64,000 nt of DNA from Selaginella tamariscina (lineage: Eukaryota; Streptophyta; Lycopodiopsida; Selaginellales; Selaginellaceae), in NCBI GenBank assembly GCA_003024785.1, contig PUQB01000188.1:343149-407148 (forward strand), read 5' to 3'. The notes under the pieces were generated by a model, which was not told where the DNA came from, did no database searches, and saw nothing but the letters and a program-made list of their open reading frames with translations. Below are positions 1 through 64,000 of this stretch, in pieces; within the stretch, counting starts at the first letter, position 1; every line of letters starts with the position of its first letter. The position numbers and the translations under genes were made by a program.

Positions 1-2
1 TC

Positions 3-2052
3 GTCTTCTGTCTGGATGAAGCCGCCTCCTTGTTCAAGGAGCGGCCAGGTTCGTTCTTGGCTTTTAGGAGGTTCTTCTCGGCGATACCCCACCATAGGAA
101 GCTCTTCGGTCTGGTGGCTGACACAGCAGGAAAGCTAGGTCTTATTTTCCCACACAGAATGTTCGATCCGAGCGCGCGGGGTGTGGATCCAGCGGCTAAG
201 TTTTTTCAGCCCGTGTGGATGGTGGGAAGCGCGCACAGGGAGCCGGACAAGCTGAAGCGCCTGATGTCGGAGCAGAAGGATGTGGCTGCTGTTTCGGAAG
301 ACTTTATAAGGGAGCTCTTCAAGATGGGGCGCCCGCTCTGGCGTGCTCTGTTTGGAAACAATGTGTCCCTGAAGGGTGCAGTGAAGTTCGCCAGCCAGAA
401 GCTGTTGAACGGGGTGTCTCTGGTGAGTCTGGAAAAGACGGAGGTCCCACCAGAAAAGAGCATGATCATTCAGGCAATGGCAACGGCCATCATCGGGGTG
501 GTGGCCGGGTTGGAGGTGGCTGCGTGGGCGGACCTCGCCCAACACATGGTGGCTGGCCATATGCGCAGTGTGAGTCACGTAAGTGGGGATCGGGAGCGTA
601 TCTTCACTGCTGACGTGATAGAGCCGATCCTGGGCGAGGCGGCGGGTCAGATCTTGGCCAATGTGGAGGTGCTGGTTCTTCTTCTCCAAAGCATGGGTGG
701 GGTATTGAAGCAAGCCTTTGTTGTGGAGGGGCCACGAGGAGAGATTGTGGGGAGGCTGCTGCTGGTGCTGGCCATGCATCATTGTTGCAGGCTCAAGCAG
801 TCTGGGGAGCACGAGATGTATAGCCACCCGGTGCCCCTGGCCAGCTTCCTGTCGGTGCTCTGTAGCCGCAAGGTGACGGCCAAAGGCTTCATTTTTTTCA
901 ACCGTTTCATGTTCCTCAACAGGAAGGAAATAAGCAGGAAGCTTCTCCTCTTCTGTTTTCTTTGCGGGTTTGCCATCATCCCGCAAAGAAACCAAGCGGG
1001 GTTCGACGTTCTGTTGCCCTGGCTCGTTCCAGGACCGGATGGCAAGTACCAACTGGATCCAGGTCGGATGCGAGCTGTGCCTGTTCAGATCCGAAACAGG
1101 CAAGCCGATGCTGTGAAAGCTGAAAAGCTTTTAGCATGTCTTTCCTCCTGGTAAGCTTGTGTTCTTGCCTCAGTGCCAACTTCAGTTTGTTTTTTCCAGG
1201 ACCCCGAAGGTCAAAGAAAAAGAAGAAACAAGCAAGTCCACAGAGGCGGAGACCAGCAAGTATGTTTGTTGTCATTGTGTTAAATCAAAACTTAAATGTT
1301 TTATTTTGGACTTCAGGCCCGAGCAGGCAAGTACTTTCAAGCATGACGGGTAAGCTTGTTTCTCTCCCGTGTATCTCAGCTGCATTCATTCTTTTCTTTG
1401 CAGCCCTCCCCCGGAAAGAGCTGCAGCGAAGGTTGCGCGTTTAAAAAATAAAGAACTTGCTGATGAGGATGAAGCTGAAGAGCTCCAAGAGCTCTGGGAG
1501 CCCGGCCTCATGGAACATTTTGACGAGGGCAGGTCAGTTTGATTTGAGTTTACACTCGATCGCGACTGTTGTTTTTTTTAGGCCTCTCAAGAAGCAGCGG
1601 ACCACTGTGGCAAAGCAGGAGGAAATCAAGCTTGGAGACGAGTGCGGCTTGTACCTTCACGTCAAGGGGAAAGCAGCTGTTGAGCATGAGGTATAGCACG
1701 ATTCAAAACTGCTGTTGGTTCTACTGTGTTGTTTTCAGGTGGATATAACTGAGGATTCAAAGGTGCTCGTTCTTCGGGGTGTACGATTCCCATTCCTGCA
1801 GGTATGTCATTCATTTTACGGTGTCATTTGCCTTAAAGTCTCTTCTGTTTGTCCTGAGATCAGGGACAGGGACAGGGACGGGTCTCCGCTGAGCTGGAGA
1901 AGATGTGCGACGCATTCTTCAAGGTGGAAGATGAGCTCGAAGTCGATGAGAAGAGAGGGAAGATTGTGCGGCATAATTTCAGCAACTACTTCAAGCTGCG
2001 AAAGGTTGGGAAAAAAGTTTATGAACCGGATCTACTTGATATAATATTCTAA
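3..2052 (+). CDS. CR (Crinkler-type) P-loop NTPase-nuclease protein, copy A, 5' part outside window
   Basis: Seven exons are visible: 3-1150, 1200-1259, 1317-1349, 1404-1532, 1582-1690, 1739-1801 and 1864-2052. All introns are GT-AG, all phases agree, and the frame ends at TAA 2050-2052. The window opens inside the Walker B strand (VFCLDEAASLF at 3-35). A conserved NTPase block with DTAGKLGLIFP follows. Then come an RGE motif near 735-745 and a core with FDVLLPWL near 1002-1025 and PVQIRN near 1080-1096. These resemble the D...QxK strand of the restriction-endonuclease-fold domain in CR (Crinkler-RHS type) effectors. The C-terminal exons encode a lysine/glutamate-rich and acidic tail. In the family the NTPase is thought to drive delivery or remodelling and the nuclease to act on nucleic acid; the role in this organism is not known. 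The QxK lysine is arginine here. This is the only copy without a visible frame break. The family call rests on motif order recalled from fungal and oomycete proteins, not on a search. Confidence 0.7.
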
Positions 2053-2640
2053 AATATACATGTTGATATTATCATTATTATTATGTTCTTAAAAGCTTGT
2101 GAATTATCTGTACTCAGCTTTTAAGTGCATTGAGGGCTAGGTTAGAATTTCTAGCTTTGCCACGTATTTAATAATGGCTAATAGAAACCTAGTTTTAACA
2201 AGAAAATGTGGCTGGAACTGGGAGATGGATCAGACTGAGCCTCCATCACTTTGTTCTGTTTTCCTCTTTCTTTTATTTCTTGGAAATAACGTATTAAAGT
2301 GTAACTAACTTTACACAAGCGCTACAACGACGACTGAAGGATACCTTGGGCCAAAGGCAATATGAAGAGATTAAAAAAAAACTATAAATTAAAGCTTTTA
2401 CATGACAAATTTACATTTAAATTTCTGGTACTCTTGCAATTGAAACATGCTGTTCTCCATCGTCTTCAAGCATCCCGTTTAGCTTTATGCTTTATGGAGT
2501 ATATCTTGTTTCCATAATTCTTTGTAACTAGAGTCTTTACGAGCCAATAAATTTTGTTTGGGCATAAGCATCGTCTCTGTCTACCATCGAATGTTTTTCT
2601 TGTAGGGTAGAATAGTTACTTTTGGGCATGTAAATAAAAA

Positions 2641-2937
2641 CATTGAAATGGTTTTTTTAAATTTTATTAACAGAAAAATAAAACTAACCAGAATTAATTT
2701 GTCACCTAAATTATAAGGCTGTTCAATATCGGGTTAAAATTTGAGCAAAAATCTTCTGCCGGTTGTGGGCAAGGTAAGTTGTATATTCCTGTTTAATAAG
2801 TTTTCAACCATTACTGAGTAGTTGCATTACATATTAATAAATTTATTACAAAACAAAGAGGTAAAATTAGTGCGTGCGTGCGTGCGTGTGTAAGAGAGAG
2901 AGTGCAGTATGTGTCACTAATTAACATATTATATCAG
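2641..2937 (+). promoter_or_regulatory. Leader and possible 5' UTR intron of LEA copy A
   Basis: About 590 bp of non-coding DNA separate the CR stop codon from the LEA start. A strong donor (AAG|GTAAGT at 2771-2776) and an acceptor (ATATCAG at 2931-2937) would remove a leader intron just before the ATG at 2941. A GTGC repeat (2870-2890) and a GA-rich run lie inside that intron. No in-frame upstream ATG was found. The same donor and acceptor recur in the other units. In unit D' and in unit D the homologous sequence begins abruptly at this position. Confidence 0.4.
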
Positions 2938-2940
2938 GAG

Positions 2941-3569
2941 ATGGAGGGAACTGCTGAGGAGAAGATGGATGAGGCTGGTCAGAAGAAAGAGGTGAATTTT
3001 TAATTTTTTATTAATATCAATTTTAAATGTATTAATTTTGTTTCTATGTTATTTAAAATTCAAAATTAGGAGGTTAAAGGGTCAGCTCAGGAGAAGATGG
3101 GCCATGCTAAGGATTCTGCAAGCAATGCTTCTCAGGCTACGAAAGAGAAGACTCAGCAGTCCAAAGAACAAACTGGTGGTTTTTTCCAGCAGGTAAGTAT
3201 ATGTTATGTATATAAATTTAAATGTAAATATGTTATTAAAGTTCAGTATTTAAAGTGACTTTTATGGAGGAACCAGCAGAGGAATTTGTCTCAGGAACTC
3301 TCTCTCTCTCACTCACTCACACACGCACGCACATGCATATGTGTATCTAACGTAGGTTCTTTTGGTGAACGTAGATGGGTGAAAAGACGAAGGAGAGTGC
3401 TGAGAAGACAAGGGAGGCACTCGCTGGAGCCAGGGAGAGGGGGAAGGAGAGAGATGCTGAGAAGACAAGGGAGACATGCATGTACATACTAAAATTGATA
3501 TCGATTTTAACAAAAATAAAAATAAAAATAAAAAAATTACTTAATAAATGCTTATTTCAATGCTTATAA
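2941..3569 (+). CDS. LEA group 3 (LEA_4-like) protein, copy A, probably 3'-truncated
   Basis: Three exons are inferred: 2941-2991, 3070-3192 and 3375 onward. The first two encode MEGTAEEKMDEAGQKKE and a segment with EEVKGSAQEKMGHAKDSASN, ending GGFFQQ. The third encodes MGEKTKESAEKTREALAGAR and a second AEKTRE. Charged, alanine-rich, cysteine-free 11-mer-like repeats of this kind are typical of group 3 LEA proteins. These are disordered in solution, turn helical on drying, and protect membranes and enzymes in desiccation or cold. After about residue 93 the frame runs into AT-rich DNA coding a lysine/isoleucine stretch to TAA 3567-3569. The normal C-terminus is therefore missing or lies in an exon that was not recognised. 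The same exons recur in every unit, so LEA and CR genes were duplicated together. Exon borders are well supported; function in this copy is uncertain. Confidence 0.6.
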
Positions 3570-4295
3570 AATTAGGTGAGTGACTACATTTCAATTTGTT
3601 TATGTGTAGGTGTGTTATAAACATAAGGTTTTTTTTACATTCGAACTTAAACAAATCATATGAGTTAATTCACTCTATGTATGTTTGTTTAATAAGACAT
3701 ACATGTATATGTCATTTCTTTTTTTTTTTTAATTTTATGTTTTTAATTAATATGATTATGTGTATATTTAATAAGTTAAAGCTCAATTTATAATACGTTT
3801 CTAAATTATCAATATAACACCATATTGATTTATTTATTAATTCTTTTTTTTTAAATTAATAAGAGGAAGTGAATTCTAAAGCTTATTACTATTATAAATA
3901 CAAATTCAAAAATGAAAAAGGAAAAATAATTAAATATTAAGAAGATATTATGAATAATTATTAATCTTTATAATATGCAATAGATTGAAATTGAAACCAA
4001 GACTAATTTTTATATGTTCAATTTATTTATCCTTATTAAATCCTTTGCACAACACCAAACACAATATATTTTACTTATAATATTCTTATAAATCAAAGTT
4101 TAAGTTGATTTATAATTAATTACATCAATAAAGGCTTCTTTACTATCATTTACATGCATATTACAAATAATAATAATAATAATAAAACAATTAAATATAT
4201 TTAATATAAATGATTAAGAATGATAAAATATACTAAAATAAGTAAAAAGCTTATAAAATGCCACATAAACATATGCATGTGCACATATACATGTG
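3570..4295. other. AT-rich spacer, copy A
   Basis: Very AT-rich DNA with poly-T runs, an (AAT)n stretch at 4168-4185 and no credible coding frame. It repeats almost base for base at 15647-16372, 36640-37097 (with gaps) and 62260-63003. Confidence 0.7.
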
Positions 4296-6043
4296 TGTCA
4301 TAGTTTTTATTATGACTCCTCTTTACTTTGGACGTTGACTGTTGTTACCTACTGTACTATGTTGACAAGCCCTAGATGTAGTGAGAAACAGCCCCGCTTA
4401 GTGCACTTAAGTGTTTAGGGGTAGTCCGGCCGGCTGTCCTTAGATATCTCGAGAAACTCTAAGCGAAGGTAGCACTTACCTTCTAAAAAACTCTTACCCT
4501 CGTTTTCCGTGTCCCGGTTGGATTAATGGCTAGTTCCGGTGAGTTCGACATGTCGGATATGCTTAGAAATACCCCTAGGTTTGACAGGTTAGGGTTTAGG
4601 GGTTGATGGATAACTCACCAAGTATGTTCCCTCTGGGAATGAGATTTCAGTGCTAGCCCACTTATGTAAACAGGAAAATAAGGGGGGGGGGCCTCTTCAC
4701 ATAAATAAGGTAGTATATAGGAGCGAGGGTTCCTGGGTTCATGACTGAGCTCGTTACTCTTCTCCCGGTGCAAGCTCTAGCTTGTGTCATCAAGGCACAA
4801 CCCTCTGTTGTGCCGCCCTAACTTCCAGATGCCAGGGGTACGTCCCACCTTCGGGGTAGCTTACCCTTAACGTTGGCGAATCCATGCCTGGGAGGTCTTG
4901 TCGGAATGCACGTTCCAAGAGGCAGAGGTTGAGGCTTGTCTCCAGCCTCCTCCTCCACGTCAAGCTAGGCACTCACGGCCAAGCAAGGCACATCCGTGTC
5001 CTTGTCCAACTGTGGGCGTGGGATCTTGTTTGACAGGTTCACGTGACTTGGTTCCTGAGGGTTCATAGAGGGGTTCTAGAGTTGGCAATTAGGAGCCACG
5101 TTTGTGGTACTTGGTGCAACTCTTGAATCTAAGGGCTATGGCATGATAGCCCACATCGGGGAAGGCAGTGTCACATGGAGATGTGACACTGGGCTAAACG
5201 TCACATGGTACAACGCCTGAGGCACGCCCTTTGGGGTTATGTCATGGGCTTGTCGCCAAGGGGTGGATACTTTAGCAAACAGACATGCTTGTGCTTGCAC
5301 TAGGGTGCTAAGCCTTGGGCATCCGCTCAAGGGAGGTTAGGTCTCATAAGTAGGTGTGCTTTGGCACACTTGGCTAGGGGAGTGTTCTCCTTGGAATTCA
5401 AGGGTTGAACAACCTAAACATGTTAGCAGGAGCCCTTTCGTGAGGCACTCGCAAGGTCATGTGCTTAGGGTTATCCCAAACCTAGCCTTAGGGAGTTTGC
5501 TTAGCAAGACACTCGTGTTCGCCTACGGCGCACACTCGTGTCCTCATTAAGTACTAGCTCTAGGTCTAGGGTATAACTTGGCCACTCAAACCTTAGGGGT
5601 TAGTCGTGGTTCAGGGTACCCCTTGTCGCCCTAAAGGGGTTGTACTCCCGGATGAGGGTGATTTCTCAAGGGGTAAGTGACGATGCCTTAGCTCTGTCTA
5701 GGGGTATGTGTGGAACACTGATGGGGGTTAGGGCATGAGCCTGTCTAGGTCTTCTAGGGCAAGACCCTAAGTCAACTAGGGTTATCCCTCAAGGGTTTTG
5801 GGGGCAGACACTCTAGGGAGACTTAGGCTAAACCCTAAATCAACTAGGGTTATCCCTCAAGGGTTTTGGGGGTAGACACTCTAGGGAGACTTAGGCTAAA
5901 CCCTAAGTCTCCTGTCCACTTGGGCATTAGAGTCTAACCCTAGGGTCGTTGGGGTTGTTCTGGGAAACTTAGCGTTGCTCACACAGGGTGATGACGCCAA
6001 ATGGCCACCTGGCAGCCATGTGTTGCCACGTGTTGGCCCTTTG
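4296..6043. mobile_element. Solo LTR, copy A (3' tip deleted)
   Basis: A 1.75 kb block of moderate GC content is embedded in AT-rich backbone and starts TGTCATAG right after ATGTG (4291-4295). Comparison with copy B shows that the last ~15 bp (ending TGACA) are deleted here. No gag or pol frame occurs inside it. It contains a TATA-like stretch near 4710 and inverted repeats such as the one around 5170-5190. A roughly 69-bp sequence with CTAGGGTTATCC is repeated twice at 5766-5905. The equivalent place at 37098 has no insertion, so this is an inserted element and not part of the original unit. Confidence 0.65.
5766..5905. repeat. Two-copy ~69-bp tandem repeat inside the solo LTR
   Basis: Two near-identical copies contain AACTAGGGTTATCCCTCAAG and GGGAGACTTAGGCTAAACCC. 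The same doublet is present at about 17835-17975, so it predates the unit duplication. The CCCTAAA-like words are scattered and are not a telomeric array. Confidence 0.6.
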
Positions 6044-7259
6044 GTTATGTGTATGTGTTCATATTTGTATTATTAATAATATTTAATAGAGTAGTTTTTA
6101 CATAATATTGGTATACTATGTATTATATTACTTTTTATAATAATTATAATTTTTTATTTTGTAGTTAAGCTTTCGTTAACAATTGAGTGTAAAGATAATA
6201 AGATATTACAAATTGCAACATGCATAATGTTTTTATCAATTAAAATATTAAATTAATGAAGTAAGAATGTGACAATTATTTATAGTTTTATATAATATGA
6301 CCTCAGTAATAAATTTATATTAAACATTTAAATAAGAAAACTTAATATGAAACTAATGATGATAAAACACATAAGAGTAAATTCATGAAGACATTATATC
6401 TTTATTGTTATTAAGCATCACAAAATGGATGTACAATTTATTTCAACATGCATGAATGATTCATATTAACACTCAACATAGTAAAAATGTAATTATGACA
6501 AAATCTTATTAAAATAAATATATGCATACATACATATATATACAAATTATATATGTATTTACATTATGTAAGTGTAGAAGAATCATTTACTGTATTAGTA
6601 TATATTAATTATCATTTATAAAAGAAAATCATAAGATCTTCACTTATTTTATATATGGTATATTTAGAATATATTATAGAAATTTATGTAAGTATGCATG
6701 TATTTACATATATAAGCGTTCTAAAGTTTATATAATATATTAAACATAAACAAATGAAAATAATAAAAGAAATTCTAAATGAATATTTGTCTTAGGTGCC
6801 AAGGATATTCTTAAAATTATTTTGAGATTAAGAATAAATAAATAAATAAATAAAATGAATACTTCTACATCATTATTGTTTATGTTAGTGATGTTGTATA
6901 AGGGTATGTTACACATGTATTTACCCAAGCTTATAAATGTAATATACCCTCTCTATTAAAGAAAGTCATTACACAAATCAAATAAGGAATGTCATATTGT
7001 ACATATAATTATATTTTTCAGTTTTATTACACATCCCATGGGAAAATTCTTAATATCCATGTCATAATCTTATAATTTTCAATAATAATAATGGTATATT
7101 CTTAAAGATTTTTGAATTATATCATTAGTGATGTAAATTGAAATAAATTCTTTTATTATAAAAATTCGTATATTTTTGTCATTCAATTAACAATTAAACG
7201 ATCTTTAATTTTGCATCACTACTAGCATTTTACAAATTGTTAATGTTAAAATAAGGAAG

Positions 7260-7326
<67 letters not shown>

Positions 7327-7462
7327 CACATAAAGACAGCATTGACATGTATATAAAAATTTACTTTATTATGGATGCGGTTACTAATCTTTATAATGTT
7401 GCAGTGTATATAATCTTCATAAATTTTCAAAGCGTGAAAATTTGCTTCATTAACATCAATTA

Positions 7463-7506
<44 letters not shown>

Positions 7507-10500
7507 AAATAACTATTAGGAGAGATAATGAAATGCACCTGGCCTTACTTCACTTGCTCCTAGCTTGATACCAATATCTTATTAAAACCCAACCATATAA
7601 CCACTTGTTGAGTGTCCCAAAATTTCATTATACCATTAAGCACATTGTTGTAAATAACTAGGTGTAACATGTCGACATGTTGGGACACAAAAGTAACATT
7701 CATAAAAATAATTTTATGCTTTGAATGGTGAGTACCTTTCAGGAATTATACAGCTTGTTATAATATAAGAAGTAGGAACATTTTGCAAAAGTTAAGTCTT
7801 AGAAAGATAAAATCATTAAATTTGGCCATGCTACAAATAAGTCAAAGCTATGCACATCACAAGTTTATATCAATAATATCTTCATAAGAAAAAAGGGGTG
7901 ACTCGAAAGTGGCACAAGCTTGTTATATGTATAACCCTAGTATGCAATTGTTAGTTTTCCAACTTGCACAATATGTGAGTGCTTATCAACTTGAATTTAA
8001 TGAATATAAGCCACTTCTCTCATCAACTTAGAAGCACAAATCTTTTAGAAGATATGTTAGTAGATAGGATGAGATTGCTAACACTAATGACATCACACAT
8101 AAAACAAGTATGTATCAAGAATATTTAGAATCTGTTCACAAGGTTTTGAAGAAACTTGTGTTGCATGAGACATATGTGACAACTATTGATATTTATGACT
8201 TAAGAGTTGAGTTTGCAACTTACTTGCACATAATTCAAATTAATAAAAAATCTAGACTTTAACTCTACAGTTGGAAAGACAAGCACAACAAAATATATAA
8301 AATGCTTTATTAGTAAATACATAGTAATTCTACTATTTAGTTTGTTGGTCAATGTGAATGATTAATTAAACATGGGGTTTGTACATTTTTTACTTTCACA
8401 TTAAATATGTATAATTATTTATATAGTTATATTTGGCTTCTTTTCATCACTATAGAAATGTATGAGATTATATAAATAAATATTAAATATTATGTATGTT
8501 ATATAAGAATAGTATGTGTGTGTGAGAGAGAGAGAAAGAGAGATTTTTAAATTTATGCATATATTTAAAAGTCTAGATATATAAAAAAAAAAGACATATC
8601 ATACATGTAAAATTACATAAGAGAGAGGTGCACACATGTATACACACACAATGTAGGCATATACATGAATATGCTTATCTAGGCATTTCCATACATAATA
8701 AAATAAACACTTAATAATGAAAGAAATACCAAAACATTTTATAAATATATAAATAAGTAAAAACTTTAAATTACTTGAATAAGAATATAACATTCAATTA
8801 ACAATTAAAGTTCTTTAATGTTGCATTGTTATTTACATTTCACAAATTATTAATGTTAAAATAAAACAAGAAAGTTATATATATGTATATATTATATAAA
8901 CACAACAATATAAAGTTTACTTCATTAAGGATGAAGTTATCAATCTTTATAATGTTGTACTGCATATGGTATTTAAGGATTTTTAAAGTCTAAAAATTTG
9001 CTTCATTAACATTAATAATGAATATATATGTATCATATTAATATATATAGCTATTTTGATATATAATGAACACACCTGACATTACTTCATTTATTCTTGT
9101 TTTTAAATTGATGTCAATCTTTTGTTAAATGTACATTACCTAGGCTCCGATATTGCAACTCCTAAGTATTGCAACAACGAAACTTAAAGTTTCAAATAAG
9201 AATCCAAAATGTCTACGTTATTCTTCCAATACACAATGTGTCTTATATGGCATATGTATATACATAATATGCTTAAAATGGTGGTGACCTTGATATTAAA
9301 TTAATTTTGTATTAATTTTTTAATGTTGCTTTGGGTAAACTACATTAGCTTTAACGGCTTGCATGTCAATATAATTCATTATTGTCAATCCACACTACCA
9401 CTTAACGAAAAATTTAAACACATTATAATTATTATGGCCATGAGCATTATGTTAGGTGTATATTTGCATTATCACTCATTTAAGTATTCAACATAATATT
9501 TATAAGAAAATGACTATTTTAAATTCTTTTGTTAATGTCATCCAATACTCCTAATATCAATGATTTGAAGTTCTTGACAAATCATGATATTTATTTTATA
9601 AATAATCATAAATTACTGTTTCAAAGTCTTGTTCACACAAGACACTTATCAATTTAATAAAGAATATTATTGTCAAATAAACACGTACCCACAATATTTT
9701 AATTCCAAAGGACATATAATTAAATTTCTTTTTTGTGAAACAGATGATTTACTGTTTTATTTATTTTATATTGTTTCTTTTTTTGTAAGATCATTCCCAC
9801 TACTTATGTCATTTTCCATAGGGCATATCACGATCCCGTAGTGGAATCATTTGCCCATCATTGAAACCTTCAGCACCGGCCGAGAATACAGATTTATTAT
9901 TTTAACACACACACACACACATTGTATCATGTGAGCAAACACAGAAGAGACCGATTGTTTAAAGAAATCTCTATCCTCGTTGTGGTTGAAATTAGTTTCC
10001 ATTTCCCCTCTCTCTCTATACACACACACACACACACACACACACGGGCGTGCGCGCAGGTTGGCCAACTTAGGACTTGGAGTCTGGTTCCTGTCCTTGG
10101 TCAGAGTCCATGTTCTGTCTTTGGCCGGCCAAAAGATGTGGAGTCTGGGATTATCACCCATTTATACTCATGTATCAAGTACATCCATATGTATTTGTAT
10201 GCAGGCAATCAGGATTCTCAACACACCCTCACAATGTGTATTTAAAGTATATACTGTGTTCAAGCATAACTAAATAAATTTATTTGTAAAATTCGAATTT
10301 TAAAAATATAGCATAAATGATTCAGTTGGAAATATGGCAAAATCGATATTAAAAACATAAATATAATACCAAAAACATCATAGAACTAACGGTGAACACG
10401 TGTCCACAAGAAAATGCTACACATGCTAAGCCACCTGTCATCATGTGCCATGCAGCACAAAACTATTTCAGATATCACAAGTTGATAACCTATTGGAGTA

Positions 10501-10740
10501 GTGTACTGTTCAATATGTCAGAGAGCACACAGCATAAACTTTTAACATTATGGATGCACATGGTCTGGACCATTTATACTAAGTGAACCCCCTGGGTGTT
10601 TTTCTTCATCGATGATATTGTAAAAGTTGTAGGTTAAAACACGTAACTTTAATTTTAACTAACATGAAGGCTAAAAAATGGTTTATTTTTCATTTCCTTA
10701 CTTAATTAGGCACTCATAAGAAGATCTAGTCATTCAAATT
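6044..10740. other. AT-rich backbone, copy A unit
   Basis: About 4.7 kb of AT-rich DNA with stop codons in all frames and no credible gene. It holds TA microsatellites (7261-7322 and 7465-7503), GA and CA runs (8518-8545, 9905-9920, 10020-10045), and a short higher-GC patch at 10045-10155 with a TTGGCCGGCCAA palindrome. It is repeated nearly unchanged at 18132-22490, with scattered small indels, and from 37098 to 50100 in the D' unit, where two insertions interrupt it. Confidence 0.7.
7261..7322. repeat. (TA)n microsatellite
   Basis: About 30 uninterrupted TA dinucleotides. The orthologous tract is shorter in copy B (19351-19383) and interrupted in D' (46515-46574), as expected for slippage. 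Confidence 0.9.
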
Positions 10741-10934
10741 AATTTGCGCTCTAGGCCCTAAACGACGCCCTTTTCTTTCCCCCGGGGAATGGTAGCTGAT
10801 CGCTCCGCCACCGCCCCAATTCTCTAATCTCATCTCAGCCCACATGCTGCCATCACTTTCCTGACGTGGGTTCCGATTCATCCCGCACTGTTTGAAATTA
10901 CCCTAGTTCCTTCTACTAGGTTTTCCTCTCGCAG
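10741..10934 (+). promoter_or_regulatory. CR gene promoter and 5' UTR, copy B
   Basis: This GC-richer stretch upstream of the CR start codon is conserved between copies B and D (57950-58099). No clear TATA box is seen. A TGACGTGG element at 10862-10869 has the ACGT core bound by plant bZIP factors, and a pyrimidine-rich run precedes the ATG. In unit D the MULE-like element is inserted within this segment at the CCGGGGAATGG sequence. In unit C the whole segment is deleted. Confidence 0.45.
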
Positions 10935-13900
10935 ATGAGAGTCTTGCGGCACGATCACCCTCCTGAAGAAAGCAGCTTCACGCCAGAGAAGCTGGAGGCG
11001 AAGTATGGCTGCGGCAAGTTTCTGCCCGAACAAAACGTCTATCTCTGCGGTATGCGCTTAGAACCTTCTAGCTCCGACTGACTGATTATCTCTCTCTCTC
11101 TCGCTCTCCATTCACAGCACTCCCGGCGCGCCTGCGTCAAGCGCTGGAGGAGATCAACTCTGCGCCTGAGCCGCCCCCATTCCCCGCCGGCACATCCATT
11201 CGACGTTGGTTGCTCGATTGGAATGCTAGAATTGATGAGGGGGAGGGCAGTGCTGAGGTGCTAAGAGCGACGGGACATTGTATAAAGCGATTACGGAGGT
11301 GCAGTGCGATGCGAGATCTGACAAAGAATGGGCAGATAGAGCTGCCGCTGCAGCTGAACCGGTGCAGCCTCTCCTGCTGGTAACTCCCCCGAGTCCTCCG
11401 GTGGAGGAGCAAGAACAAGTCGCAGGGAGTGTGAAGGAAGCCCTGTCCCGAGGGTGGAACCTAGTGTACCAAGATCCTCTGCGTGTTGTGGACTATCTCG
11501 GGGGTGTTGTGGATGGCTACATGAATGAGTGGGCGCTTGACACACATCATGCCGCCTGGACGATGGCGCTGCAGAGTTCGGGTTGGGGGAAGTCGAGATC
11601 GATCCAGGAGCTGGCTACCAAAGGCTTCCACGTCGCGTACGTTTCGTTTATGAGCCCCGGCGCGACGGGCGTCCCCGGGCGAAGTGCAGTTGCCGACGTG
11701 CTGACTTCCGATACCAACGACCCCCGCTGCATTGCGGCATGGGTGGCCGCCATCCTCTTGCAGATAAAGGACGCAAGCCCGGAGGAGTGGAGGGAGACGC
11801 AGGCGTCATTCCCCAAGGAGGGACAAAACCCGGAGAAGTGGAAGGAGGCGCAGGAGTCATTCCACAAGGAGGTGTCCCAGAGGTATCTCAATGGAATTCC
11901 TGTAGTTTTTGGGCTGACATTGTGTTACCAGTTACAAGGAACTCAAGGAGGACGTGACTCGAAGAGTGCCTCACCAGTCTCCTGCTCCCGGAGAGCAGTG
12001 GAATCCTGATCAACTGCGGCAATGGATTGACGGCAAGCTGAGCGGAGTCTTCACACCGGGAAGGAGGTCAGGTTCGTCTTCGTGTCTGTCGTCTTCTGAT
12101 GAAGCCGCCTCCTTGTTCAAGGAGCGCCAGGTTCGTTCTTGGCTTTTAGGAGGTTCTTCTCGGCGATACCCCACCATAGGAAGCTCTTCGGTCTGGTGGC
12201 TGACACAGCAGGGAAGCTAGGTCTTATTTTCCCACACAGAATGTTCGATCCGAGCGCGCGGGGTGTGGATCCAGCGGCTAAGTTTTTTCAGCCCGTGTGG
12301 ATGGTGGGAAGCGCGCACAGGGAGCCGGACAAGCTGAAGCGCCTGATGTCGGAGCAGAAGGATGTGGCTGCTGTTTCGGAAGACTTTATAAGGGAGCTCT
12401 TCAAGATGGGGCGCCCGCTCTGGCGTGCTCTGCTTGGAAACAATGCGTCCCTGAAGGGTGCAGTGAAGTTCGCCAGCCAGAAGCTGTTGAACGGGGTGTC
12501 TCTGGTGAGTCTGGAAAAGACGGAGGTCCCACCAGAAAAGAGCATGATCATGCAGGCAATGGCAACGGCCATCATCGGGGTGGTGGCCGGGTTGGAGGTG
12601 GCTGCGTGGGCGGACCTCGCCCAACACATGGTGGCTGGCCATATGCGCAGCGTGAGTCACGTAAGTGGGGATCGGGAGCGTATCTTCACTGCTGACGTGA
12701 TAGAGCCGATCCTGGGCGAGGCGGCGGGTCACATCTTGGCCAATGTGGAGGTGCTGGTTCTTCTTCTCCAAAGCATGGGTGGGGTATTGAAGCAAGCCTT
12801 TGTTGTGGAGGGGCCACGAGGAGAGATTGTGGGGAGGCTGCTGCTGGTGCTGGCCATGCATCATTGTTGCAGGCTCAGCAGTCTGGGCAGCACGAGATGT
12901 ATAGCCACCCGGTGCCCCTGGGCAGCTTCCTGTCGGTGCTCTGTAGCCGCAAGGTGACGGCCAAAGGCTTCATTTTTTTCAACCGTTTCATGTTCCTCAA
13001 CAGGAAGGAAATAAGCAGGAAGCTTCTCCTCTTCTGTTTTCTTTGCGGGTTTGCCATCATCCCGCAAAGAAACCAAGCGGGGTTCGACGTTCTGTTGCCC
13101 TGGCTCGTTCCAGGACCGGATGGCAAGTACCAACTGGATCCAGGTCGGATGCGAGCTGTGCCTGTTCAGATCCGAAACAGGCAAGCCGATGCTGTGAAAG
13201 CTGAAAAGCTTTTAGCATGTCTTTCCTCCTGGTAAGCTTGTGTTCTTGCCTCAGTGCCAACTTCAGTTTGTTTTTTCCAGGACCCCGAAGGTCAAAGAAA
13301 AAAAGAAACAAGCAAGTCCACGGAGGCGGAGACCAGCAAGTATGTTTGTTGTCATTGTGTTGTGTTAAATCAAAACTTAAATGTTTTATTTTGGACTTCA
13401 GGCCCGAGCAGGCAAGTACTTTCAAGCATGACGGGTAAGCTTGTTTCTCTCCCGTGTATCTCAGCTGCATTCATTCTTTTCTTTGCAGCCCTCCCCGGAA
13501 AGAGCTGCAGCGAAGGTTGCGCGTTTAAAAAATAAAGAACTTGCTGATGAGGATGAAGCTGAAGAGCTCCAAGAGCTCTGGGAGCCCGGCCTCATGGAAC
13601 ATTTTGACGAGGGCAGGTCAGTTTGATTTGAGTTTACACTCGATCGCGACTGTTGTTTTTTTTAGGCCTCTCAAGAAGCAGCGGACCACTGTGGCAAAGC
13701 AGGAGGAAATCAAGCTTGGAGACGAGTGCGGCTTGTACCTTCACGTCAAGGGGAAAGCAGCTGTTGAGCATGAGGTATAGCACGATTCAAAACTGCTGTT
13801 GGTTCTACTGTGTTGTTTTCAGGTGGATATAACTGAGGATTCAAAGGTGCTCGTTCTTCGGGGTGTACGATTCCCATTCCTGCAGGTATGTCATTCATTT

Positions 13901-14130
13901 TACGGTGTCATTTGCCTTAAAGTCTCTTCTGTTTGTCCTGAGATCAGGGACAGGGACGGGTGTCCGCTGAGCTGGAGAAGATGTGCGACGCATTCTTCAA
14001 GGTGGAAGATGAGCTCGAAGTCGATGAGAAGAGAGGGAAGATTGTGCGGCATAATTTCAGCAACTACTTCAAGCTGCGAAAGGTTGGGAAAAAAGTTTAT
14101 GAACCGGATCTACTTGATATAATATTCTAA
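10935..14130 (+). pseudogene. CR-type NTPase-nuclease gene, copy B (full length, frameshifted)
   Basis: This is the only copy showing the whole gene. Exon 1 is 10935-11049 (start MRVLRHDHPPEE) and exon 2 is about 11118-11882. A likely 49-bp intron (11883-11931) precedes exon 3, 11932 to about 13230; the later exons match copy A and end at TAA 14128-14130. A header-like N-terminus is followed by the Walker A motif SSGWGKSRS near 11575-11605. The Walker B region is disturbed by extra bases near 12065-12100 (SSSDEAASLF in place of the usual strand). Single-base losses break the frame near 11273, at 12123-12126 (GAGCGCCAG versus GAGCGGCCAG in A), near 12874 and at 13490-13497. Compared with copy A it is a pseudogene, unless those indels are consensus errors. 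CR effectors act as toxins or effectors in other eukaryotes. Confidence 0.65.
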
Positions 14131-15017
14131 ATATACATGTTGATATTATCATTATTATTATGTTCTTAAAAGCTTGTGGATTATCTGTACTCAGCTTTTA
14201 AGTGCATTGAGGGCTAGGTTAGAATTTCTAGCTTTGCCACGTATTTAATAATGGCTAATAGAAACCTAGTTTTAACAAGAAAATGTGGCTGGAACTGGGA
14301 GATGGATCAGACTGAGCCTCCATCACTTTGTTCTGTTTTCCTCTTTCTTTTATTTCTTGGAAATAACGTATTAAAGTGTAACTAACTTTACACAAGCGCT
14401 ACAACGACGACTGAAGGATACCTTGGGCCAAAGGCAATATGAAGAGATTAAAAAAAAACTATAAATTAAAGCTTTTACATGACAAATTTACATTTAAATT
14501 TCTGGTACTCTTGCAATTGAAACATGCTGTTCTCCATCGTCTTCAAGCATCCCGTTTAGCTTTATGCTTTATGGAGTATATCTTGTTTCCATAATTCTTT
14601 GTAACTAGAGTCTTTACGAGCCAATAAATTTTGTTTGGGCATAAGCATCGTCTCTGTCTACCATCGAATGTTTTTCTTGTAGGGTAGAATAGTTACTTTT
14701 GGGCATGTAAATAAAAACATTGAAATGGTTTTTTTAAATTTTATTAACAGAAAAATAAAACTAACCAGAATTAATTTGTCACCTAAATTATAAGGCTGTT
14801 CAATATCGGGTTAAAATTTGAGCAAAAATCTTCTGCCGGTTGTGGGCAAGGTAAGTTGTATATTCCTGTTTAATAAGTTTTCAACCATTACTGAGTAGTT
14901 GCATTACATATTAATAAATTTATTACAAAACAAAGAGGTAAAATTAGTGCGTGCGTGCGTGCGTGTGTAAGAGAGAGAGTGCAGTATGTGTCACTAATTA
15001 ACATATTATATCAGGAG

Positions 15018-15646
15018 ATGGAGGGAACTGCTGAGGAGAAGATGGATGAGGCTGGTCAGAAGAAAGAGGTGAATTTTTAATTTTTTATTAATATCAATTT
15101 TAAATGTATTAATTTTGTTTCTATGTTATTTAAAATTCAAAATTAGGAGGTTAAAGGGTCAGCTCAGGAGAAGATGGGCCATGCTAAGGATTCTGCAAGC
15201 AATGCTTCTCAGGCTACGAAAGAGAAGACTCAGCAGTCCAAAGAACAAACTGGTGGTTTTTTCCAGCAGGTAAGTATATGTTATGTATATAAATTTAAAT
15301 GTAAATATGTTATTAAAGTTCAGTATTTAAAGTGACTTTTATGGAGGAACCAGCAGAGGAATTTGTCTCAGGAACTCTCTCTCTCTCACTCACTCACACA
15401 CGCACGCACATGCATATGTGTATCTAACGTAGGTTCTTTTGGTGAACGTAGATGGGTGAAAAGACGAAGGAGAGTGCTGAGAAGACAAGGGAGGCACTCG
15501 CTGGAGCCAGGGAGAGGGGGAAGGAGAGAGATGCTGAGAAGACAAGGGAGACATGCATGTACATACTAAAATTGATATCGATTTTAACAAAAATAAAAAT
15601 AAAAATAAAAAAATTACTTAATAAATGCTTATTTCAATGCTTATAA
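15018..15646 (+). CDS. LEA group 3-like protein, copy B
   Basis: The exons at 15018-15068, 15147-15269 and 15452 onward are identical in layout and nearly so in sequence to copy A. They lie a constant 12077 bp downstream of it. The first two encode the KMDEAGQKKE and EKMGHAKDSASN repeats and the GGFFQQ end; the third encodes MGEKTKESAEKTRE. All splice sites are retained. The reading frame runs into AT-rich DNA and stops at 15644-15646, as in A, so the truncated C-terminus was already present before duplication. Confidence 0.6.
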
Positions 15647-16372
15647 AATTAGGTGAGTGACTACATTTCAATTTGTTTATGTGTAGGTGTGTTATAAAAA
15701 AGGTTTTTTTTACATTCGAACTTAAACAAATCATATGAGTTAATTCACTCTATGTATGTTTGTTTAATAAGACATACATGTATATGTCATTTCTTTTTTT
15801 CTTTTTAATTTTATGTTTTTAATTAATATGATTATGTGTATATTTAATAAGTTAAAGCTCAATTTATAATACGTTTCTAAATTATCAATATAACACCATA
15901 TTGATTTATTTATTAATTCTTTTTTTTTAAATTAATAAGAGGAAGTGAATTCTAAAGCTTATTACTATTATAAATACAAATTCAAAAATGAAAAAGGAAA
16001 AATAATTAAATATTAAGAAGATATTATGAATAATTATTAATCTTTATAATATGCAATAGATTGAAATTGAAACCAAGACTAATTTTTATATGTTCAATTT
16101 ATTTATCCTTATTAAATCCTTTGCACAACACCAAACACAATATATTTTACTTATAATATTCTTATAAATCAAAGTTTAAGTTGATTTATAATTAATTACA
16201 TCAATAAAGAGCTTCTTTACTATCATTTACATGCATATTACAAATAATAATAATAATAATAAAACAATTAAATATATTTAATATAAATGATTAAGAATGA
16301 TAAAATATACTAAAATAAGTAAAAAGCTTATAAAATGCCACATAAACATATGCATGTGCACATATACATGTG
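15647..16372. other. AT-rich spacer, copy B
   Basis: Copy of 3570-4295 with a few small indels. No gene is seen. Confidence 0.7.
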
Positions 16373-18131
16373 TGTCATAGTTTTTATTATGACTCCTCTT
16401 TACTTTGGACGTTGACTGTTGTTACCTACTGTACTATGTTGACAAGCCCTAGATGTAGTGAGAAACAGCCCCGCTTAGTGCACTTAAGTGTTTAGGGGTA
16501 GTCCGGCCGGCTGTCCTTAGATATCTCGAGAAACTCTAAGCGAAGGTAGCACTTACCTTCTAAAAAACTCTTACCCTCGTTTTCCGTGTCCCGGTTGGAT
16601 TAATGGCTAGTTCCGGTGAGTTCGACATGTCGGATATGCTTAGAAATACCCCTAGGTTTGACAGGTTAGGGTTTAGGGGTTGATGGATAACTCACCAAGT
16701 ATGTTCCCTCTGGGAATGAGATTTCAGTGCTTAGCCCACTTATGTAAACAGGAAAAAAGGGGGGGGCCTCTTCACATAAATAAGGTAGTATATAGGAGCG
16801 AGGGTTCCTGGGTTCATGACTGAGCTCGTTACTCTTCTCCCGGTGCAAGCTCTAGCTTGTGTCATCAAGGCACAACCCTCTGTTGTGCCGCCCTAACTTC
16901 CAGATGCCAGGGGTACGTCCCACCTTCGGGGTAGCTTACCCTTAACGTTGGCGAATCCATGCCTGGGAGGTCTTGTCGGAATGCACGTTCCAAGAGGCAG
17001 AGGTTGAGGCTTGTCTCCAGCCTCCTCCTCCACGTCAAGCTAGCACTCACGGCCAAGCAAGGCACATCCGTGTCCTTGTCCAACTGTGGGCGTGGGATCT
17101 TGTTTGACAGGTTCACGTGACTTGGTTCCTGAGGGTTCATAGAGGGGTTCTAGAGTTGGCAATTAGGAGCCACGTTTGTGGTACTTGGTGCAACTCTTGA
17201 ATCTAAGGGGTATGGCATGATAGCCCACATCGGGGAAGGCAGTGTCACATGGAGATGTGACACTGGGCTAAACGTCACATGGTACAACGCCTGAGGCACG
17301 CCCTTTGGGGTTATGTCATGGGCTTGTCGCCAAGGGGCTGGATACTTTAGCAAACAGACATGCTTGTGCTTGCACTAGGGTGCTAAGCCTTGGGCATCCG
17401 CTCAAGGGAGGTTAGGTCTCATAAGTAGGTGTGCTTTGGCACACTTGGCTAGGGGAGTGTTCTCCTTGGAATTCAAGGGTTGAACAACCTAAACATGTTA
17501 GCAGGAGCCCTTTCGTGAGGCACTCGCAAGGTCATGTGCTTAGGGTTATCCCAAACCTAGCCTTAGGGAGTTTGCTTAGCAAGACACTCGTGTCGCCTAC
17601 GGCGCACACTCGTGTCCTCATTAAGTACTAGCTCTAGGTCTAGGTATAACTTGGCCACTCAAAACCTTTAGGGGTTAGTCGTGGTTCAGGGTACCCTTGT
17701 CGCCCTAAAGGGGTTGTACTCCGGATGAGGGTGATTTCTCAAGGGGTAAGTGACGATGCCTTAGCTCTGTCTAGGGTATGTGTGGAACACTGATGGGGGT
17801 TAGGGCATGAGCCTATCTAGGTCTTCTAGGGCAAGACCCTGAGTCAACTAGGGTTATCCCTCAAGGGTTTTGGGGGCAGACACTCTAGGGAGACTTAGGC
17901 TAAACCCTAAATCAACTAGGGTTATCCTCAAGGGTTTTGGGGGTAGACACTCTAGGGAGACTTAGGCTAAACCCTAAGTCTCCTGTCCACTTGGGCATTA
18001 GAGTCTAACCCTAGTGGTCGTTGGGGTTGTTCTGGGAAACTTAGCGTTGCTCACACAGGGTGATGACGCCAAATGGCCACCTGGCAGCCATGTGTTGCCA
18101 CGTGTTGGCCCTTTGGGTTAAAACTCTGACA
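16373..18131. mobile_element. Solo LTR with target-site duplication, copy B (complete)
   Basis: This is the complete form of the element: it starts TGTCATAG at 16373 and ends CTCTGACA at 18131, giving TGTCA/TGACA inverted termini. The flanks ATGTG (16368-16372) and ATGTA (18132-18136) form a 5-bp target-site duplication with one substitution. The unoccupied site at about 37093-37105 reads ATAC-ATGTA-TGTG with a single ATGTA. TG...CA ends, a 5-bp duplication and no internal genes define a solo LTR, left after recombination between the two LTRs of a lost retrotransposon. A TATA-like stretch near 16790 could be its U3 promoter. Confidence 0.8.
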
Positions 18132-19349
18132 ATGTATGTGTATGTGTTCATATTTGTATTATTAATAATATTTATAGAGTAGTTTTTACATAATATTGGA
18201 TACTATGTTAATATATTACTTTTTATAATAATTATAATTTTTTATTTTGTAGTTAAGCTTTCGTTAACAATTGAGTGTAAAGATAAATAAGATATTACAA
18301 ATTGCAACATGCATAATGTTTTTATCAATTAAAATATTAAATTAATGAAGTAAGAATGTGACAATTATTTATAGTTTTATATAATATGACCTCAGTAATA
18401 AATTTATATTAAACATTTAAATAAGAAAAACTTATAATGAAACTAATGATGATAAAACACATAAGAGTAAATTCATGAAGACATTTATATCTTTATTGTT
18501 ATTAAGCATCACAAAATGGATGTTACAATTTATTTCAACATGCATGAATGATTCATATTAACACTCAACATAGTAAAAATGTAATTATGACAAAATCTTA
18601 TTAAAATAAATATATGCATACATACATACATATACAAATTATATATGTATTTACATTATGTAAGTGTAAGAAGAATCATTTACTGTATTAGTATATATTA
18701 TTATCATTTATAAAGAAAATCATAAGATCTTCACTTATTTTATATATGGTATATTTAGAATATATTATAGAAATTTATGTAAGTATGCATGTATTTACAT
18801 ATATAAGCGTTCTAAAGTTTATATAATATATTAAACATAAACAAATGAAAATAATAAAAGAAATTCTAAATGAATATTTGTCTTAGGTGCCAGGATATTC
18901 TTAAATTATTTTTTGAGATTAAGAATAAATAAATAAATAAATAAAATGAATACTTCTACATCATTATTGTTTATGTTAGTGATGTTGTATAAGGGTATGT
19001 TACACATGTATTTACCCAAGCTTATAAATGTAATATACCCTCTCTATTAAAGAAAGTCATTACACAAATTCAAAATAAGGAATGTCATTTTACATAATAT
19101 TATATTTTTCAGTTTTATTACACATCCCATGGGAAATTCTTAATATCCATGTCATAATCTTATAATTTTCAATAATAATAATGGTATATTCTTAAAGATT
19201 TTTGAATTATATCATTAGTGATGTAAATTGAAATAAATTTCTTTTATTATAAAAATTCGTATATTTTTGTCATTCAATTAACAATTAAACGATCTTTAAT
19301 TTTGCATCACTACTGCATTTTACAAATTGTTAATGTTAAAATAAGGAAG

Positions 19350-19388
<39 letters not shown>

Positions 19389-19528
19389 CACATAAAGACA
19401 GCATTGACATGTATATAAAAATTTTACTTTATTATGGATGCGGTTACTAATCTTTATAATGTTGCAGTGTATATAATCTTCAATAATTTTCAAAGCGTGA
19501 AAATTTGCTTCATTAACATCAATTATGA

Positions 19529-19577
<49 letters not shown>

Positions 19578-22490
19578 CAAAATAACTATTAGGAGAGATA
19601 ATGAAATGCACCTGGCCTTACTTCACTTGCTCTAGCTTGATACCAATATCTTATTAAAACCCAACCATATAACCACTCGTTGAGTGTCCCAAAATTTCAT
19701 TATACCATTAAGCACATTGTTGTAAATAACTAGGTGTAACATGTCGACATGTTGGGACACAAAAGTAACATTCATAAAAATAATTTTATGCTTTGAATGG
19801 TGAGTACCTTTCAGGAATTATACAGCTTGTTATAATATAAGAAGTAGGAACATTTGCAAAAGTTAAGTCTTAGAAAGATAAAATCATTAAATTTGGCCCA
19901 TGCTACAAATAAGTCAAAGCTATGCACATCACAAGTTTATATCAATAATATCTTCATAAGAAAAAAGGGGTGACTCGAAAGTGGCACAAGCTTGTTATAT
20001 GTATAACCCTAGTATGCAATTGTTAGTTTTCCAACTTGCACAATATGTGAGTGCTTATCAACTTTGAATTAATGAATATAAGCCACTTCTCTCATCAACT
20101 TAGAAGCACAAATCTTTTAGAAGATATGTTAGTAGATAGGATGAGATTGCTAACACTAATGACATCACACATAAAATAAGTATGTATCAAGAATATTTAG
20201 AATCTGTTCACAAGGTTTTGAAAGAAACTTGTGTTGCATGAGACATATGTGACAACTATTGATATTTATGACTTAAGAGTTGAGTTTGCAACTTACTTGC
20301 ACATAATTCAAATTAATAAAAAATCTAGACTTTAACTCTACAGTTGGAAGACAGCACAACAAAATATATAAAATGCTTTATTAGTAAATACATAGTAATT
20401 CTACTATTTAGTTTGTTGGTCAATGTGAATGATTAATTAAACATGGGGTTTGTACATTTTTTACTTTCACATTAAATATGTATAATTATTTATATAGTTA
20501 TATTTGGCTTCTTTTCATCACTATAGAAATGTATGAGATTATATAAATAAATATTAAATATTATGTATGTTATATAAGAATAGTATGTGTGTGTGAGAGA
20601 GAGAGAAAGAGAGATTTTTAAATTTATGCATATATTTAAAAGTCTAGATATATAAAAAAAAGACATATCATACATGTAAAATTACATAAGAGAGAGGTGC
20701 ACACATGTATACACACACAATGTAGGCATATACATGAATATGCTTATCTAGGCATTTCCATACATAATAAAATAAACACTTAATAATGAAAGAAATACCA
20801 AAACATTTTATAAATATATAAATAAGTAAAAACTTTTAAATTACTTGAATAAGAATATAACATTCAATTAAAATTAAAGTTCTTTAATGTTGCATTGTTA
20901 TTTACATTTCACAAATTATTAATGTTAAAATAAAACAAGAAAGTTATATATATGTATATATTATATAACAACAACAATATAAAGTTTACTTCATTAAGGA
21001 TGAAGTTATCAATCTTTATAATGTTGTACTGCATATGGTATTTAAGGATTTTTAAAGTCTAAAAATTTGCTTCATTAACATTAATAATGAATATATATGT
21101 ATCATATTAATATATATAGCTATTTTGATATATAATGAAACAACCCTGACATTACTTCATTTTTCTTGTTTTTAAACTGATGTCAATCTTTTTGTTAAAT
21201 GTACATTACCTAGGCTCCGATATTGCAACTCCTAAGTATTGCAACAATGAAACTTAAAGTTTCAAATAAGAATCCAAAATGTCTACGTTATTCTTCCAAT
21301 ACACAATGTGTCTTATATGGCATATGTATATACAATATGCTTAAAATGGTGGTGACCTTGATATTAAATTAATTTTGTATTAATTTTTTAACGTTGCTTT
21401 GGGTAAACTACATTAGCTTTAACGGCTTGCATGTCAATATAATTCATTATTGTCAATCCACACTACCACTTAACGAAAAATTTAAACACATTATAATTAT
21501 TATGGCCATGAGCATTATGTTAGGTGTATATTTGCATTATCACTCATTTAAGTATCAACAAATATTTATAAGAAAATAACTATTTTAAATTCTTTTGTTA
21601 ATGTCATCCATACTCCTAATATCAATGATTTGAAGTTCTTGACAAATCATGATATTTATTTATAAATAATCATAATTACTGTTTCAAAAGTCTTGTTCAC
21701 ACAAGACACTTATCAATTTAATAAAGAATATTATTGTCAAATAAACACATGTACCCACAATATTTTAATTCCAAAGGACATATAATTAAATTTCTTTTTT
21801 GTGAAAACAGATGATTTAACTGTTTTATTTATTTTATATTGTTTTCTTTTTTTGTAAGATCATTCCCACTACTTATGTCATTTTCCATAGGGCATATCAC
21901 GATCCCGTAGTGGAATCATTTGCCCATCATTGAAACTTCAGCACCGGCCGAGAAATACAGATTTATTATTTTAACACACACCACACACACAACATTGTAT
22001 CATGTGAGCAAACACAGAAGAGACCGATTGTTTAAAGAAATCTCTATCCTCGTTGTGGTTGAAATTAATTTCCATTTCCCTCTCTCTCTACACACACACA
22101 CACACACACACGGGCGTGTGCGCAGGTTGGCCAACTTAGGACTTGGAGTCTGGTTCCTGTCCTTGGTCAGAGTCCATGTTCTGTCCTTTGGCCGGCCAAA
22201 AGATGTGGAGTATGGGATTATCACCCATTTATACTCATGTATCAAGTACCATTAAATGTAAAGAATGGAATGTATAAAAGAATGCATGTGTATATGCATA
22301 TCCATATGTGGATTCTCAACACACCTCACAATGTGTATTTAAAGTATATACTGTGTTCAAGCATAACTAAATAAATTTATTTGTAAAATTCGAATTTTAA
22401 AAATATAGCATAAATGATTCAGTTGGAAATATGGCAAAATCGATATTAAAAACATAAATATAATACCAAAAACATCATAGAATGTCCACA
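18132..22490. other. AT-rich backbone, copy B unit
   Basis: Near-identical repeat of 6044-10430 with shorter TA tracts (19351-19383, 19532-19574). No gene is seen. At its right end the copy is cut: the sequence jumps from the equivalent of 10437 to the equivalent of 11003, removing the CR promoter. Confidence 0.7.
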
Positions 22491-22516
22491 AGAAAATGCT
22501 ACACATGCTAAGCCAT

Positions 22517-25500
22517 GTATGGCTGCGGCAAGTTTCTGCCCGAACAAAACGTCTATCTCTGCGGTATGCGCTTAGAAACCTTCTAGCTCCGACTGACTGA
22601 TTATCTCTCTCTCTCTCTCGCGCTCTCCATTCACAGCACTCCCGGCGCGCCTGCGTCAAGCGCTGGAGAGATCAACTCTGCGCCTGAGACGCCCCCATTC
22701 CCCGCCGGCACATCCATTCGACGTTGGTTGATCGATTGGACTGGTAGAATTGCTGAGGACGGGGAGGGCAGTGCTGAGGTGCTAAGAGCGACGGAGACAT
22801 TGGATAAAGCGATTACGGAGGTGCAGGCTGCGATGCGAGGATCTGACAAAGAATGGGCAGATCGTGTGAGGAGAGCTGCCGCTGCAGCTGAACCAAGGGT
22901 GCAGCCTCTCCTGCTGGTAACTCCCCCGAGTCCTCCTCCGGTGCAACAAGTCGTAGGGAGTGTGAAGGAAGCCCTGTCCCGAGGGTGGAACCTAATGTAC
23001 GAAGATCCTCTGGGTGTTGTGGACTATCTCGGGGGTGTTGTGGATGGCTACATGAATGAGTGGGCGCGTGACACACATCATGCCGCCTGGACGATGGCGC
23101 TGCAGAGTTCGGGTTGGGGGAAGTCGAGATCGATCCAGGAAGCTGGCTACCAAAGGCTTCCACGTCGCGTACGTTTCGTTTATGAGCGCCGGCGCGACGG
23201 GCGTCCCCGGGCGAAGTGCAGTTGCCGACGTGCGACTTCCGATACCAACGACCCCCGCTGCATTGCGGCATGGGTGGCCGCCATCCTCTGCAGATAAAGG
23301 ACGCAAGCCCGGAGGAGTGGAGGGAGACGCAGGCGTCATTCCCCAACGAGGGACAAAACCCGGAGAGTGGAAGGAGGCGCAGAGTCATTCCGCAAGGAGT
23401 GTCCCAGAGGTATCTCAAGTGGAATTCCTGTATTTTTGGGCTGACATTGTGTTACCGTTACAAGGAACTCAAGAGAGGACTCGAAGAGTTCCTCACCAGT
23501 CTCCTGCTCCGAGAAGCAGTGGAATCCTGATCAACTGCGGCAATGGATTGACGGCAAGCTGAGCGGAGTCTTCACACCGGGAAGGAAGGTCGTCTTCTGT
23601 CTGGATGAAGCCGCCTCCTTGTTCAAGGAGCAGCCAGTTCGTTCTTGGCTTTTAGAGGTTCTTCTCGGCGATACCCCACCATAGGAAGCTCTTCGGTCTG
23701 GTGGCTGACACAGCAGGGAAGCTAGGTCTTATTTTCCACACACAGAATGTTCGATCCGAGCGCGCGGGTGTGGATCCGAGCGCGCGGGGGTGTGGATCCA
23801 CGGCTAAGTTTTTTCAGCCCGTGTGGATGGTGGGAAGGCGCGCACAGGGAGCCGGACAAGCTGAAGCGCCTGATGTCGGAGCAGAAGGATGTGGCTGCTG
23901 TTTCGGAAGACTTTATAAGGGAGCTCTTCAGATGGGGCGCCCGCTCTGGCGTGCTCTGCTTGGAAACAATGCGTCCCTGAAGGGTGCAGTGAAGTTCGCC
24001 AGCCAGAAGCTGTTGAACGGGTGTCTCTGGTGAGTCTGGAAAAGACGGAGTCCCACCAGAAAAGAGCATGATCATGCAGGCAATGGCAACGGCCATCATC
24101 GGGTGGTGCCGGTTGGAGGTGGCTGCGTGCGGACCTCGCCCAACACATTGGCTGGCCATATGCGCAGCGTGAGTCACGTAAGTGGGATCGGGAGCGTATC
24201 TTCACTGCTGACGTGAAGAGCCGATCCTGGCGAGGCGGCGGGTCAATCTTGGCCAATGTGGAGGTGCTGCTTCTTCTCCAAAGCATGGGTGGGTATTGAA
24301 GCAAGCCTTGTTGTGGAGGGCCACGAGGAGATATTGGTGGGAGGCTGCTCCTGGTGCTGGCCATGCATCTTTTGCAGGCTCGAGCAGTCGGCAGCACGAG
24401 ATGTATAGCCACCCGGTGCCCCTGGGCAGCTTCCTGTCGGTGCTCTGTAGCCGCACGGTGACGGCCAAAGCTTCATTTTTTCAACCGTTTCATGTTCCTC
24501 AACAGGAAGAAATAACAGGAAGCTTCTCCTCTTCTGTTTTCTTTGCGTTTGCCATCATCCCGCAAAGAAACCAAGCGGGTTCGACGTTCTGTTTGCCCTG
24601 GCTCGTTCCAGGACCGGATGGCAAGTACCAACTGGATCCAGGTCGGATGCGAGCTGTGCCTGTTCAGATCCGAAACAGGCAAGCCGATGCTGTGAAAGCT
24701 GAAAAGCTTTTAGCATGTCTTTCCTCCTGGTAAGCTTGTGTTCTTGCCTCAGGGCCAACTTCAGTTGTTTTTTCCAGGACCCGAAGGTCAAAGAAAAAGA
24801 AGAAACAAGCAAGTCCACGGAGGCGGAGACCAGCAAGTATGTTTGTTGTCATTGTGTTAAATCAAAACTTAAATGTTTTATTTTGGACTTCAGGCCCGAG
24901 CAGGCAGTACTTTCAAGCATGACGGGTAAGCTTTTTCTCTCCCGTGTATCTCAGCTGCATTCATTCTTTTCTTTGCAGCCCTCCCCGGAAAGAGCTGCAG
25001 CGAAGGTTGCTTTTAAAATAAAGAAGTTGCTGATGAGGATGAAGCTGAAGAGCTGGAGCTCGGAACTTGCTGATGAGAATGAAGCTGAAGAGCTCCGGAG
25101 CCCGGCCTCATGGAACATTTTGACGAGGGCAGGTCAGTTTGATTTGAGTTTACACTCGATTGCGACTGTTGTTTTTTTAGGCCTCTCAAGAAGCAGCGGA
25201 CCACTGTGGCAAAGCAGGAGGAAATCAAGCTTGGAGACGAGTGCGGCTTGTACCTTCACGTCAAGGGGAAAGCAGCTGTTGAGCATGAGGTATAGCACGA
25301 TTCAAAACTGCTGTTGGTTCTACTGTGTTGTTTTCAGGTGGATATAACTGAGGATTCAAAGGTGCTCGTTCTTCGGGGTGTACGATTCCCATTCCTGGAG
25401 GTATGTCATTCATTTACGGTGTCATTTGCCTTAAAGTCTCTTCTGTTTGTCCTGAGATCAGGGACAGGGACGGGTCCGCTGAGCTGGAGAAGATGTGCGA

Positions 25501-25633
25501 CGCATTCTTCAAGGTGGAAGATGAGCTCGAAGTCGATGAGAAGAGAGGGAAGATTGTGCGGCATAATTTCAGCAACTACTTCAAGCTGCGAAAGGTTGGG
25601 AAAAAAGTTTATGAACCGGATCTACTTATATAA
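22517..25633 (+). pseudogene. CR-type NTPase-nuclease gene, copy C (5'-deleted, heavily frameshifted)
   Basis: Homology starts within exon 1 (GTATGGCTGCGG at 22517). The first ~68 coding bases, the ATG and the promoter are missing. The Walker A segment (SSGWGKSRS near 23107-23133) and the Walker B codons are still readable. Dozens of one-base losses, mostly in G or C runs, break exons 2 and 3 (for example around 23640, 24020-24110 and 24230-24330). There is a small duplication near 23757-23800 and another in the acidic exon near 25050-25090. The last exon stays open to a stop at 25631-25633. Without a start codon or promoter it cannot be expressed in the normal way. The density of homopolymer losses raises the question of consensus quality here. 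Confidence 0.65.
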
Positions 25634-26459
25634 TATTGTAAATTATACATGTTGATATTATCGTTATTATTATGTTCTTAAAAGCTTGTGGATTATCTGT
25701 ACTCAGCTTTCAAGTGCATTGATAGAATTTCTAGCTTTGCCACGTATTTAATAATGGCTAATAGAACCTAGTTTTAACAAGAAAATGTGGCTGGAACTGG
25801 AGATGGATCAGACTGAGCCTCCATGACTTTGTTCTGTTTTCCTCTTTCTTTATTTCTTGGAAATAACGTATTAAAGTGTAACTAACTCTACACAGCCCTA
25901 CAACGACGACTGAAGGATACCTTGGGCCAAAGGCAATATGAAGAGATTAAAAAAAAAAACAAATTTACATTTAAATTTCTGGTACTCTTGCAATTGAAAC
26001 ATGCTGTTCTCCATCGTCTTCAAGCATCCCGTTTAGCTTTATGCTTTGAGTATATCTTGTTTCCATAATTCTTTGTAACTAGAGTCTCTACGAGCCAATA
26101 AATTTTGTTTGGGCATAAGCATCGTCTCTGTCTACCATCAATGTTTTCTTGTAGGGTAGAATAGTTACTTTTGGGCATGTTTAAAAAACAATGGTTTTTT
26201 TTCTTTATTAACAGAAAAATAAAACTAACCAGAATTAATTTGTCACCTAAATTATAAGGCTTTCAATATCGGGTTAAAATTTGAGCAAAAATCTTCTGCC
26301 GGTTGTGGGCAAGGTAAGTTGTATATTCCATTACTGAGTAGTTGCATTACATATTAATAAATTTATTACAAAACAAAGAGGTAAAATTAGTGCGTGCGTG
26401 CGTGTGTGCGTGTGTAGAGAGGGAGAGTGCAGTATGTGTCACTAATATTATATCAGGAG

Positions 26460-26820
26460 ATGGAGGGAACTGCTGAGGAGAAGATGGATGAGGCTGGTCA
26501 GAAGAAAGAGGTGAATTTTTAATTTTTTATTAATATCAATTTTAAATGTATTAATTTTGTTTCTATGTTATTTAAAATTCAAAATTAGGAGGTTAAAGGG
26601 TCAGCTCAGGAGAAGATGGGCCATGCTAAGGATTCTGCAAGGCTACGAAAGAGAAGACTCAGCAGTCCAAAGAACAAACTGGTGGTTTTTTCCAGCAGGT
26701 AAGTATATGTTATGTATATAAATTTAAATGTAAATATGTTATTAAAGTTCAGTAAATATGTTATTAAAGTTCCCCCTCTCCCTGGAGCCGGGGAGAGGGG
26801 AAGGAGATATGCATGTACAT
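26460..26820 (+). pseudogene. LEA-like gene, copy C (exon 3 lost)
   Basis: Exon 1 (26460-26510) is intact. Exon 2 (26589-26698) lacks 13 bp after GATTCTGCAAG, which shifts the frame. The region that should hold exon 3 is collapsed. A hairpin at 26772-26800, with arms CCCCTCTCCC and GGGAGAGGGG, replaces the start of exon 3 and its acceptor, and only the tail of the exon sequence remains. The gene is broken. Confidence 0.6.
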
Positions 26821-27467
26821 ACTAAAATTATATCGATTTTAACAAAAATAAAAATTAAAAAAAAAAATTACTTAATAAATGCTTATTTCAATGCTTATAA
26901 AATTAGGTGAGTGACTACATCTTAATTTGTTTATGTGTAGGTGTGTTATAAACATAAGGTTTTATTTTAACATATGTTTAATAAGACATACATGTATATG
27001 TCATTTCTTTTTTCTTTTTAATTTTTAATTTCAAAAAGATTCATCATATGCGGTAAGGTAGTGCACTTGTCCTTTTTATAGAGTTGGAGACCTTGCTGAA
27101 GAACGTATCAATATCTTATGAATGTGACCAACCATAAGAAAACTGAGCGTGATTGTTTCAAACACACTTTTGGCAACAAGCATTGACAAGTATGCTAGCA
27201 CATATCTAGAAAATAAAAGTAAGTATGAGCTTGAGAAACCCTTAAGTAAAATGATTTACCTATTTTTATTCTCGCCTGCACAATTATCCATCTGTAAAAG
27301 CAAATGACGAGGAAGCTTATTTGATGTTGAGGACACATGTACACATTTTGAGCTAGATCCCTCCACTGAACCTGAACTCTCAGCAGGGCCATCCGTTTTT
27401 TGTGCAGGTTTGACAATGCCTCTCATATTCCCAAGTAGCCTCAAGTGCAGACGTGTTCATGAGAGCA

Positions 27468-29170
27468 TTATGTAAAGGTTGAAGGTGTTGTTTCTTCACT
27501 TGTCTGTGAGTGGGCTTCAAGGTTTCTGAAACACATGGCCAACGACCCAATAGTGAAATTGGAGTCGCTAGACCAATGTGGAAGTGAAAAGTGTCCATAT
27601 GATTCACAACCGTCATGTGTTAGCACACCTGTCAATGAAATCAGAAGTTTCATGACATTTCCAAGGCACTTTAGTGTTGCAATGAGCTTTGGAATGCTGG
27701 TCTTTGAATGATCCATCTTGTCATGGATCAAGCACAGGTACTCTGATGGGCATGACACAGAAAGTATGCGGTGTGCATAGTACTGAGACCGGCAAGTTTG
27801 TTGCGCAATCATGTGGGTCTCATCTTCTTTTGAATGGCATTCTCCACCAATTTTTGCACAAGCCTCTGCAGCCTTCAATGATGTACAAGTGTCACACTTG
27901 GAAAAGCTAGAGTGTTTTGCAATCTCCACATCCTTAAAATGAGTATTCCATATGTTGTTGAAGGTACCAGTGCAGATTGCTTGCAGCCCCATCAAGCTGA
28001 GGCACTTGTTCACATGTTCACACAGCTTCAATTGAGTGTAGATCGAAGGCAAAACCTTGAGATTTTCCCTGACCCCTGCATTTGTGATTCGGCATTTGTG
28101 AGGCATCCTGTCTGCATTTGCTTCCACAAAAGCCTTGAGTATCTCTATGGCTGCCATAATGTGAGAGCGGGTTTTGACCAAGCCAGTTTCCCATGTACTG
28201 AGGTTCGCGCTCCATCTAACCACTCATCCTTCCGACGGTAGAACGTGGTCTTTGGGATCCCATATATACTGTACCAAGCTTTGAACAGATGGCCACCTTA
28301 TTAAATACCATGGATGTACTCTGATAACCTGTGTTCGAAGCCATTTCATCAATAACCCAGTTAGTGCAGCATATACAAACTCATGCCTTTGCTTTTGGTG
28401 AGCGTACGGAAGACATGTCTACATTGGGTAATTTCATTCCGGTCTGCCATCTGACAACACTTCTTCTTGCAGCAGTCAATCGTGGAAATGCTCGTAACAC
28501 TTTCGGAAGGTGTAGGATCCATCTCATCCTCTTGCTGAAACTTGTAGGGGAAGAAATCTGCAACCCATGAATCGCCTTTTTCTTTTAATAGGACCAATGC
28601 AAGGAACCTTTTCAAATATGAGTTGTTCTTCCGGGTTGTTATTATTGAAATCCAACCCAGAATATGTTCAACCATCTGCCGTCTTAATTCAGATGTTCGC
28701 CACCTCACGAAAGATCCAGGATGCAAAGTGCCATTAGGTGAAGCCTCTGTCACAACTACACCCACGAAGTCAGACCCTAGTTTCTCTTCTGACACTGCTT
28801 CCATTGGATTTATAGCTGTGATGATGCCTCTCCCAACCTCAATCTCATGAAGAAAGAGAATCACCTCATCCATCACAGCAGGCAAGCCATCATCTGGAAA
28901 ACTCGTGCTACTGTTTGTTTGTGACTCTGTATATTCTGTGTCAGCCTTGACTTCATCCAAATTCCACAATACATAAGAACCCTCCTCAAATTCCATTCCA
29001 GGAACCTCAACATGCTTGAAAATGGTGTTCACCATACGTACACACAAGATCCTTAGGCAATATTGTGACATGATGCATTATCATCTCGAACTTCCACAGT
29101 TCCAGTGCCAACTATCTCGTTGTTTCCGAAGAAGACATACTTTATCTCTAGTATTATACATATTGTCCTG
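27468..29170 (-). pseudogene. Transposon-associated protein (C-C/D-K-M-D-H type, DUF7869-like), degraded
   Basis: Read on the minus strand, an N-terminal part (29071 down to 28361) contains a cysteine cluster, CCKKKCCQ. A middle part near 28252-28215 has GIPKTTFYRRKDEW. The C-terminal part (down to 27468) has RMPHKCRITNAGVREN, KCDTCTSLKA and LIHDKMDHSKTSIPK. This order resembles a widespread family of uncharacterised, probably transposase-derived proteins in bryophytes, ferns, charophytes and invertebrates, in which a CDxC motif precedes a D-x-M-D-x-x-K motif. That family assignment is from memory. Frame changes near 29060, 28350 and 28060 show that it is not translatable as one frame. The acidic residues of the D-K-M-D motif may be catalytic, but this is inference. 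Confidence 0.45.
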
Positions 29171-29315
29171 CACATAAAAAATTGTGTTATTTATGATATC
29201 TGTTTATGCAATATTTTGTAAGAAATCATAACTGTAGTTGCTTAATAATATGCATGTGCAATAATACATAATTATATATAAAAATAATATCTCATGCTTT
29301 ATTAATATAACTGAT

Positions 29316-30120
29316 GGGCGGGATTAATCCCGCCGCAGACTCTACCCCTTCAGAGTTAGTCGGCGGGATTAATCTCGCCGCCGACTCTACCCATCGGAGA
29401 GAGTCGGCGGATTAATCCCACCGCCGACTCTACCCCGTCGGAGAGAGGCGGCGGGATTAATCCCGCCGCCGGCTCCCTCCGACGAGGAAGTAGCGACGGG
29501 CTTAATCCCGCCGCGGGCTCCCTCCGACGAGGAAGTAGCGACGGGCTTAATCCCGCCGCGGGCTCCTCCGACTAGGAAGTACCAGGGATTAATCCCGCCG
29601 CCGGATCTTCCTCGTCTGTGAGAGTCAGCGGAATTAATCCCGCAACAAATTCCTCCGACGAGGAAGAGGGGGCAGGATTAATCATGCCCACAACACTGAA
29701 GACGGAGAATAGGCGGCGGGATTAATCCAGCCCACAACTCTGACAACGGGAATAAGCGGCGAGATTAATCCCGCCTACAACTCTCTCCGAAACTATGATT
29801 TCAAAGAGATTCGGGATGAATTCTGCCCACAAATATTTAAAACAGGGAAGTAGTGGCGAGATTAATCCCGCCTCCCCTTCTCTGCCTCTTAAAATGGTTG
29901 GCGAGATTAATCCCGCCGACAACTCTTTCTAATAAATTCAAGTAAATCATTATCAATTGAGAGAGTTATCGGCGGGATTAATCTCGCCGCTCTTTTTAAA
30001 AGGCGGAGAAGCATTGCCCGAATTAATTCTGCCATAGCTATGAAAGAGATGGTGGCGGGATTAATCCCGCCACCTCTTCAAAAAGGCGAAAAAAAATGGT
30101 CGGATTAATCTCGCCGCCCC
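29316..30120. repeat. Minisatellite of GGCGGGATTAATCCCGCC palindromes
   Basis: About 17 copies of an 18-bp perfect or near-perfect palindrome recur every 43-48 bp, with two wider gaps. Spacers are variable, often ACTCTACCCC or TCCTCCGACGAGG. The AT-rich core ATTAAT is invariant in most copies, while the GC arms vary. It lies upstream of the minus-strand gene and may be a binding-site array for the element's protein. Confidence 0.75.
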
Positions 30121-30926
30121 GGCTAACCGAGAATACTAAGTTAAAAGTATATTTAAACGGGATAAATCCCTAACAGAATATATTGTAATCCTAATGCATT
30201 CCTAAATCCCTAAATTCTAAAATTTAATAGAGAATAAGAGAGTGAATCTTTATAAATAATCTAAATTTGTTTATAATACTTGTAAACAGCACTGAAGGCG
30301 CCGTGCTTTCTTATAAACAATAGCGCACCCAATTTAATGTCGCTCCTGAGCTGATCATTAAGAAGAAAAAAAGAAAATCTGAAGAGTGAAAATGAAGAAA
30401 CCCTTGTCGGAGAAAGAACCAGATCTGAATTTGAGTGGGAAATTAAATGTATTTTCAAATTTACATGTCAGACTGATAATACTTATGTCAGAAATTTGAA
30501 ATTTTTGAAATAACAGAAAAGAAAATTTAAGATGAGTTGAAATAAATAACCGACAGTCTAACATATATACTCTCCAATTCCAATGAGTGTTTTAAAAATT
30601 GCATTTAATGTCATAAAAACATTGAAATGATTTTTTTTTTCTTTTTAAATTTTTATTAACAGAAAATAAAAACTAACCAGAATTAATTTGTCACCTAAAT
30701 TTAATGCTGTTCAATATCGGGTTAAAATTTGAGCAAAAATCTTCTGCCGGTTGTGGGCAAGGTAAGTTGTATATTCCTGTTTAATAAGTTTTCAACCATT
30801 ACTGAGTAGTTGCATTACATATTAATAAATTTATTACAAAACAAAGAGGTAAAATTAGTGCGTGCGTGCGTGCGTGTGTAAGAGAAGAGAGCAGTATGTG
30901 TCATTAAGTAACATATTAATCAGGAG

Positions 30927-31440
30927 ATGGAACTGCTCGGGAGAAGGTGGATGAGGCTGGTCAGAAGAAAGAGGTGAATTTTTAATTTTTTTATTAATAT
31001 CAATTTTATATGTATTAATTTTGTTTCTATGTTATTTAAAATTCAAAATTAGGAGGTTAAAGGGTCAGCTCAGGAGAAGATGGGCCATGCTAAGGATTCT
31101 GCAAGCAATGCTTCTCAGGCTACGAAAGAGAAGACTCAGCAGTCCAAAGAACAAACTGGTGGTTTTTTCCAGCAGGTAAGTATATGTTATGTATATAAAT
31201 TTAAATGTAAATATGTTATTAAAGTTCAGTATTTAAAAGTGACTTTTATGGAGGAATTTGTCTCAGGAACTCTTCTCTCTCACTCACTCACACACGCACG
31301 CACATGCATATGTGTATCTAACGTAGGTTCTTTTGGTGAACATAGATGGGTGAAAAGATGAAGGAGAGTGCTGAGAAGACAAGGGAGGCACTCGCTGGAC
31401 CGGAGCCGGGGGAGGGGGAAGGAGAGAGATGCTGAGAAGA
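30927..31440 (+). pseudogene. LEA-like gene, copy D' (frameshifted)
   Basis: Exon 1 (30927-30973) has lost 4 bp just after the ATG, destroying the frame. Exon 2 (31053-31175) is intact, coding EKMGHAKDSASN and GGFFQQ. Exon 3 starts at 31346 and carries substitutions and small indels around 31395-31415. The leader with its GTAAGT donor is retained. This copy has no CR gene directly upstream; its 5' side is the transposon-like insert. Confidence 0.55.
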
Positions 31441-31798
31441 CAAGGGAGACATGCATGTACATACTAAAATTGATATCGATTTTAACAAAAATAAAAATAA
31501 AAATAAAAAAATTACTTAATAAATGCTTATTTCAATGCTTATAAAAATTGGGTGAGTGACTACATCTCAATTTGTTTATGTGTAGGTGTGTTATAAACAT
31601 AAGGTTTTTTTTTACATTCGAACTTAAAAAAATCATATGAGTTAATTCACTCTATGTATGTTTGTTTAATAAGACATACATGTATATGTCATTTCTTTTT
31701 TTCTTTTTTTTTTATGTTTTTAATTAATATGATTATGTGTATATTTTAATAAGTTAAAGCTCAATTTATAATACGTTTCTAAATTATCAATATAACAC

Positions 31799-31937
31799 TG
31801 TGAGAGCTCGGAATATAGAAATGTGTATATCCATTAGTTCAAGCGAGTGGTCCAGATTGAATCCAATCCGACGGCTATCAAAATCCACTACGCTAATAAT
31901 AGTATGTGCACATGCAGCCGTACACGTGGATCTTACA
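31799..31937 (-). repeat. Gypsy-1 3' LTR (139 bp)
   Basis: In element orientation it begins TGTAAGATCC and ends CTCTCACA. It matches 36471-36631 except for a 22-bp deletion that removes the ACTTATATAC TATA-like region. LTRs this short are unusual for gypsy elements. Confidence 0.85.
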
Positions 31938-31939
31938 TC

Positions 31940-33484
31940 ATCCCCTCCTCTCGGAAGGGTGTAAGTTGGTTAGGGTTCTCTTGTAACGGGCCCGGATCTG
32001 GAGGAACATCAGGAGGAGGCACTGGTGGATCTGTAGGCGGCACAACTTGTTCCCGTTGCACAAAATGCTTCAACCGTTGTACATGTACAATCTCCGGAGG
32101 ATCGGGTTGAATGTCGTGCCGAACCTCATAAACCTGTGGCCCTACTTGCCGTAACTCGATACGGTCCTTTCCACTGAGGAAGGAGACTCTTAGCTAAACC
32201 ACGTACCGTAAGCTTGGGAAAACGAACCAACACCAGTTCATCAACCTTGTACTCCGCAGGAGGACGATGATGCGAGTTGTAGCGTTGTTGTTGTCCTACT
32301 TGTACGCGGCCCAAGTGTTCTGCTGACTCCGCACGAACCAATGGAAGAATGCTCGTCAGATACCGATCCCACGACCTAGCATCAGCAGCTCGGTAACCGA
32401 GAAGGCAAACCCAACTCCGTTGGCAACACCGGGTCATGACCATACAAAGCTTATATGGGGAAGTACCAATGGAACTTTGAACTCCAGTGACATAAGCATA
32501 TCGGAGAGACGGCAGATAACCATCCCAATCTGAATGTTGAAAGTTCACATACGCGATCATCCCCTTGAAGGTTCTGACGAGCCGTTCCACTAAACCATCT
32601 GTCTGAGGATGATAAGCACTTGTGAAAGTGTGGCGTATCCCTAATCGAGATGTCAAAACATGAAATGCCTCAGCCATAAATGCGGGACCATTATCCGAGA
32701 GAATTCGCTCCGGACAAGAATGCTGAAACACGACCCGATTCAGGAGAAACTGACCAACAGCAGAAGCAGTCGCACTAGCAAGAGCACCAACTTCTACCCA
32801 ACGAGTTAGGTAATCAGAAGCAATAATAACGTACTCGTTACCAGCAGTTGACCGCGGAAAAGGTCCCATCAAATCAAATGCCACCAATTCAAACGGACGA
32901 GAAACTGCAATTGACTCCAACCGTCCTTCCGAAGCACATGGGGGAGTATTGCGAGCTTGGCACCACACACAGCTACGCACATACCGAATCACATCTCCTC
33001 GCAACTCCGGCCAATAGAAAGATCTGCGCAGCTTCTCCATCACCCGACGATGTCCCATGTGCCCGCCAAGAATAGGAGAGTCATGGTAAGCATGGAGGAA
33101 GCGTGGAATGAAGATTGAAGGCACCACCAACCGCAAAGGATCATCTGGATCAGTCCCCACAAAATAAAGAAGGTCATCCTGAAGGCGATACTGTGAATGT
33201 AAATGCCTGAAAGGCAAGTCATCAGCAAGTGATGCAGGATTCTCAAACCCATCACGAAGCCTTCGAATCCACGGCTCAACCTTTTGAGCTTCCCGAACCT
33301 CATCCAAAGACGGCAAATCTAACTCTGCATTCTGCGGACACTGAACGTCAAGCACAGCAACTGCTGATGGTACGGAATCTTCATCCAAAAAGTCCACTGA
33401 AGCTGGAACAACTGGTTCCTCTGGGGCAACAGAAGAGAGAGAAGGTGGAAGAGGAGCCCGAGAAAGAGCATCAGCATCAGCCAT
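31940..33484 (-). pseudogene. Gypsy-1 integrase
   Basis: The minus-strand frame 33484-32126 covers the integrase. An HHCC zinc-binding region comes first (HAYHDSPILGGHMGH, then CVWCQARN). The DDE core follows, with FDLMGPFP for the first aspartate, LSDNGPAFMAE for the second and QTDGLVERLVRTFK for the glutamate. A C-terminal GPYRV segment is cut by a frame change near 32190. A proline-rich tail continues in another frame to about 31940. All three catalytic residues are present. Integrase inserts the cDNA into chromosomes. No chromodomain is seen. Confidence 0.8.
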
Positions 33485-33571
33485 GGAACTCCTGGACGAT
33501 GAACAACTTCAAAGTCGTAAATTTGAAGTTTCAAGGCCCACCGAGCAGTACGCCCAATCAAATTCTTCGCT

Positions 33572-34887
33572 TCAACAACGAAGTGACTGCTGCATGATCG
33601 CCTTCCAACAACGTCCGCGAACCATGCAAGTAGGCATGGAGCCCAAAACTGCTGCTAGACACTCCTTTTCAGTCGTGGAGTAATTCACCTCTGCTGGCTG
33701 CAATGTACGGCTGATGTACGCAATGGGATGTCGTTGGCCAGGAACACTCGTACTCTCCTGCATCAATACACCCCCAGGCCGATGTCAGAAGCATCTACAC
33801 GCAAGATGAAAGGACGGGTGTAATCCGGGTACGCCAAAACTGGAGGAGTCGTCAACAACTCTTTGAGATCTGCAAATGCCTGCTTGCAATCCTTAGACCA
33901 AACAAAAGAAGTCATTGACGATTTCAACAACGCGCGCAACGGTGCAGTACGATCTGAAAGATGATCCACAAAACGACCCAGATATTGTACCTTGCCAAGA
34001 AAGCGTTGCACATCATTCACACACTTTGGCGTAGGGAACTTCAAAACTGCAACTAGTTTGTCAGGATCGACTTGCAAACCTTCACGTGAAATGCGATAAC
34101 CCAGATAAGTGGTGTCCTTTGATCCAAACACACACTTAGATGGCTTCAACTTCAAACCAACTTCCCGCAGTCGATCCAAAACCTTACGTACATCACCGAC
34201 ATGCTCCTCCCACGTTCCATCCGAATGGATCAAAACATCATCGATGAAATCGGCAGTCACCTCCGGCATGTCGCAAAGAACCTCATCCATCATACGCTGG
34301 AAAGTTGCTGGAGCATTGCTCAAACCGAAAGGCATCACCAGGAACTCGTACAGGCCAAATGGTGTCCGAAAAGCAGTCTTGGGAATGTCCATGTCAGCCA
34401 TCGGAACTTGCCAATATCCAGATGCGAGATCTAACTTGGTGAACCAACGGCTCCGCCCCAGTCGATCCAAAAGGTCTGCAGTATGAGGAAGTGGGTACAC
34501 ATCTGAGACGGTTACCTCATTTAACGGGCGATAATCAATGCAGAATCGAACGCTCCCATCAGGCTTCGTCACAAGGTGAGGTTCGCACGCCCAAGGACTT
34601 CGAGACTTCCGGATAACACCCTTCTCCAACATCTCTTTGACATTCGCTCGTAAGATCTTGAGCTCCTTTGGTGATCGACGCCGAACAGGTACCTTGATTG
34701 GCCTAGCTTCTCCAGTTGGAATAGGGTGGCGTGTCGCAATCTTGGCCCCAGATGACAAGTCGAAGTTGAAAAGATCAGCATACTCCTTCTTGAGTTGATC
34801 AACAACTACAGCACGACGATCATCTGATGGATCCAAAGAAGAAAGGAAGAGCATGAAGGGAAAATGGTTGGAAATAGGGTGAGACAA
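33572..34887 (-). pseudogene. Gypsy-1 reverse transcriptase and RNase H
   Basis: The frame 34887-33763 carries the RT palm: FCIDYRPLNEVT, KLDLASGYWQVP, MPFGLSNAPATFQ and FIDDVLIHSDG. The catalytic motif is F-I-D-D rather than the commoner Y-x-D-D. After the palm, YLGYRIS and RFLGKVQYLGRF are the usual thumb and connection motifs. RNase H begins with LRVDASDIG. A frame break at about 33765 separates it from its second half (PIAYISRTLQ...STTEKECLA, 33766-33572). The domains synthesise and process the element cDNA. Confidence 0.8.
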
Positions 34888-35373
34888 AAGTGATGGAAGC
34901 AGAGGTGGAAGCAGATGGACGAAGTGGAATAGAAGTAAGAGGAATGGAAGAAAGACGAGGGAGAGTCAAACAAGGGGGAGACTTTTCAAAGTCACACTTG
35001 GCATGATTGCGAGTTAACCAATCCATACCAAGAATAAGGTGAAAAGCTTGACTCGGCACCACCCGCAAAGATTGAAGCTCGAGCTCACAATCATCCACAC
35101 GAACAACAATGTCCACTTCATCCCGGAACAAGCATGAGTATGTCCGTTGCCGTACAGAATGAAGACTGGTTCTACCGCACGACGCAAATGAAGGCTGCAA
35201 CGTGTAGCAACAGATTGAGAAACAGAGGACAAACTTGAACCTGTATCCACCAACACTGAAAGGAAAACAGGACGAGGCGTGCGATTAAAACGAGCTTGAA
35301 AAGTGAAAACCGGATGATTTGGTGCCGAGTGAACCCCTTGATGATACTCCCGAAAGAAAGATGGAGGGGTCAC
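34820..35373 (-). pseudogene. Gypsy-1 aspartic protease region
   Basis: The minus-strand frame 35373-35014 contains LVDTGSSLSSV, the D-T-G active site of retroviral-type aspartic proteases, followed by a hydrophobic strand. The frame changes near 35190, and a continuation (35200-34820) carries ILGMDWL, a conserved late protease motif. The enzyme would cleave Gag-Pol. It is broken by at least one frameshift. Confidence 0.7.
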
Positions 35374-35377
35374 TAAT

Positions 35378-36357
35378 TTATTCGCACGAGGACCCTCCTC
35401 TACTCGTGCGATTCGTCGTTTCCCGGAAGATCCACCGCATCACAACCTTCCATGCAGCAGCACCAACCGGACGTTGTTGACGCCATGGCCTCCATCCTGG
35501 AAATGGGGGACGCCAATCGGGAAACCGTTGACAGCGCCGATACGTGTGTCCAACCTCATCACATGCCCAACAACGAACTGCACGTCCACGTCCTCGTCCA
35601 CGGGCCCCACCTTGTGCTGGTACACGAGCGGCAACAGCCTCAACCTCCATCGGAGCAGGTCCATCCCCAACATGGAGTGGAACAAGAGCACGTGAAGGCG
35701 CAAGTGGGAGAGGTGACGACTCATATCGTTGTGCCAGCCTCAAAGCATCGTCAAGAGTCACTGGAGCTAGTGCATGCACAAGCCCCACAAGGTCTTGACG
35801 AAGTGCTGGCCACAACATACCTAACTTGATGCGTTCCGACATGTTAGGTTCTGCACGCAGCAAAAGGCTTCGAAAGCGAACACCAAACTGCATCACCGAC
35901 TCAGATGGCTCCTGACGAATACGATGCAACTGCTGAAAAGCATCATCACAGTCGTCCGCATGCCCAAATGCACGTTTGAAGATCTCTGGAAGAATATTCC
36001 AATCTCCACGAGTTGCAACGTCCAGACCATTGTACCACTGCAACGCCGTCCCTTGAAGACAAGTAGGAAACTCGCGCAAACACTGAGCACCGTCCCACGA
36101 ATGATATGTGGCAACCACAATGAAGTGGTCAAACCAATGGTACACATCATCTCCAGGATTTCCGCGAAAGAAATCCGGCCGGACACGGGGTTTGCAACAT
36201 GAGTAGGAGGAGTACCCTGGACTGTGAATGCTGCCATCAACTGAGAATGATTGTTCAGTTGCACACGCATGGCATCCAACAACTGCATGAGTAACTGCTC
36301 CACAGACAAGGGATTTGCCTGTTGTGGATTCATGGATGAAGAAGAGACAAAATCCAC
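35378..36357 (-). pseudogene. Gypsy-1 Gag
   Basis: The N-terminus starts at MDFVSSSSMNPQQ (36357), and a frame change near 36140 joins it to 36145-35378. The second part carries a typical retrotransposon capsid block (LQGTALQWYNGL...FKRAF...LHRIRQEPSESV). A CCHC zinc knuckle, CWACDEVGHTYRRC, follows an arginine/glycine-rich stretch. Gag forms the particle and binds genomic RNA. Confidence 0.75.
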
Positions 36358-36470
36358 AAGAAAGGAATAGATCTAGACAATGGAAAAGCTAGACCTAAGA
36401 AGACAGAGAAAATTAATAAAAATCCGAGCACTCCGTAGGGACAATTAGAGGTGCCCCTCACCTCCACCAA

Positions 36471-36631
36471 TGTGAGAGCTCGGAATATAGAAATGTGTAT
36501 ATCCATTAGTTCAGAAACCCTAACTTATATACAAGAGCGAGTGGTCCAGATTGAATCCAATCCGACGGCTATCAAAATCCACTACGCTAATAATAGTATG
36601 TGCACATGCAGCCGTACACGTGGATCTTACA
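36471..36631 (-). repeat. Gypsy-1 5' LTR (161 bp)
   Basis: The longer LTR copy retains the ACTTATATAC TATA-like segment (in plus orientation). Adjacent sequence on the minus strand reads TTGGTGGAGGTGAGGGGC, a candidate primer-binding site starting TGG. It does not match the usual initiator-methionine tRNA type. Confidence 0.8.
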
Positions 36632-39003
36632 ACACCATATTGACTTATTTATTAATTCTTTTTTTTTAAAATTAATAAGAGGAATGAATTCTAAAGCTTA
36701 TTACTATTATAAATACAAATTCAAAAATGAAAAAGGAAAAATAATTAAATATTAAGAAGATATTATGAATAATTATTAATCTTTATAATATGCAATAGAT
36801 TGAAATTGAAACCAAGACTAATTTTTATGTTCAATTTATTTATCCTTATTAAATCCTTTGCACAACACCAAACACAATATATTTTACTTATAATATTCTT
36901 ATAAATCAAAGTTTAAGCTGATTTATAATTAGTAAAGAGCTTCTTTACTATCATTTACATGCATATTACAAATAATAATAATAATAATAAAACAATTAAA
37001 TATATTTAATATAAATGATTAAGAATGATAAAATACACTAAAATAAGTAAAAAGCTTATAAAATGCCACATAAACATATGCATGTGCACATATACATGTA
37101 TGTGTATGTGTTCATATTTGTATTATTAATAATATTTAATAGAGTAGTTTTTACATAATATTGGTATACTATGACATTGTATAGTATATTACTTTTTATA
37201 ATAATTATAATTTTTTATTTTGTAGTTAAGCTCTCGTTAACAATTGAGTGTAAAGATAATAAGATATTACAAATTGCAACATGCATAATGCTTTTATCAA
37301 TTAAAATATTAAATTAATGAAGTAAGAATGTGACAATTATTTATAGTTTTATATAATATGACCTCAATAATAAATTTATATTAAACATTTAAATAAGAAA
37401 ACTTAATATGAAACTAATGATGATAAAACACATAAGAGTAAATTCATGAAGACATTATATCTTTATTGTTATTAAGCATCACAAAATGGATGTACAATTT
37501 ATTTCAACATGCATGAATGATTCATATTAACACTCAACATAGTAAAAATGTAATTATGACAAAATCTTATTAAAATAAATATATACATACATACATATAT
37601 ATATAAATTATATATGTATTTACATTATGTAAGTGTAGAAGAATCATTTACTGTATTAGTATATATTAATTATCATTTATAAAAGAAAATCATAAGATCT
37701 TCACTTATTTTATATATGGTATATTTAGAATATATTATAGAAATTTACGTAAGTATGCATGTATTTACATATATAAGCGTTCTAAAGTTTATATAATATA
37801 TTAAACATAAACAAATGAAAATAATAAAGAAATTCTAAATGAATATTTGTCTTAGGTGCCAAGGATATTCCTAAAATCATTTTGGAATTAAGAATAAATA
37901 AATAAAGAAATAAAATGAATACTTTTACATCATTATTGTTTATGTTAGTGATGTTGTATGAGGGTATCTTACACATGTATTTACCCAAACCTATAAATGT
38001 AATATACCCTCTCTATTAAAGAAGTCATTACACAAATTAAATAAGGAATGTCATATTATACATATAGTTATATTTTTCAAAATTCGTATATTATTGATGG
38101 TATATTCTTAAAGATATTTTTGAATTATACCATTGGTGATGTAAATTGAAATAAATTCTTTTATTATAAAAATTCATATATTATTTTTGTCATATAATTA
38201 ACAATTAAACGACAATGGTAATGTAAATTGAAATAAATTCTTTATTATAAAAATTTGTATAATATATTAAACATAAACAAATAAAAATAATAAAAGAAAT
38301 TCTAAATGAATATTTGTCTTAGGTGCCAAGGATATTCCTAAAATCATTTTGGAATTAAGAATAAATAAATAAAGAAATAAAATGAATACTTTTACATCAT
38401 TATTGTTTATGTTAGTGATGTTGTATGAGGGTATGTTACACATGTATTTACCCAAACCTATAAATGTAATATACCCTCTCTATTAAAGAAAGTCATTACA
38501 CAAATTAAATAAGGAATGTCATATTATACATATAGTTATATTTTTTAAAATTCGTATATTATTGATGGTATATTCTTAAAGATATTTTTGAATTATACCA
38601 TTGGTGATGTAAATTGAAATAAATTCTTTTATTATAAAATTCGTATATTATTTTTGTCATATAATTAACAATTAAACGACAATGGTAATGTAAATTGAAA
38701 AAATTCTTTTATTATAAAAATTCGTATATTATTTTGTCATATAATTAACAATTAAACGATCTTTAATTTTGCATCTTGCAGCAGCGACGCAAAAATATCT
38801 TTAAGAAATTTTGAATTATACCATTGGTGATGTAAATTGAAATAAATTCTTTTAATATAAAAATTCGTATATTATTTTTGTCATATAATTAACAATTAAA
38901 CGACAATGGTAATGTAAATTGAAATAAATTCTTTTATTATAAAAATTCGTATATTATTTTTGTCATATAATTAATAATTAAATCTTTAATTTTGCATCGC
39001 TGC
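36632..39003. other. AT-rich backbone, D' unit, lacking the solo LTR
   Basis: This continues the unit backbone after gypsy-1. At about 37093-37105 it reads straight through the place where copies A, B and D carry the 1.76 kb LTR. From 37795 it is internally duplicated. No gene is seen. Confidence 0.7.
37795..38995. repeat. Local tandem duplications in the D' backbone
   Basis: A ~466-bp segment starting AATATATTAAACATAAAC occurs at 37795 and again at 38261. Within and after it, an ~80-bp sequence with ATTAACAATTAAACGAC recurs about five times, to 38995. Other units have these sequences once. Confidence 0.65.
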
Positions 39004-39037
39004 TATAAAATCATGAGTCATTTTTTAACTTTCATAA

Positions 39038-39091
39038 GACTTGAACTCGAGACCTTTTAGTTAAAACACACATGTGTTAACCAACTGGTCC
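39038..39091 (-). promoter_or_regulatory. tRNA-like A and B boxes in the gypsy-2 5' LTR (antisense)
   Basis: On the minus strand GGACCAGTTGG (39091-39081) resembles a tRNA A box. GAGTTCAAGTC (39048-39038) resembles a B box about 33 bp downstream. The right LTR has the same pair, with a better B box. No complete tRNA cloverleaf could be drawn. Confidence 0.45.
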
Positions 39092-39337
39092 TATGAAGGA
39101 ATGTTAAAGTTTATTCATGGGGCAAAATTACAACCAACAATTCCAAGTTTTTCCCCTACATACTATGCCGTTTGTACTACTTCGCTAGCTAACTAAAGAA
39201 TACTATGTACACCTTAGACCATGTTCCACCACCTCACTACGTCAGCAGCCACGTCAGCCACATCAGCAGCCATGTCAGCAGCCGCGTCAACAGGCAGGAC
39301 AATGCCAGCACCAGAAAGCTTACACGCACCTGGTTCC

Positions 39338-39712
39338 TCATCCGTGAGAATCCACTAACCACCTAGGTGGGCTCCATCTCCACTTCACTTGACGTTGAAG
39401 TTTCACTCCAAGCAGTGGAAGCCACTGTCTTTCTAATAAGTCCCGCTCCTCCAGATCACCTCGTTCCCAAGAAACCTCATGGTGGGAAGCCACTGCCGAT
39501 ACCAGTGTAGTCCAGAAGAAGACAACCGCGCGCTGAGTCGTCCACCTCCTCCCCTTGAACACCCCTGCGTTTCGTGAGCGCCAAATGGCCCACATGGTGC
39601 AGCCCCGAATGAAGTACCACTGACTCGACGACATCCCCAGCGGCTCTTTCACTGTATCTAAGGCGAGGCCCGGACTAAAGCTGGGAAGGTCTCTGTCCCC
39701 CTTCACCACCAA
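39338..39712 (-). pseudogene. Fragment resembling the C-terminus of a plant LINE reverse transcriptase
   Basis: The minus-strand frame encodes FIRGCTMWAIWRSRNAGVFK followed by a tryptophan-rich segment. It recalls the conserved end (zf-RVT region) of plant L1-type LINE proteins, where an LRGC-xxW-xIWxxRN motif is usual. It is antisense within the LTR of gypsy-2, with no upstream LINE domains, so it is probably a captured fragment. A short remnant (46247-46035) remains in the right LTR. Confidence 0.4.
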
Positions 39713-40148
39713 CTGGTCCGTATGATCCTGAATGCTGAACTACACCATCAACAGCAAGGCATATATTCATACGCATGTTCTAGACCATTGTGGACCACAC
39801 ATTCCAGACCAGTTGTGAACCATACAATCCTCAGAACCTCAGATATATAAATAGGGTTCCAGTTCCAGGTTTCTCAGAATCATTCAACACCAGTCTTCGA
39901 CCTTGTGTTTCATTTTGTATTTATTTCTTTCTTGAATACAATCTCCTCCTTTCAAGGTTCCACCCTTGTTCTAAAGGTTTCGCCCTTTGCACAAGGTCGT
40001 GACAGTTTGAATGATTCTAGGGTAGTGACAAGCTTCTGTTTTCACTTGTCATCGATCCCATTTTCTTTCTTTCTCTCTTTTCAATTTTCTTTTCGATTTT
40101 TTTTTTCTTTTTTTTTTTCTTCTTTTTTTCTTCTTCTTCGACTCATCA

Positions 40149-41055
40149 TGTTCCGAGCCTACTCTTCATGAGCAAGTTGCTGCCCTTCAGCAGCAGCTCG
40201 CACAACTACACCTGGAGAATGATCAGCTCCGACAGCGTGCAAATTCTCCAGAGCCGAAGATCAGCATGCCCGAAAAGTTCGATGGTACCCGATCAAAGTT
40301 CCGAGGTTTTCTCAATCAAGTTCGTCTGCGAATCGTGATGTAGCCAAGGCGCTACAACACAGAACCCATTAAGGTTGGATTGATCGGGTCGTTGTTTTCT
40401 GGTTCTGCTCTTTCATGGTTCTCAGCCTTGCTGGAGAACAATGATCCAATCCTTGGGAATTTTGACGAGTTTGTGGAACGGTTCACGGCGATGTTTAGTG
40501 ACGTGGATCGTGAGAGTGTTGCCATCACCAAACTTCGTCAGCTTCACCAAGGGGGTATGTCGGTAGCAGAGTACGCATCGAAGTTTTAACTTCTTGCTTG
40601 TGATGTCACATGGGGAGATCGTGCTCTCAAGGAGGTTTTTCGGTCGGGGTTGCAGGACGAGGTCAAAGACATGTTGCTGAATTTTGCGGTTCCGGAAACC
40701 CTCACCAGCATGATCGAGTTGGCAATTCGTTGTGACAACCGGTTGATCGAGTGGAAACAAGAACGTCGGCATCCTTCTTTCTTCTTGGTGCCGTCTTCTT
40801 CCATTTCTGCAGTCCCTGTTCCCTCATCTGCTGATTCATCATCTTCCTCAGTAGAACCATCCCCGATGGAATTAGGGCGATCACGCCAAGGCAAGCTTTT
40901 GCCAACCGAACGTCAGAAGCGGATTCAGTACAAGCTTTGTTTGTACTGTGGGGACCCGTACCACGAATTGTCATCGACGTCCAAAACAAGCTCGTGAAGT
41001 GGCCCTTGCTGTGCTGCCGGGAAACGAGAAGGTCCAGCTCGAATAGGAGCCGTCC
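40149..41055 (+). pseudogene. Gypsy-2 Gag
   Basis: The frame reads a coiled-coil-like start (QQQLAQLHLENDQLRQ), then MPEKFDGTRSKFRGFLNQV and LLSGSALSWFSAL-type capsid motifs. A degenerate zinc knuckle (CLYCGDPYH) lies near 40940. Two in-frame stops, TAG 40341-40343 and TAA 40587-40589, each fit a C-to-T change in a glutamine codon. The frame is lost near 40970, within the knuckle. Confidence 0.7.
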
Positions 41056-41159
41056 GGCTGGATTGCCGTGGAACAACTCATGTTCCTGAAGGCTCTTCAC
41101 TCATAACATCTTCCCTTCCTCATCTTGGATCCATTCCATCCACGAAGGTGTGCAAGCCG

Positions 41160-43024
41160 TTCCATGTTCTGGTGCAGTTGAAGACACCAGAGGTGGAGTT
41201 CTCTGGTAAAGCTTTGGTGGATAGCGGAGCGAACGCAAATTTCATCGACAAGAATTTTGCTGTCAGGCACGAGATCGTCTACATCCTTTGAAGACTCCTG
41301 GTTCTGTATGGGTCGTTGATGGACGAGATATCAAATTTGGAGCGATAACAAATGACACGGAGTTCGTTGAGGTCATTGCTTGCGGTGCTGTGTGCAACAT
41401 CTCCTTCAGTGTTGTTTCTATTCCAGACTCTACGATTATCCTTGGTTTGCCGTGGATCGAGTTGGTGGATCCTAGTTGGAGAGAACGTTTCATGAACAAT
41501 TTCCCAACTATTTCAACTCCAGCCACACTCTTGATTCCGATCCTGTTCCAGTTCCTCCTCCACTTCAAGTCTCGCATATCACCTTGAAGCAGTTCAAGAA
41601 AGATAGCCGACATGACCCAGCATCCGTGTTCGCGATCAAAGTCCATCCCTACTCTGCTAAGGATGATTCTATTCCTCCTACCTTACCAAAGCAGTATGCC
41701 GATTTCGCAGACGTCTTCGACAAAAAAAAAAGCTTATGCCTTGCCACCGCATCGTGAGTACGACTGTCCTATCGATCTCGTTGAGGGTAAGCAGCCGTCC
41801 TCCAGTCCCATTTACGGTCTCTCACCAACAGAGTTGGAGACATTGAGGAAATACATTGAGGAGAATCTTGTCACTGGATTTATCCGTCATTCGCGATCAC
41901 CGGCTGGTGCTCCAGTATTTTTTGTTTCCAAGAAGGATGGAAGTCTCTGGCTTGTGGTGGACTACAGAGATCTGAATAAGGTCACCATTCCAAACAAGTA
42001 TCCTCTCCCGCTCGTCTCCGACATGCTCGAACGTCTTTCTGGTGCCTAGTACTTCACAAAGATCGATTTAAGAGGAGCGTACAATCTCATCCGAATTCGA
42101 GAAGGGGACGAGTGGAAAACAGCTTTCCGTACACGCTACGGACATTTCGAGTACGTAGTAATGCCGTTCGGCCTGACAAATGCACCTGCTGTGTTCCAGC
42201 ACATGGCTAACGATATTTTCTGGGACTTCTTGGATTTGTTTGTCATCATGTACCTAGACGACATCCTGATATTTTCTAAGACTCGAAGAAGAACATGAAC
42301 GGCATGTACGGTTAGTCTTGGAGAGGCTTCGGAAGCACCACCTATTTGCCAAGTTGGAGAAGTGCTCTTTCAGTCAGCAGTCTGTCGAGTTCCTGGGGTA
42401 CATCATTTCAGCTGAAGGTGTTCACATGGATTCTACAAAAGTCTGAACTGTATTGGAGTGGGAGAGACCATCAAATGTTCATGATGTTCGATGTTTCCTC
42501 GGGTTTGCAACTTCTATCGACGTTTCGTTCGGGATTTCTCCAAGATTGCATTGCCATTGACAAAGTTGACTGGCAAGGATGTTCTATTTGTCTGGTCCTC
42601 TGAGGCTGAGGAGGCGTTCGAGTTCCTAAAAAAGGCGTTCACCTCGGCACCTGTTCTTATCCATCCTGACCCTGCAAAGCCATATTTCGTGGAAGTTGAT
42701 GCTTCTGACTTCGCCATTGGTGGAGTGTTGTCCCAGGAAGGTCCAGATCATCTTCTCCATCCCATTGCTTTCCATTCCCGTAAGTTCACTGCACCTGAGA
42801 TCAACTATGATGTCTACAACAAGGAGCTACTGGCGATTGTCGATGCCATTGAGGAGTGGCGCAGATTCCTTGAAGGTTCCTCGCATGTGGTTAAGGTGTA
42901 TTGTGATCACAAGAACCTCCAGTACTGGGCACAGCAGCACGAGTCCTCAATCGACGTCAGGCGCGATGGGCACAGTCTTTGTCCCAGTTCCGATATGAGA
43001 TTATTCATCGTCCTGGTCGTCTAA
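41160..43024 (+). pseudogene. Gypsy-2 protease, reverse transcriptase and RNase H
   Basis: The protease motif ALVDSGANANFID lies near 41210-41250. RT follows in shifted frames: [38 protein letters not shown], a TAG at 42047-42049, then [26 protein letters not shown] and YLDDILIFS near 42255-42280. RNase H ([16 protein letters not shown], then [20 protein letters not shown]) runs to about 43024. The Y-L-D-D catalytic motif is intact, but frameshifts near 41740, 42285 and 42450-42490 and the stop codon prevent translation. Confidence 0.8.
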
Positions 43025-44360
43025 ATGGCAAAGCAGATGCTTATCTCATCGCAGTTACCTAGCTCCAGTATCAGGTGAAATCCGATTTGATCAACAAAAC
43101 AAGTCATTCTGAGCTCCGACCAGTTGTTGGTGAACGCGCTTTCCCCGTTCTTCTGCTCCAGTTGACACTTCATTTTTGAATCTAATCCGAGAAAATCTCC
43201 CTCAAGACGAGTTTGCTCGTGATGTCCTTGCACATGTTCGAGCGAGTTCAGCCATTGTCTTCAGGGTCACAACTACGAGATTATGCTGCTTTCCATCTTC
43301 ATAATGGGTTGCTGTACCACACATCCAAATCTAGTTCCGGACGGAGAACTGAAGTTGCGAGCTGTCCAACACAGCTGCAGGATATTTTGGCATTTGAAAG
43401 ACGATCGGAGCTGGTACAACGGGTGTTCTCAGTGGCCTCGGCTTCGTGAGTATGTTGAGAGATTTGTGCGATCTTGTGACACATGCCAGCGTACAAAGCT
43501 TCCTCGTGATCGACCGGTTGGACTACTACAGCCTCTCCCTATTGCTCAGCGGCCATGGTCATCCATCACCATGGATTTCCTCACGGATTTACCGCTTCTA
43601 GAGGTTTGATGCTGTCCTAGTCATTGTTGACCGGTTCTCTAAGATGGCGCACTTTGTTCCCTGCAACAAGACATGTTCGGGTCTAATGCTGCAGATCTGG
43701 TGTACCAAGAGGTGTTCCGCCTTCATGGTCTCCCGATGAACTTGTCACTGATCGAGGTCCCCAGTTCACTTCGGCATTCTGGCGGAGATTCCTAGATCGG
43801 CTACGTATCACCGGGAAGCTATCTACTGCACATCATCCTGAAACAGATGGACAATCGGAGCGCACAATTCAGACTCTGGAACAATATCTCTGGTGTTTCA
43901 TTTCTCATCTGCAAGATGATTGGGTCGATCTCCTTCCTGCTGCCGAGTTCGCGTACAACAACACGGCACATCATCCATAGGTGTGTCGCCATTTTTCGCG
44001 TTCTCTGGTGTTTATCCTCCTGGTCCTACAGCTTGCCTGTGGTTCCTGGCCTCACCACTGCTGCCGAAGTGCAGCATCATCTTCAACGCGCTCGGGATTT
44101 GCAACAACAAGCTACTAATCGTTCCCGTTACTCTCCTCCAGCATTCACAATTGGTGACCAAGTGTGGCTCCTCTGGCGTCATTGGCCAACCACACGTCCC
44201 TGTGACAAGCTGGACTATCAACGCTTGGGGCCATTTTGGCATCATTGACAAACTCTTTGATGTGACGTTTCGTCCTCGAGCTTCCGCCAACCATCCAGAT
44301 CCATCCGTGTTCCATGTTTCTTTGTTGGAGCCTTATCATGCTCCTGGCCGACTTCTTCCA
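43025..44360 (+). pseudogene. Gypsy-2 integrase
   Basis: An HHCC-type zinc region ends CDTCQRTKLPRDRPVGLLQP near 43475-43540. The DDE core has ITMDFLTDLP for the first aspartate (about 43575), [10 protein letters not shown] for the second (43749) and [10 protein letters not shown] for the glutamate (about 43858). It continues to the C-terminal VFHVSLLEPYHAPG motif near 44308-44350 that precedes chromodomains. At least five frame changes are needed to read it through. Confidence 0.8.
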
Positions 44361-44580
44361 ACCACCTCCTCCAGTTACAGTTGCTGGTGAACCTGAGTTC
44401 GAAGTTGCTGCAATTTTTGACTCCAAACTTGTTCGAGGTCAGCTTCACTATTGTCGTGGACTAGATCGGTTATGACTTGGTGAATGCACTTGGGAGCCTG
44501 CTGCTCATCTCGTTCATGCTCCTGATCTTGTTGCCGAGTTCCATCAACGATATCCCTGTAAACCCCTGGACCAGTGACGA
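44361..44580 (+). pseudogene. Gypsy-2 chromodomain
   Basis: Downstream of integrase the frame reads EPEFEVAAIFDSKLVRGQLH, then ECTWEPAAHLVHAPDL and VAEFHQRYP. The order is that of a chromodomain (an E-x-I-L-D-x-R-like start, a WEP motif and a final amphipathic helix). In chromoviruses it steers integration to chosen chromatin. A TAG at 44473-44475 and later stops interrupt it. Its last helix is the source of the following minisatellite. Confidence 0.65.
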
Positions 44581-45600
44581 GCATCATTCATGCTCCTGAT
44601 CTTGTTGCCGTTGATGGAACTTGGGAGCCTACTGCTTCTCGTTCATGCTCCTGATCTTGTTGCTGAGTTCCATCAATGATATCCTACAAAACCTGGACCA
44701 GTGACGAGCATCGTTCATGCTCCTGATTTTGTTGCCAAGTTCCATTAACGATATCCTGCAAAACCTGGACCTCCTGCAAAACCTGGACCAGTGACGAGCA
44801 TCGTTCATGCTTCTGGTTTGTTGCCGTTGATGGAACTTGGGAGCCTGCTGCTCATCTCGTTCATGCTCCTGATCTTGTTGCCGAGTTCCATCAACGATAT
44901 CCTGCAAAACCTGGACCAGTGACGAGCATCGTTCATGCTCCTGATCTTGTTGCCGAGTTCCATAGGTTTTGCAGTGACGAGCATCGTTCATGCTCCTCCA
45001 TCAACGATATCCTGCAAAACCTGGACCAGTGACGAGCATCATTCATGCTCTTGATCTTGTTGCCGAGTTCCATTAATAATATCCTGCAAAACCTAGACCA
45101 ATGATGCGTTCATGCTCCTCCATCAACGATATCCTGCAAAACCTGGACCAGTGATGAGCATCGTTCATGCTCCTGAATCTTGTTGCCGAGTTATTAACGA
45201 TATCCTGCAAAACCTGGACCAGTGACGCGTGAGGCTCGTATCGAAGGGGGTAATAGTGTAAGCGTTCATGCTCCTCCATCAACGATATCCTGCAAAACCT
45301 GGACCAGTGACGAGCATCGTTCATGCTCTTGATCTTGTTGCCGAGTTCCATTAACGATATCCTGCAAAACCTGGACCAGTGACGAGCATCGTTCATGCTC
45401 CTGATCTTGTTGCCGAGTTCCATTAATAATATCGCAAAACCTGGACCATGACGCGTTCATGCTCTCCATCAACGATATCCCGCAAAACCTGGACCAGTGA
45501 CGAGCATTGTTCATGCTCCTGATCTTGTTGCCGAGTTCCATTAACGATATCCTGCAAACCTGGACCAGTGACGAGCGCCTGAGGCTCCATCATGAAGGGG
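44510..45600. repeat. ~72-bp minisatellite derived from the chromodomain end
   Basis: About 14 complete or partial copies of a ~72-bp unit containing CTCCTGATCTTGTTGCCGAG and AACCTGGACCAGTGACGAGC fill the space between chromodomain and right LTR. The unit corresponds to 24 codons of the chromodomain tail (HAPDLVAEFHQRYP). Some copies are truncated or fused, and some longer ones also carry GGAACTTGGGAGCC from the WEP region. Confidence 0.85.
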
Positions 45601-45608
45601 GTAAATAA

Positions 45609-46472
45609 TGTAAGAATCATGGTCATTTTTTTCCTTTCACAGGACTTGAACCCGAGACCTTTTGACTAACACACACATGTGTTAACCAACTGGTCCGTAT
45701 GAAGGAATGTTAGAAGTTTATTCATGGGGCAAAATTACAACCAACAATTCCAAGATTTTCCCCTACATACTATGCCGTTTGTACTACTTCTCTAGCTAGC
45801 TAAAAAAAATACTATGTAACCTTAGACCATGTTCCACTACCTCACTACGTCAGCAGCCACGTCGGCAGCCACATCAGCAGCCACGTCAGCAGCCACGCCA
45901 GCAGCCACGTCAGCAGCCACGACAGGCACGCAGGACAGACAGGCAGGACAATGCCAATCACCAGAAAGCTTACACGCACCTGGTTCCTCATCCGTGGGAG
46001 TCCACTAGCCACCTAGGTGGGCTCCATCTCCACTTCACCTGACGTTGAGTTTTACTCCAAGCAGTGGAAGCCACTGTCTTTCGAGAAAGTCCCGCTCCTC
46101 CAGATCACCTCGTTCCCAAGCAACCTCATGGTGAGAAAGCCACTGCCGACACCACCAACTGGTCCATATGATCCTGAATGCTGAACTACAACCATCAACA
46201 GCAAGATGTATATTCATATGCATGTTCCAGACCATTGTGGACCACACATTCCAACCAGTTGTGGATCACACATTCCAGACCAGTTGTGGACCACAACATC
46301 CTCAGGACCTCAGATATATAATAGGGTTCCAGTTCCAAGTTTTCAGAATCATTCAACACCAGTCTTCGGCCTTGTGTTTCATTTTGTATTCATTTCTTTT
46401 TTGAATACAATCTCTCCTTTTAAGGTTCCACCCTTGTTCTAAAGGTTTCGCCCTTTGCACAAGGTCGTGACA
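45609..46472 (+). repeat. Gypsy-2 3' LTR (~864 bp)
   Basis: It starts TGTAAGAATCATGG and ends CGTGACA. It contains the tRNA-like boxes on the minus strand (A box 45696-45686, B box GGTTCAAGTCC 45652-45642). The CACGTCAGCAGC-type repeat is longer here (45846-45930). Confidence 0.85.
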
Positions 46473-49276
46473 GCTACTAGCATTTCATTAAATTGTTAAT
46501 GTTAAAATAAGGAAGTTATATAATATATATATATATATAATATATATATTATATATAATATATATAATATATATCACATAAAGACAGCATTAACATGTAT
46601 ATAGAAAATACCTTATTATGAGCGTTACTAATCTTTATAATGTGTAGTGTATTAATTTTCATAAATTTTCAAAGCGTGAAAATTTGCTTCATTAACATCA
46701 ATTATGAATATATATATATATATATAAAAAATACTATTGGAGAGATAAGAAATGCACCTGGCCTTACTTCACTTGCTCCTAGCTTGATACCAATCTCTTA
46801 TTAAAACCCAACCTACAACCATTCGTCGAGTGTGTCCAAAATTTCATTATACCATTAACCACATTGTTGTAAAACTAGGTGTAGCATGTCGACATGTTGG
46901 GACATAAAAGTAACATTCATAAAAAGAATTTTATGCTTTGAATGGTGAGTACCTTTCAGGAAGTATACAGCTTGCTATAATATATAGAGAAGTGAAATAC
47001 TTAAGGAACATTTTGCAAAAGTTGAGTCTTAAAAAGATAGAATCATTGAATTTGGCCATGCTACAAATAAGTCAAAGCTATGGACATCACAAGTTTATAT
47101 CAATAATATCTTCATAAGAAAAAGGGGTGACTTGAAAGTGGCACAAGCTTGTTATATGTATAACCCTAGTATGCAATTGTTAGTTTTCCAACTTACACAA
47201 TATGTGAGTTCTTATCAACTTGAATTTAATGAATATAAGCCACTTCTCTCATTAACTTAGAAGCACAAATCTTTTAGAAGATATGTTAGTAATAAGATGA
47301 ATTGCTAGCACTAGTGAATCACACATAAAACAAGTACGTATCAAGAATATTTACAATCTGTCCACAAGGTTTTGAAGAAACTTGTGTTGCATGAAACATG
47401 TGTGATAACTATTGATATTCATGACTTAAGAGTTGAGTTTGCAACTTACTTGCACATAATTCAAATTAATAAAAAATTTAGACTTTAACTCTGTAATTGG
47501 AAAACAAGCACAGCAAAATATATAGAAATGCTTTATTAATAATACATAGTAGTTCTACTATTTAGTTTGTTAGTGAGATGATTAATTAAACATGGGGTTT
47601 GTACATTTTTTTACTTTCACATTAAATATGTATAGTTATTTATATAGTTATATTTGGCTTCTTTTCATCACTATAGAAATGTATGAGATTATATAAATAA
47701 ATATTAAATTTATGTATGTTATATAAGAATAGTATGTGTGTGAGAGAGAAGAGAAAGAGAGATTTTTAAATTTATGCATATATTTAAAAGTCTACATATA
47801 TAAAAAAAACACATTTCATACATGTAAAATTACATAAGAGAGAGGTGCACACATGTATACACACACAATGTAGGCATATACATGAATATGCTTATCTAGG
47901 CCCCATACATAATAAAATAAACACTTAATAATGAAAGAAATACCAAAACATTTTATAAATATATAAATAAGTAAAAACTTCTAAATTACTTGAATAAGAA
48001 TATAACATTCAATTAACAATTAAAGTTCTTTAATGTTACATTGTTATTTACATTTCACAAATTATTAATGTTAAAATAAACAAGAAAGTTATATGTTATA
48101 TTATATAAACACAACAATATAAAGTTTACTTCATTAAGGATTAAGTTATCAATCTTTATAATGTTGTACTGCATATGATATTTAAGGATTTTTAAAGTCT
48201 AAAAATTTGCTTCATTAACATTAATAATGAATATATATGTATCATATTAATATATATAGCTGTTTTTGATATACATTACTTCATTTACTCTTGTTTCTAA
48301 ATTGATGTCAATCTTTTGTTAAATGTACACTACCTAGGCTTCGATATTGCAATTCCTAAGTATTGCAACAACGAAACTTAAAATTTCAAATAAGAATCCA
48401 AACTGTTTACATTATTCTTCCAATACATAATATGTCTTATATGGCATATTAATATAATAATGCTTAAAATGGTGGTGACCTTGATATTAAAATTAATTTG
48501 TATTAATTTTTTAATGTTGCTTTGGGTAAACTACATTAGCTTTAACGGCTTGCATGTCAATATAATTCATTATTGTCAATCCACACTACCACTTAACGAA
48601 AAATTTAAACACATTATAATTATTATGGCCATGAGCATTATGTTAGGTGTATATTTGCATTATCACTCATTTAAGTATTCAACATAATATTTATAAGAAA
48701 ATAACTATTTTAAATTCTTTTGTTAATGTCATCCAATACTCCTAATATCAATGATTTGAAGTTCTTGACAAATCATGATATTTATTTATAAATAATCATA
48801 ATTATTGTTTCAAAGTCTTGTCACACAAGACACTTATCAATTTAATAAAGAATATTATTGTCAAATAAACACATGTACCCACATATTTTAATTCCAAAGG
48901 AATACAATTAAACAGTTGGCAACTATGATTTACTGTTTTATTTATTTTATATTGTTTCTTTTTTTGTAAGATCATTCCCACTACTTATGTCATTTCCATA
49001 GGGCATATCACGATCACTAGCAAGACTATGTACACTTGGAGTAGTTATCCATGTGAGGCGGGAGTGGTAACCATCCGTCCGTAGTGAAATCATTTGCCCA
49101 TCATTGAAACCTTCAGCACCGGCCGAGAATACAGATTTATTATTTTAACACACCACACACATTGTATCATGTGAGCAAACACAGAAGAGACCGATTGTTT
49201 AAAGAAATCTCTATCCTCGTTGTGGTTGAAATTCTCTTTCCATTTCCCCCCTCTCTCTCTCTCTCTTCCTTTCCCC

Positions 49277-49318
<42 letters not shown>

Positions 49319-50112
49319 ACGGGGTGCGTGCAGGTTGGCCAACTTAGGACTTGGAGTCTGGTTCCTGTCCTTGGTCAGAGTCCATTCTGTCCTTTGGCCG
49401 GCCAAAAGATGTGGAGTCTGGGATTATCACCCATTTATACTCATGTATCAAGTACCATTAAATGTAAAGAATGGAATGTAAAAGAATGCATGTGTATGCA
49501 TATCCATATGTGGATTCTCAACACACCCTCACAATGTGTATTAAAGTATATACTGTGTTCAAGCATAACTAAATAAATTTATTTATAATTCGAATTTTAA
49601 AAATATAGCATAAATGATTCAGTTGGAAATATGGCAAATCGATATTAAAAACATAAATATAATACCAAAAACATCATAGAACTAACGGTGAACACGTGTC
49701 CACAAGAAAATGCTACACATGCTAAGCCACCTGTCATCATGTGCCATGCAGCACAAAACTATTTCAGATATCACAAGTTGATAACCTATTGGAGTAGTGT
49801 ACTGTTCAATATGTCAGAGAGCACACAGCAATAAACTTTAACATTATGGATGCACATGGTCTGGACCATTTTACTAAGTGAACCCCCTCGGTGTTTTTCT
49901 TCATCGATGATTGTAAAAGTTGTAGGTTAAAACACGTAACTTTAATTTTAACTAACATGAAGGCTAAAAAATATCAAGGATATTTTTTAATTTGATTGCC
50001 TTACTTAATTAGGCACTCTTAATACATAAGAAGATCTACGTTTTGTAGTGAATTTTACAGTCATTCAAATTAATTTTGCGCTCTAGGCCCTAAACGACGC
50101 CTTTTCTTTCCC
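46473..50112. other. AT-rich backbone, D' unit, right part
   Basis: This resumes the unit backbone (equivalent to 7220-10780 in A) after gypsy-2. It is more diverged, with broken TA tracts at 46515-46574. It carries about 68 bp near 49013-49080 that A and B lack. CT and CA runs lie at 49250-49320. No gene is seen. Confidence 0.65.
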
Positions 50113-50132
50113 CCGGGGAATGGAGGATTAGC

Positions 50133-50320
50133 AAAAACCGGGCTTCGTACAACGGGCTTTTCGCATATTCCCGAATATCCAGGAATATTCTGTCAAATAA
50201 AAGGGAATATTCTAGAATATTCTGCCAAGTAGATTATCTTTAACTTTCATATAAAATGCCGACCAACAAGTGAAAAACGCTAATTATTTGCCGACTAGAC
50301 TTTACTATACCGACTAAACT
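50133..50320. repeat. Left terminal and subterminal repeats of the MULE-like element
   Basis: A terminal AAAAACCGGGCTTCG is followed by several GAATATTC palindromes (50165-50225). Three direct copies of a TGCCGAC/TACCGACT motif lie at 50257, 50289 and 50308. Such clusters are typical transposase-binding regions. Confidence 0.6.
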
Positions 50321-53300
50321 TAAAAGTCGCAGGTTCGCATTGCGCTTGCAACCAACCAATAACCGATGCACTTCTGCTGGAGTAAGGGTCCGCCTCTGTA
50401 AGAAGTAAGTAATCGTTGGGTCCAATCCAAGAACATGAGTGTACACAAAATACATGTGTTGGCAGGGGCTCCAGTTCTTGGCTTTCTGAAAAGTTGCACA
50501 AGTGCATGACGGAACAGAGAAATTGTTACCTTAGCAGATTGCATGCCTGCAGAGACAATGAAGGCCTCAGTCTTCCCTCTTTGAACCACCTCCACGTTGT
50601 TGATCCGACCTTGAAGAATCTTTGCCTGGTTGTAATGTTTCTCATGTTCCTTGGACATTCTTGTTGGTGTTCGCACACTCCGTCCATGGTATGTTGGTAC
50701 TCTATGTGCTCCCTCTCCTCTTGGTGGTGATGGTGTTCGATCCATTCGGCTACTACTGTCGTCTACCATTTCTTCAAATCCCTCCAACTTGAATCCTGCT
50801 TTCAGAAGAGCTTCAACCTCATTTGCATTCAAGTTTGTTCCTTTTTGAACTGGCCAAACCTCTGGAACTTCTGGAATACTCTCAGGAGGAATCCCTGCAT
50901 ATGGTCGTCTGAAGCAACAAGAATCGCGTGGGCAGAACCATAACATCTGATGAGTGAACTCAATGTTCCCAAATGCATTTGTATATTGCCGTCTACCGTG
51001 AAATCCTGGTGCCGGTACACGATGTGGATATCCTATGGGTCTGCCACACTTGCTGTTACCGTCCTGAGTGAGACCTAGACATTTCACCTGACTTGCCTCC
51101 CCAATGCGTCTGATGGCCCACTGAGTCATCAACGTCTCTCTTTCAGTGACATTGACATCTTGAAACTTGAGTTTTTTCCTGCGTGCATTTGGGATGACTT
51201 GTTCTGCATATTGTGTGTCATGTCTATGTGTACGAAGTGCATCAATCCCATGGTCCCCAGTTGACGGTTGACGAACGGTTCGAACACGAACATTTGTTGT
51301 AGAGGCAAACTCTGGACTTGCAAGATGCTCTTCATCACTAACAAGATTTGCAAAAGTTGTTGGAGACACTGATTTTCCCGCTGAAAGTTTCTGCTGTGCA
51401 CGTTTCAGAAGAGTTTCCATGGAAGGACCTGTGCCTGAATATCTCCCTTCAAATGATGCCTTGACCTTTGCACTTTGGAAAACAGCATCTGTTAAATCTA
51501 ACATTGTTGCCTCCAACAAAGGAACACGCTTCGTCAGCCTTGCTCTTCGTGCTCTTGCATGAACAACTTCGGAGTTGTTAGTGGTAGGCACATTCGCAAC
51601 ACCATCTTCTGTCAAGTCAATTATCTCTGTCATGGAAATATGATCTTCATGTCTTGCCCACCATGACAGCCATGTTTGCAAAGCGCTAACGTTACTGGAC
51701 CTGCCTTCCCAAAATGACTCCAACATTACTCGTCGTTCCAACTTATCTTGGTTGGTTAGTGCTGCAGGCCATGAGCGTGCAAGGTTCATGTGCTCCTCCC
51801 TGTGTTCCTCAAGTATCCACTTCTTTGTAACTTGACGCACTGACTGCATGTAATGGAACAAACAACTCCTTTCTCTTCCTCTCATCTTTGACCCATTGTT
51901 GAAAACTTGACGCAATGCTAACCAAATTGCAACCTGACTCATCTGACATGAACCCCGCAAAGTTCACATTATGAAGTCCTTGCTTGCTGCACACTTGAAG
52001 CATAGTGTTCAAAAATTTGATCACCGCCACACTATCCTCCCTGATCATGTCACCATAAGCAAGTGTCACCATCGACCTTAAACTACACAAACATAAGTGC
52101 ATTATATTAGTAAGTATTTTAAAACATAGATATGTTAATACTTACAATGGATCATAGAGATGTATTCCCAGTGTACACCAATCATCAATACGATATGTGT
52201 GGTCTAGCACCACCCACTGCTGTTCGAGATCACCTCCAGATTGACACCTTCTAATGTAGTCTATTCCGGATCCTGGGCCGGCAACCGTCATTTTGAAGAT
52301 TAAAGGCTGCTCTTCAGCTCCGTTGAGGTCCATTCCGGGTATGTGGATAACATGTATGAATGGGATTGATAGCTTCTTCTTTAACTGCAGAAGTCCTTCG
52401 TAACCTTCTTTGAAACGAGTGTCTCTTGTTCTAGCCTGAGATATCCATTCTCTTGTTCTACAGTGGAAAGGTTAAGCATCTCCAAAAGGAAATAATAATT
52501 TTTTTGCTTACCGGCGGTGATTTGTGAGTGGTAGTAGATCTGACAGAACCTTGTCGTATGATACATCTCCAGAATCTGTTACCAGTTTTTCCAAAATTAT
52601 ATTGCGTGCTGCTTGAAACTCTATGACACGTTGATTAGTTCTTGGGGTTGCAGCGACTGCTTTGTTGATTGTCTCCTTAGCTCTGTCTTTAGAGACCATG
52701 GATTCGGGTGGTCTACGTGGGTGTTGATGTTCTCCAAGATGGATGAAAAGCCTCGTGCATGTGATATCATCTGGAATTATGTAATATGCAACAACGGAGC
52801 ATGTCTGCACTAGAAGGGGCTCATTGTTGCAATGCACACACTTCATTCCAAGCACTCTACCATCTGAAGATAACTGGACTTTATCAATGGTGCCCTTAAA
52901 TTGGCAGTCATTTGCTTTCTTACTGAAGCTGATGAACGGACATGTTTCCTTTACGCATTTCATGTGGCCAATACATGAACTGCGACTAACACGAGCTGGA
53001 ACATTCCAATGTGTTGTGCAGCGTTGAGTCCAGTAATCACACCCATCCTTCCTATTCATCCCTTTGTACTTGTCCTTCATTGTTTCGTGTGCTGGCAACT
53101 CGTAAATCACATTTCCGTTGCAATCTTCTGGGACCTCAGCAACTTGCTGAATCGATGACGAGACCACCAGTTGCTTCCCAATCCTACATCTCTGACTATT
53201 GCGAAGTATTGTTACCATAGAATTGTCCCGATCTGTTGTCTCCAACCGGAATAGCGGTCCTTTGGAAGGAAGAAGTGTGTAATACACAAAACTGCTAGCT

Positions 53301-53491
53301 CTTGCCCCTTCTGGTTCTACCTCAACATTCGCAGCATCTCCACCAACAACAGACATCAAATGCAGCACTTTAAAAGATTGCCAAGGTGGAATGTCAAATG
53401 CAGACCTGAGATCTGTTTCAAAGACAAATGCAATACCATCTTCATCTGCAGGGAAGTCCTTGTCAACACCATTGTAGCTGATTCTTGCCAT
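50240..53491 (-). pseudogene. MULE-type DDE transposase, three exons, frameshifted
   Basis: The start at 53491 encodes MARISYNGVDKDF. Exon a is 53491-52512, exon b is 52457-52146 and exon c begins at 52076; all splice sites are GT-AG with matching phase. Exon a ends with a cysteine/histidine cluster (CTTHWN, CIGHMKC, CVHCNN, HLGEHQHPRRP) like the WRKY-GCM1/FLYWCH zinc fingers of MULE transposases. Exon b has WVVLDHTYRID, a likely first catalytic Asp. Exon c has GFMSDESGC, a likely second Asp, and RSCLFHYMQS, the family C-x-H motif. A one-base break near 51925 and another near 50430 disrupt the frame. Further on come EIIDLTEDG (a SUMO-interaction-like motif) and cysteine pairs near 51050-50910. 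The third catalytic residue was not identified. Confidence 0.65.
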
Positions 53492-53533
53492 GTAGCAAAA
53501 ATGGAACAAACAAAAGTTAAAATTCAAAGACAA

Positions 53534-54429
53534 TGAACATATTACACACGATGGTTAATGTGTTTGTTAGTCGTGAGGCAATCATTTCATTGACAAATAT
53601 TAAAAATAATATTAATTGCGTGCGTCTGGGTAGAAGAGTGAAATTAATTTACTGCGTCTGGGTAGGTTTTTTTAAATTAAAAAGTTTTACTATGTACAAG
53701 TGGCGATCATGCATGCAATATGTTTACAGAAATTAGGTTGGTTTTTAATTGATTTAGGGCGGCTAGGGTTTTGCAATTAGGGCGGCTAGGGCAGCGAGGG
53801 CGGCTAGGTTTTCGTGGAGCAGCTTTGGGGGCATAGCGTGGAGCAAGTGTGGCTCCAGGGATTAATCACAATAGGCTTCCATTGAGGGGGTGAGTATTTT
53901 CTGATTTCTTCATGATCTGCTCATGATCTTTCATGATCTGTTCATCTTTTTACATCTCTTCACAGTTGCAAGAAATCCGAGTCGGCCTGCCGACTCGGAC
54001 TGACTTCGTTGTCCGTCCCAGTCGGCAGGCCGACTGGGGTGGACTGTTCCAGATCCAGTCAACATTTTGACCGGGTTGACTGTTCCAGCCCCAGTCAGCA
54101 TTTTGACTAGGGTTGACTGTTCTAGTCCCACCTAGCATTTTGACTGGGCCTTGTTCGTTCCCAGTCCCAGTCGGCATGCCGACTGGGCCTCCCTTTGTGC
54201 CAGTCCCAGTCGGCATGCCGACTGGGACTCCCTTTGATGCCAGGCCCAGTCGGCATGCCGACTGGGACTCCCTTTGATGCCAGTCCCAGTCGGCATGCCG
54301 ACTGGGACTTACAGCAACTGCTCTCTCAGTCGGCACGCCGACTGTGAGGGCTAGTATGTTTTTTTAATTTTTATTAAACATCTTTGAACATTTATTACAG
54401 TTTTTTGTTAAACCTTATTGCTTTTGTAG
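53534..54429. promoter_or_regulatory. Divergent intergenic region of the MULE-like element
   Basis: About 0.9 kb separates the two oppositely transcribed genes. It holds a GGGCGGCTAGGG-type repeat (53756-53810) and the palindrome array at 53980-54342. Promoters for both genes should lie here; no clear TATA boxes were identified. Confidence 0.5.
53980..54342. repeat. AGTCGGCATGCCGACT palindrome array
   Basis: Seven good palindromes with the core GTCGGC-NN-GCCGAC lie at 53981, 54021, 54170, 54209, 54249, 54289 and 54329. Two or three decayed copies (GTCAACATTTTGAC type) lie between 54057 and 54140. Spacing is close to 40 bp, about four helical turns, so all sites would face the same side of the DNA. 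Confidence 0.8.
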
Positions 54430-57400
54430 ATGCGCTCTTCACAACGTTTACAAGAAAAGAAGATGAAGGAGCCTACTGAGAGAGAAGCAGAAGCTAGAGC
54501 TGCAATTCAGAGAGGGCGTCGGGGTCGTGGGAGAGGAAGTAGGAAGCTGGCTGTGGTTCAGGAACAAGGACCTTCAAGTGATGCTCCAGTTGAACAGGCA
54601 AGCCAGCAGGACTGGTCAGGAGAGCAAGAGGATGTAGTTCAACCCCAACAAGAACAATCAGACTTTGTTGAAGAAGTTGAGGATGATGTCTTACCACAGG
54701 AGACACAGGAGCAGACAGAAGGCACACAAGCCTCATGCGCAGTGACTTTGTCGAGTGACGAAGAGGATGAACCCAAGAGCAAGAAGAGACGACGCAAAGC
54801 TGCTGGAGATTCAGAGGCTGCTAAGAAGAAGAAGAAGGGGAAAGCAGAAGTGCCAGATAATGAGGAAGTTTACAACATTGCAGCCAGCATGCATTCGGAG
54901 AGTGCAGTGCGTCTTCTCGCGAAGATCACAATCCGAGAATATGGAGAGGCACCGGATGTCCCTATTTGCCGAATTCTGGGAAATGAGCAGGTGCGGAGAG
55001 TCAATCCAGCGGATCTGGAATCTTTGACTAGGAGTTTCAAGAAGGCAGTTGGTTATTTGCGCAACACCACTCAGTTCATCCTTCAAGTTGGGGACCCCAT
55101 GACAGATGCAGATCTGGCAGCATTGAGAAGCGATGAAGCGATGTATGCTCAGCATTTGGCTTTTGAGGAGGAGCTTCAGTCCGACATGTTCCGGCAATGG
55201 GCACCAATGCTTTCGATGAAGAAGTTCATCTGTTGGGATGGTAATCACAGGCTAAAGGTGCTTCAGAAGCTGTACACAGAAGACACGGAAGATAAGATCA
55301 GTGGGCAGTGAGAGTGCGTTCAGGCTTCATCCGTGCTGGGGTCATGGATAATCTTCAGCTTGTGACAATGTTTCAGCAAATTAATAGGTAAACATAGTGA
55401 CCTCTAGATCATAGGATTAACTAACTTCGAGCTTTTCAAATATGCAGTTCCTCCGCAACGGCAGTGCAAACCACACTGCCACATCTTCTGCTATCTGTGA
55501 AGACATGTTGCACCAGTGAGGAGGGCACAGCGAAGATCTTGGCCAGGCTCAGTGACAAGGAACGAGATGACATAAGAAAGTGGAAGGAAAGCGCGACTGG
55601 ACAACAAGCTTGGCATCCACTTCCGAATTTGATCTGTGCAAAGATCTTTTTTGAGGTACCATGTCTCACACTTATATTACTTAGTTGATTACGTCTGTGA
55701 ATTACAGAGTGAGATTGAGGATGATCTTGAGAAGGCTGCAAGGGCATCCAAAGGCAACAAATACCAGGAGCAACAACAGGTCTACATTAAGCATGACAAG
55801 CGCATGATGAAGATCTTAGCCATCATCGATCCTGCATTGGGTGAAGAGTGGTTCGACAAGGTGACCCAAATCACATGGAAACAATGCAGATGGATGGGGT
55901 TGGAAAAGCTGTACGCGCTTTCAAGGGCGAGAATTCCAAACGAGACGAGAATCATGTACTTCAATAAACTGGTACGTCTCGATCTGAAGAGAGAGCAAGA
56001 GACACTTGGATTGCCGGGTGTTCAGGATAAGGAGTGGATAAGGTGGTTTACTATCGATTTGTATTGGCGGGCAATCAGAGAGGAGGCAGTACAGATTCTC
56101 ACGGGACTCATCGAGGATGGCGAGTGGAGCAGGCCGGTTACAGATTTCACGACTTGGTGCGATGAAGTGCGGGTAAAATGCAAGAACGTGATGTTCCAGC
56201 CATTCCATGAGTGTGTGAAGTTCACTTACTCCATAGAGCCGAAAGAGTTCCTCGAACACGAAGAGACAGCAAGAAGGATGATTTGGAGGTAAGGATGATC
56301 TTCTTGACATTGTTACATTCTGACACTACTATATGTTCATTACAGGTATGTCGCAGCGAGAAAGGTGCCTCACACACAGACTATGGTATTCTGGTCAGAT
56401 TACATGGAAGCACCACACATGTGGTCGAAGACAAGATCTGGCCTGACAGAGTTCGAGCGTGTACACGTACCGTTCTGGCTTGATTATCCACCTGGGCAAC
56501 CACCAACATGGGAGAAGGATCTCTACAATGAACACTCAAAAGATCTCCCATGCATCTCATGGGATCCGGCAGAGGTCGACTTCATTAAGAAGACAAAGGC
56601 CAAGGCAAAGCGGCGTCAGCCTGTGCAGCAGTCAAAGAAGACCTCAGATACAGTAGCTGGCACCTCCACTACTCGCGATCCAGCTGCCTTCTTCAATTTA
56701 TCTGAAGTGCTACCATCGCAGGGAACCATGGACATCAAGGATGACTTGGTCACATTCGTCCCTTCACTTGCTACAACTCGAGGTGATAATTTCTTGGCGA
56801 TTGATGACATCGAGGAGATGCAACAGGCCGTGCTCACGGATGAGAAGGAAGAGGAGGTTCCTGACGCTAGACTGGTTCCTTATAGAAAAGTTCAGACACA
56901 GGTGGCCAGGTACCATACAGCTGACAGCCAGACTCGCTACCAGCATATTGCGGGAGAATATGGTTTCAACTTGGTGATCTTCGACCTTCCAAATGGGACC
57001 TTGCCAGGAAATACAACGAGTGATACGCCATACCTCTACCTTGATCCAGTGAAGTTCGATGAAGCACTCCAGTTTGCAGGTATGCATATGGCTGCAAATG
57101 GTTGGTTGGTTGTGTTTGCTGCAGCAAACACCTGGGATCAAGTTGTCCGAGCTGCAAGTGTGGTGGACCTTCAACTTGCTGCAACGTACTACATCTACAG
57201 AGGGCGTGGTTGGGGCTACCGCAACAAGATGAAGGTACTTTTTTCTTTATTCATGAAGTTCATTAATGATTTTGATGTTTTAACAGGAGAGCATCCTGCT
57301 CCTTCTTGTCTTCCAAGATGCATCTAGAGGATTGCGCGATAATCCACTGCGTTTGTCATCAACAATTCTTGTTGATAATCCTGAGCGGTTCCAAGAACCA

Positions 57401-57748
57401 TGGTAGGCATTTCATTTCAACAATTTAAGTATTTACCATTATCTTCACATGCAGGATGGACTACCAACCGAAGAGCACTCGATTGATGCAGCTCGTGATA
57501 GAACGACTCACCCGGCCAGGTGATCTTATCTGGGATATAGGCAGTGGTACGGGGTCCTCAATGCTTGCAGCTATCGAGCTGGGGAGAAACATTGTTGGGA
57601 CTGAGAAGAACCCTGAGCTCGGGAAATTGCTATGAACAGGATTAAAGAGAACATCCAGCCAGAGGAAATCCCAACCCAACCAATAGCGACGTCAAGTAGG
57701 ACTGGTGGTTCACGAATTGCAGCATTGCTCAATCGTAAGAAGAAGTGA
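54430..57748 (+). CDS. ParB-like domain fused to N4/N6-type DNA methyltransferase domain, spliced
   Basis: Six exons: 54430-55387, 55448-55655, 55708-56288, 56346-57234, 57287-57402 and 57455 onward, with GT-AG introns of 52-60 bp. The start MRSSQRLQEKK leads into a basic, acidic and glutamine-rich region with an NLS-like KSKKRRRK. A ParB/sulfiredoxin-like domain follows (RRVNPADLESLTRSF, then FICWDGNHRLKVL). A long middle region has no recognised domain. The C-terminal domain has FNLVIFDLPNGT, at the place of the methylase D/N/S-P-P-Y motif, followed by PGDLIWDIGSGTGSS and LGRNIVGTEKNPE, the SAM-binding motif I. Motif IV before motif I is the beta-class order. The usual PP[YFW] is LPN here, so activity is doubtful. 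There is a one-base frame break after DKISG (about 55300). A premature TGA lies at 57633-57635, and an alternative frame continues to 57748. ParB-methylase fusions are familiar from phages and bacteria. Confidence 0.65.
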
Positions 57749-57938
57749 CAAGTGTTGAATTGTACTCTTTGGTGTTGAAATAAAACTTTAATAATACAGT
57801 ATAAACATGGCTATGATTAAATATTTTTTGTTGTTAATTGCCGACTGAGCCAAAATCCTAAATTCTAAAATATTTAGGAATATTCTAAGAATATTCTGGT
57901 AGATTCTTTAGAATATTCCGGGTCCAAGCCCGGAAGCC
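57749..57938. repeat. Right subterminal and terminal repeats of the MULE-like element
   Basis: This non-coding end carries TGCCGACT at 57839-57846, several AGAATATTC-type palindromes (57880-57910), and the terminal GGGCTTCC repeat in inverse orientation to the left end. Confidence 0.6.
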
Positions 57939-57949
57939 CTCTTTTTCCG

Positions 57950-58099
57950 GGGAATGGTAGCTGATCGCTCCGCCACCGCCCCAATTCTCTAATCTCATCT
58001 CAGCCCACATGCTGCCATCACTTTCCTGACGTGGGTTCCGATTCATCCCGCACTGTTTGAAATTACCCTAGTTCCTTCTACTAGGTTTTCCTCTCGCAG
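57950..58099 (+). promoter_or_regulatory. CR gene promoter and 5' UTR, copy D, abutting the transposon
   Basis: Matches 10785-10934 of copy B, including TGACGTGG at 58027-58034. Sequence farther upstream has been displaced 7.8 kb by the MULE-like element. Confidence 0.45.
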
Positions 58100-61000
58100 A
58101 TGGTGAGAGTCTTGCGGCACGATCACCCTCCTGAAGAAAGCAGCTTCACGGCAGAGCAGCTGGAGGCGAAGTATGGCTGCGGCAAGTTTCTGCCCGAACA
58201 AAACGTCTATCTCTGCGGTATGCGCTTAGAACCTTCTAGCTCCGACTGACTGATTATCTCTCTCTCTCCCTCCCCCCCTCATCAATTCTAGCAGTCCAAT
58301 CGAGCAACCAACGTCGAATGGATGTGCCGGCGGGGAATGGGGGCGGCTCAGGCGCAGAGTTGATCTCCTCCAGCGCTTGACGCAGGCGCCGGGAGTGCTG
58401 AGGTGCTAAGAGCGACGGAGACATTGTATAAAGCGATTACGGAGGTGCAGGTTGCGATGCGAGGATCTGACAAAGAATGGGCAGATAGAGCTGCCGCTGC
58501 TGAACCGGTGCAGCCTCTCCTGCTGGTAACTCCCCCGAGTCCTCCTCCGGTGGAGGAGCAACAACAAGTCGCAGGGAGTGTGAAGGAAGGTCCCGAGGGT
58601 GGAACCTAGTGTACCAAGATCCTCTGCGTGTTGTGGATGTGTGGATGGAATGAGTGGGCGCTTGACACACATCATGCCGCCTGGACGATGGCGCTGCAGA
58701 GTTCGGGTTGGGGGAAGTCGAGATCGATCCAGGAGCTGGCTACCAAAGGCTTCCACGTCGCGTACGTTTCGTTTATGAGCCCCGGCGCGACGGGCGTCCC
58801 CGGGCGAAGTGCAGTTGCCGACGTGCTGACTTCCGATACCAACGACCCCCGCTGCATTGCGGCATGGGTGGCCGCCATCCTCTTGCAGATAAAGGACGCA
58901 AGCCCGGGGAAGTGGAGGGAGACGCAGGCGTCATTCCCCAAGGAGGGACAAAACCCGGAGAAGTGGAAGGAGGCGCAGGAGTCATTCCACAAGGAGGTGT
59001 CCCAGAGGTATCTCAAAGTGGATTCCTGTAGTTTTTGGGCTGACATTTGTGTTTACCAGTTACAAGGAACTCAAGGAGGACGTGACTGGAACAGTGCCTC
59101 ACCAGTCTCCTGCTTCCCGGAGAGCAGTGGAATTCCTGATCAACTGCGGCAATGGATTGACGGCAAGCTGAGCGGAGTCTTCACACTGGAAAGGAAGGTG
59201 GAAAGGAAGGTCGTGGAAAGGAAGGTCGTCTTCTGTCTGGATGAAGCCGCCTCCTTGTTCAAGGAGCGGCCAGGTTCGTTCTTGGCTTTTAGGAGGTTCT
59301 TCTCGGCGATACCCCACCATAGGAAGCTCTTCGGTCTGGTGGCTGACACAGCAGGGAAGCTAGGTCTTATTTTCCCACACAGAATGTTCGATCCGAGCGC
59401 GCGGGTGTGGATCCAGCGGCTAAGTTTTTTCAGCCCGTGTGGATGGTGGGAAGCGCGCACAGGGAGCCGGACAAGCTAAAGCGCCTGATGTCGGAGCAGA
59501 AGGATGTGGCTGCTGTTTCGGAAGACTTTATAAGGGAGCTCTTCAAGATGGGGCGCCCGCTCTGGCGTGCTCTGCTTGGAAACAATGCGTCCCTGAAGGG
59601 TGCAGTGAAGTTCGCCCCAGCCAGAAGCTGTTGAACGGGGTGTCTCTGGTGAGTCTGGAAAAGACGGAGGTCCCACCAGAAAAGAGCATGATCATGCAGG
59701 CAATGGCAACGGCCATCTCGGGTGGTGGCCGGGTTGGAGGTGGCTGCGTGGGGCGGACCTCGCCCAACACATGGTGGGCTGGCCATATGCGCAGCGTGAG
59801 TCACGTAAGTGGGGATCGGGAGCGTATCTTCACTGCTGACGTGATAGAGCCGATCCTGGGCGAGGCGGCGGTCACATCTTGGCCAATGTGGAGGTGCTGC
59901 TTCTTCTTTCTCCAAAGCATGGGTGGGGTATTGAAGCAAGCCTTTGTTGTGGAGGGGCCACGAGGAGAGATTGTGGGAGGCTGCTGCTGGTGCTGGCCAT
60001 GCATCATTGTTGCAGGCTCGAGCAGTCTGGGGAGCACGAGATGTATAGCCACCCGGTGCCCCTGGGCAGCTTCCTGTCGGTGCTCTGTAGCCGCAAGGTG
60101 ACGGCCAAAGGCTTCATTTTTTTCAACCGTTCATGTTCCTCAACAGGAAGGAAATAAGCAGGAAGCTTCTCCTCTTCTGTTTTCTTTGCGGGTTTGCCAT
60201 CATCCCGCAAAGACCAAGCGGGTTCGACGTTCTATTGCCCTGGCTCGTTCCAGGACCGGTGGCAAGTACCAACTGGATCCAGGTCGGATGCGAGCTGTGC
60301 CTGTTCAGATTCCGAAACAGGCAAGCCGATGCTGTGAAAGCTGAAAAGCTTTTTAGGCATGTCTTTCCTCCTGGTAAGCTTGTGTTCTTGCCTCAGTGCC
60401 AACTTCAGTTTGTTTTTTCCAGGACCCGAAGGTCAAAGAAAAAGAAGAAACAAGCAAGTCCACGGAGCGGAGACCAGCAAGTATGTTTGTTGGGCGGAGA
60501 CCAGCAAGTATGTTTGTTGTCATTGTGTTAAATCAAAACTTAAATGTTTTATTTTGGACTTCAGGCCCGAGCAGGCAAGTACTTTCAAGCATGACGGGTA
60601 GCTTGTTTCTCTCCCGTGTATCTCAGCTTGCATTCATTCTTTTCTTTGCAGCCCTCCCCCGGAAAGAGCTGCAGCGAAGGTTGCGCGTTTTAAAAAATAA
60701 AGAACTTGCTGATGAGGATGAAGTTGAAGAGTTCCAAGAGCTCTGGAAGCCCGGCCTCATGGAACATTTTTGACGAGGGCAGGTCAGTTTGATTTGAGTT
60801 TACACTCGATCGGACTGTTGTTTTTTTTAGGCCCTCAAGAAGCAGCGGACCACTGTGGCAAAGCAGGAGGAAATCAAGCTTGGAGACGAGTGCGGCTTGT
60901 ACCTTCACGTCAAGGGGAAAGCAGCTGTTGAGCATGAGTATAGCACGATTCAAAACTGCTGTTGGTTCTACTGTGTTGTTTTCAGGTGGATATAACTGAG

Positions 61001-61292
61001 GATTCAAAGGTGCTCGTTCTTCGGGGTGTACGATTCCCATTCCTGGAGGTATGTCATTCATTTTACGGTGTCATTTGCCTTAAAGTCTCTTCTGTTTGTC
61101 CTGAGATCAGGGACAGGGACGGGTCTCCGCTGAGCTGGAGAAGATGTGCGACGCATTCTTCAAGGTGGAAGATGAGCTTCGAAGTCGATGAGAAGAGAGG
61201 GAAGATTGTGCGGCATAATTTCAGCAACTACTTCAAGCTGCGAAGTTGGGAAAAAAGTTTATGAACCGGATCTACTTGATATCATATTGTAA
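58100..61292 (+). pseudogene. CR-type NTPase-nuclease gene, copy D (exon 2 inversion)
   Basis: Exon 1 (58100-58217) starts MVRVLRHDHPPEE and is intact. The following ~130 bp (about 58268-58398) is the reverse complement of the equivalent part of copy B, taking out the splice acceptor and the start of exon 2. Later parts are well kept: the Walker A motif SSGWGKSRS near 58703-58730, and Walker B VVFCLDEAASLF near 59224-59260, read within one long frame, 58628-59479. Repeated GGAAAGGAAGGT units lie just before Walker B (59188-59228). One-base indels break the rest, for example at 59403, 59612-59616 and 60425. The last exon ends at TAA 61290-61292. It cannot make the normal protein. Confidence 0.65.
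58268..58398. other. Micro-inversion in CR copy D
   Basis: TCATCAATTCTAGCA and CGCTTGACGCAGGCGC here are the reverse complements of sequence at about 11124-11235 in copy B. Both outer edges are short, G/C-rich stretches. Confidence 0.85.
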
Positions 61293-61683
61293 ATTATACA
61301 TCTTGATATTATCATTATTATTATGTTCTTAAAAGCTTGTGGATTATCTGTACTCAGCTTTTAAGTGCATTGAGGGCTAGGTTAGAACATTGAAATGGTT
61401 TTTTTCTTTTTTAAATTTTATTAACAGAAAAATAAAACTAACCAGAATTAATTTGTCACCTAAATTATAAGGCTGTTCAATATCGGGTTAAAAATTTGAG
61501 CAAAAATCTTCTGCCGCGTAAGTTGATATTCCTGTTTAATAAGTTTTCAACCATTACTGAGTAGTTGCATTACATATTAATAAATTTATTACAAAACAAA
61601 GAGGTAAAATTAGTGCGTGCGTGCGTGCGTGTGTAAGAGAGAGAGTGCAGTATGTGTCACTAATTAACATATTATATCAGGAG

Positions 61684-62200
61684 ATGGAGGGAACTGCTCA
61701 GGAGAAGATGGATGAGGCTGGTCAGAAGAAAGAGGTGAATTTTTAATTTTTTTTAATATCAATTTTAAATGTATTAATTTTGTTTCTATGTTATTTAAAA
61801 TTCAAAATTAGGAGGTTAAAGGGTCAGCTCAGGAGAAGATGGCCATGCTAAGGATTCTGCAAGCAATGCTTCTCAGGCTACGAAAGAGAAGACTCAGCAG
61901 TCCAAAGAACAAACTGGTCCAGCAGGTAAGTATATGTTATGTATATAAATTTAAATGAAATATGTTATTAAAGTTCAGTATTTAAAGTGACTTTTATGGA
62001 GGAACCAGCAGAGGAATTTGTCTCAGGAACTCTCTCTCTCTCACTCACTCACCACGCACGCACATGCATATGTGTATCTAACGTAGGTTCTTTTGGTGAA
62101 CGTAGATGGGTGAAAAGATGAAGGAGAGTGCTGAGAAGACAAGGGAGGCACTCGCTGGAGCCGGGGAGAGGGGAAGGAGAGACATGCATGTACATACTAA
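61684..62200 (+). pseudogene. LEA-like gene, copy D (frameshifted)
   Basis: Exon 1 (61684-61734) is intact. Exon 2 (61812-61925) has lost one G at GATGGCCATG and about 9 bp before the donor, removing the GGFFQQ end. Exon 3 starts at 62106 and is shortened by loss of the second AEKTRE repeat. It shares the same leader and introns as the other copies. Confidence 0.55.
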
Positions 62201-62259
62201 AATTGATATCGATTTTAACAAAAATAAAAATAAAATTAAAAAAATTACTTAATAAATGC

Positions 62260-63003
62260 TTATTTCAATGCTTATAAAATTAGGTGAGTGACTACATCTC
62301 AATTTGTTTATGTGTAGGTGTGTTATAAACATAAGGTTTTTTTTAACATTCGAACTTAAAAAAATCATATAAGTTAATTCACTCTATGTATGTTTGTTTA
62401 ATAAGATATACATGTATATGTCATTCTTTTTTTCTTTTTAATTTTATGTTTTTAATTAATATGATTATGTGTATATTTAATAAGTTAAAGCTCAATTTAT
62501 AATACGTTTCTAAATTATCAATATAACACCATATTGATTTATTTATTAATTCTTTTTTTTTAAATTAATAAGAGGAAGTGAATTCTAAAGCTTATTACTA
62601 TTATAAATACAAATTCAAAAATGAAAAAGGAAAAATAATTAAATATTAAGAAGATATTATGAATAATTATTAATCTTTATAATATGCAATAGATTGAAAT
62701 TGAAACCAAGACTAATTTTTATATGTTCAATTTATTTATCTTTATTAAATTCTTTGCACAACACCAAACACAATATATTTTACTTATAATATTCTTATAA
62801 ATCAAAGTTTAAGTTGATTTATAATTAATTACATCATAAAGAGCTTCTTTACTATCATTTACATGCATATTACAAATAATAATAATAATAATAAACAATT
62901 AAATATATTTAATATAAATGATTAAGAATGATAAAATATACTAAAATAAGTAAAAAGCTTATAAAATGCCACATAAACATATGCATGTGCACATATACAT
63001 GTG
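62260..63003. other. AT-rich spacer, copy D
   Basis: Copy of 3570-4295. No gene is seen. Confidence 0.7.
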
Positions 63004-64000
63004 TGTCATAGTTTTTTATATGACTCCTCTTTACTTTGGACGTTGACTGTTGTTACCTACTGTACTATGTTGACAAGCCCTAGATGTAGTGAGAAACAGC
63101 CCCGCTTAGTGCACTTAGGTGTTTAGGGTAGTCCGGCCGGCTGTCCTTAGATATCTCGAGAAACTCTAAGCGAAGGTAGCACTTACCTTCTAGAAAACTC
63201 TTACCCTCGTTTTCCGTGTCCCGGTTGGATTAATGGCTAGTTCCGGTGAGTTCGGCATGTCGGATATGCTTAGAAATACCCCCAGGTTTGACAGGTTAGG
63301 GTTTAGGGGTCGATGGATAACTCACCAAGTATGTTCCCTCTGGGAATGAGATTTCAGTGCTAGCCCACTTATGTAAACAGGAAAACAGGGGGGGGGCCTC
63401 TGTCACATAAATAAGGTAGTATATAGGAGTGAGGGTTCCTGGGTTCATGACTGAGCTCGTTACTCTTCTCCCGGTGCAAGCTCTAGCTTGTGTCGTCAAG
63501 GCACAACCCTCTGTTGTGCCGCCCTAACTTCCAGATGCCAGGGGTACGTCCCACCTTCGGGGTAGCTTACCCTTAACGTTGGCGAATCCATGCCTGGGAG
63601 GTCTTGTCGGAATGCACGTTCCAAGAGGCAGAGGTTGAGGCTTGTCTCCAGCCTCCTCCTCCACGTCAAGCTAGGTGTAGCACTCACGGCCAAGCAAGGC
63701 ACATCCGTGTCCTTGTCCAACTGTGGCGTGGGATCTTGTTTGACAGGTTCACATTACTGGTTCCTGAGGGTTCATTGAGGGGTTCTAGAGTTGGCATTTA
63801 GGAGCCACGTTTGTGGCACTTGGTGCAACTCTTGAATCTAAGGGCTATGGCATGATAGCCCACATCGGGGAAGGCAGTGTCACATGGAGATGTGACACTG
63901 GGCTAAACGTCACATGGTACAACGCCTGAGGCACGCCCTTTGGGGTTATGTCATGGGCTTGTCGCCAAGGGGTTGGATACTTAGCAAACAGACATGCTTG
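63004..64000. mobile_element. Solo LTR, copy D, cut by the window end
   Basis: It starts TGTCATAG after ATGTG-like sequence and matches the first kilobase of 16373-18131. It has a longer C/G run near 63390 and a few substitutions. The right end lies outside the window. Confidence 0.65.

What the first reader, a model, noticed from the sequence alone, without database searches (positions are those of the whole stretch)
50113..57949. A plant MULE-like transposon carrying a ParB-DNA methyltransferase fusion gene
Seen: an 11-bp direct repeat around a 7.8 kb insert, absent from the empty site in copy B; a Mutator-like transposase on one strand; and on the other a six-exon gene with a ParB-like DGNHRL motif and a SAM-binding DIGSGTGSS motif. 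Known: ParB-N4/N6 methylase fusions are common in phages and bacteria, and some eukaryotic elements carry cytosine methylases. Inference: this element acquired a prokaryote-type modification module, perhaps to mark its own ends, evade silencing or help a sister copy persist.
Basis: partly seen in the sequence, partly recalled or inferred. Interest (0 to 1): 0.9.

Follow-up and report, generated by a model that had tools for sequence, protein, structure and literature searches.

The report
Jumping gene carrying methyltransferase-like companion
This is a recently amplified DNA transposon, probably in a lycophyte plant, many of whose copies carry beside the transposase a second gene resembling a bacterial DNA-modifying enzyme, with an array of short inverted DNA repeats between the two genes that may be the element's own recognition site.

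Summary
Window 50123-57947 is one copy of an ~8-kb DNA transposon: a transposase and, divergent from it, a six-exon gene. A 9-bp target duplication matches exactly in 12 of 18 copies with readable ends; substitutions among 21 copies stay under 0.6%. The second protein ends in an N6/N4-type DNA methyltransferase domain (36.8 bits, cut-off 26.7), but motif IV reads DLPN, not DPPY. Its ParB-like part is not detected by profiles and rests on DGNHRL. A ~60%-identical second family keeps both genes (3 of 5 places fetched) with silent sites saturated and pN 0.23-0.29. New here: inverted TGCCGACT half-sites fill the space between the genes in both families (13-30 per family A copy, ~0.3 expected), while AATATTC repeats mark the ends. 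A ParB-methyltransferase gene opposite a transposase is already in print for a brown alga, citing green and red algae. So: a new variant of a known kind, with a testable candidate self-recognition site. Which protein binds there, and any enzyme activity, are unproven.

The parts
50114..50122 (.). left target-site duplication CGGGGAATG
   Evidence: empty site at window 10782-10792
50123..57947 (.). whole element (family A); right terminus short of about 9 bp compared with other copies
50183..50222 (.). left subterminal AATATTC/GAATATTC repeats, found only near the two ends in the 19 family A copies scanned
50320..52082 (-). transposase exon 3 (end approximate), SWIM-like zinc finger near its C-terminus; frame-broken in this copy
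52146..52457 (-). transposase exon 2
   Evidence: introns of 54 and 63 nt
52512..53491 (-). transposase exon 1
53988..54345 (.). intergenic array of inverted TGCCGACT half-sites; four perfect palindromes centred on CCCAGTCGGCATGCCGACTGGG at 54166-54187, 54202-54229, 54245-54266, 54282-54309
54430..55387 (+). second gene exon 1, with the ParB-like DGNHRL motif; frame-broken near its end in this copy
55448..55655 (+). second gene exon 2
55708..56288 (+). second gene exon 3
56346..57234 (+). second gene exon 4, with the motif IV position DLPN
57287..57402 (+). second gene exon 5
57455..57748 (+). second gene exon 6, with SAM-binding motif I DIGSGTGSS (PF01555 match); frame-broken in this copy
57839..57846 (+). 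single TGCCGACT site near the right end, also present near the right end of the five family B loci scanned
57878..57918 (.). right subterminal AATATTC repeats
57948..57956 (.). right target-site duplication CGGGGAATG

Best explanation
The thing is an autonomous-type, recently amplified, MULE-like cut-and-paste transposon with two divergent genes (shown, except that the MULE label is partly by resemblance and transposition was not observed). The transposase recognises the ends, where AATATTC repeats and short imperfect inverted repeats sit (inferred). The second protein, with a ParB-like N-terminal part and a beta-class DNA methyltransferase-like C-terminal part, is an accessory protein kept by the element. 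It binds the inverted TGCCGACT half-sites between the two genes, and the single sites near the ends, and so acts on copies of its own kind. There it controls transcription and/or sets a non-host methyl mark or an anti-silencing state (inferred; catalysis uncertain).
For: Element: 9-bp duplications exact in 12 of 18 copies, in 4 more after a one-base shift; near-identical copies; both genes together. Methyltransferase: PF01555 36.8 bits, E 5.4e-9; hhalign of the A and B domains against eight prokaryotic proteins, E 4.5e-8 for that single comparison; those eight, the best database hits for the domain though not significant (E 0.12-0.97), all carry PF01555, and the three examined have a sub-threshold ParB_N match. 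Kept by selection: family B, ~60% identical, silent differences saturated, pN 0.23-0.29. DGNHRL, DLPN and DIGSGTGSS agree between A and B in the alignment; DLPN is read in the 5 family B copies where that stretch is in frame (L029-L032, L055). Recognition site: 4-13 exact 16-bp palindromes in each of 21 A copies; TGCCGACT 13-30 times in each of 19 A copies with both ends, 0.2-0.3 expected in the two A copies modelled. Family B has the same half-site in other spacing in the same place, while the intergenic DNA shares little else. Genome-wide 1142 palindromes, reversed control 0; of the 50 sites listed, 47 lie within 4 kb of a second-gene place or 55 (compared by hand). Motif arrays in plant MULEs have a precedent in VANC (PMC5735166, passages).
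Against: No binding data: the array could serve the transposase or a host factor. The ParB-like part does not score in profile searches. Motif IV lacks the PPY/PPW-type core, so methylation may not occur. Two of five family B places (L029, L031) show no transposase in the stretch fetched. Degenerate B copies vary in the motifs (L030 and L031 DRNHRL, L054 DGNYRL, L030 DIGSGTGSL). B copies other than L032 have few exact half-sites (L033 7, L030 7, L031 6, L029 1). pN/pS used only segments with at least 40% local identity, which lowers pN, and no control without that filter was run.
Confidence: 0.42

Rival explanations
1. The methyltransferase domain is catalytically dead and serves as a DNA- or SAM-binding scaffold that helps the transposase or regulates transcription; DIRS1 retroposons also carry a methylase domain described as inactive.
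For: Motif IV reads DLPN in both families, so the change is old and kept; DIRS1 precedent (PMC3537659, passages).
Against: Motif I (DIGSGTGSS) is kept; the first D and the third-position P of motif IV are kept; whether DLPN is inactive is not known.
Confidence: 0.28
2. The TGCCGACT array belongs to the transposase or to host transcription factors of the divergent promoter, and the second protein works without sequence-specific binding there.
For: The array sits between the divergent genes; tandem arrays expand easily (general knowledge); a single half-site also lies near the left end in 18 of 19 and near the right end in 19 of 19 family A copies.
Against: The ends carry a separate repeat, AATATTC, absent elsewhere in the 19 A copies, a better candidate for the transposase; the half-site is shared where the rest of the intergenic DNA is not.
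Confidence: 0.18
3. The ParB-like part is a nicking nuclease or NTPase that assists excision or replication rather than a binding domain.
For: The ParB domain of the Bacillus cereus ParB-methylase Bce_0392 is reported to have non-specific nicking activity (PMC5512222, passages).
Against: Does not explain the conserved array; the ParB assignment itself is weak.
Confidence: 0.08
4. Chance neighbour: a captured host or contaminant gene inside a MULE (Pack-MULE-like).
For: Gene capture is common in plant MULEs (general knowledge); two of five family B places show the second gene without a transposase in the stretch fetched.
Against: Two diverged families have both genes with protein-level constraint; 32 of 40 transposase places and 19 of 20 second-gene places show both.
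Confidence: 0.02

Closest known systems
ParB-methyltransferase accessory gene of the Ectocarpus transposon Sola1-1_Ec32 (PMC12477816, passages read)
   Same: one protein of similar size (1104 aa there, 1015 here), described there with ParB-like and N4/N6 methyltransferase domains, transcribed opposite to the transposase in a DNA transposon
   Different: there a 21.5-kb Sola1 family of a brown alga; here an ~8-kb MULE-like element, probably of a lycophyte, with a palindrome array. Sequences could not be compared. That paper cites green and red algal cases (Iyer 2011, Petroll 2025); the latter was looked up and not held, the former was not looked up
VANC anti-silencing proteins of Arabidopsis VANDAL MULEs (PMC5735166, passages read)
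   Same: plant MULE with an accessory protein; short (8-bp for VANC6) motifs in tandem repeats in non-coding parts of the element
   Different: the passages read do not describe VANC as a methyltransferase; here no binding or demethylation data exist
Prokaryotic ParB-N6/N4 methyltransferase fusions (P0001-P0008)
   Same: order ParB-like then beta-class methyltransferase in the three examined; C-terminal half alignable (116 columns, E 4.5e-8 for one comparison)
   Different: 424-425 aa, DPPF at motif IV in the three examined; here 1015 aa, six exons, a long middle region without a known domain, DLPN
DIRS1 retroposon methylase domain (PMC3537659, passages read)
   Same: transposon-borne adenine-methylase-like domain with likely loss of catalysis
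   Different: different element class and different partner domains

Membership tests
MULE/MuDR superfamily | target duplication of about 9 bp | tested here: met
   of 18 copies with both ends found by pattern: 12 exact, 4 matching after a one-base shift (L018 with a further one-base difference), 2 not matching (L025, L027); 2 of 20 copies had no end found. Two pairs share an insertion site
MULE/MuDR superfamily | SWIM zinc finger after the catalytic domain | tested here: inconclusive
   PF04434 19.5 bits against cut-off 19.6, E 7e-4 on the C-terminal piece; 14.5 bits, E 0.026 on the whole protein
MULE/MuDR superfamily | match to a MULE transposase profile | tested here: not met
   no Pfam transposase family at E up to 10; no homolog at E up to 0.01 in the protein search
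MULE/MuDR superfamily | DDE catalytic triad with C/H motif | not tested
   candidate D and CxxH positions seen by eye only
N6/N4 DNA methyltransferase (PF01555), beta class | profile match above the curated cut-off | tested here: met
   family A 35.1 and 36.8 bits, family B 38.5, cut-off 26.7; the match covers only the last quarter of the profile
N6/N4 DNA methyltransferase (PF01555), beta class | catalytic motif IV (D/N/S)PP(Y/F/W) (consensus recalled) | tested here: not met
   DLPN in both families; the motif position is assigned by eye and is not among the confidently aligned columns
N6/N4 DNA methyltransferase (PF01555), beta class | methyl transfer to DNA | not testable with these tools
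   needs an enzyme assay or modification-aware reads
ParB/sulfiredoxin-like domain | profile match | tested here: not met
   no ParB match in Pfam, PHROGs or NCBIfam at E up to 1, none in Pfam at E up to 10 for family A; ddrB-ParB E 0.21 on one trimmed family B piece of the three ParB-like pieces tried; hhalign E 0.064 over 13 columns, controls 0.55 (reversed) and 0.21 (methyltransferase half)
ParB/sulfiredoxin-like domain | fold | tested here: inconclusive
   single-sequence AlphaFold2 model of the window piece, mean pLDDT 45.9, all helical
ParB-methyltransferase transposon accessory genes (Ectocarpus type) | two domains in one long protein, opposite strand to the transposase | tested here: inconclusive
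VANC-like anti-silencing systems | accessory protein binds element-specific tandem motifs and removes methylation | not testable with these tools
   only the motif arrays are shown

The most novel reading that the evidence does not exclude
A parS-like self-recognition system in a plant transposon: a ParB-derived DNA-binding domain reads inverted TGCCGACT half-sites in the divergent promoter and brings a methyltransferase that places a mark (6mA or 4mC) which the host's 5mC machinery does not make. The mark distinguishes and protects family copies, and the spacing of the half-sites has changed between families while the half-site stayed.
Probability: 0.22. Interest if true: 0.88.

Novelty: new variant of a known kind. 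Interest (0 to 1): 0.62.

Why it matters
Transposon-borne prokaryote-type DNA methyltransferases are proposed, in the paper seen here, as a class of accessory proteins that bind and modify their own element; the passages I read name no target site. This element offers a concrete candidate target, present in two diverged families, in a genome with at least 40 near-identical places and about 136 family A arrays if 1142 palindromes are divided by the mean of 8.4 per copy. Binding, modification and anti-silencing can therefore be tested directly. If the enzyme is active, a vascular plant would have a selfish source of 6mA or 4mC, which bears on the disputed presence of these marks in plants (general knowledge). 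If it is dead, it is a further case of a kept but disarmed methylase in a transposon.

Tried and rejected
Chance-neighbour reading largely rejected. Protein database: the full second protein gave nothing at E 1e-3, the transposase (residues 100-600) nothing at 0.01, the methyltransferase domain 8 hits at E 0.12-0.97, none significant. Viral contigs: only two short peptide patterns were scanned, no relative. Phage records: 301 with matches at E up to 0.1; best E 2e-5 among the 15 rows shown; none covering 80% of the query. PDB: MboIIA E 4.6e-4 for the methyltransferase, nothing relevant for the ParB-like part. AlphaFold2 on the ParB-like piece uninformative; no fold search was run. Further families suspected (L035, L037) turned out to be family B. 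The first impression of hundreds of near-identical copies was dropped: the 645-739 first-look candidates were mostly not scored, and the palindrome count points to about 136 arrays. L040, the one second-gene place of 20 without a transposase where expected, has a transposase hit on the same strand about 10.7 kb away, perhaps with an insertion between. Of 40 transposase places, 8 had no second gene within 5 kb in the incomplete lists; one is that C562 case, 7 are unresolved. A plant-family control search (PF03195) did not complete, so the host name, Selaginella tamariscina, is recalled only; a paper search for it did not settle it.
Full report
What is there. The window lies in an assembly of 300.7 Mb in 1391 contigs. 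The insert is one copy of an ~8-kb element whose complete copies begin GAGGATTGGCAAAAACCGGGCTTC and end GGAAGCCCTCTTTTTGTCGGGACTC. Aligned by hand, the first 25 bases and the reverse complement of the last 25 agree at 17. Twenty copies were fetched, chosen from the best matches. In 18 of them both ends were found by pattern: 12 have exact 9-bp duplications, 4 match after a one-base shift (L018 with a further one-base difference), 2 do not match. Two pairs of copies share an insertion site, so the 18 are not all independent.

The two genes. The transposase (minus strand, three exons) is 1017 and 1018 aa in two copies where it was spliced through, with a SWIM-like finger at the C-terminus just under the Pfam cut-off (19.5 of 19.6 bits). 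No Pfam transposase model matches, so MULE membership is likely but not formally met. The second gene (plus strand, six exons) is open for 1011-1015 codons in 5 of 20 copies. Combining the exon frames, 4 of 20 copies have both genes open. One open copy has a changed residue in motif I. The window copy is frame-broken in both genes. One-base gaps, mostly in homopolymers, are the commonest difference between the first pair of tandem units in the window, so assembly error is a possible cause.

Domains of the second protein. The C-terminus matches N6_N4_Mtase above its cut-off in family A and family B, over the last quarter of the profile. It also matches phage DNA methyltransferase families (PHROG 67, E 2.1e-10) and, in the PDB, MboIIA and DpnA. 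In a profile comparison with eight prokaryotic proteins the C-terminal half aligns with E 4.5e-8, for that single comparison. By eye, motif IV lies before motif I as in the beta class, but reads DLPN where active enzymes have DPPY-like sequences (consensus recalled). DLPN is present in family A and in the 5 family B copies where that stretch is in frame. The N-terminal region has DGNHRL and a pattern that, by eye, fits ParB; degenerate B copies read DRNHRL (L030, L031) or DGNYRL (L054). Profile searches do not detect ParB and the single-sequence fold is poor. Indirect support: the 8 best, non-significant, database proteins for the methyltransferase domain all have PF01555, and the three examined show a sub-threshold ParB_N match at their N-terminus.

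A kept pair of genes. The PF01555 search of the genome scored 150 of 739 candidates, all 150 over the cut-off. Five places chosen from that list because they looked different belong to a second family B. Three of the five have both genes (L032 and L033 divergent, L030 internally rearranged); L029 and L031 show no transposase in the stretch fetched. Between A and B, silent differences are saturated (pS 0.74-0.82) while pN is 0.26-0.29 for the second gene and 0.23-0.26 for the transposase (only well-aligned segments were counted, which lowers pN, and no unfiltered control was run). Twenty further second-gene places were picked from the upper part of the list, not at random: 17 have family A transposase DNA where expected, 2 have family B transposase, 1 has none there. 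Of 40 transposase places, 32 have the second gene within 5 kb on the expected strand in incomplete lists, and 8 do not. Within family A, copies differ from the commonest base at 0.03-0.36% of sites in the second gene and 0-0.57% in the transposase; C-to-T plus G-to-A make up 28 of 70 and 46 of 72 changes (gaps not counted). This points to a recent burst.

The array. Between the divergent genes lie perfect 22-bp palindromes CCCAGTCGGCATGCCGACTGGG, about 40 bp apart. The 16-bp core occurs 4 to 13 times in each of 21 copies. The half-site TGCCGACT occurs 13 to 30 times in each of the 19 A copies with both ends, against 0.2-0.3 expected from a first-order model for the two A copies modelled. In family B the same half-site forms inverted pairs about 20 bp apart, repeated about every 137 bp, in the same place: 16 exact sites in L032, 7 in L033, 7 in L030, 6 in L031, 1 in L029. 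The two intergenic regions share little else: the best blastn match (E 0.004) lies over the motif, and a GGCTAGGGTT stretch is also shared. A single site lies near the right end in all 19 A copies and all five B loci, and near the left end in 18 of 19 A copies; one B copy has one-mismatch forms there. By contrast AATATTC lies only near the two ends of the 19 A copies; the two B copies scanned have one additional site away from the ends. In the whole genome the 16-bp palindrome occurs 1142 times and its reversed control never. The first 50 sites form 8 clusters; 7 clusters (47 sites) lie within 4 kb of a second-gene place, the eighth (C13, 3 sites) has none in those incomplete lists. At 8.4 palindromes per copy (mean), 1142 corresponds to about 136 arrays, so the 645-739 first-look candidates must not be read as intact copies.

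How it probably works. The separation of two kinds of sites, end repeats and a central array, suggests two DNA-binding proteins: transposase on the ends and the second protein on the array. That is inference; nothing here shows which protein binds. The closest functional parallel is VANC of VANDAL MULEs, which binds short motifs in tandem repeats in non-coding parts of the element and causes loss of DNA methylation (PMC5735166, passages). Whether the second protein methylates is open: SAM-binding motif kept, catalytic motif altered. DIRS1 retroposons offer a precedent for a kept inactive methylase (PMC3537659, passages). A ParB-methylase of Bacillus cereus offers one for a nicking ParB domain (PMC5512222, passages).

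What is known. [quoted passage not shown] So the kind is known. A paper on fungal transposons carrying TET/JBP genes (PMC12730594, passages) does not mention ParB or MULE. In nine topic searches of the held library (listings and starts of abstracts) I saw no such gene reported for a MULE or a lycophyte; subscription papers are mostly not held. The new points are the MULE-like vehicle, two families with constraint on both genes, the changed motif IV, and the half-site arrays.

Noticed in passing
window 29317-29784: An array of palindromic repeats around GGCGGGATTAATCCCGCC (period about 45) directly upstream of a minus-strand, transposon-like gene at 27471-29077 with a weak DUF7869 match (19.8 bits, cut-off 26). 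It may be another element with an inverted-repeat array at its promoter.
   Followed up: no
window 1-26754 and 58391-64000: Tandem ~12-kb units (about 91-98% identical pieces) repeating a gene without a Pfam match (ORF 3-1151); one-base gaps are frequent among the differences.
   Followed up: partly
window 32129-36388 and 41588-44387: Two Gypsy-like retrotransposons; gag and integrase domains found by Pfam in the first, the second seen by eye from its reading frames.
   Followed up: no
window 44488-45614: Complex nested tandem repeat (units of 18, 72 and 218 bp) beside the second Gypsy-like element.
   Followed up: no
L018/L026 and L019/L023: Pairs of element copies share the same flanking sequence, so some contigs may be haplotypes or segmental duplicates and copy counts somewhat inflated.
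   Followed up: no
L017: One copy with an open second gene differs from another open copy at 10 residues, all between residues 855 and 1005 and including motif I; 6 of the 10 look compatible with G-to-A changes.
   Followed up: no
L030: Family B copy with an internal rearrangement: transposase and the start of the second gene have changed order and strand.
   Followed up: no
L031: Family B copy with a second gene but no transposase match in the 8.5 kb fetched.
   Followed up: no
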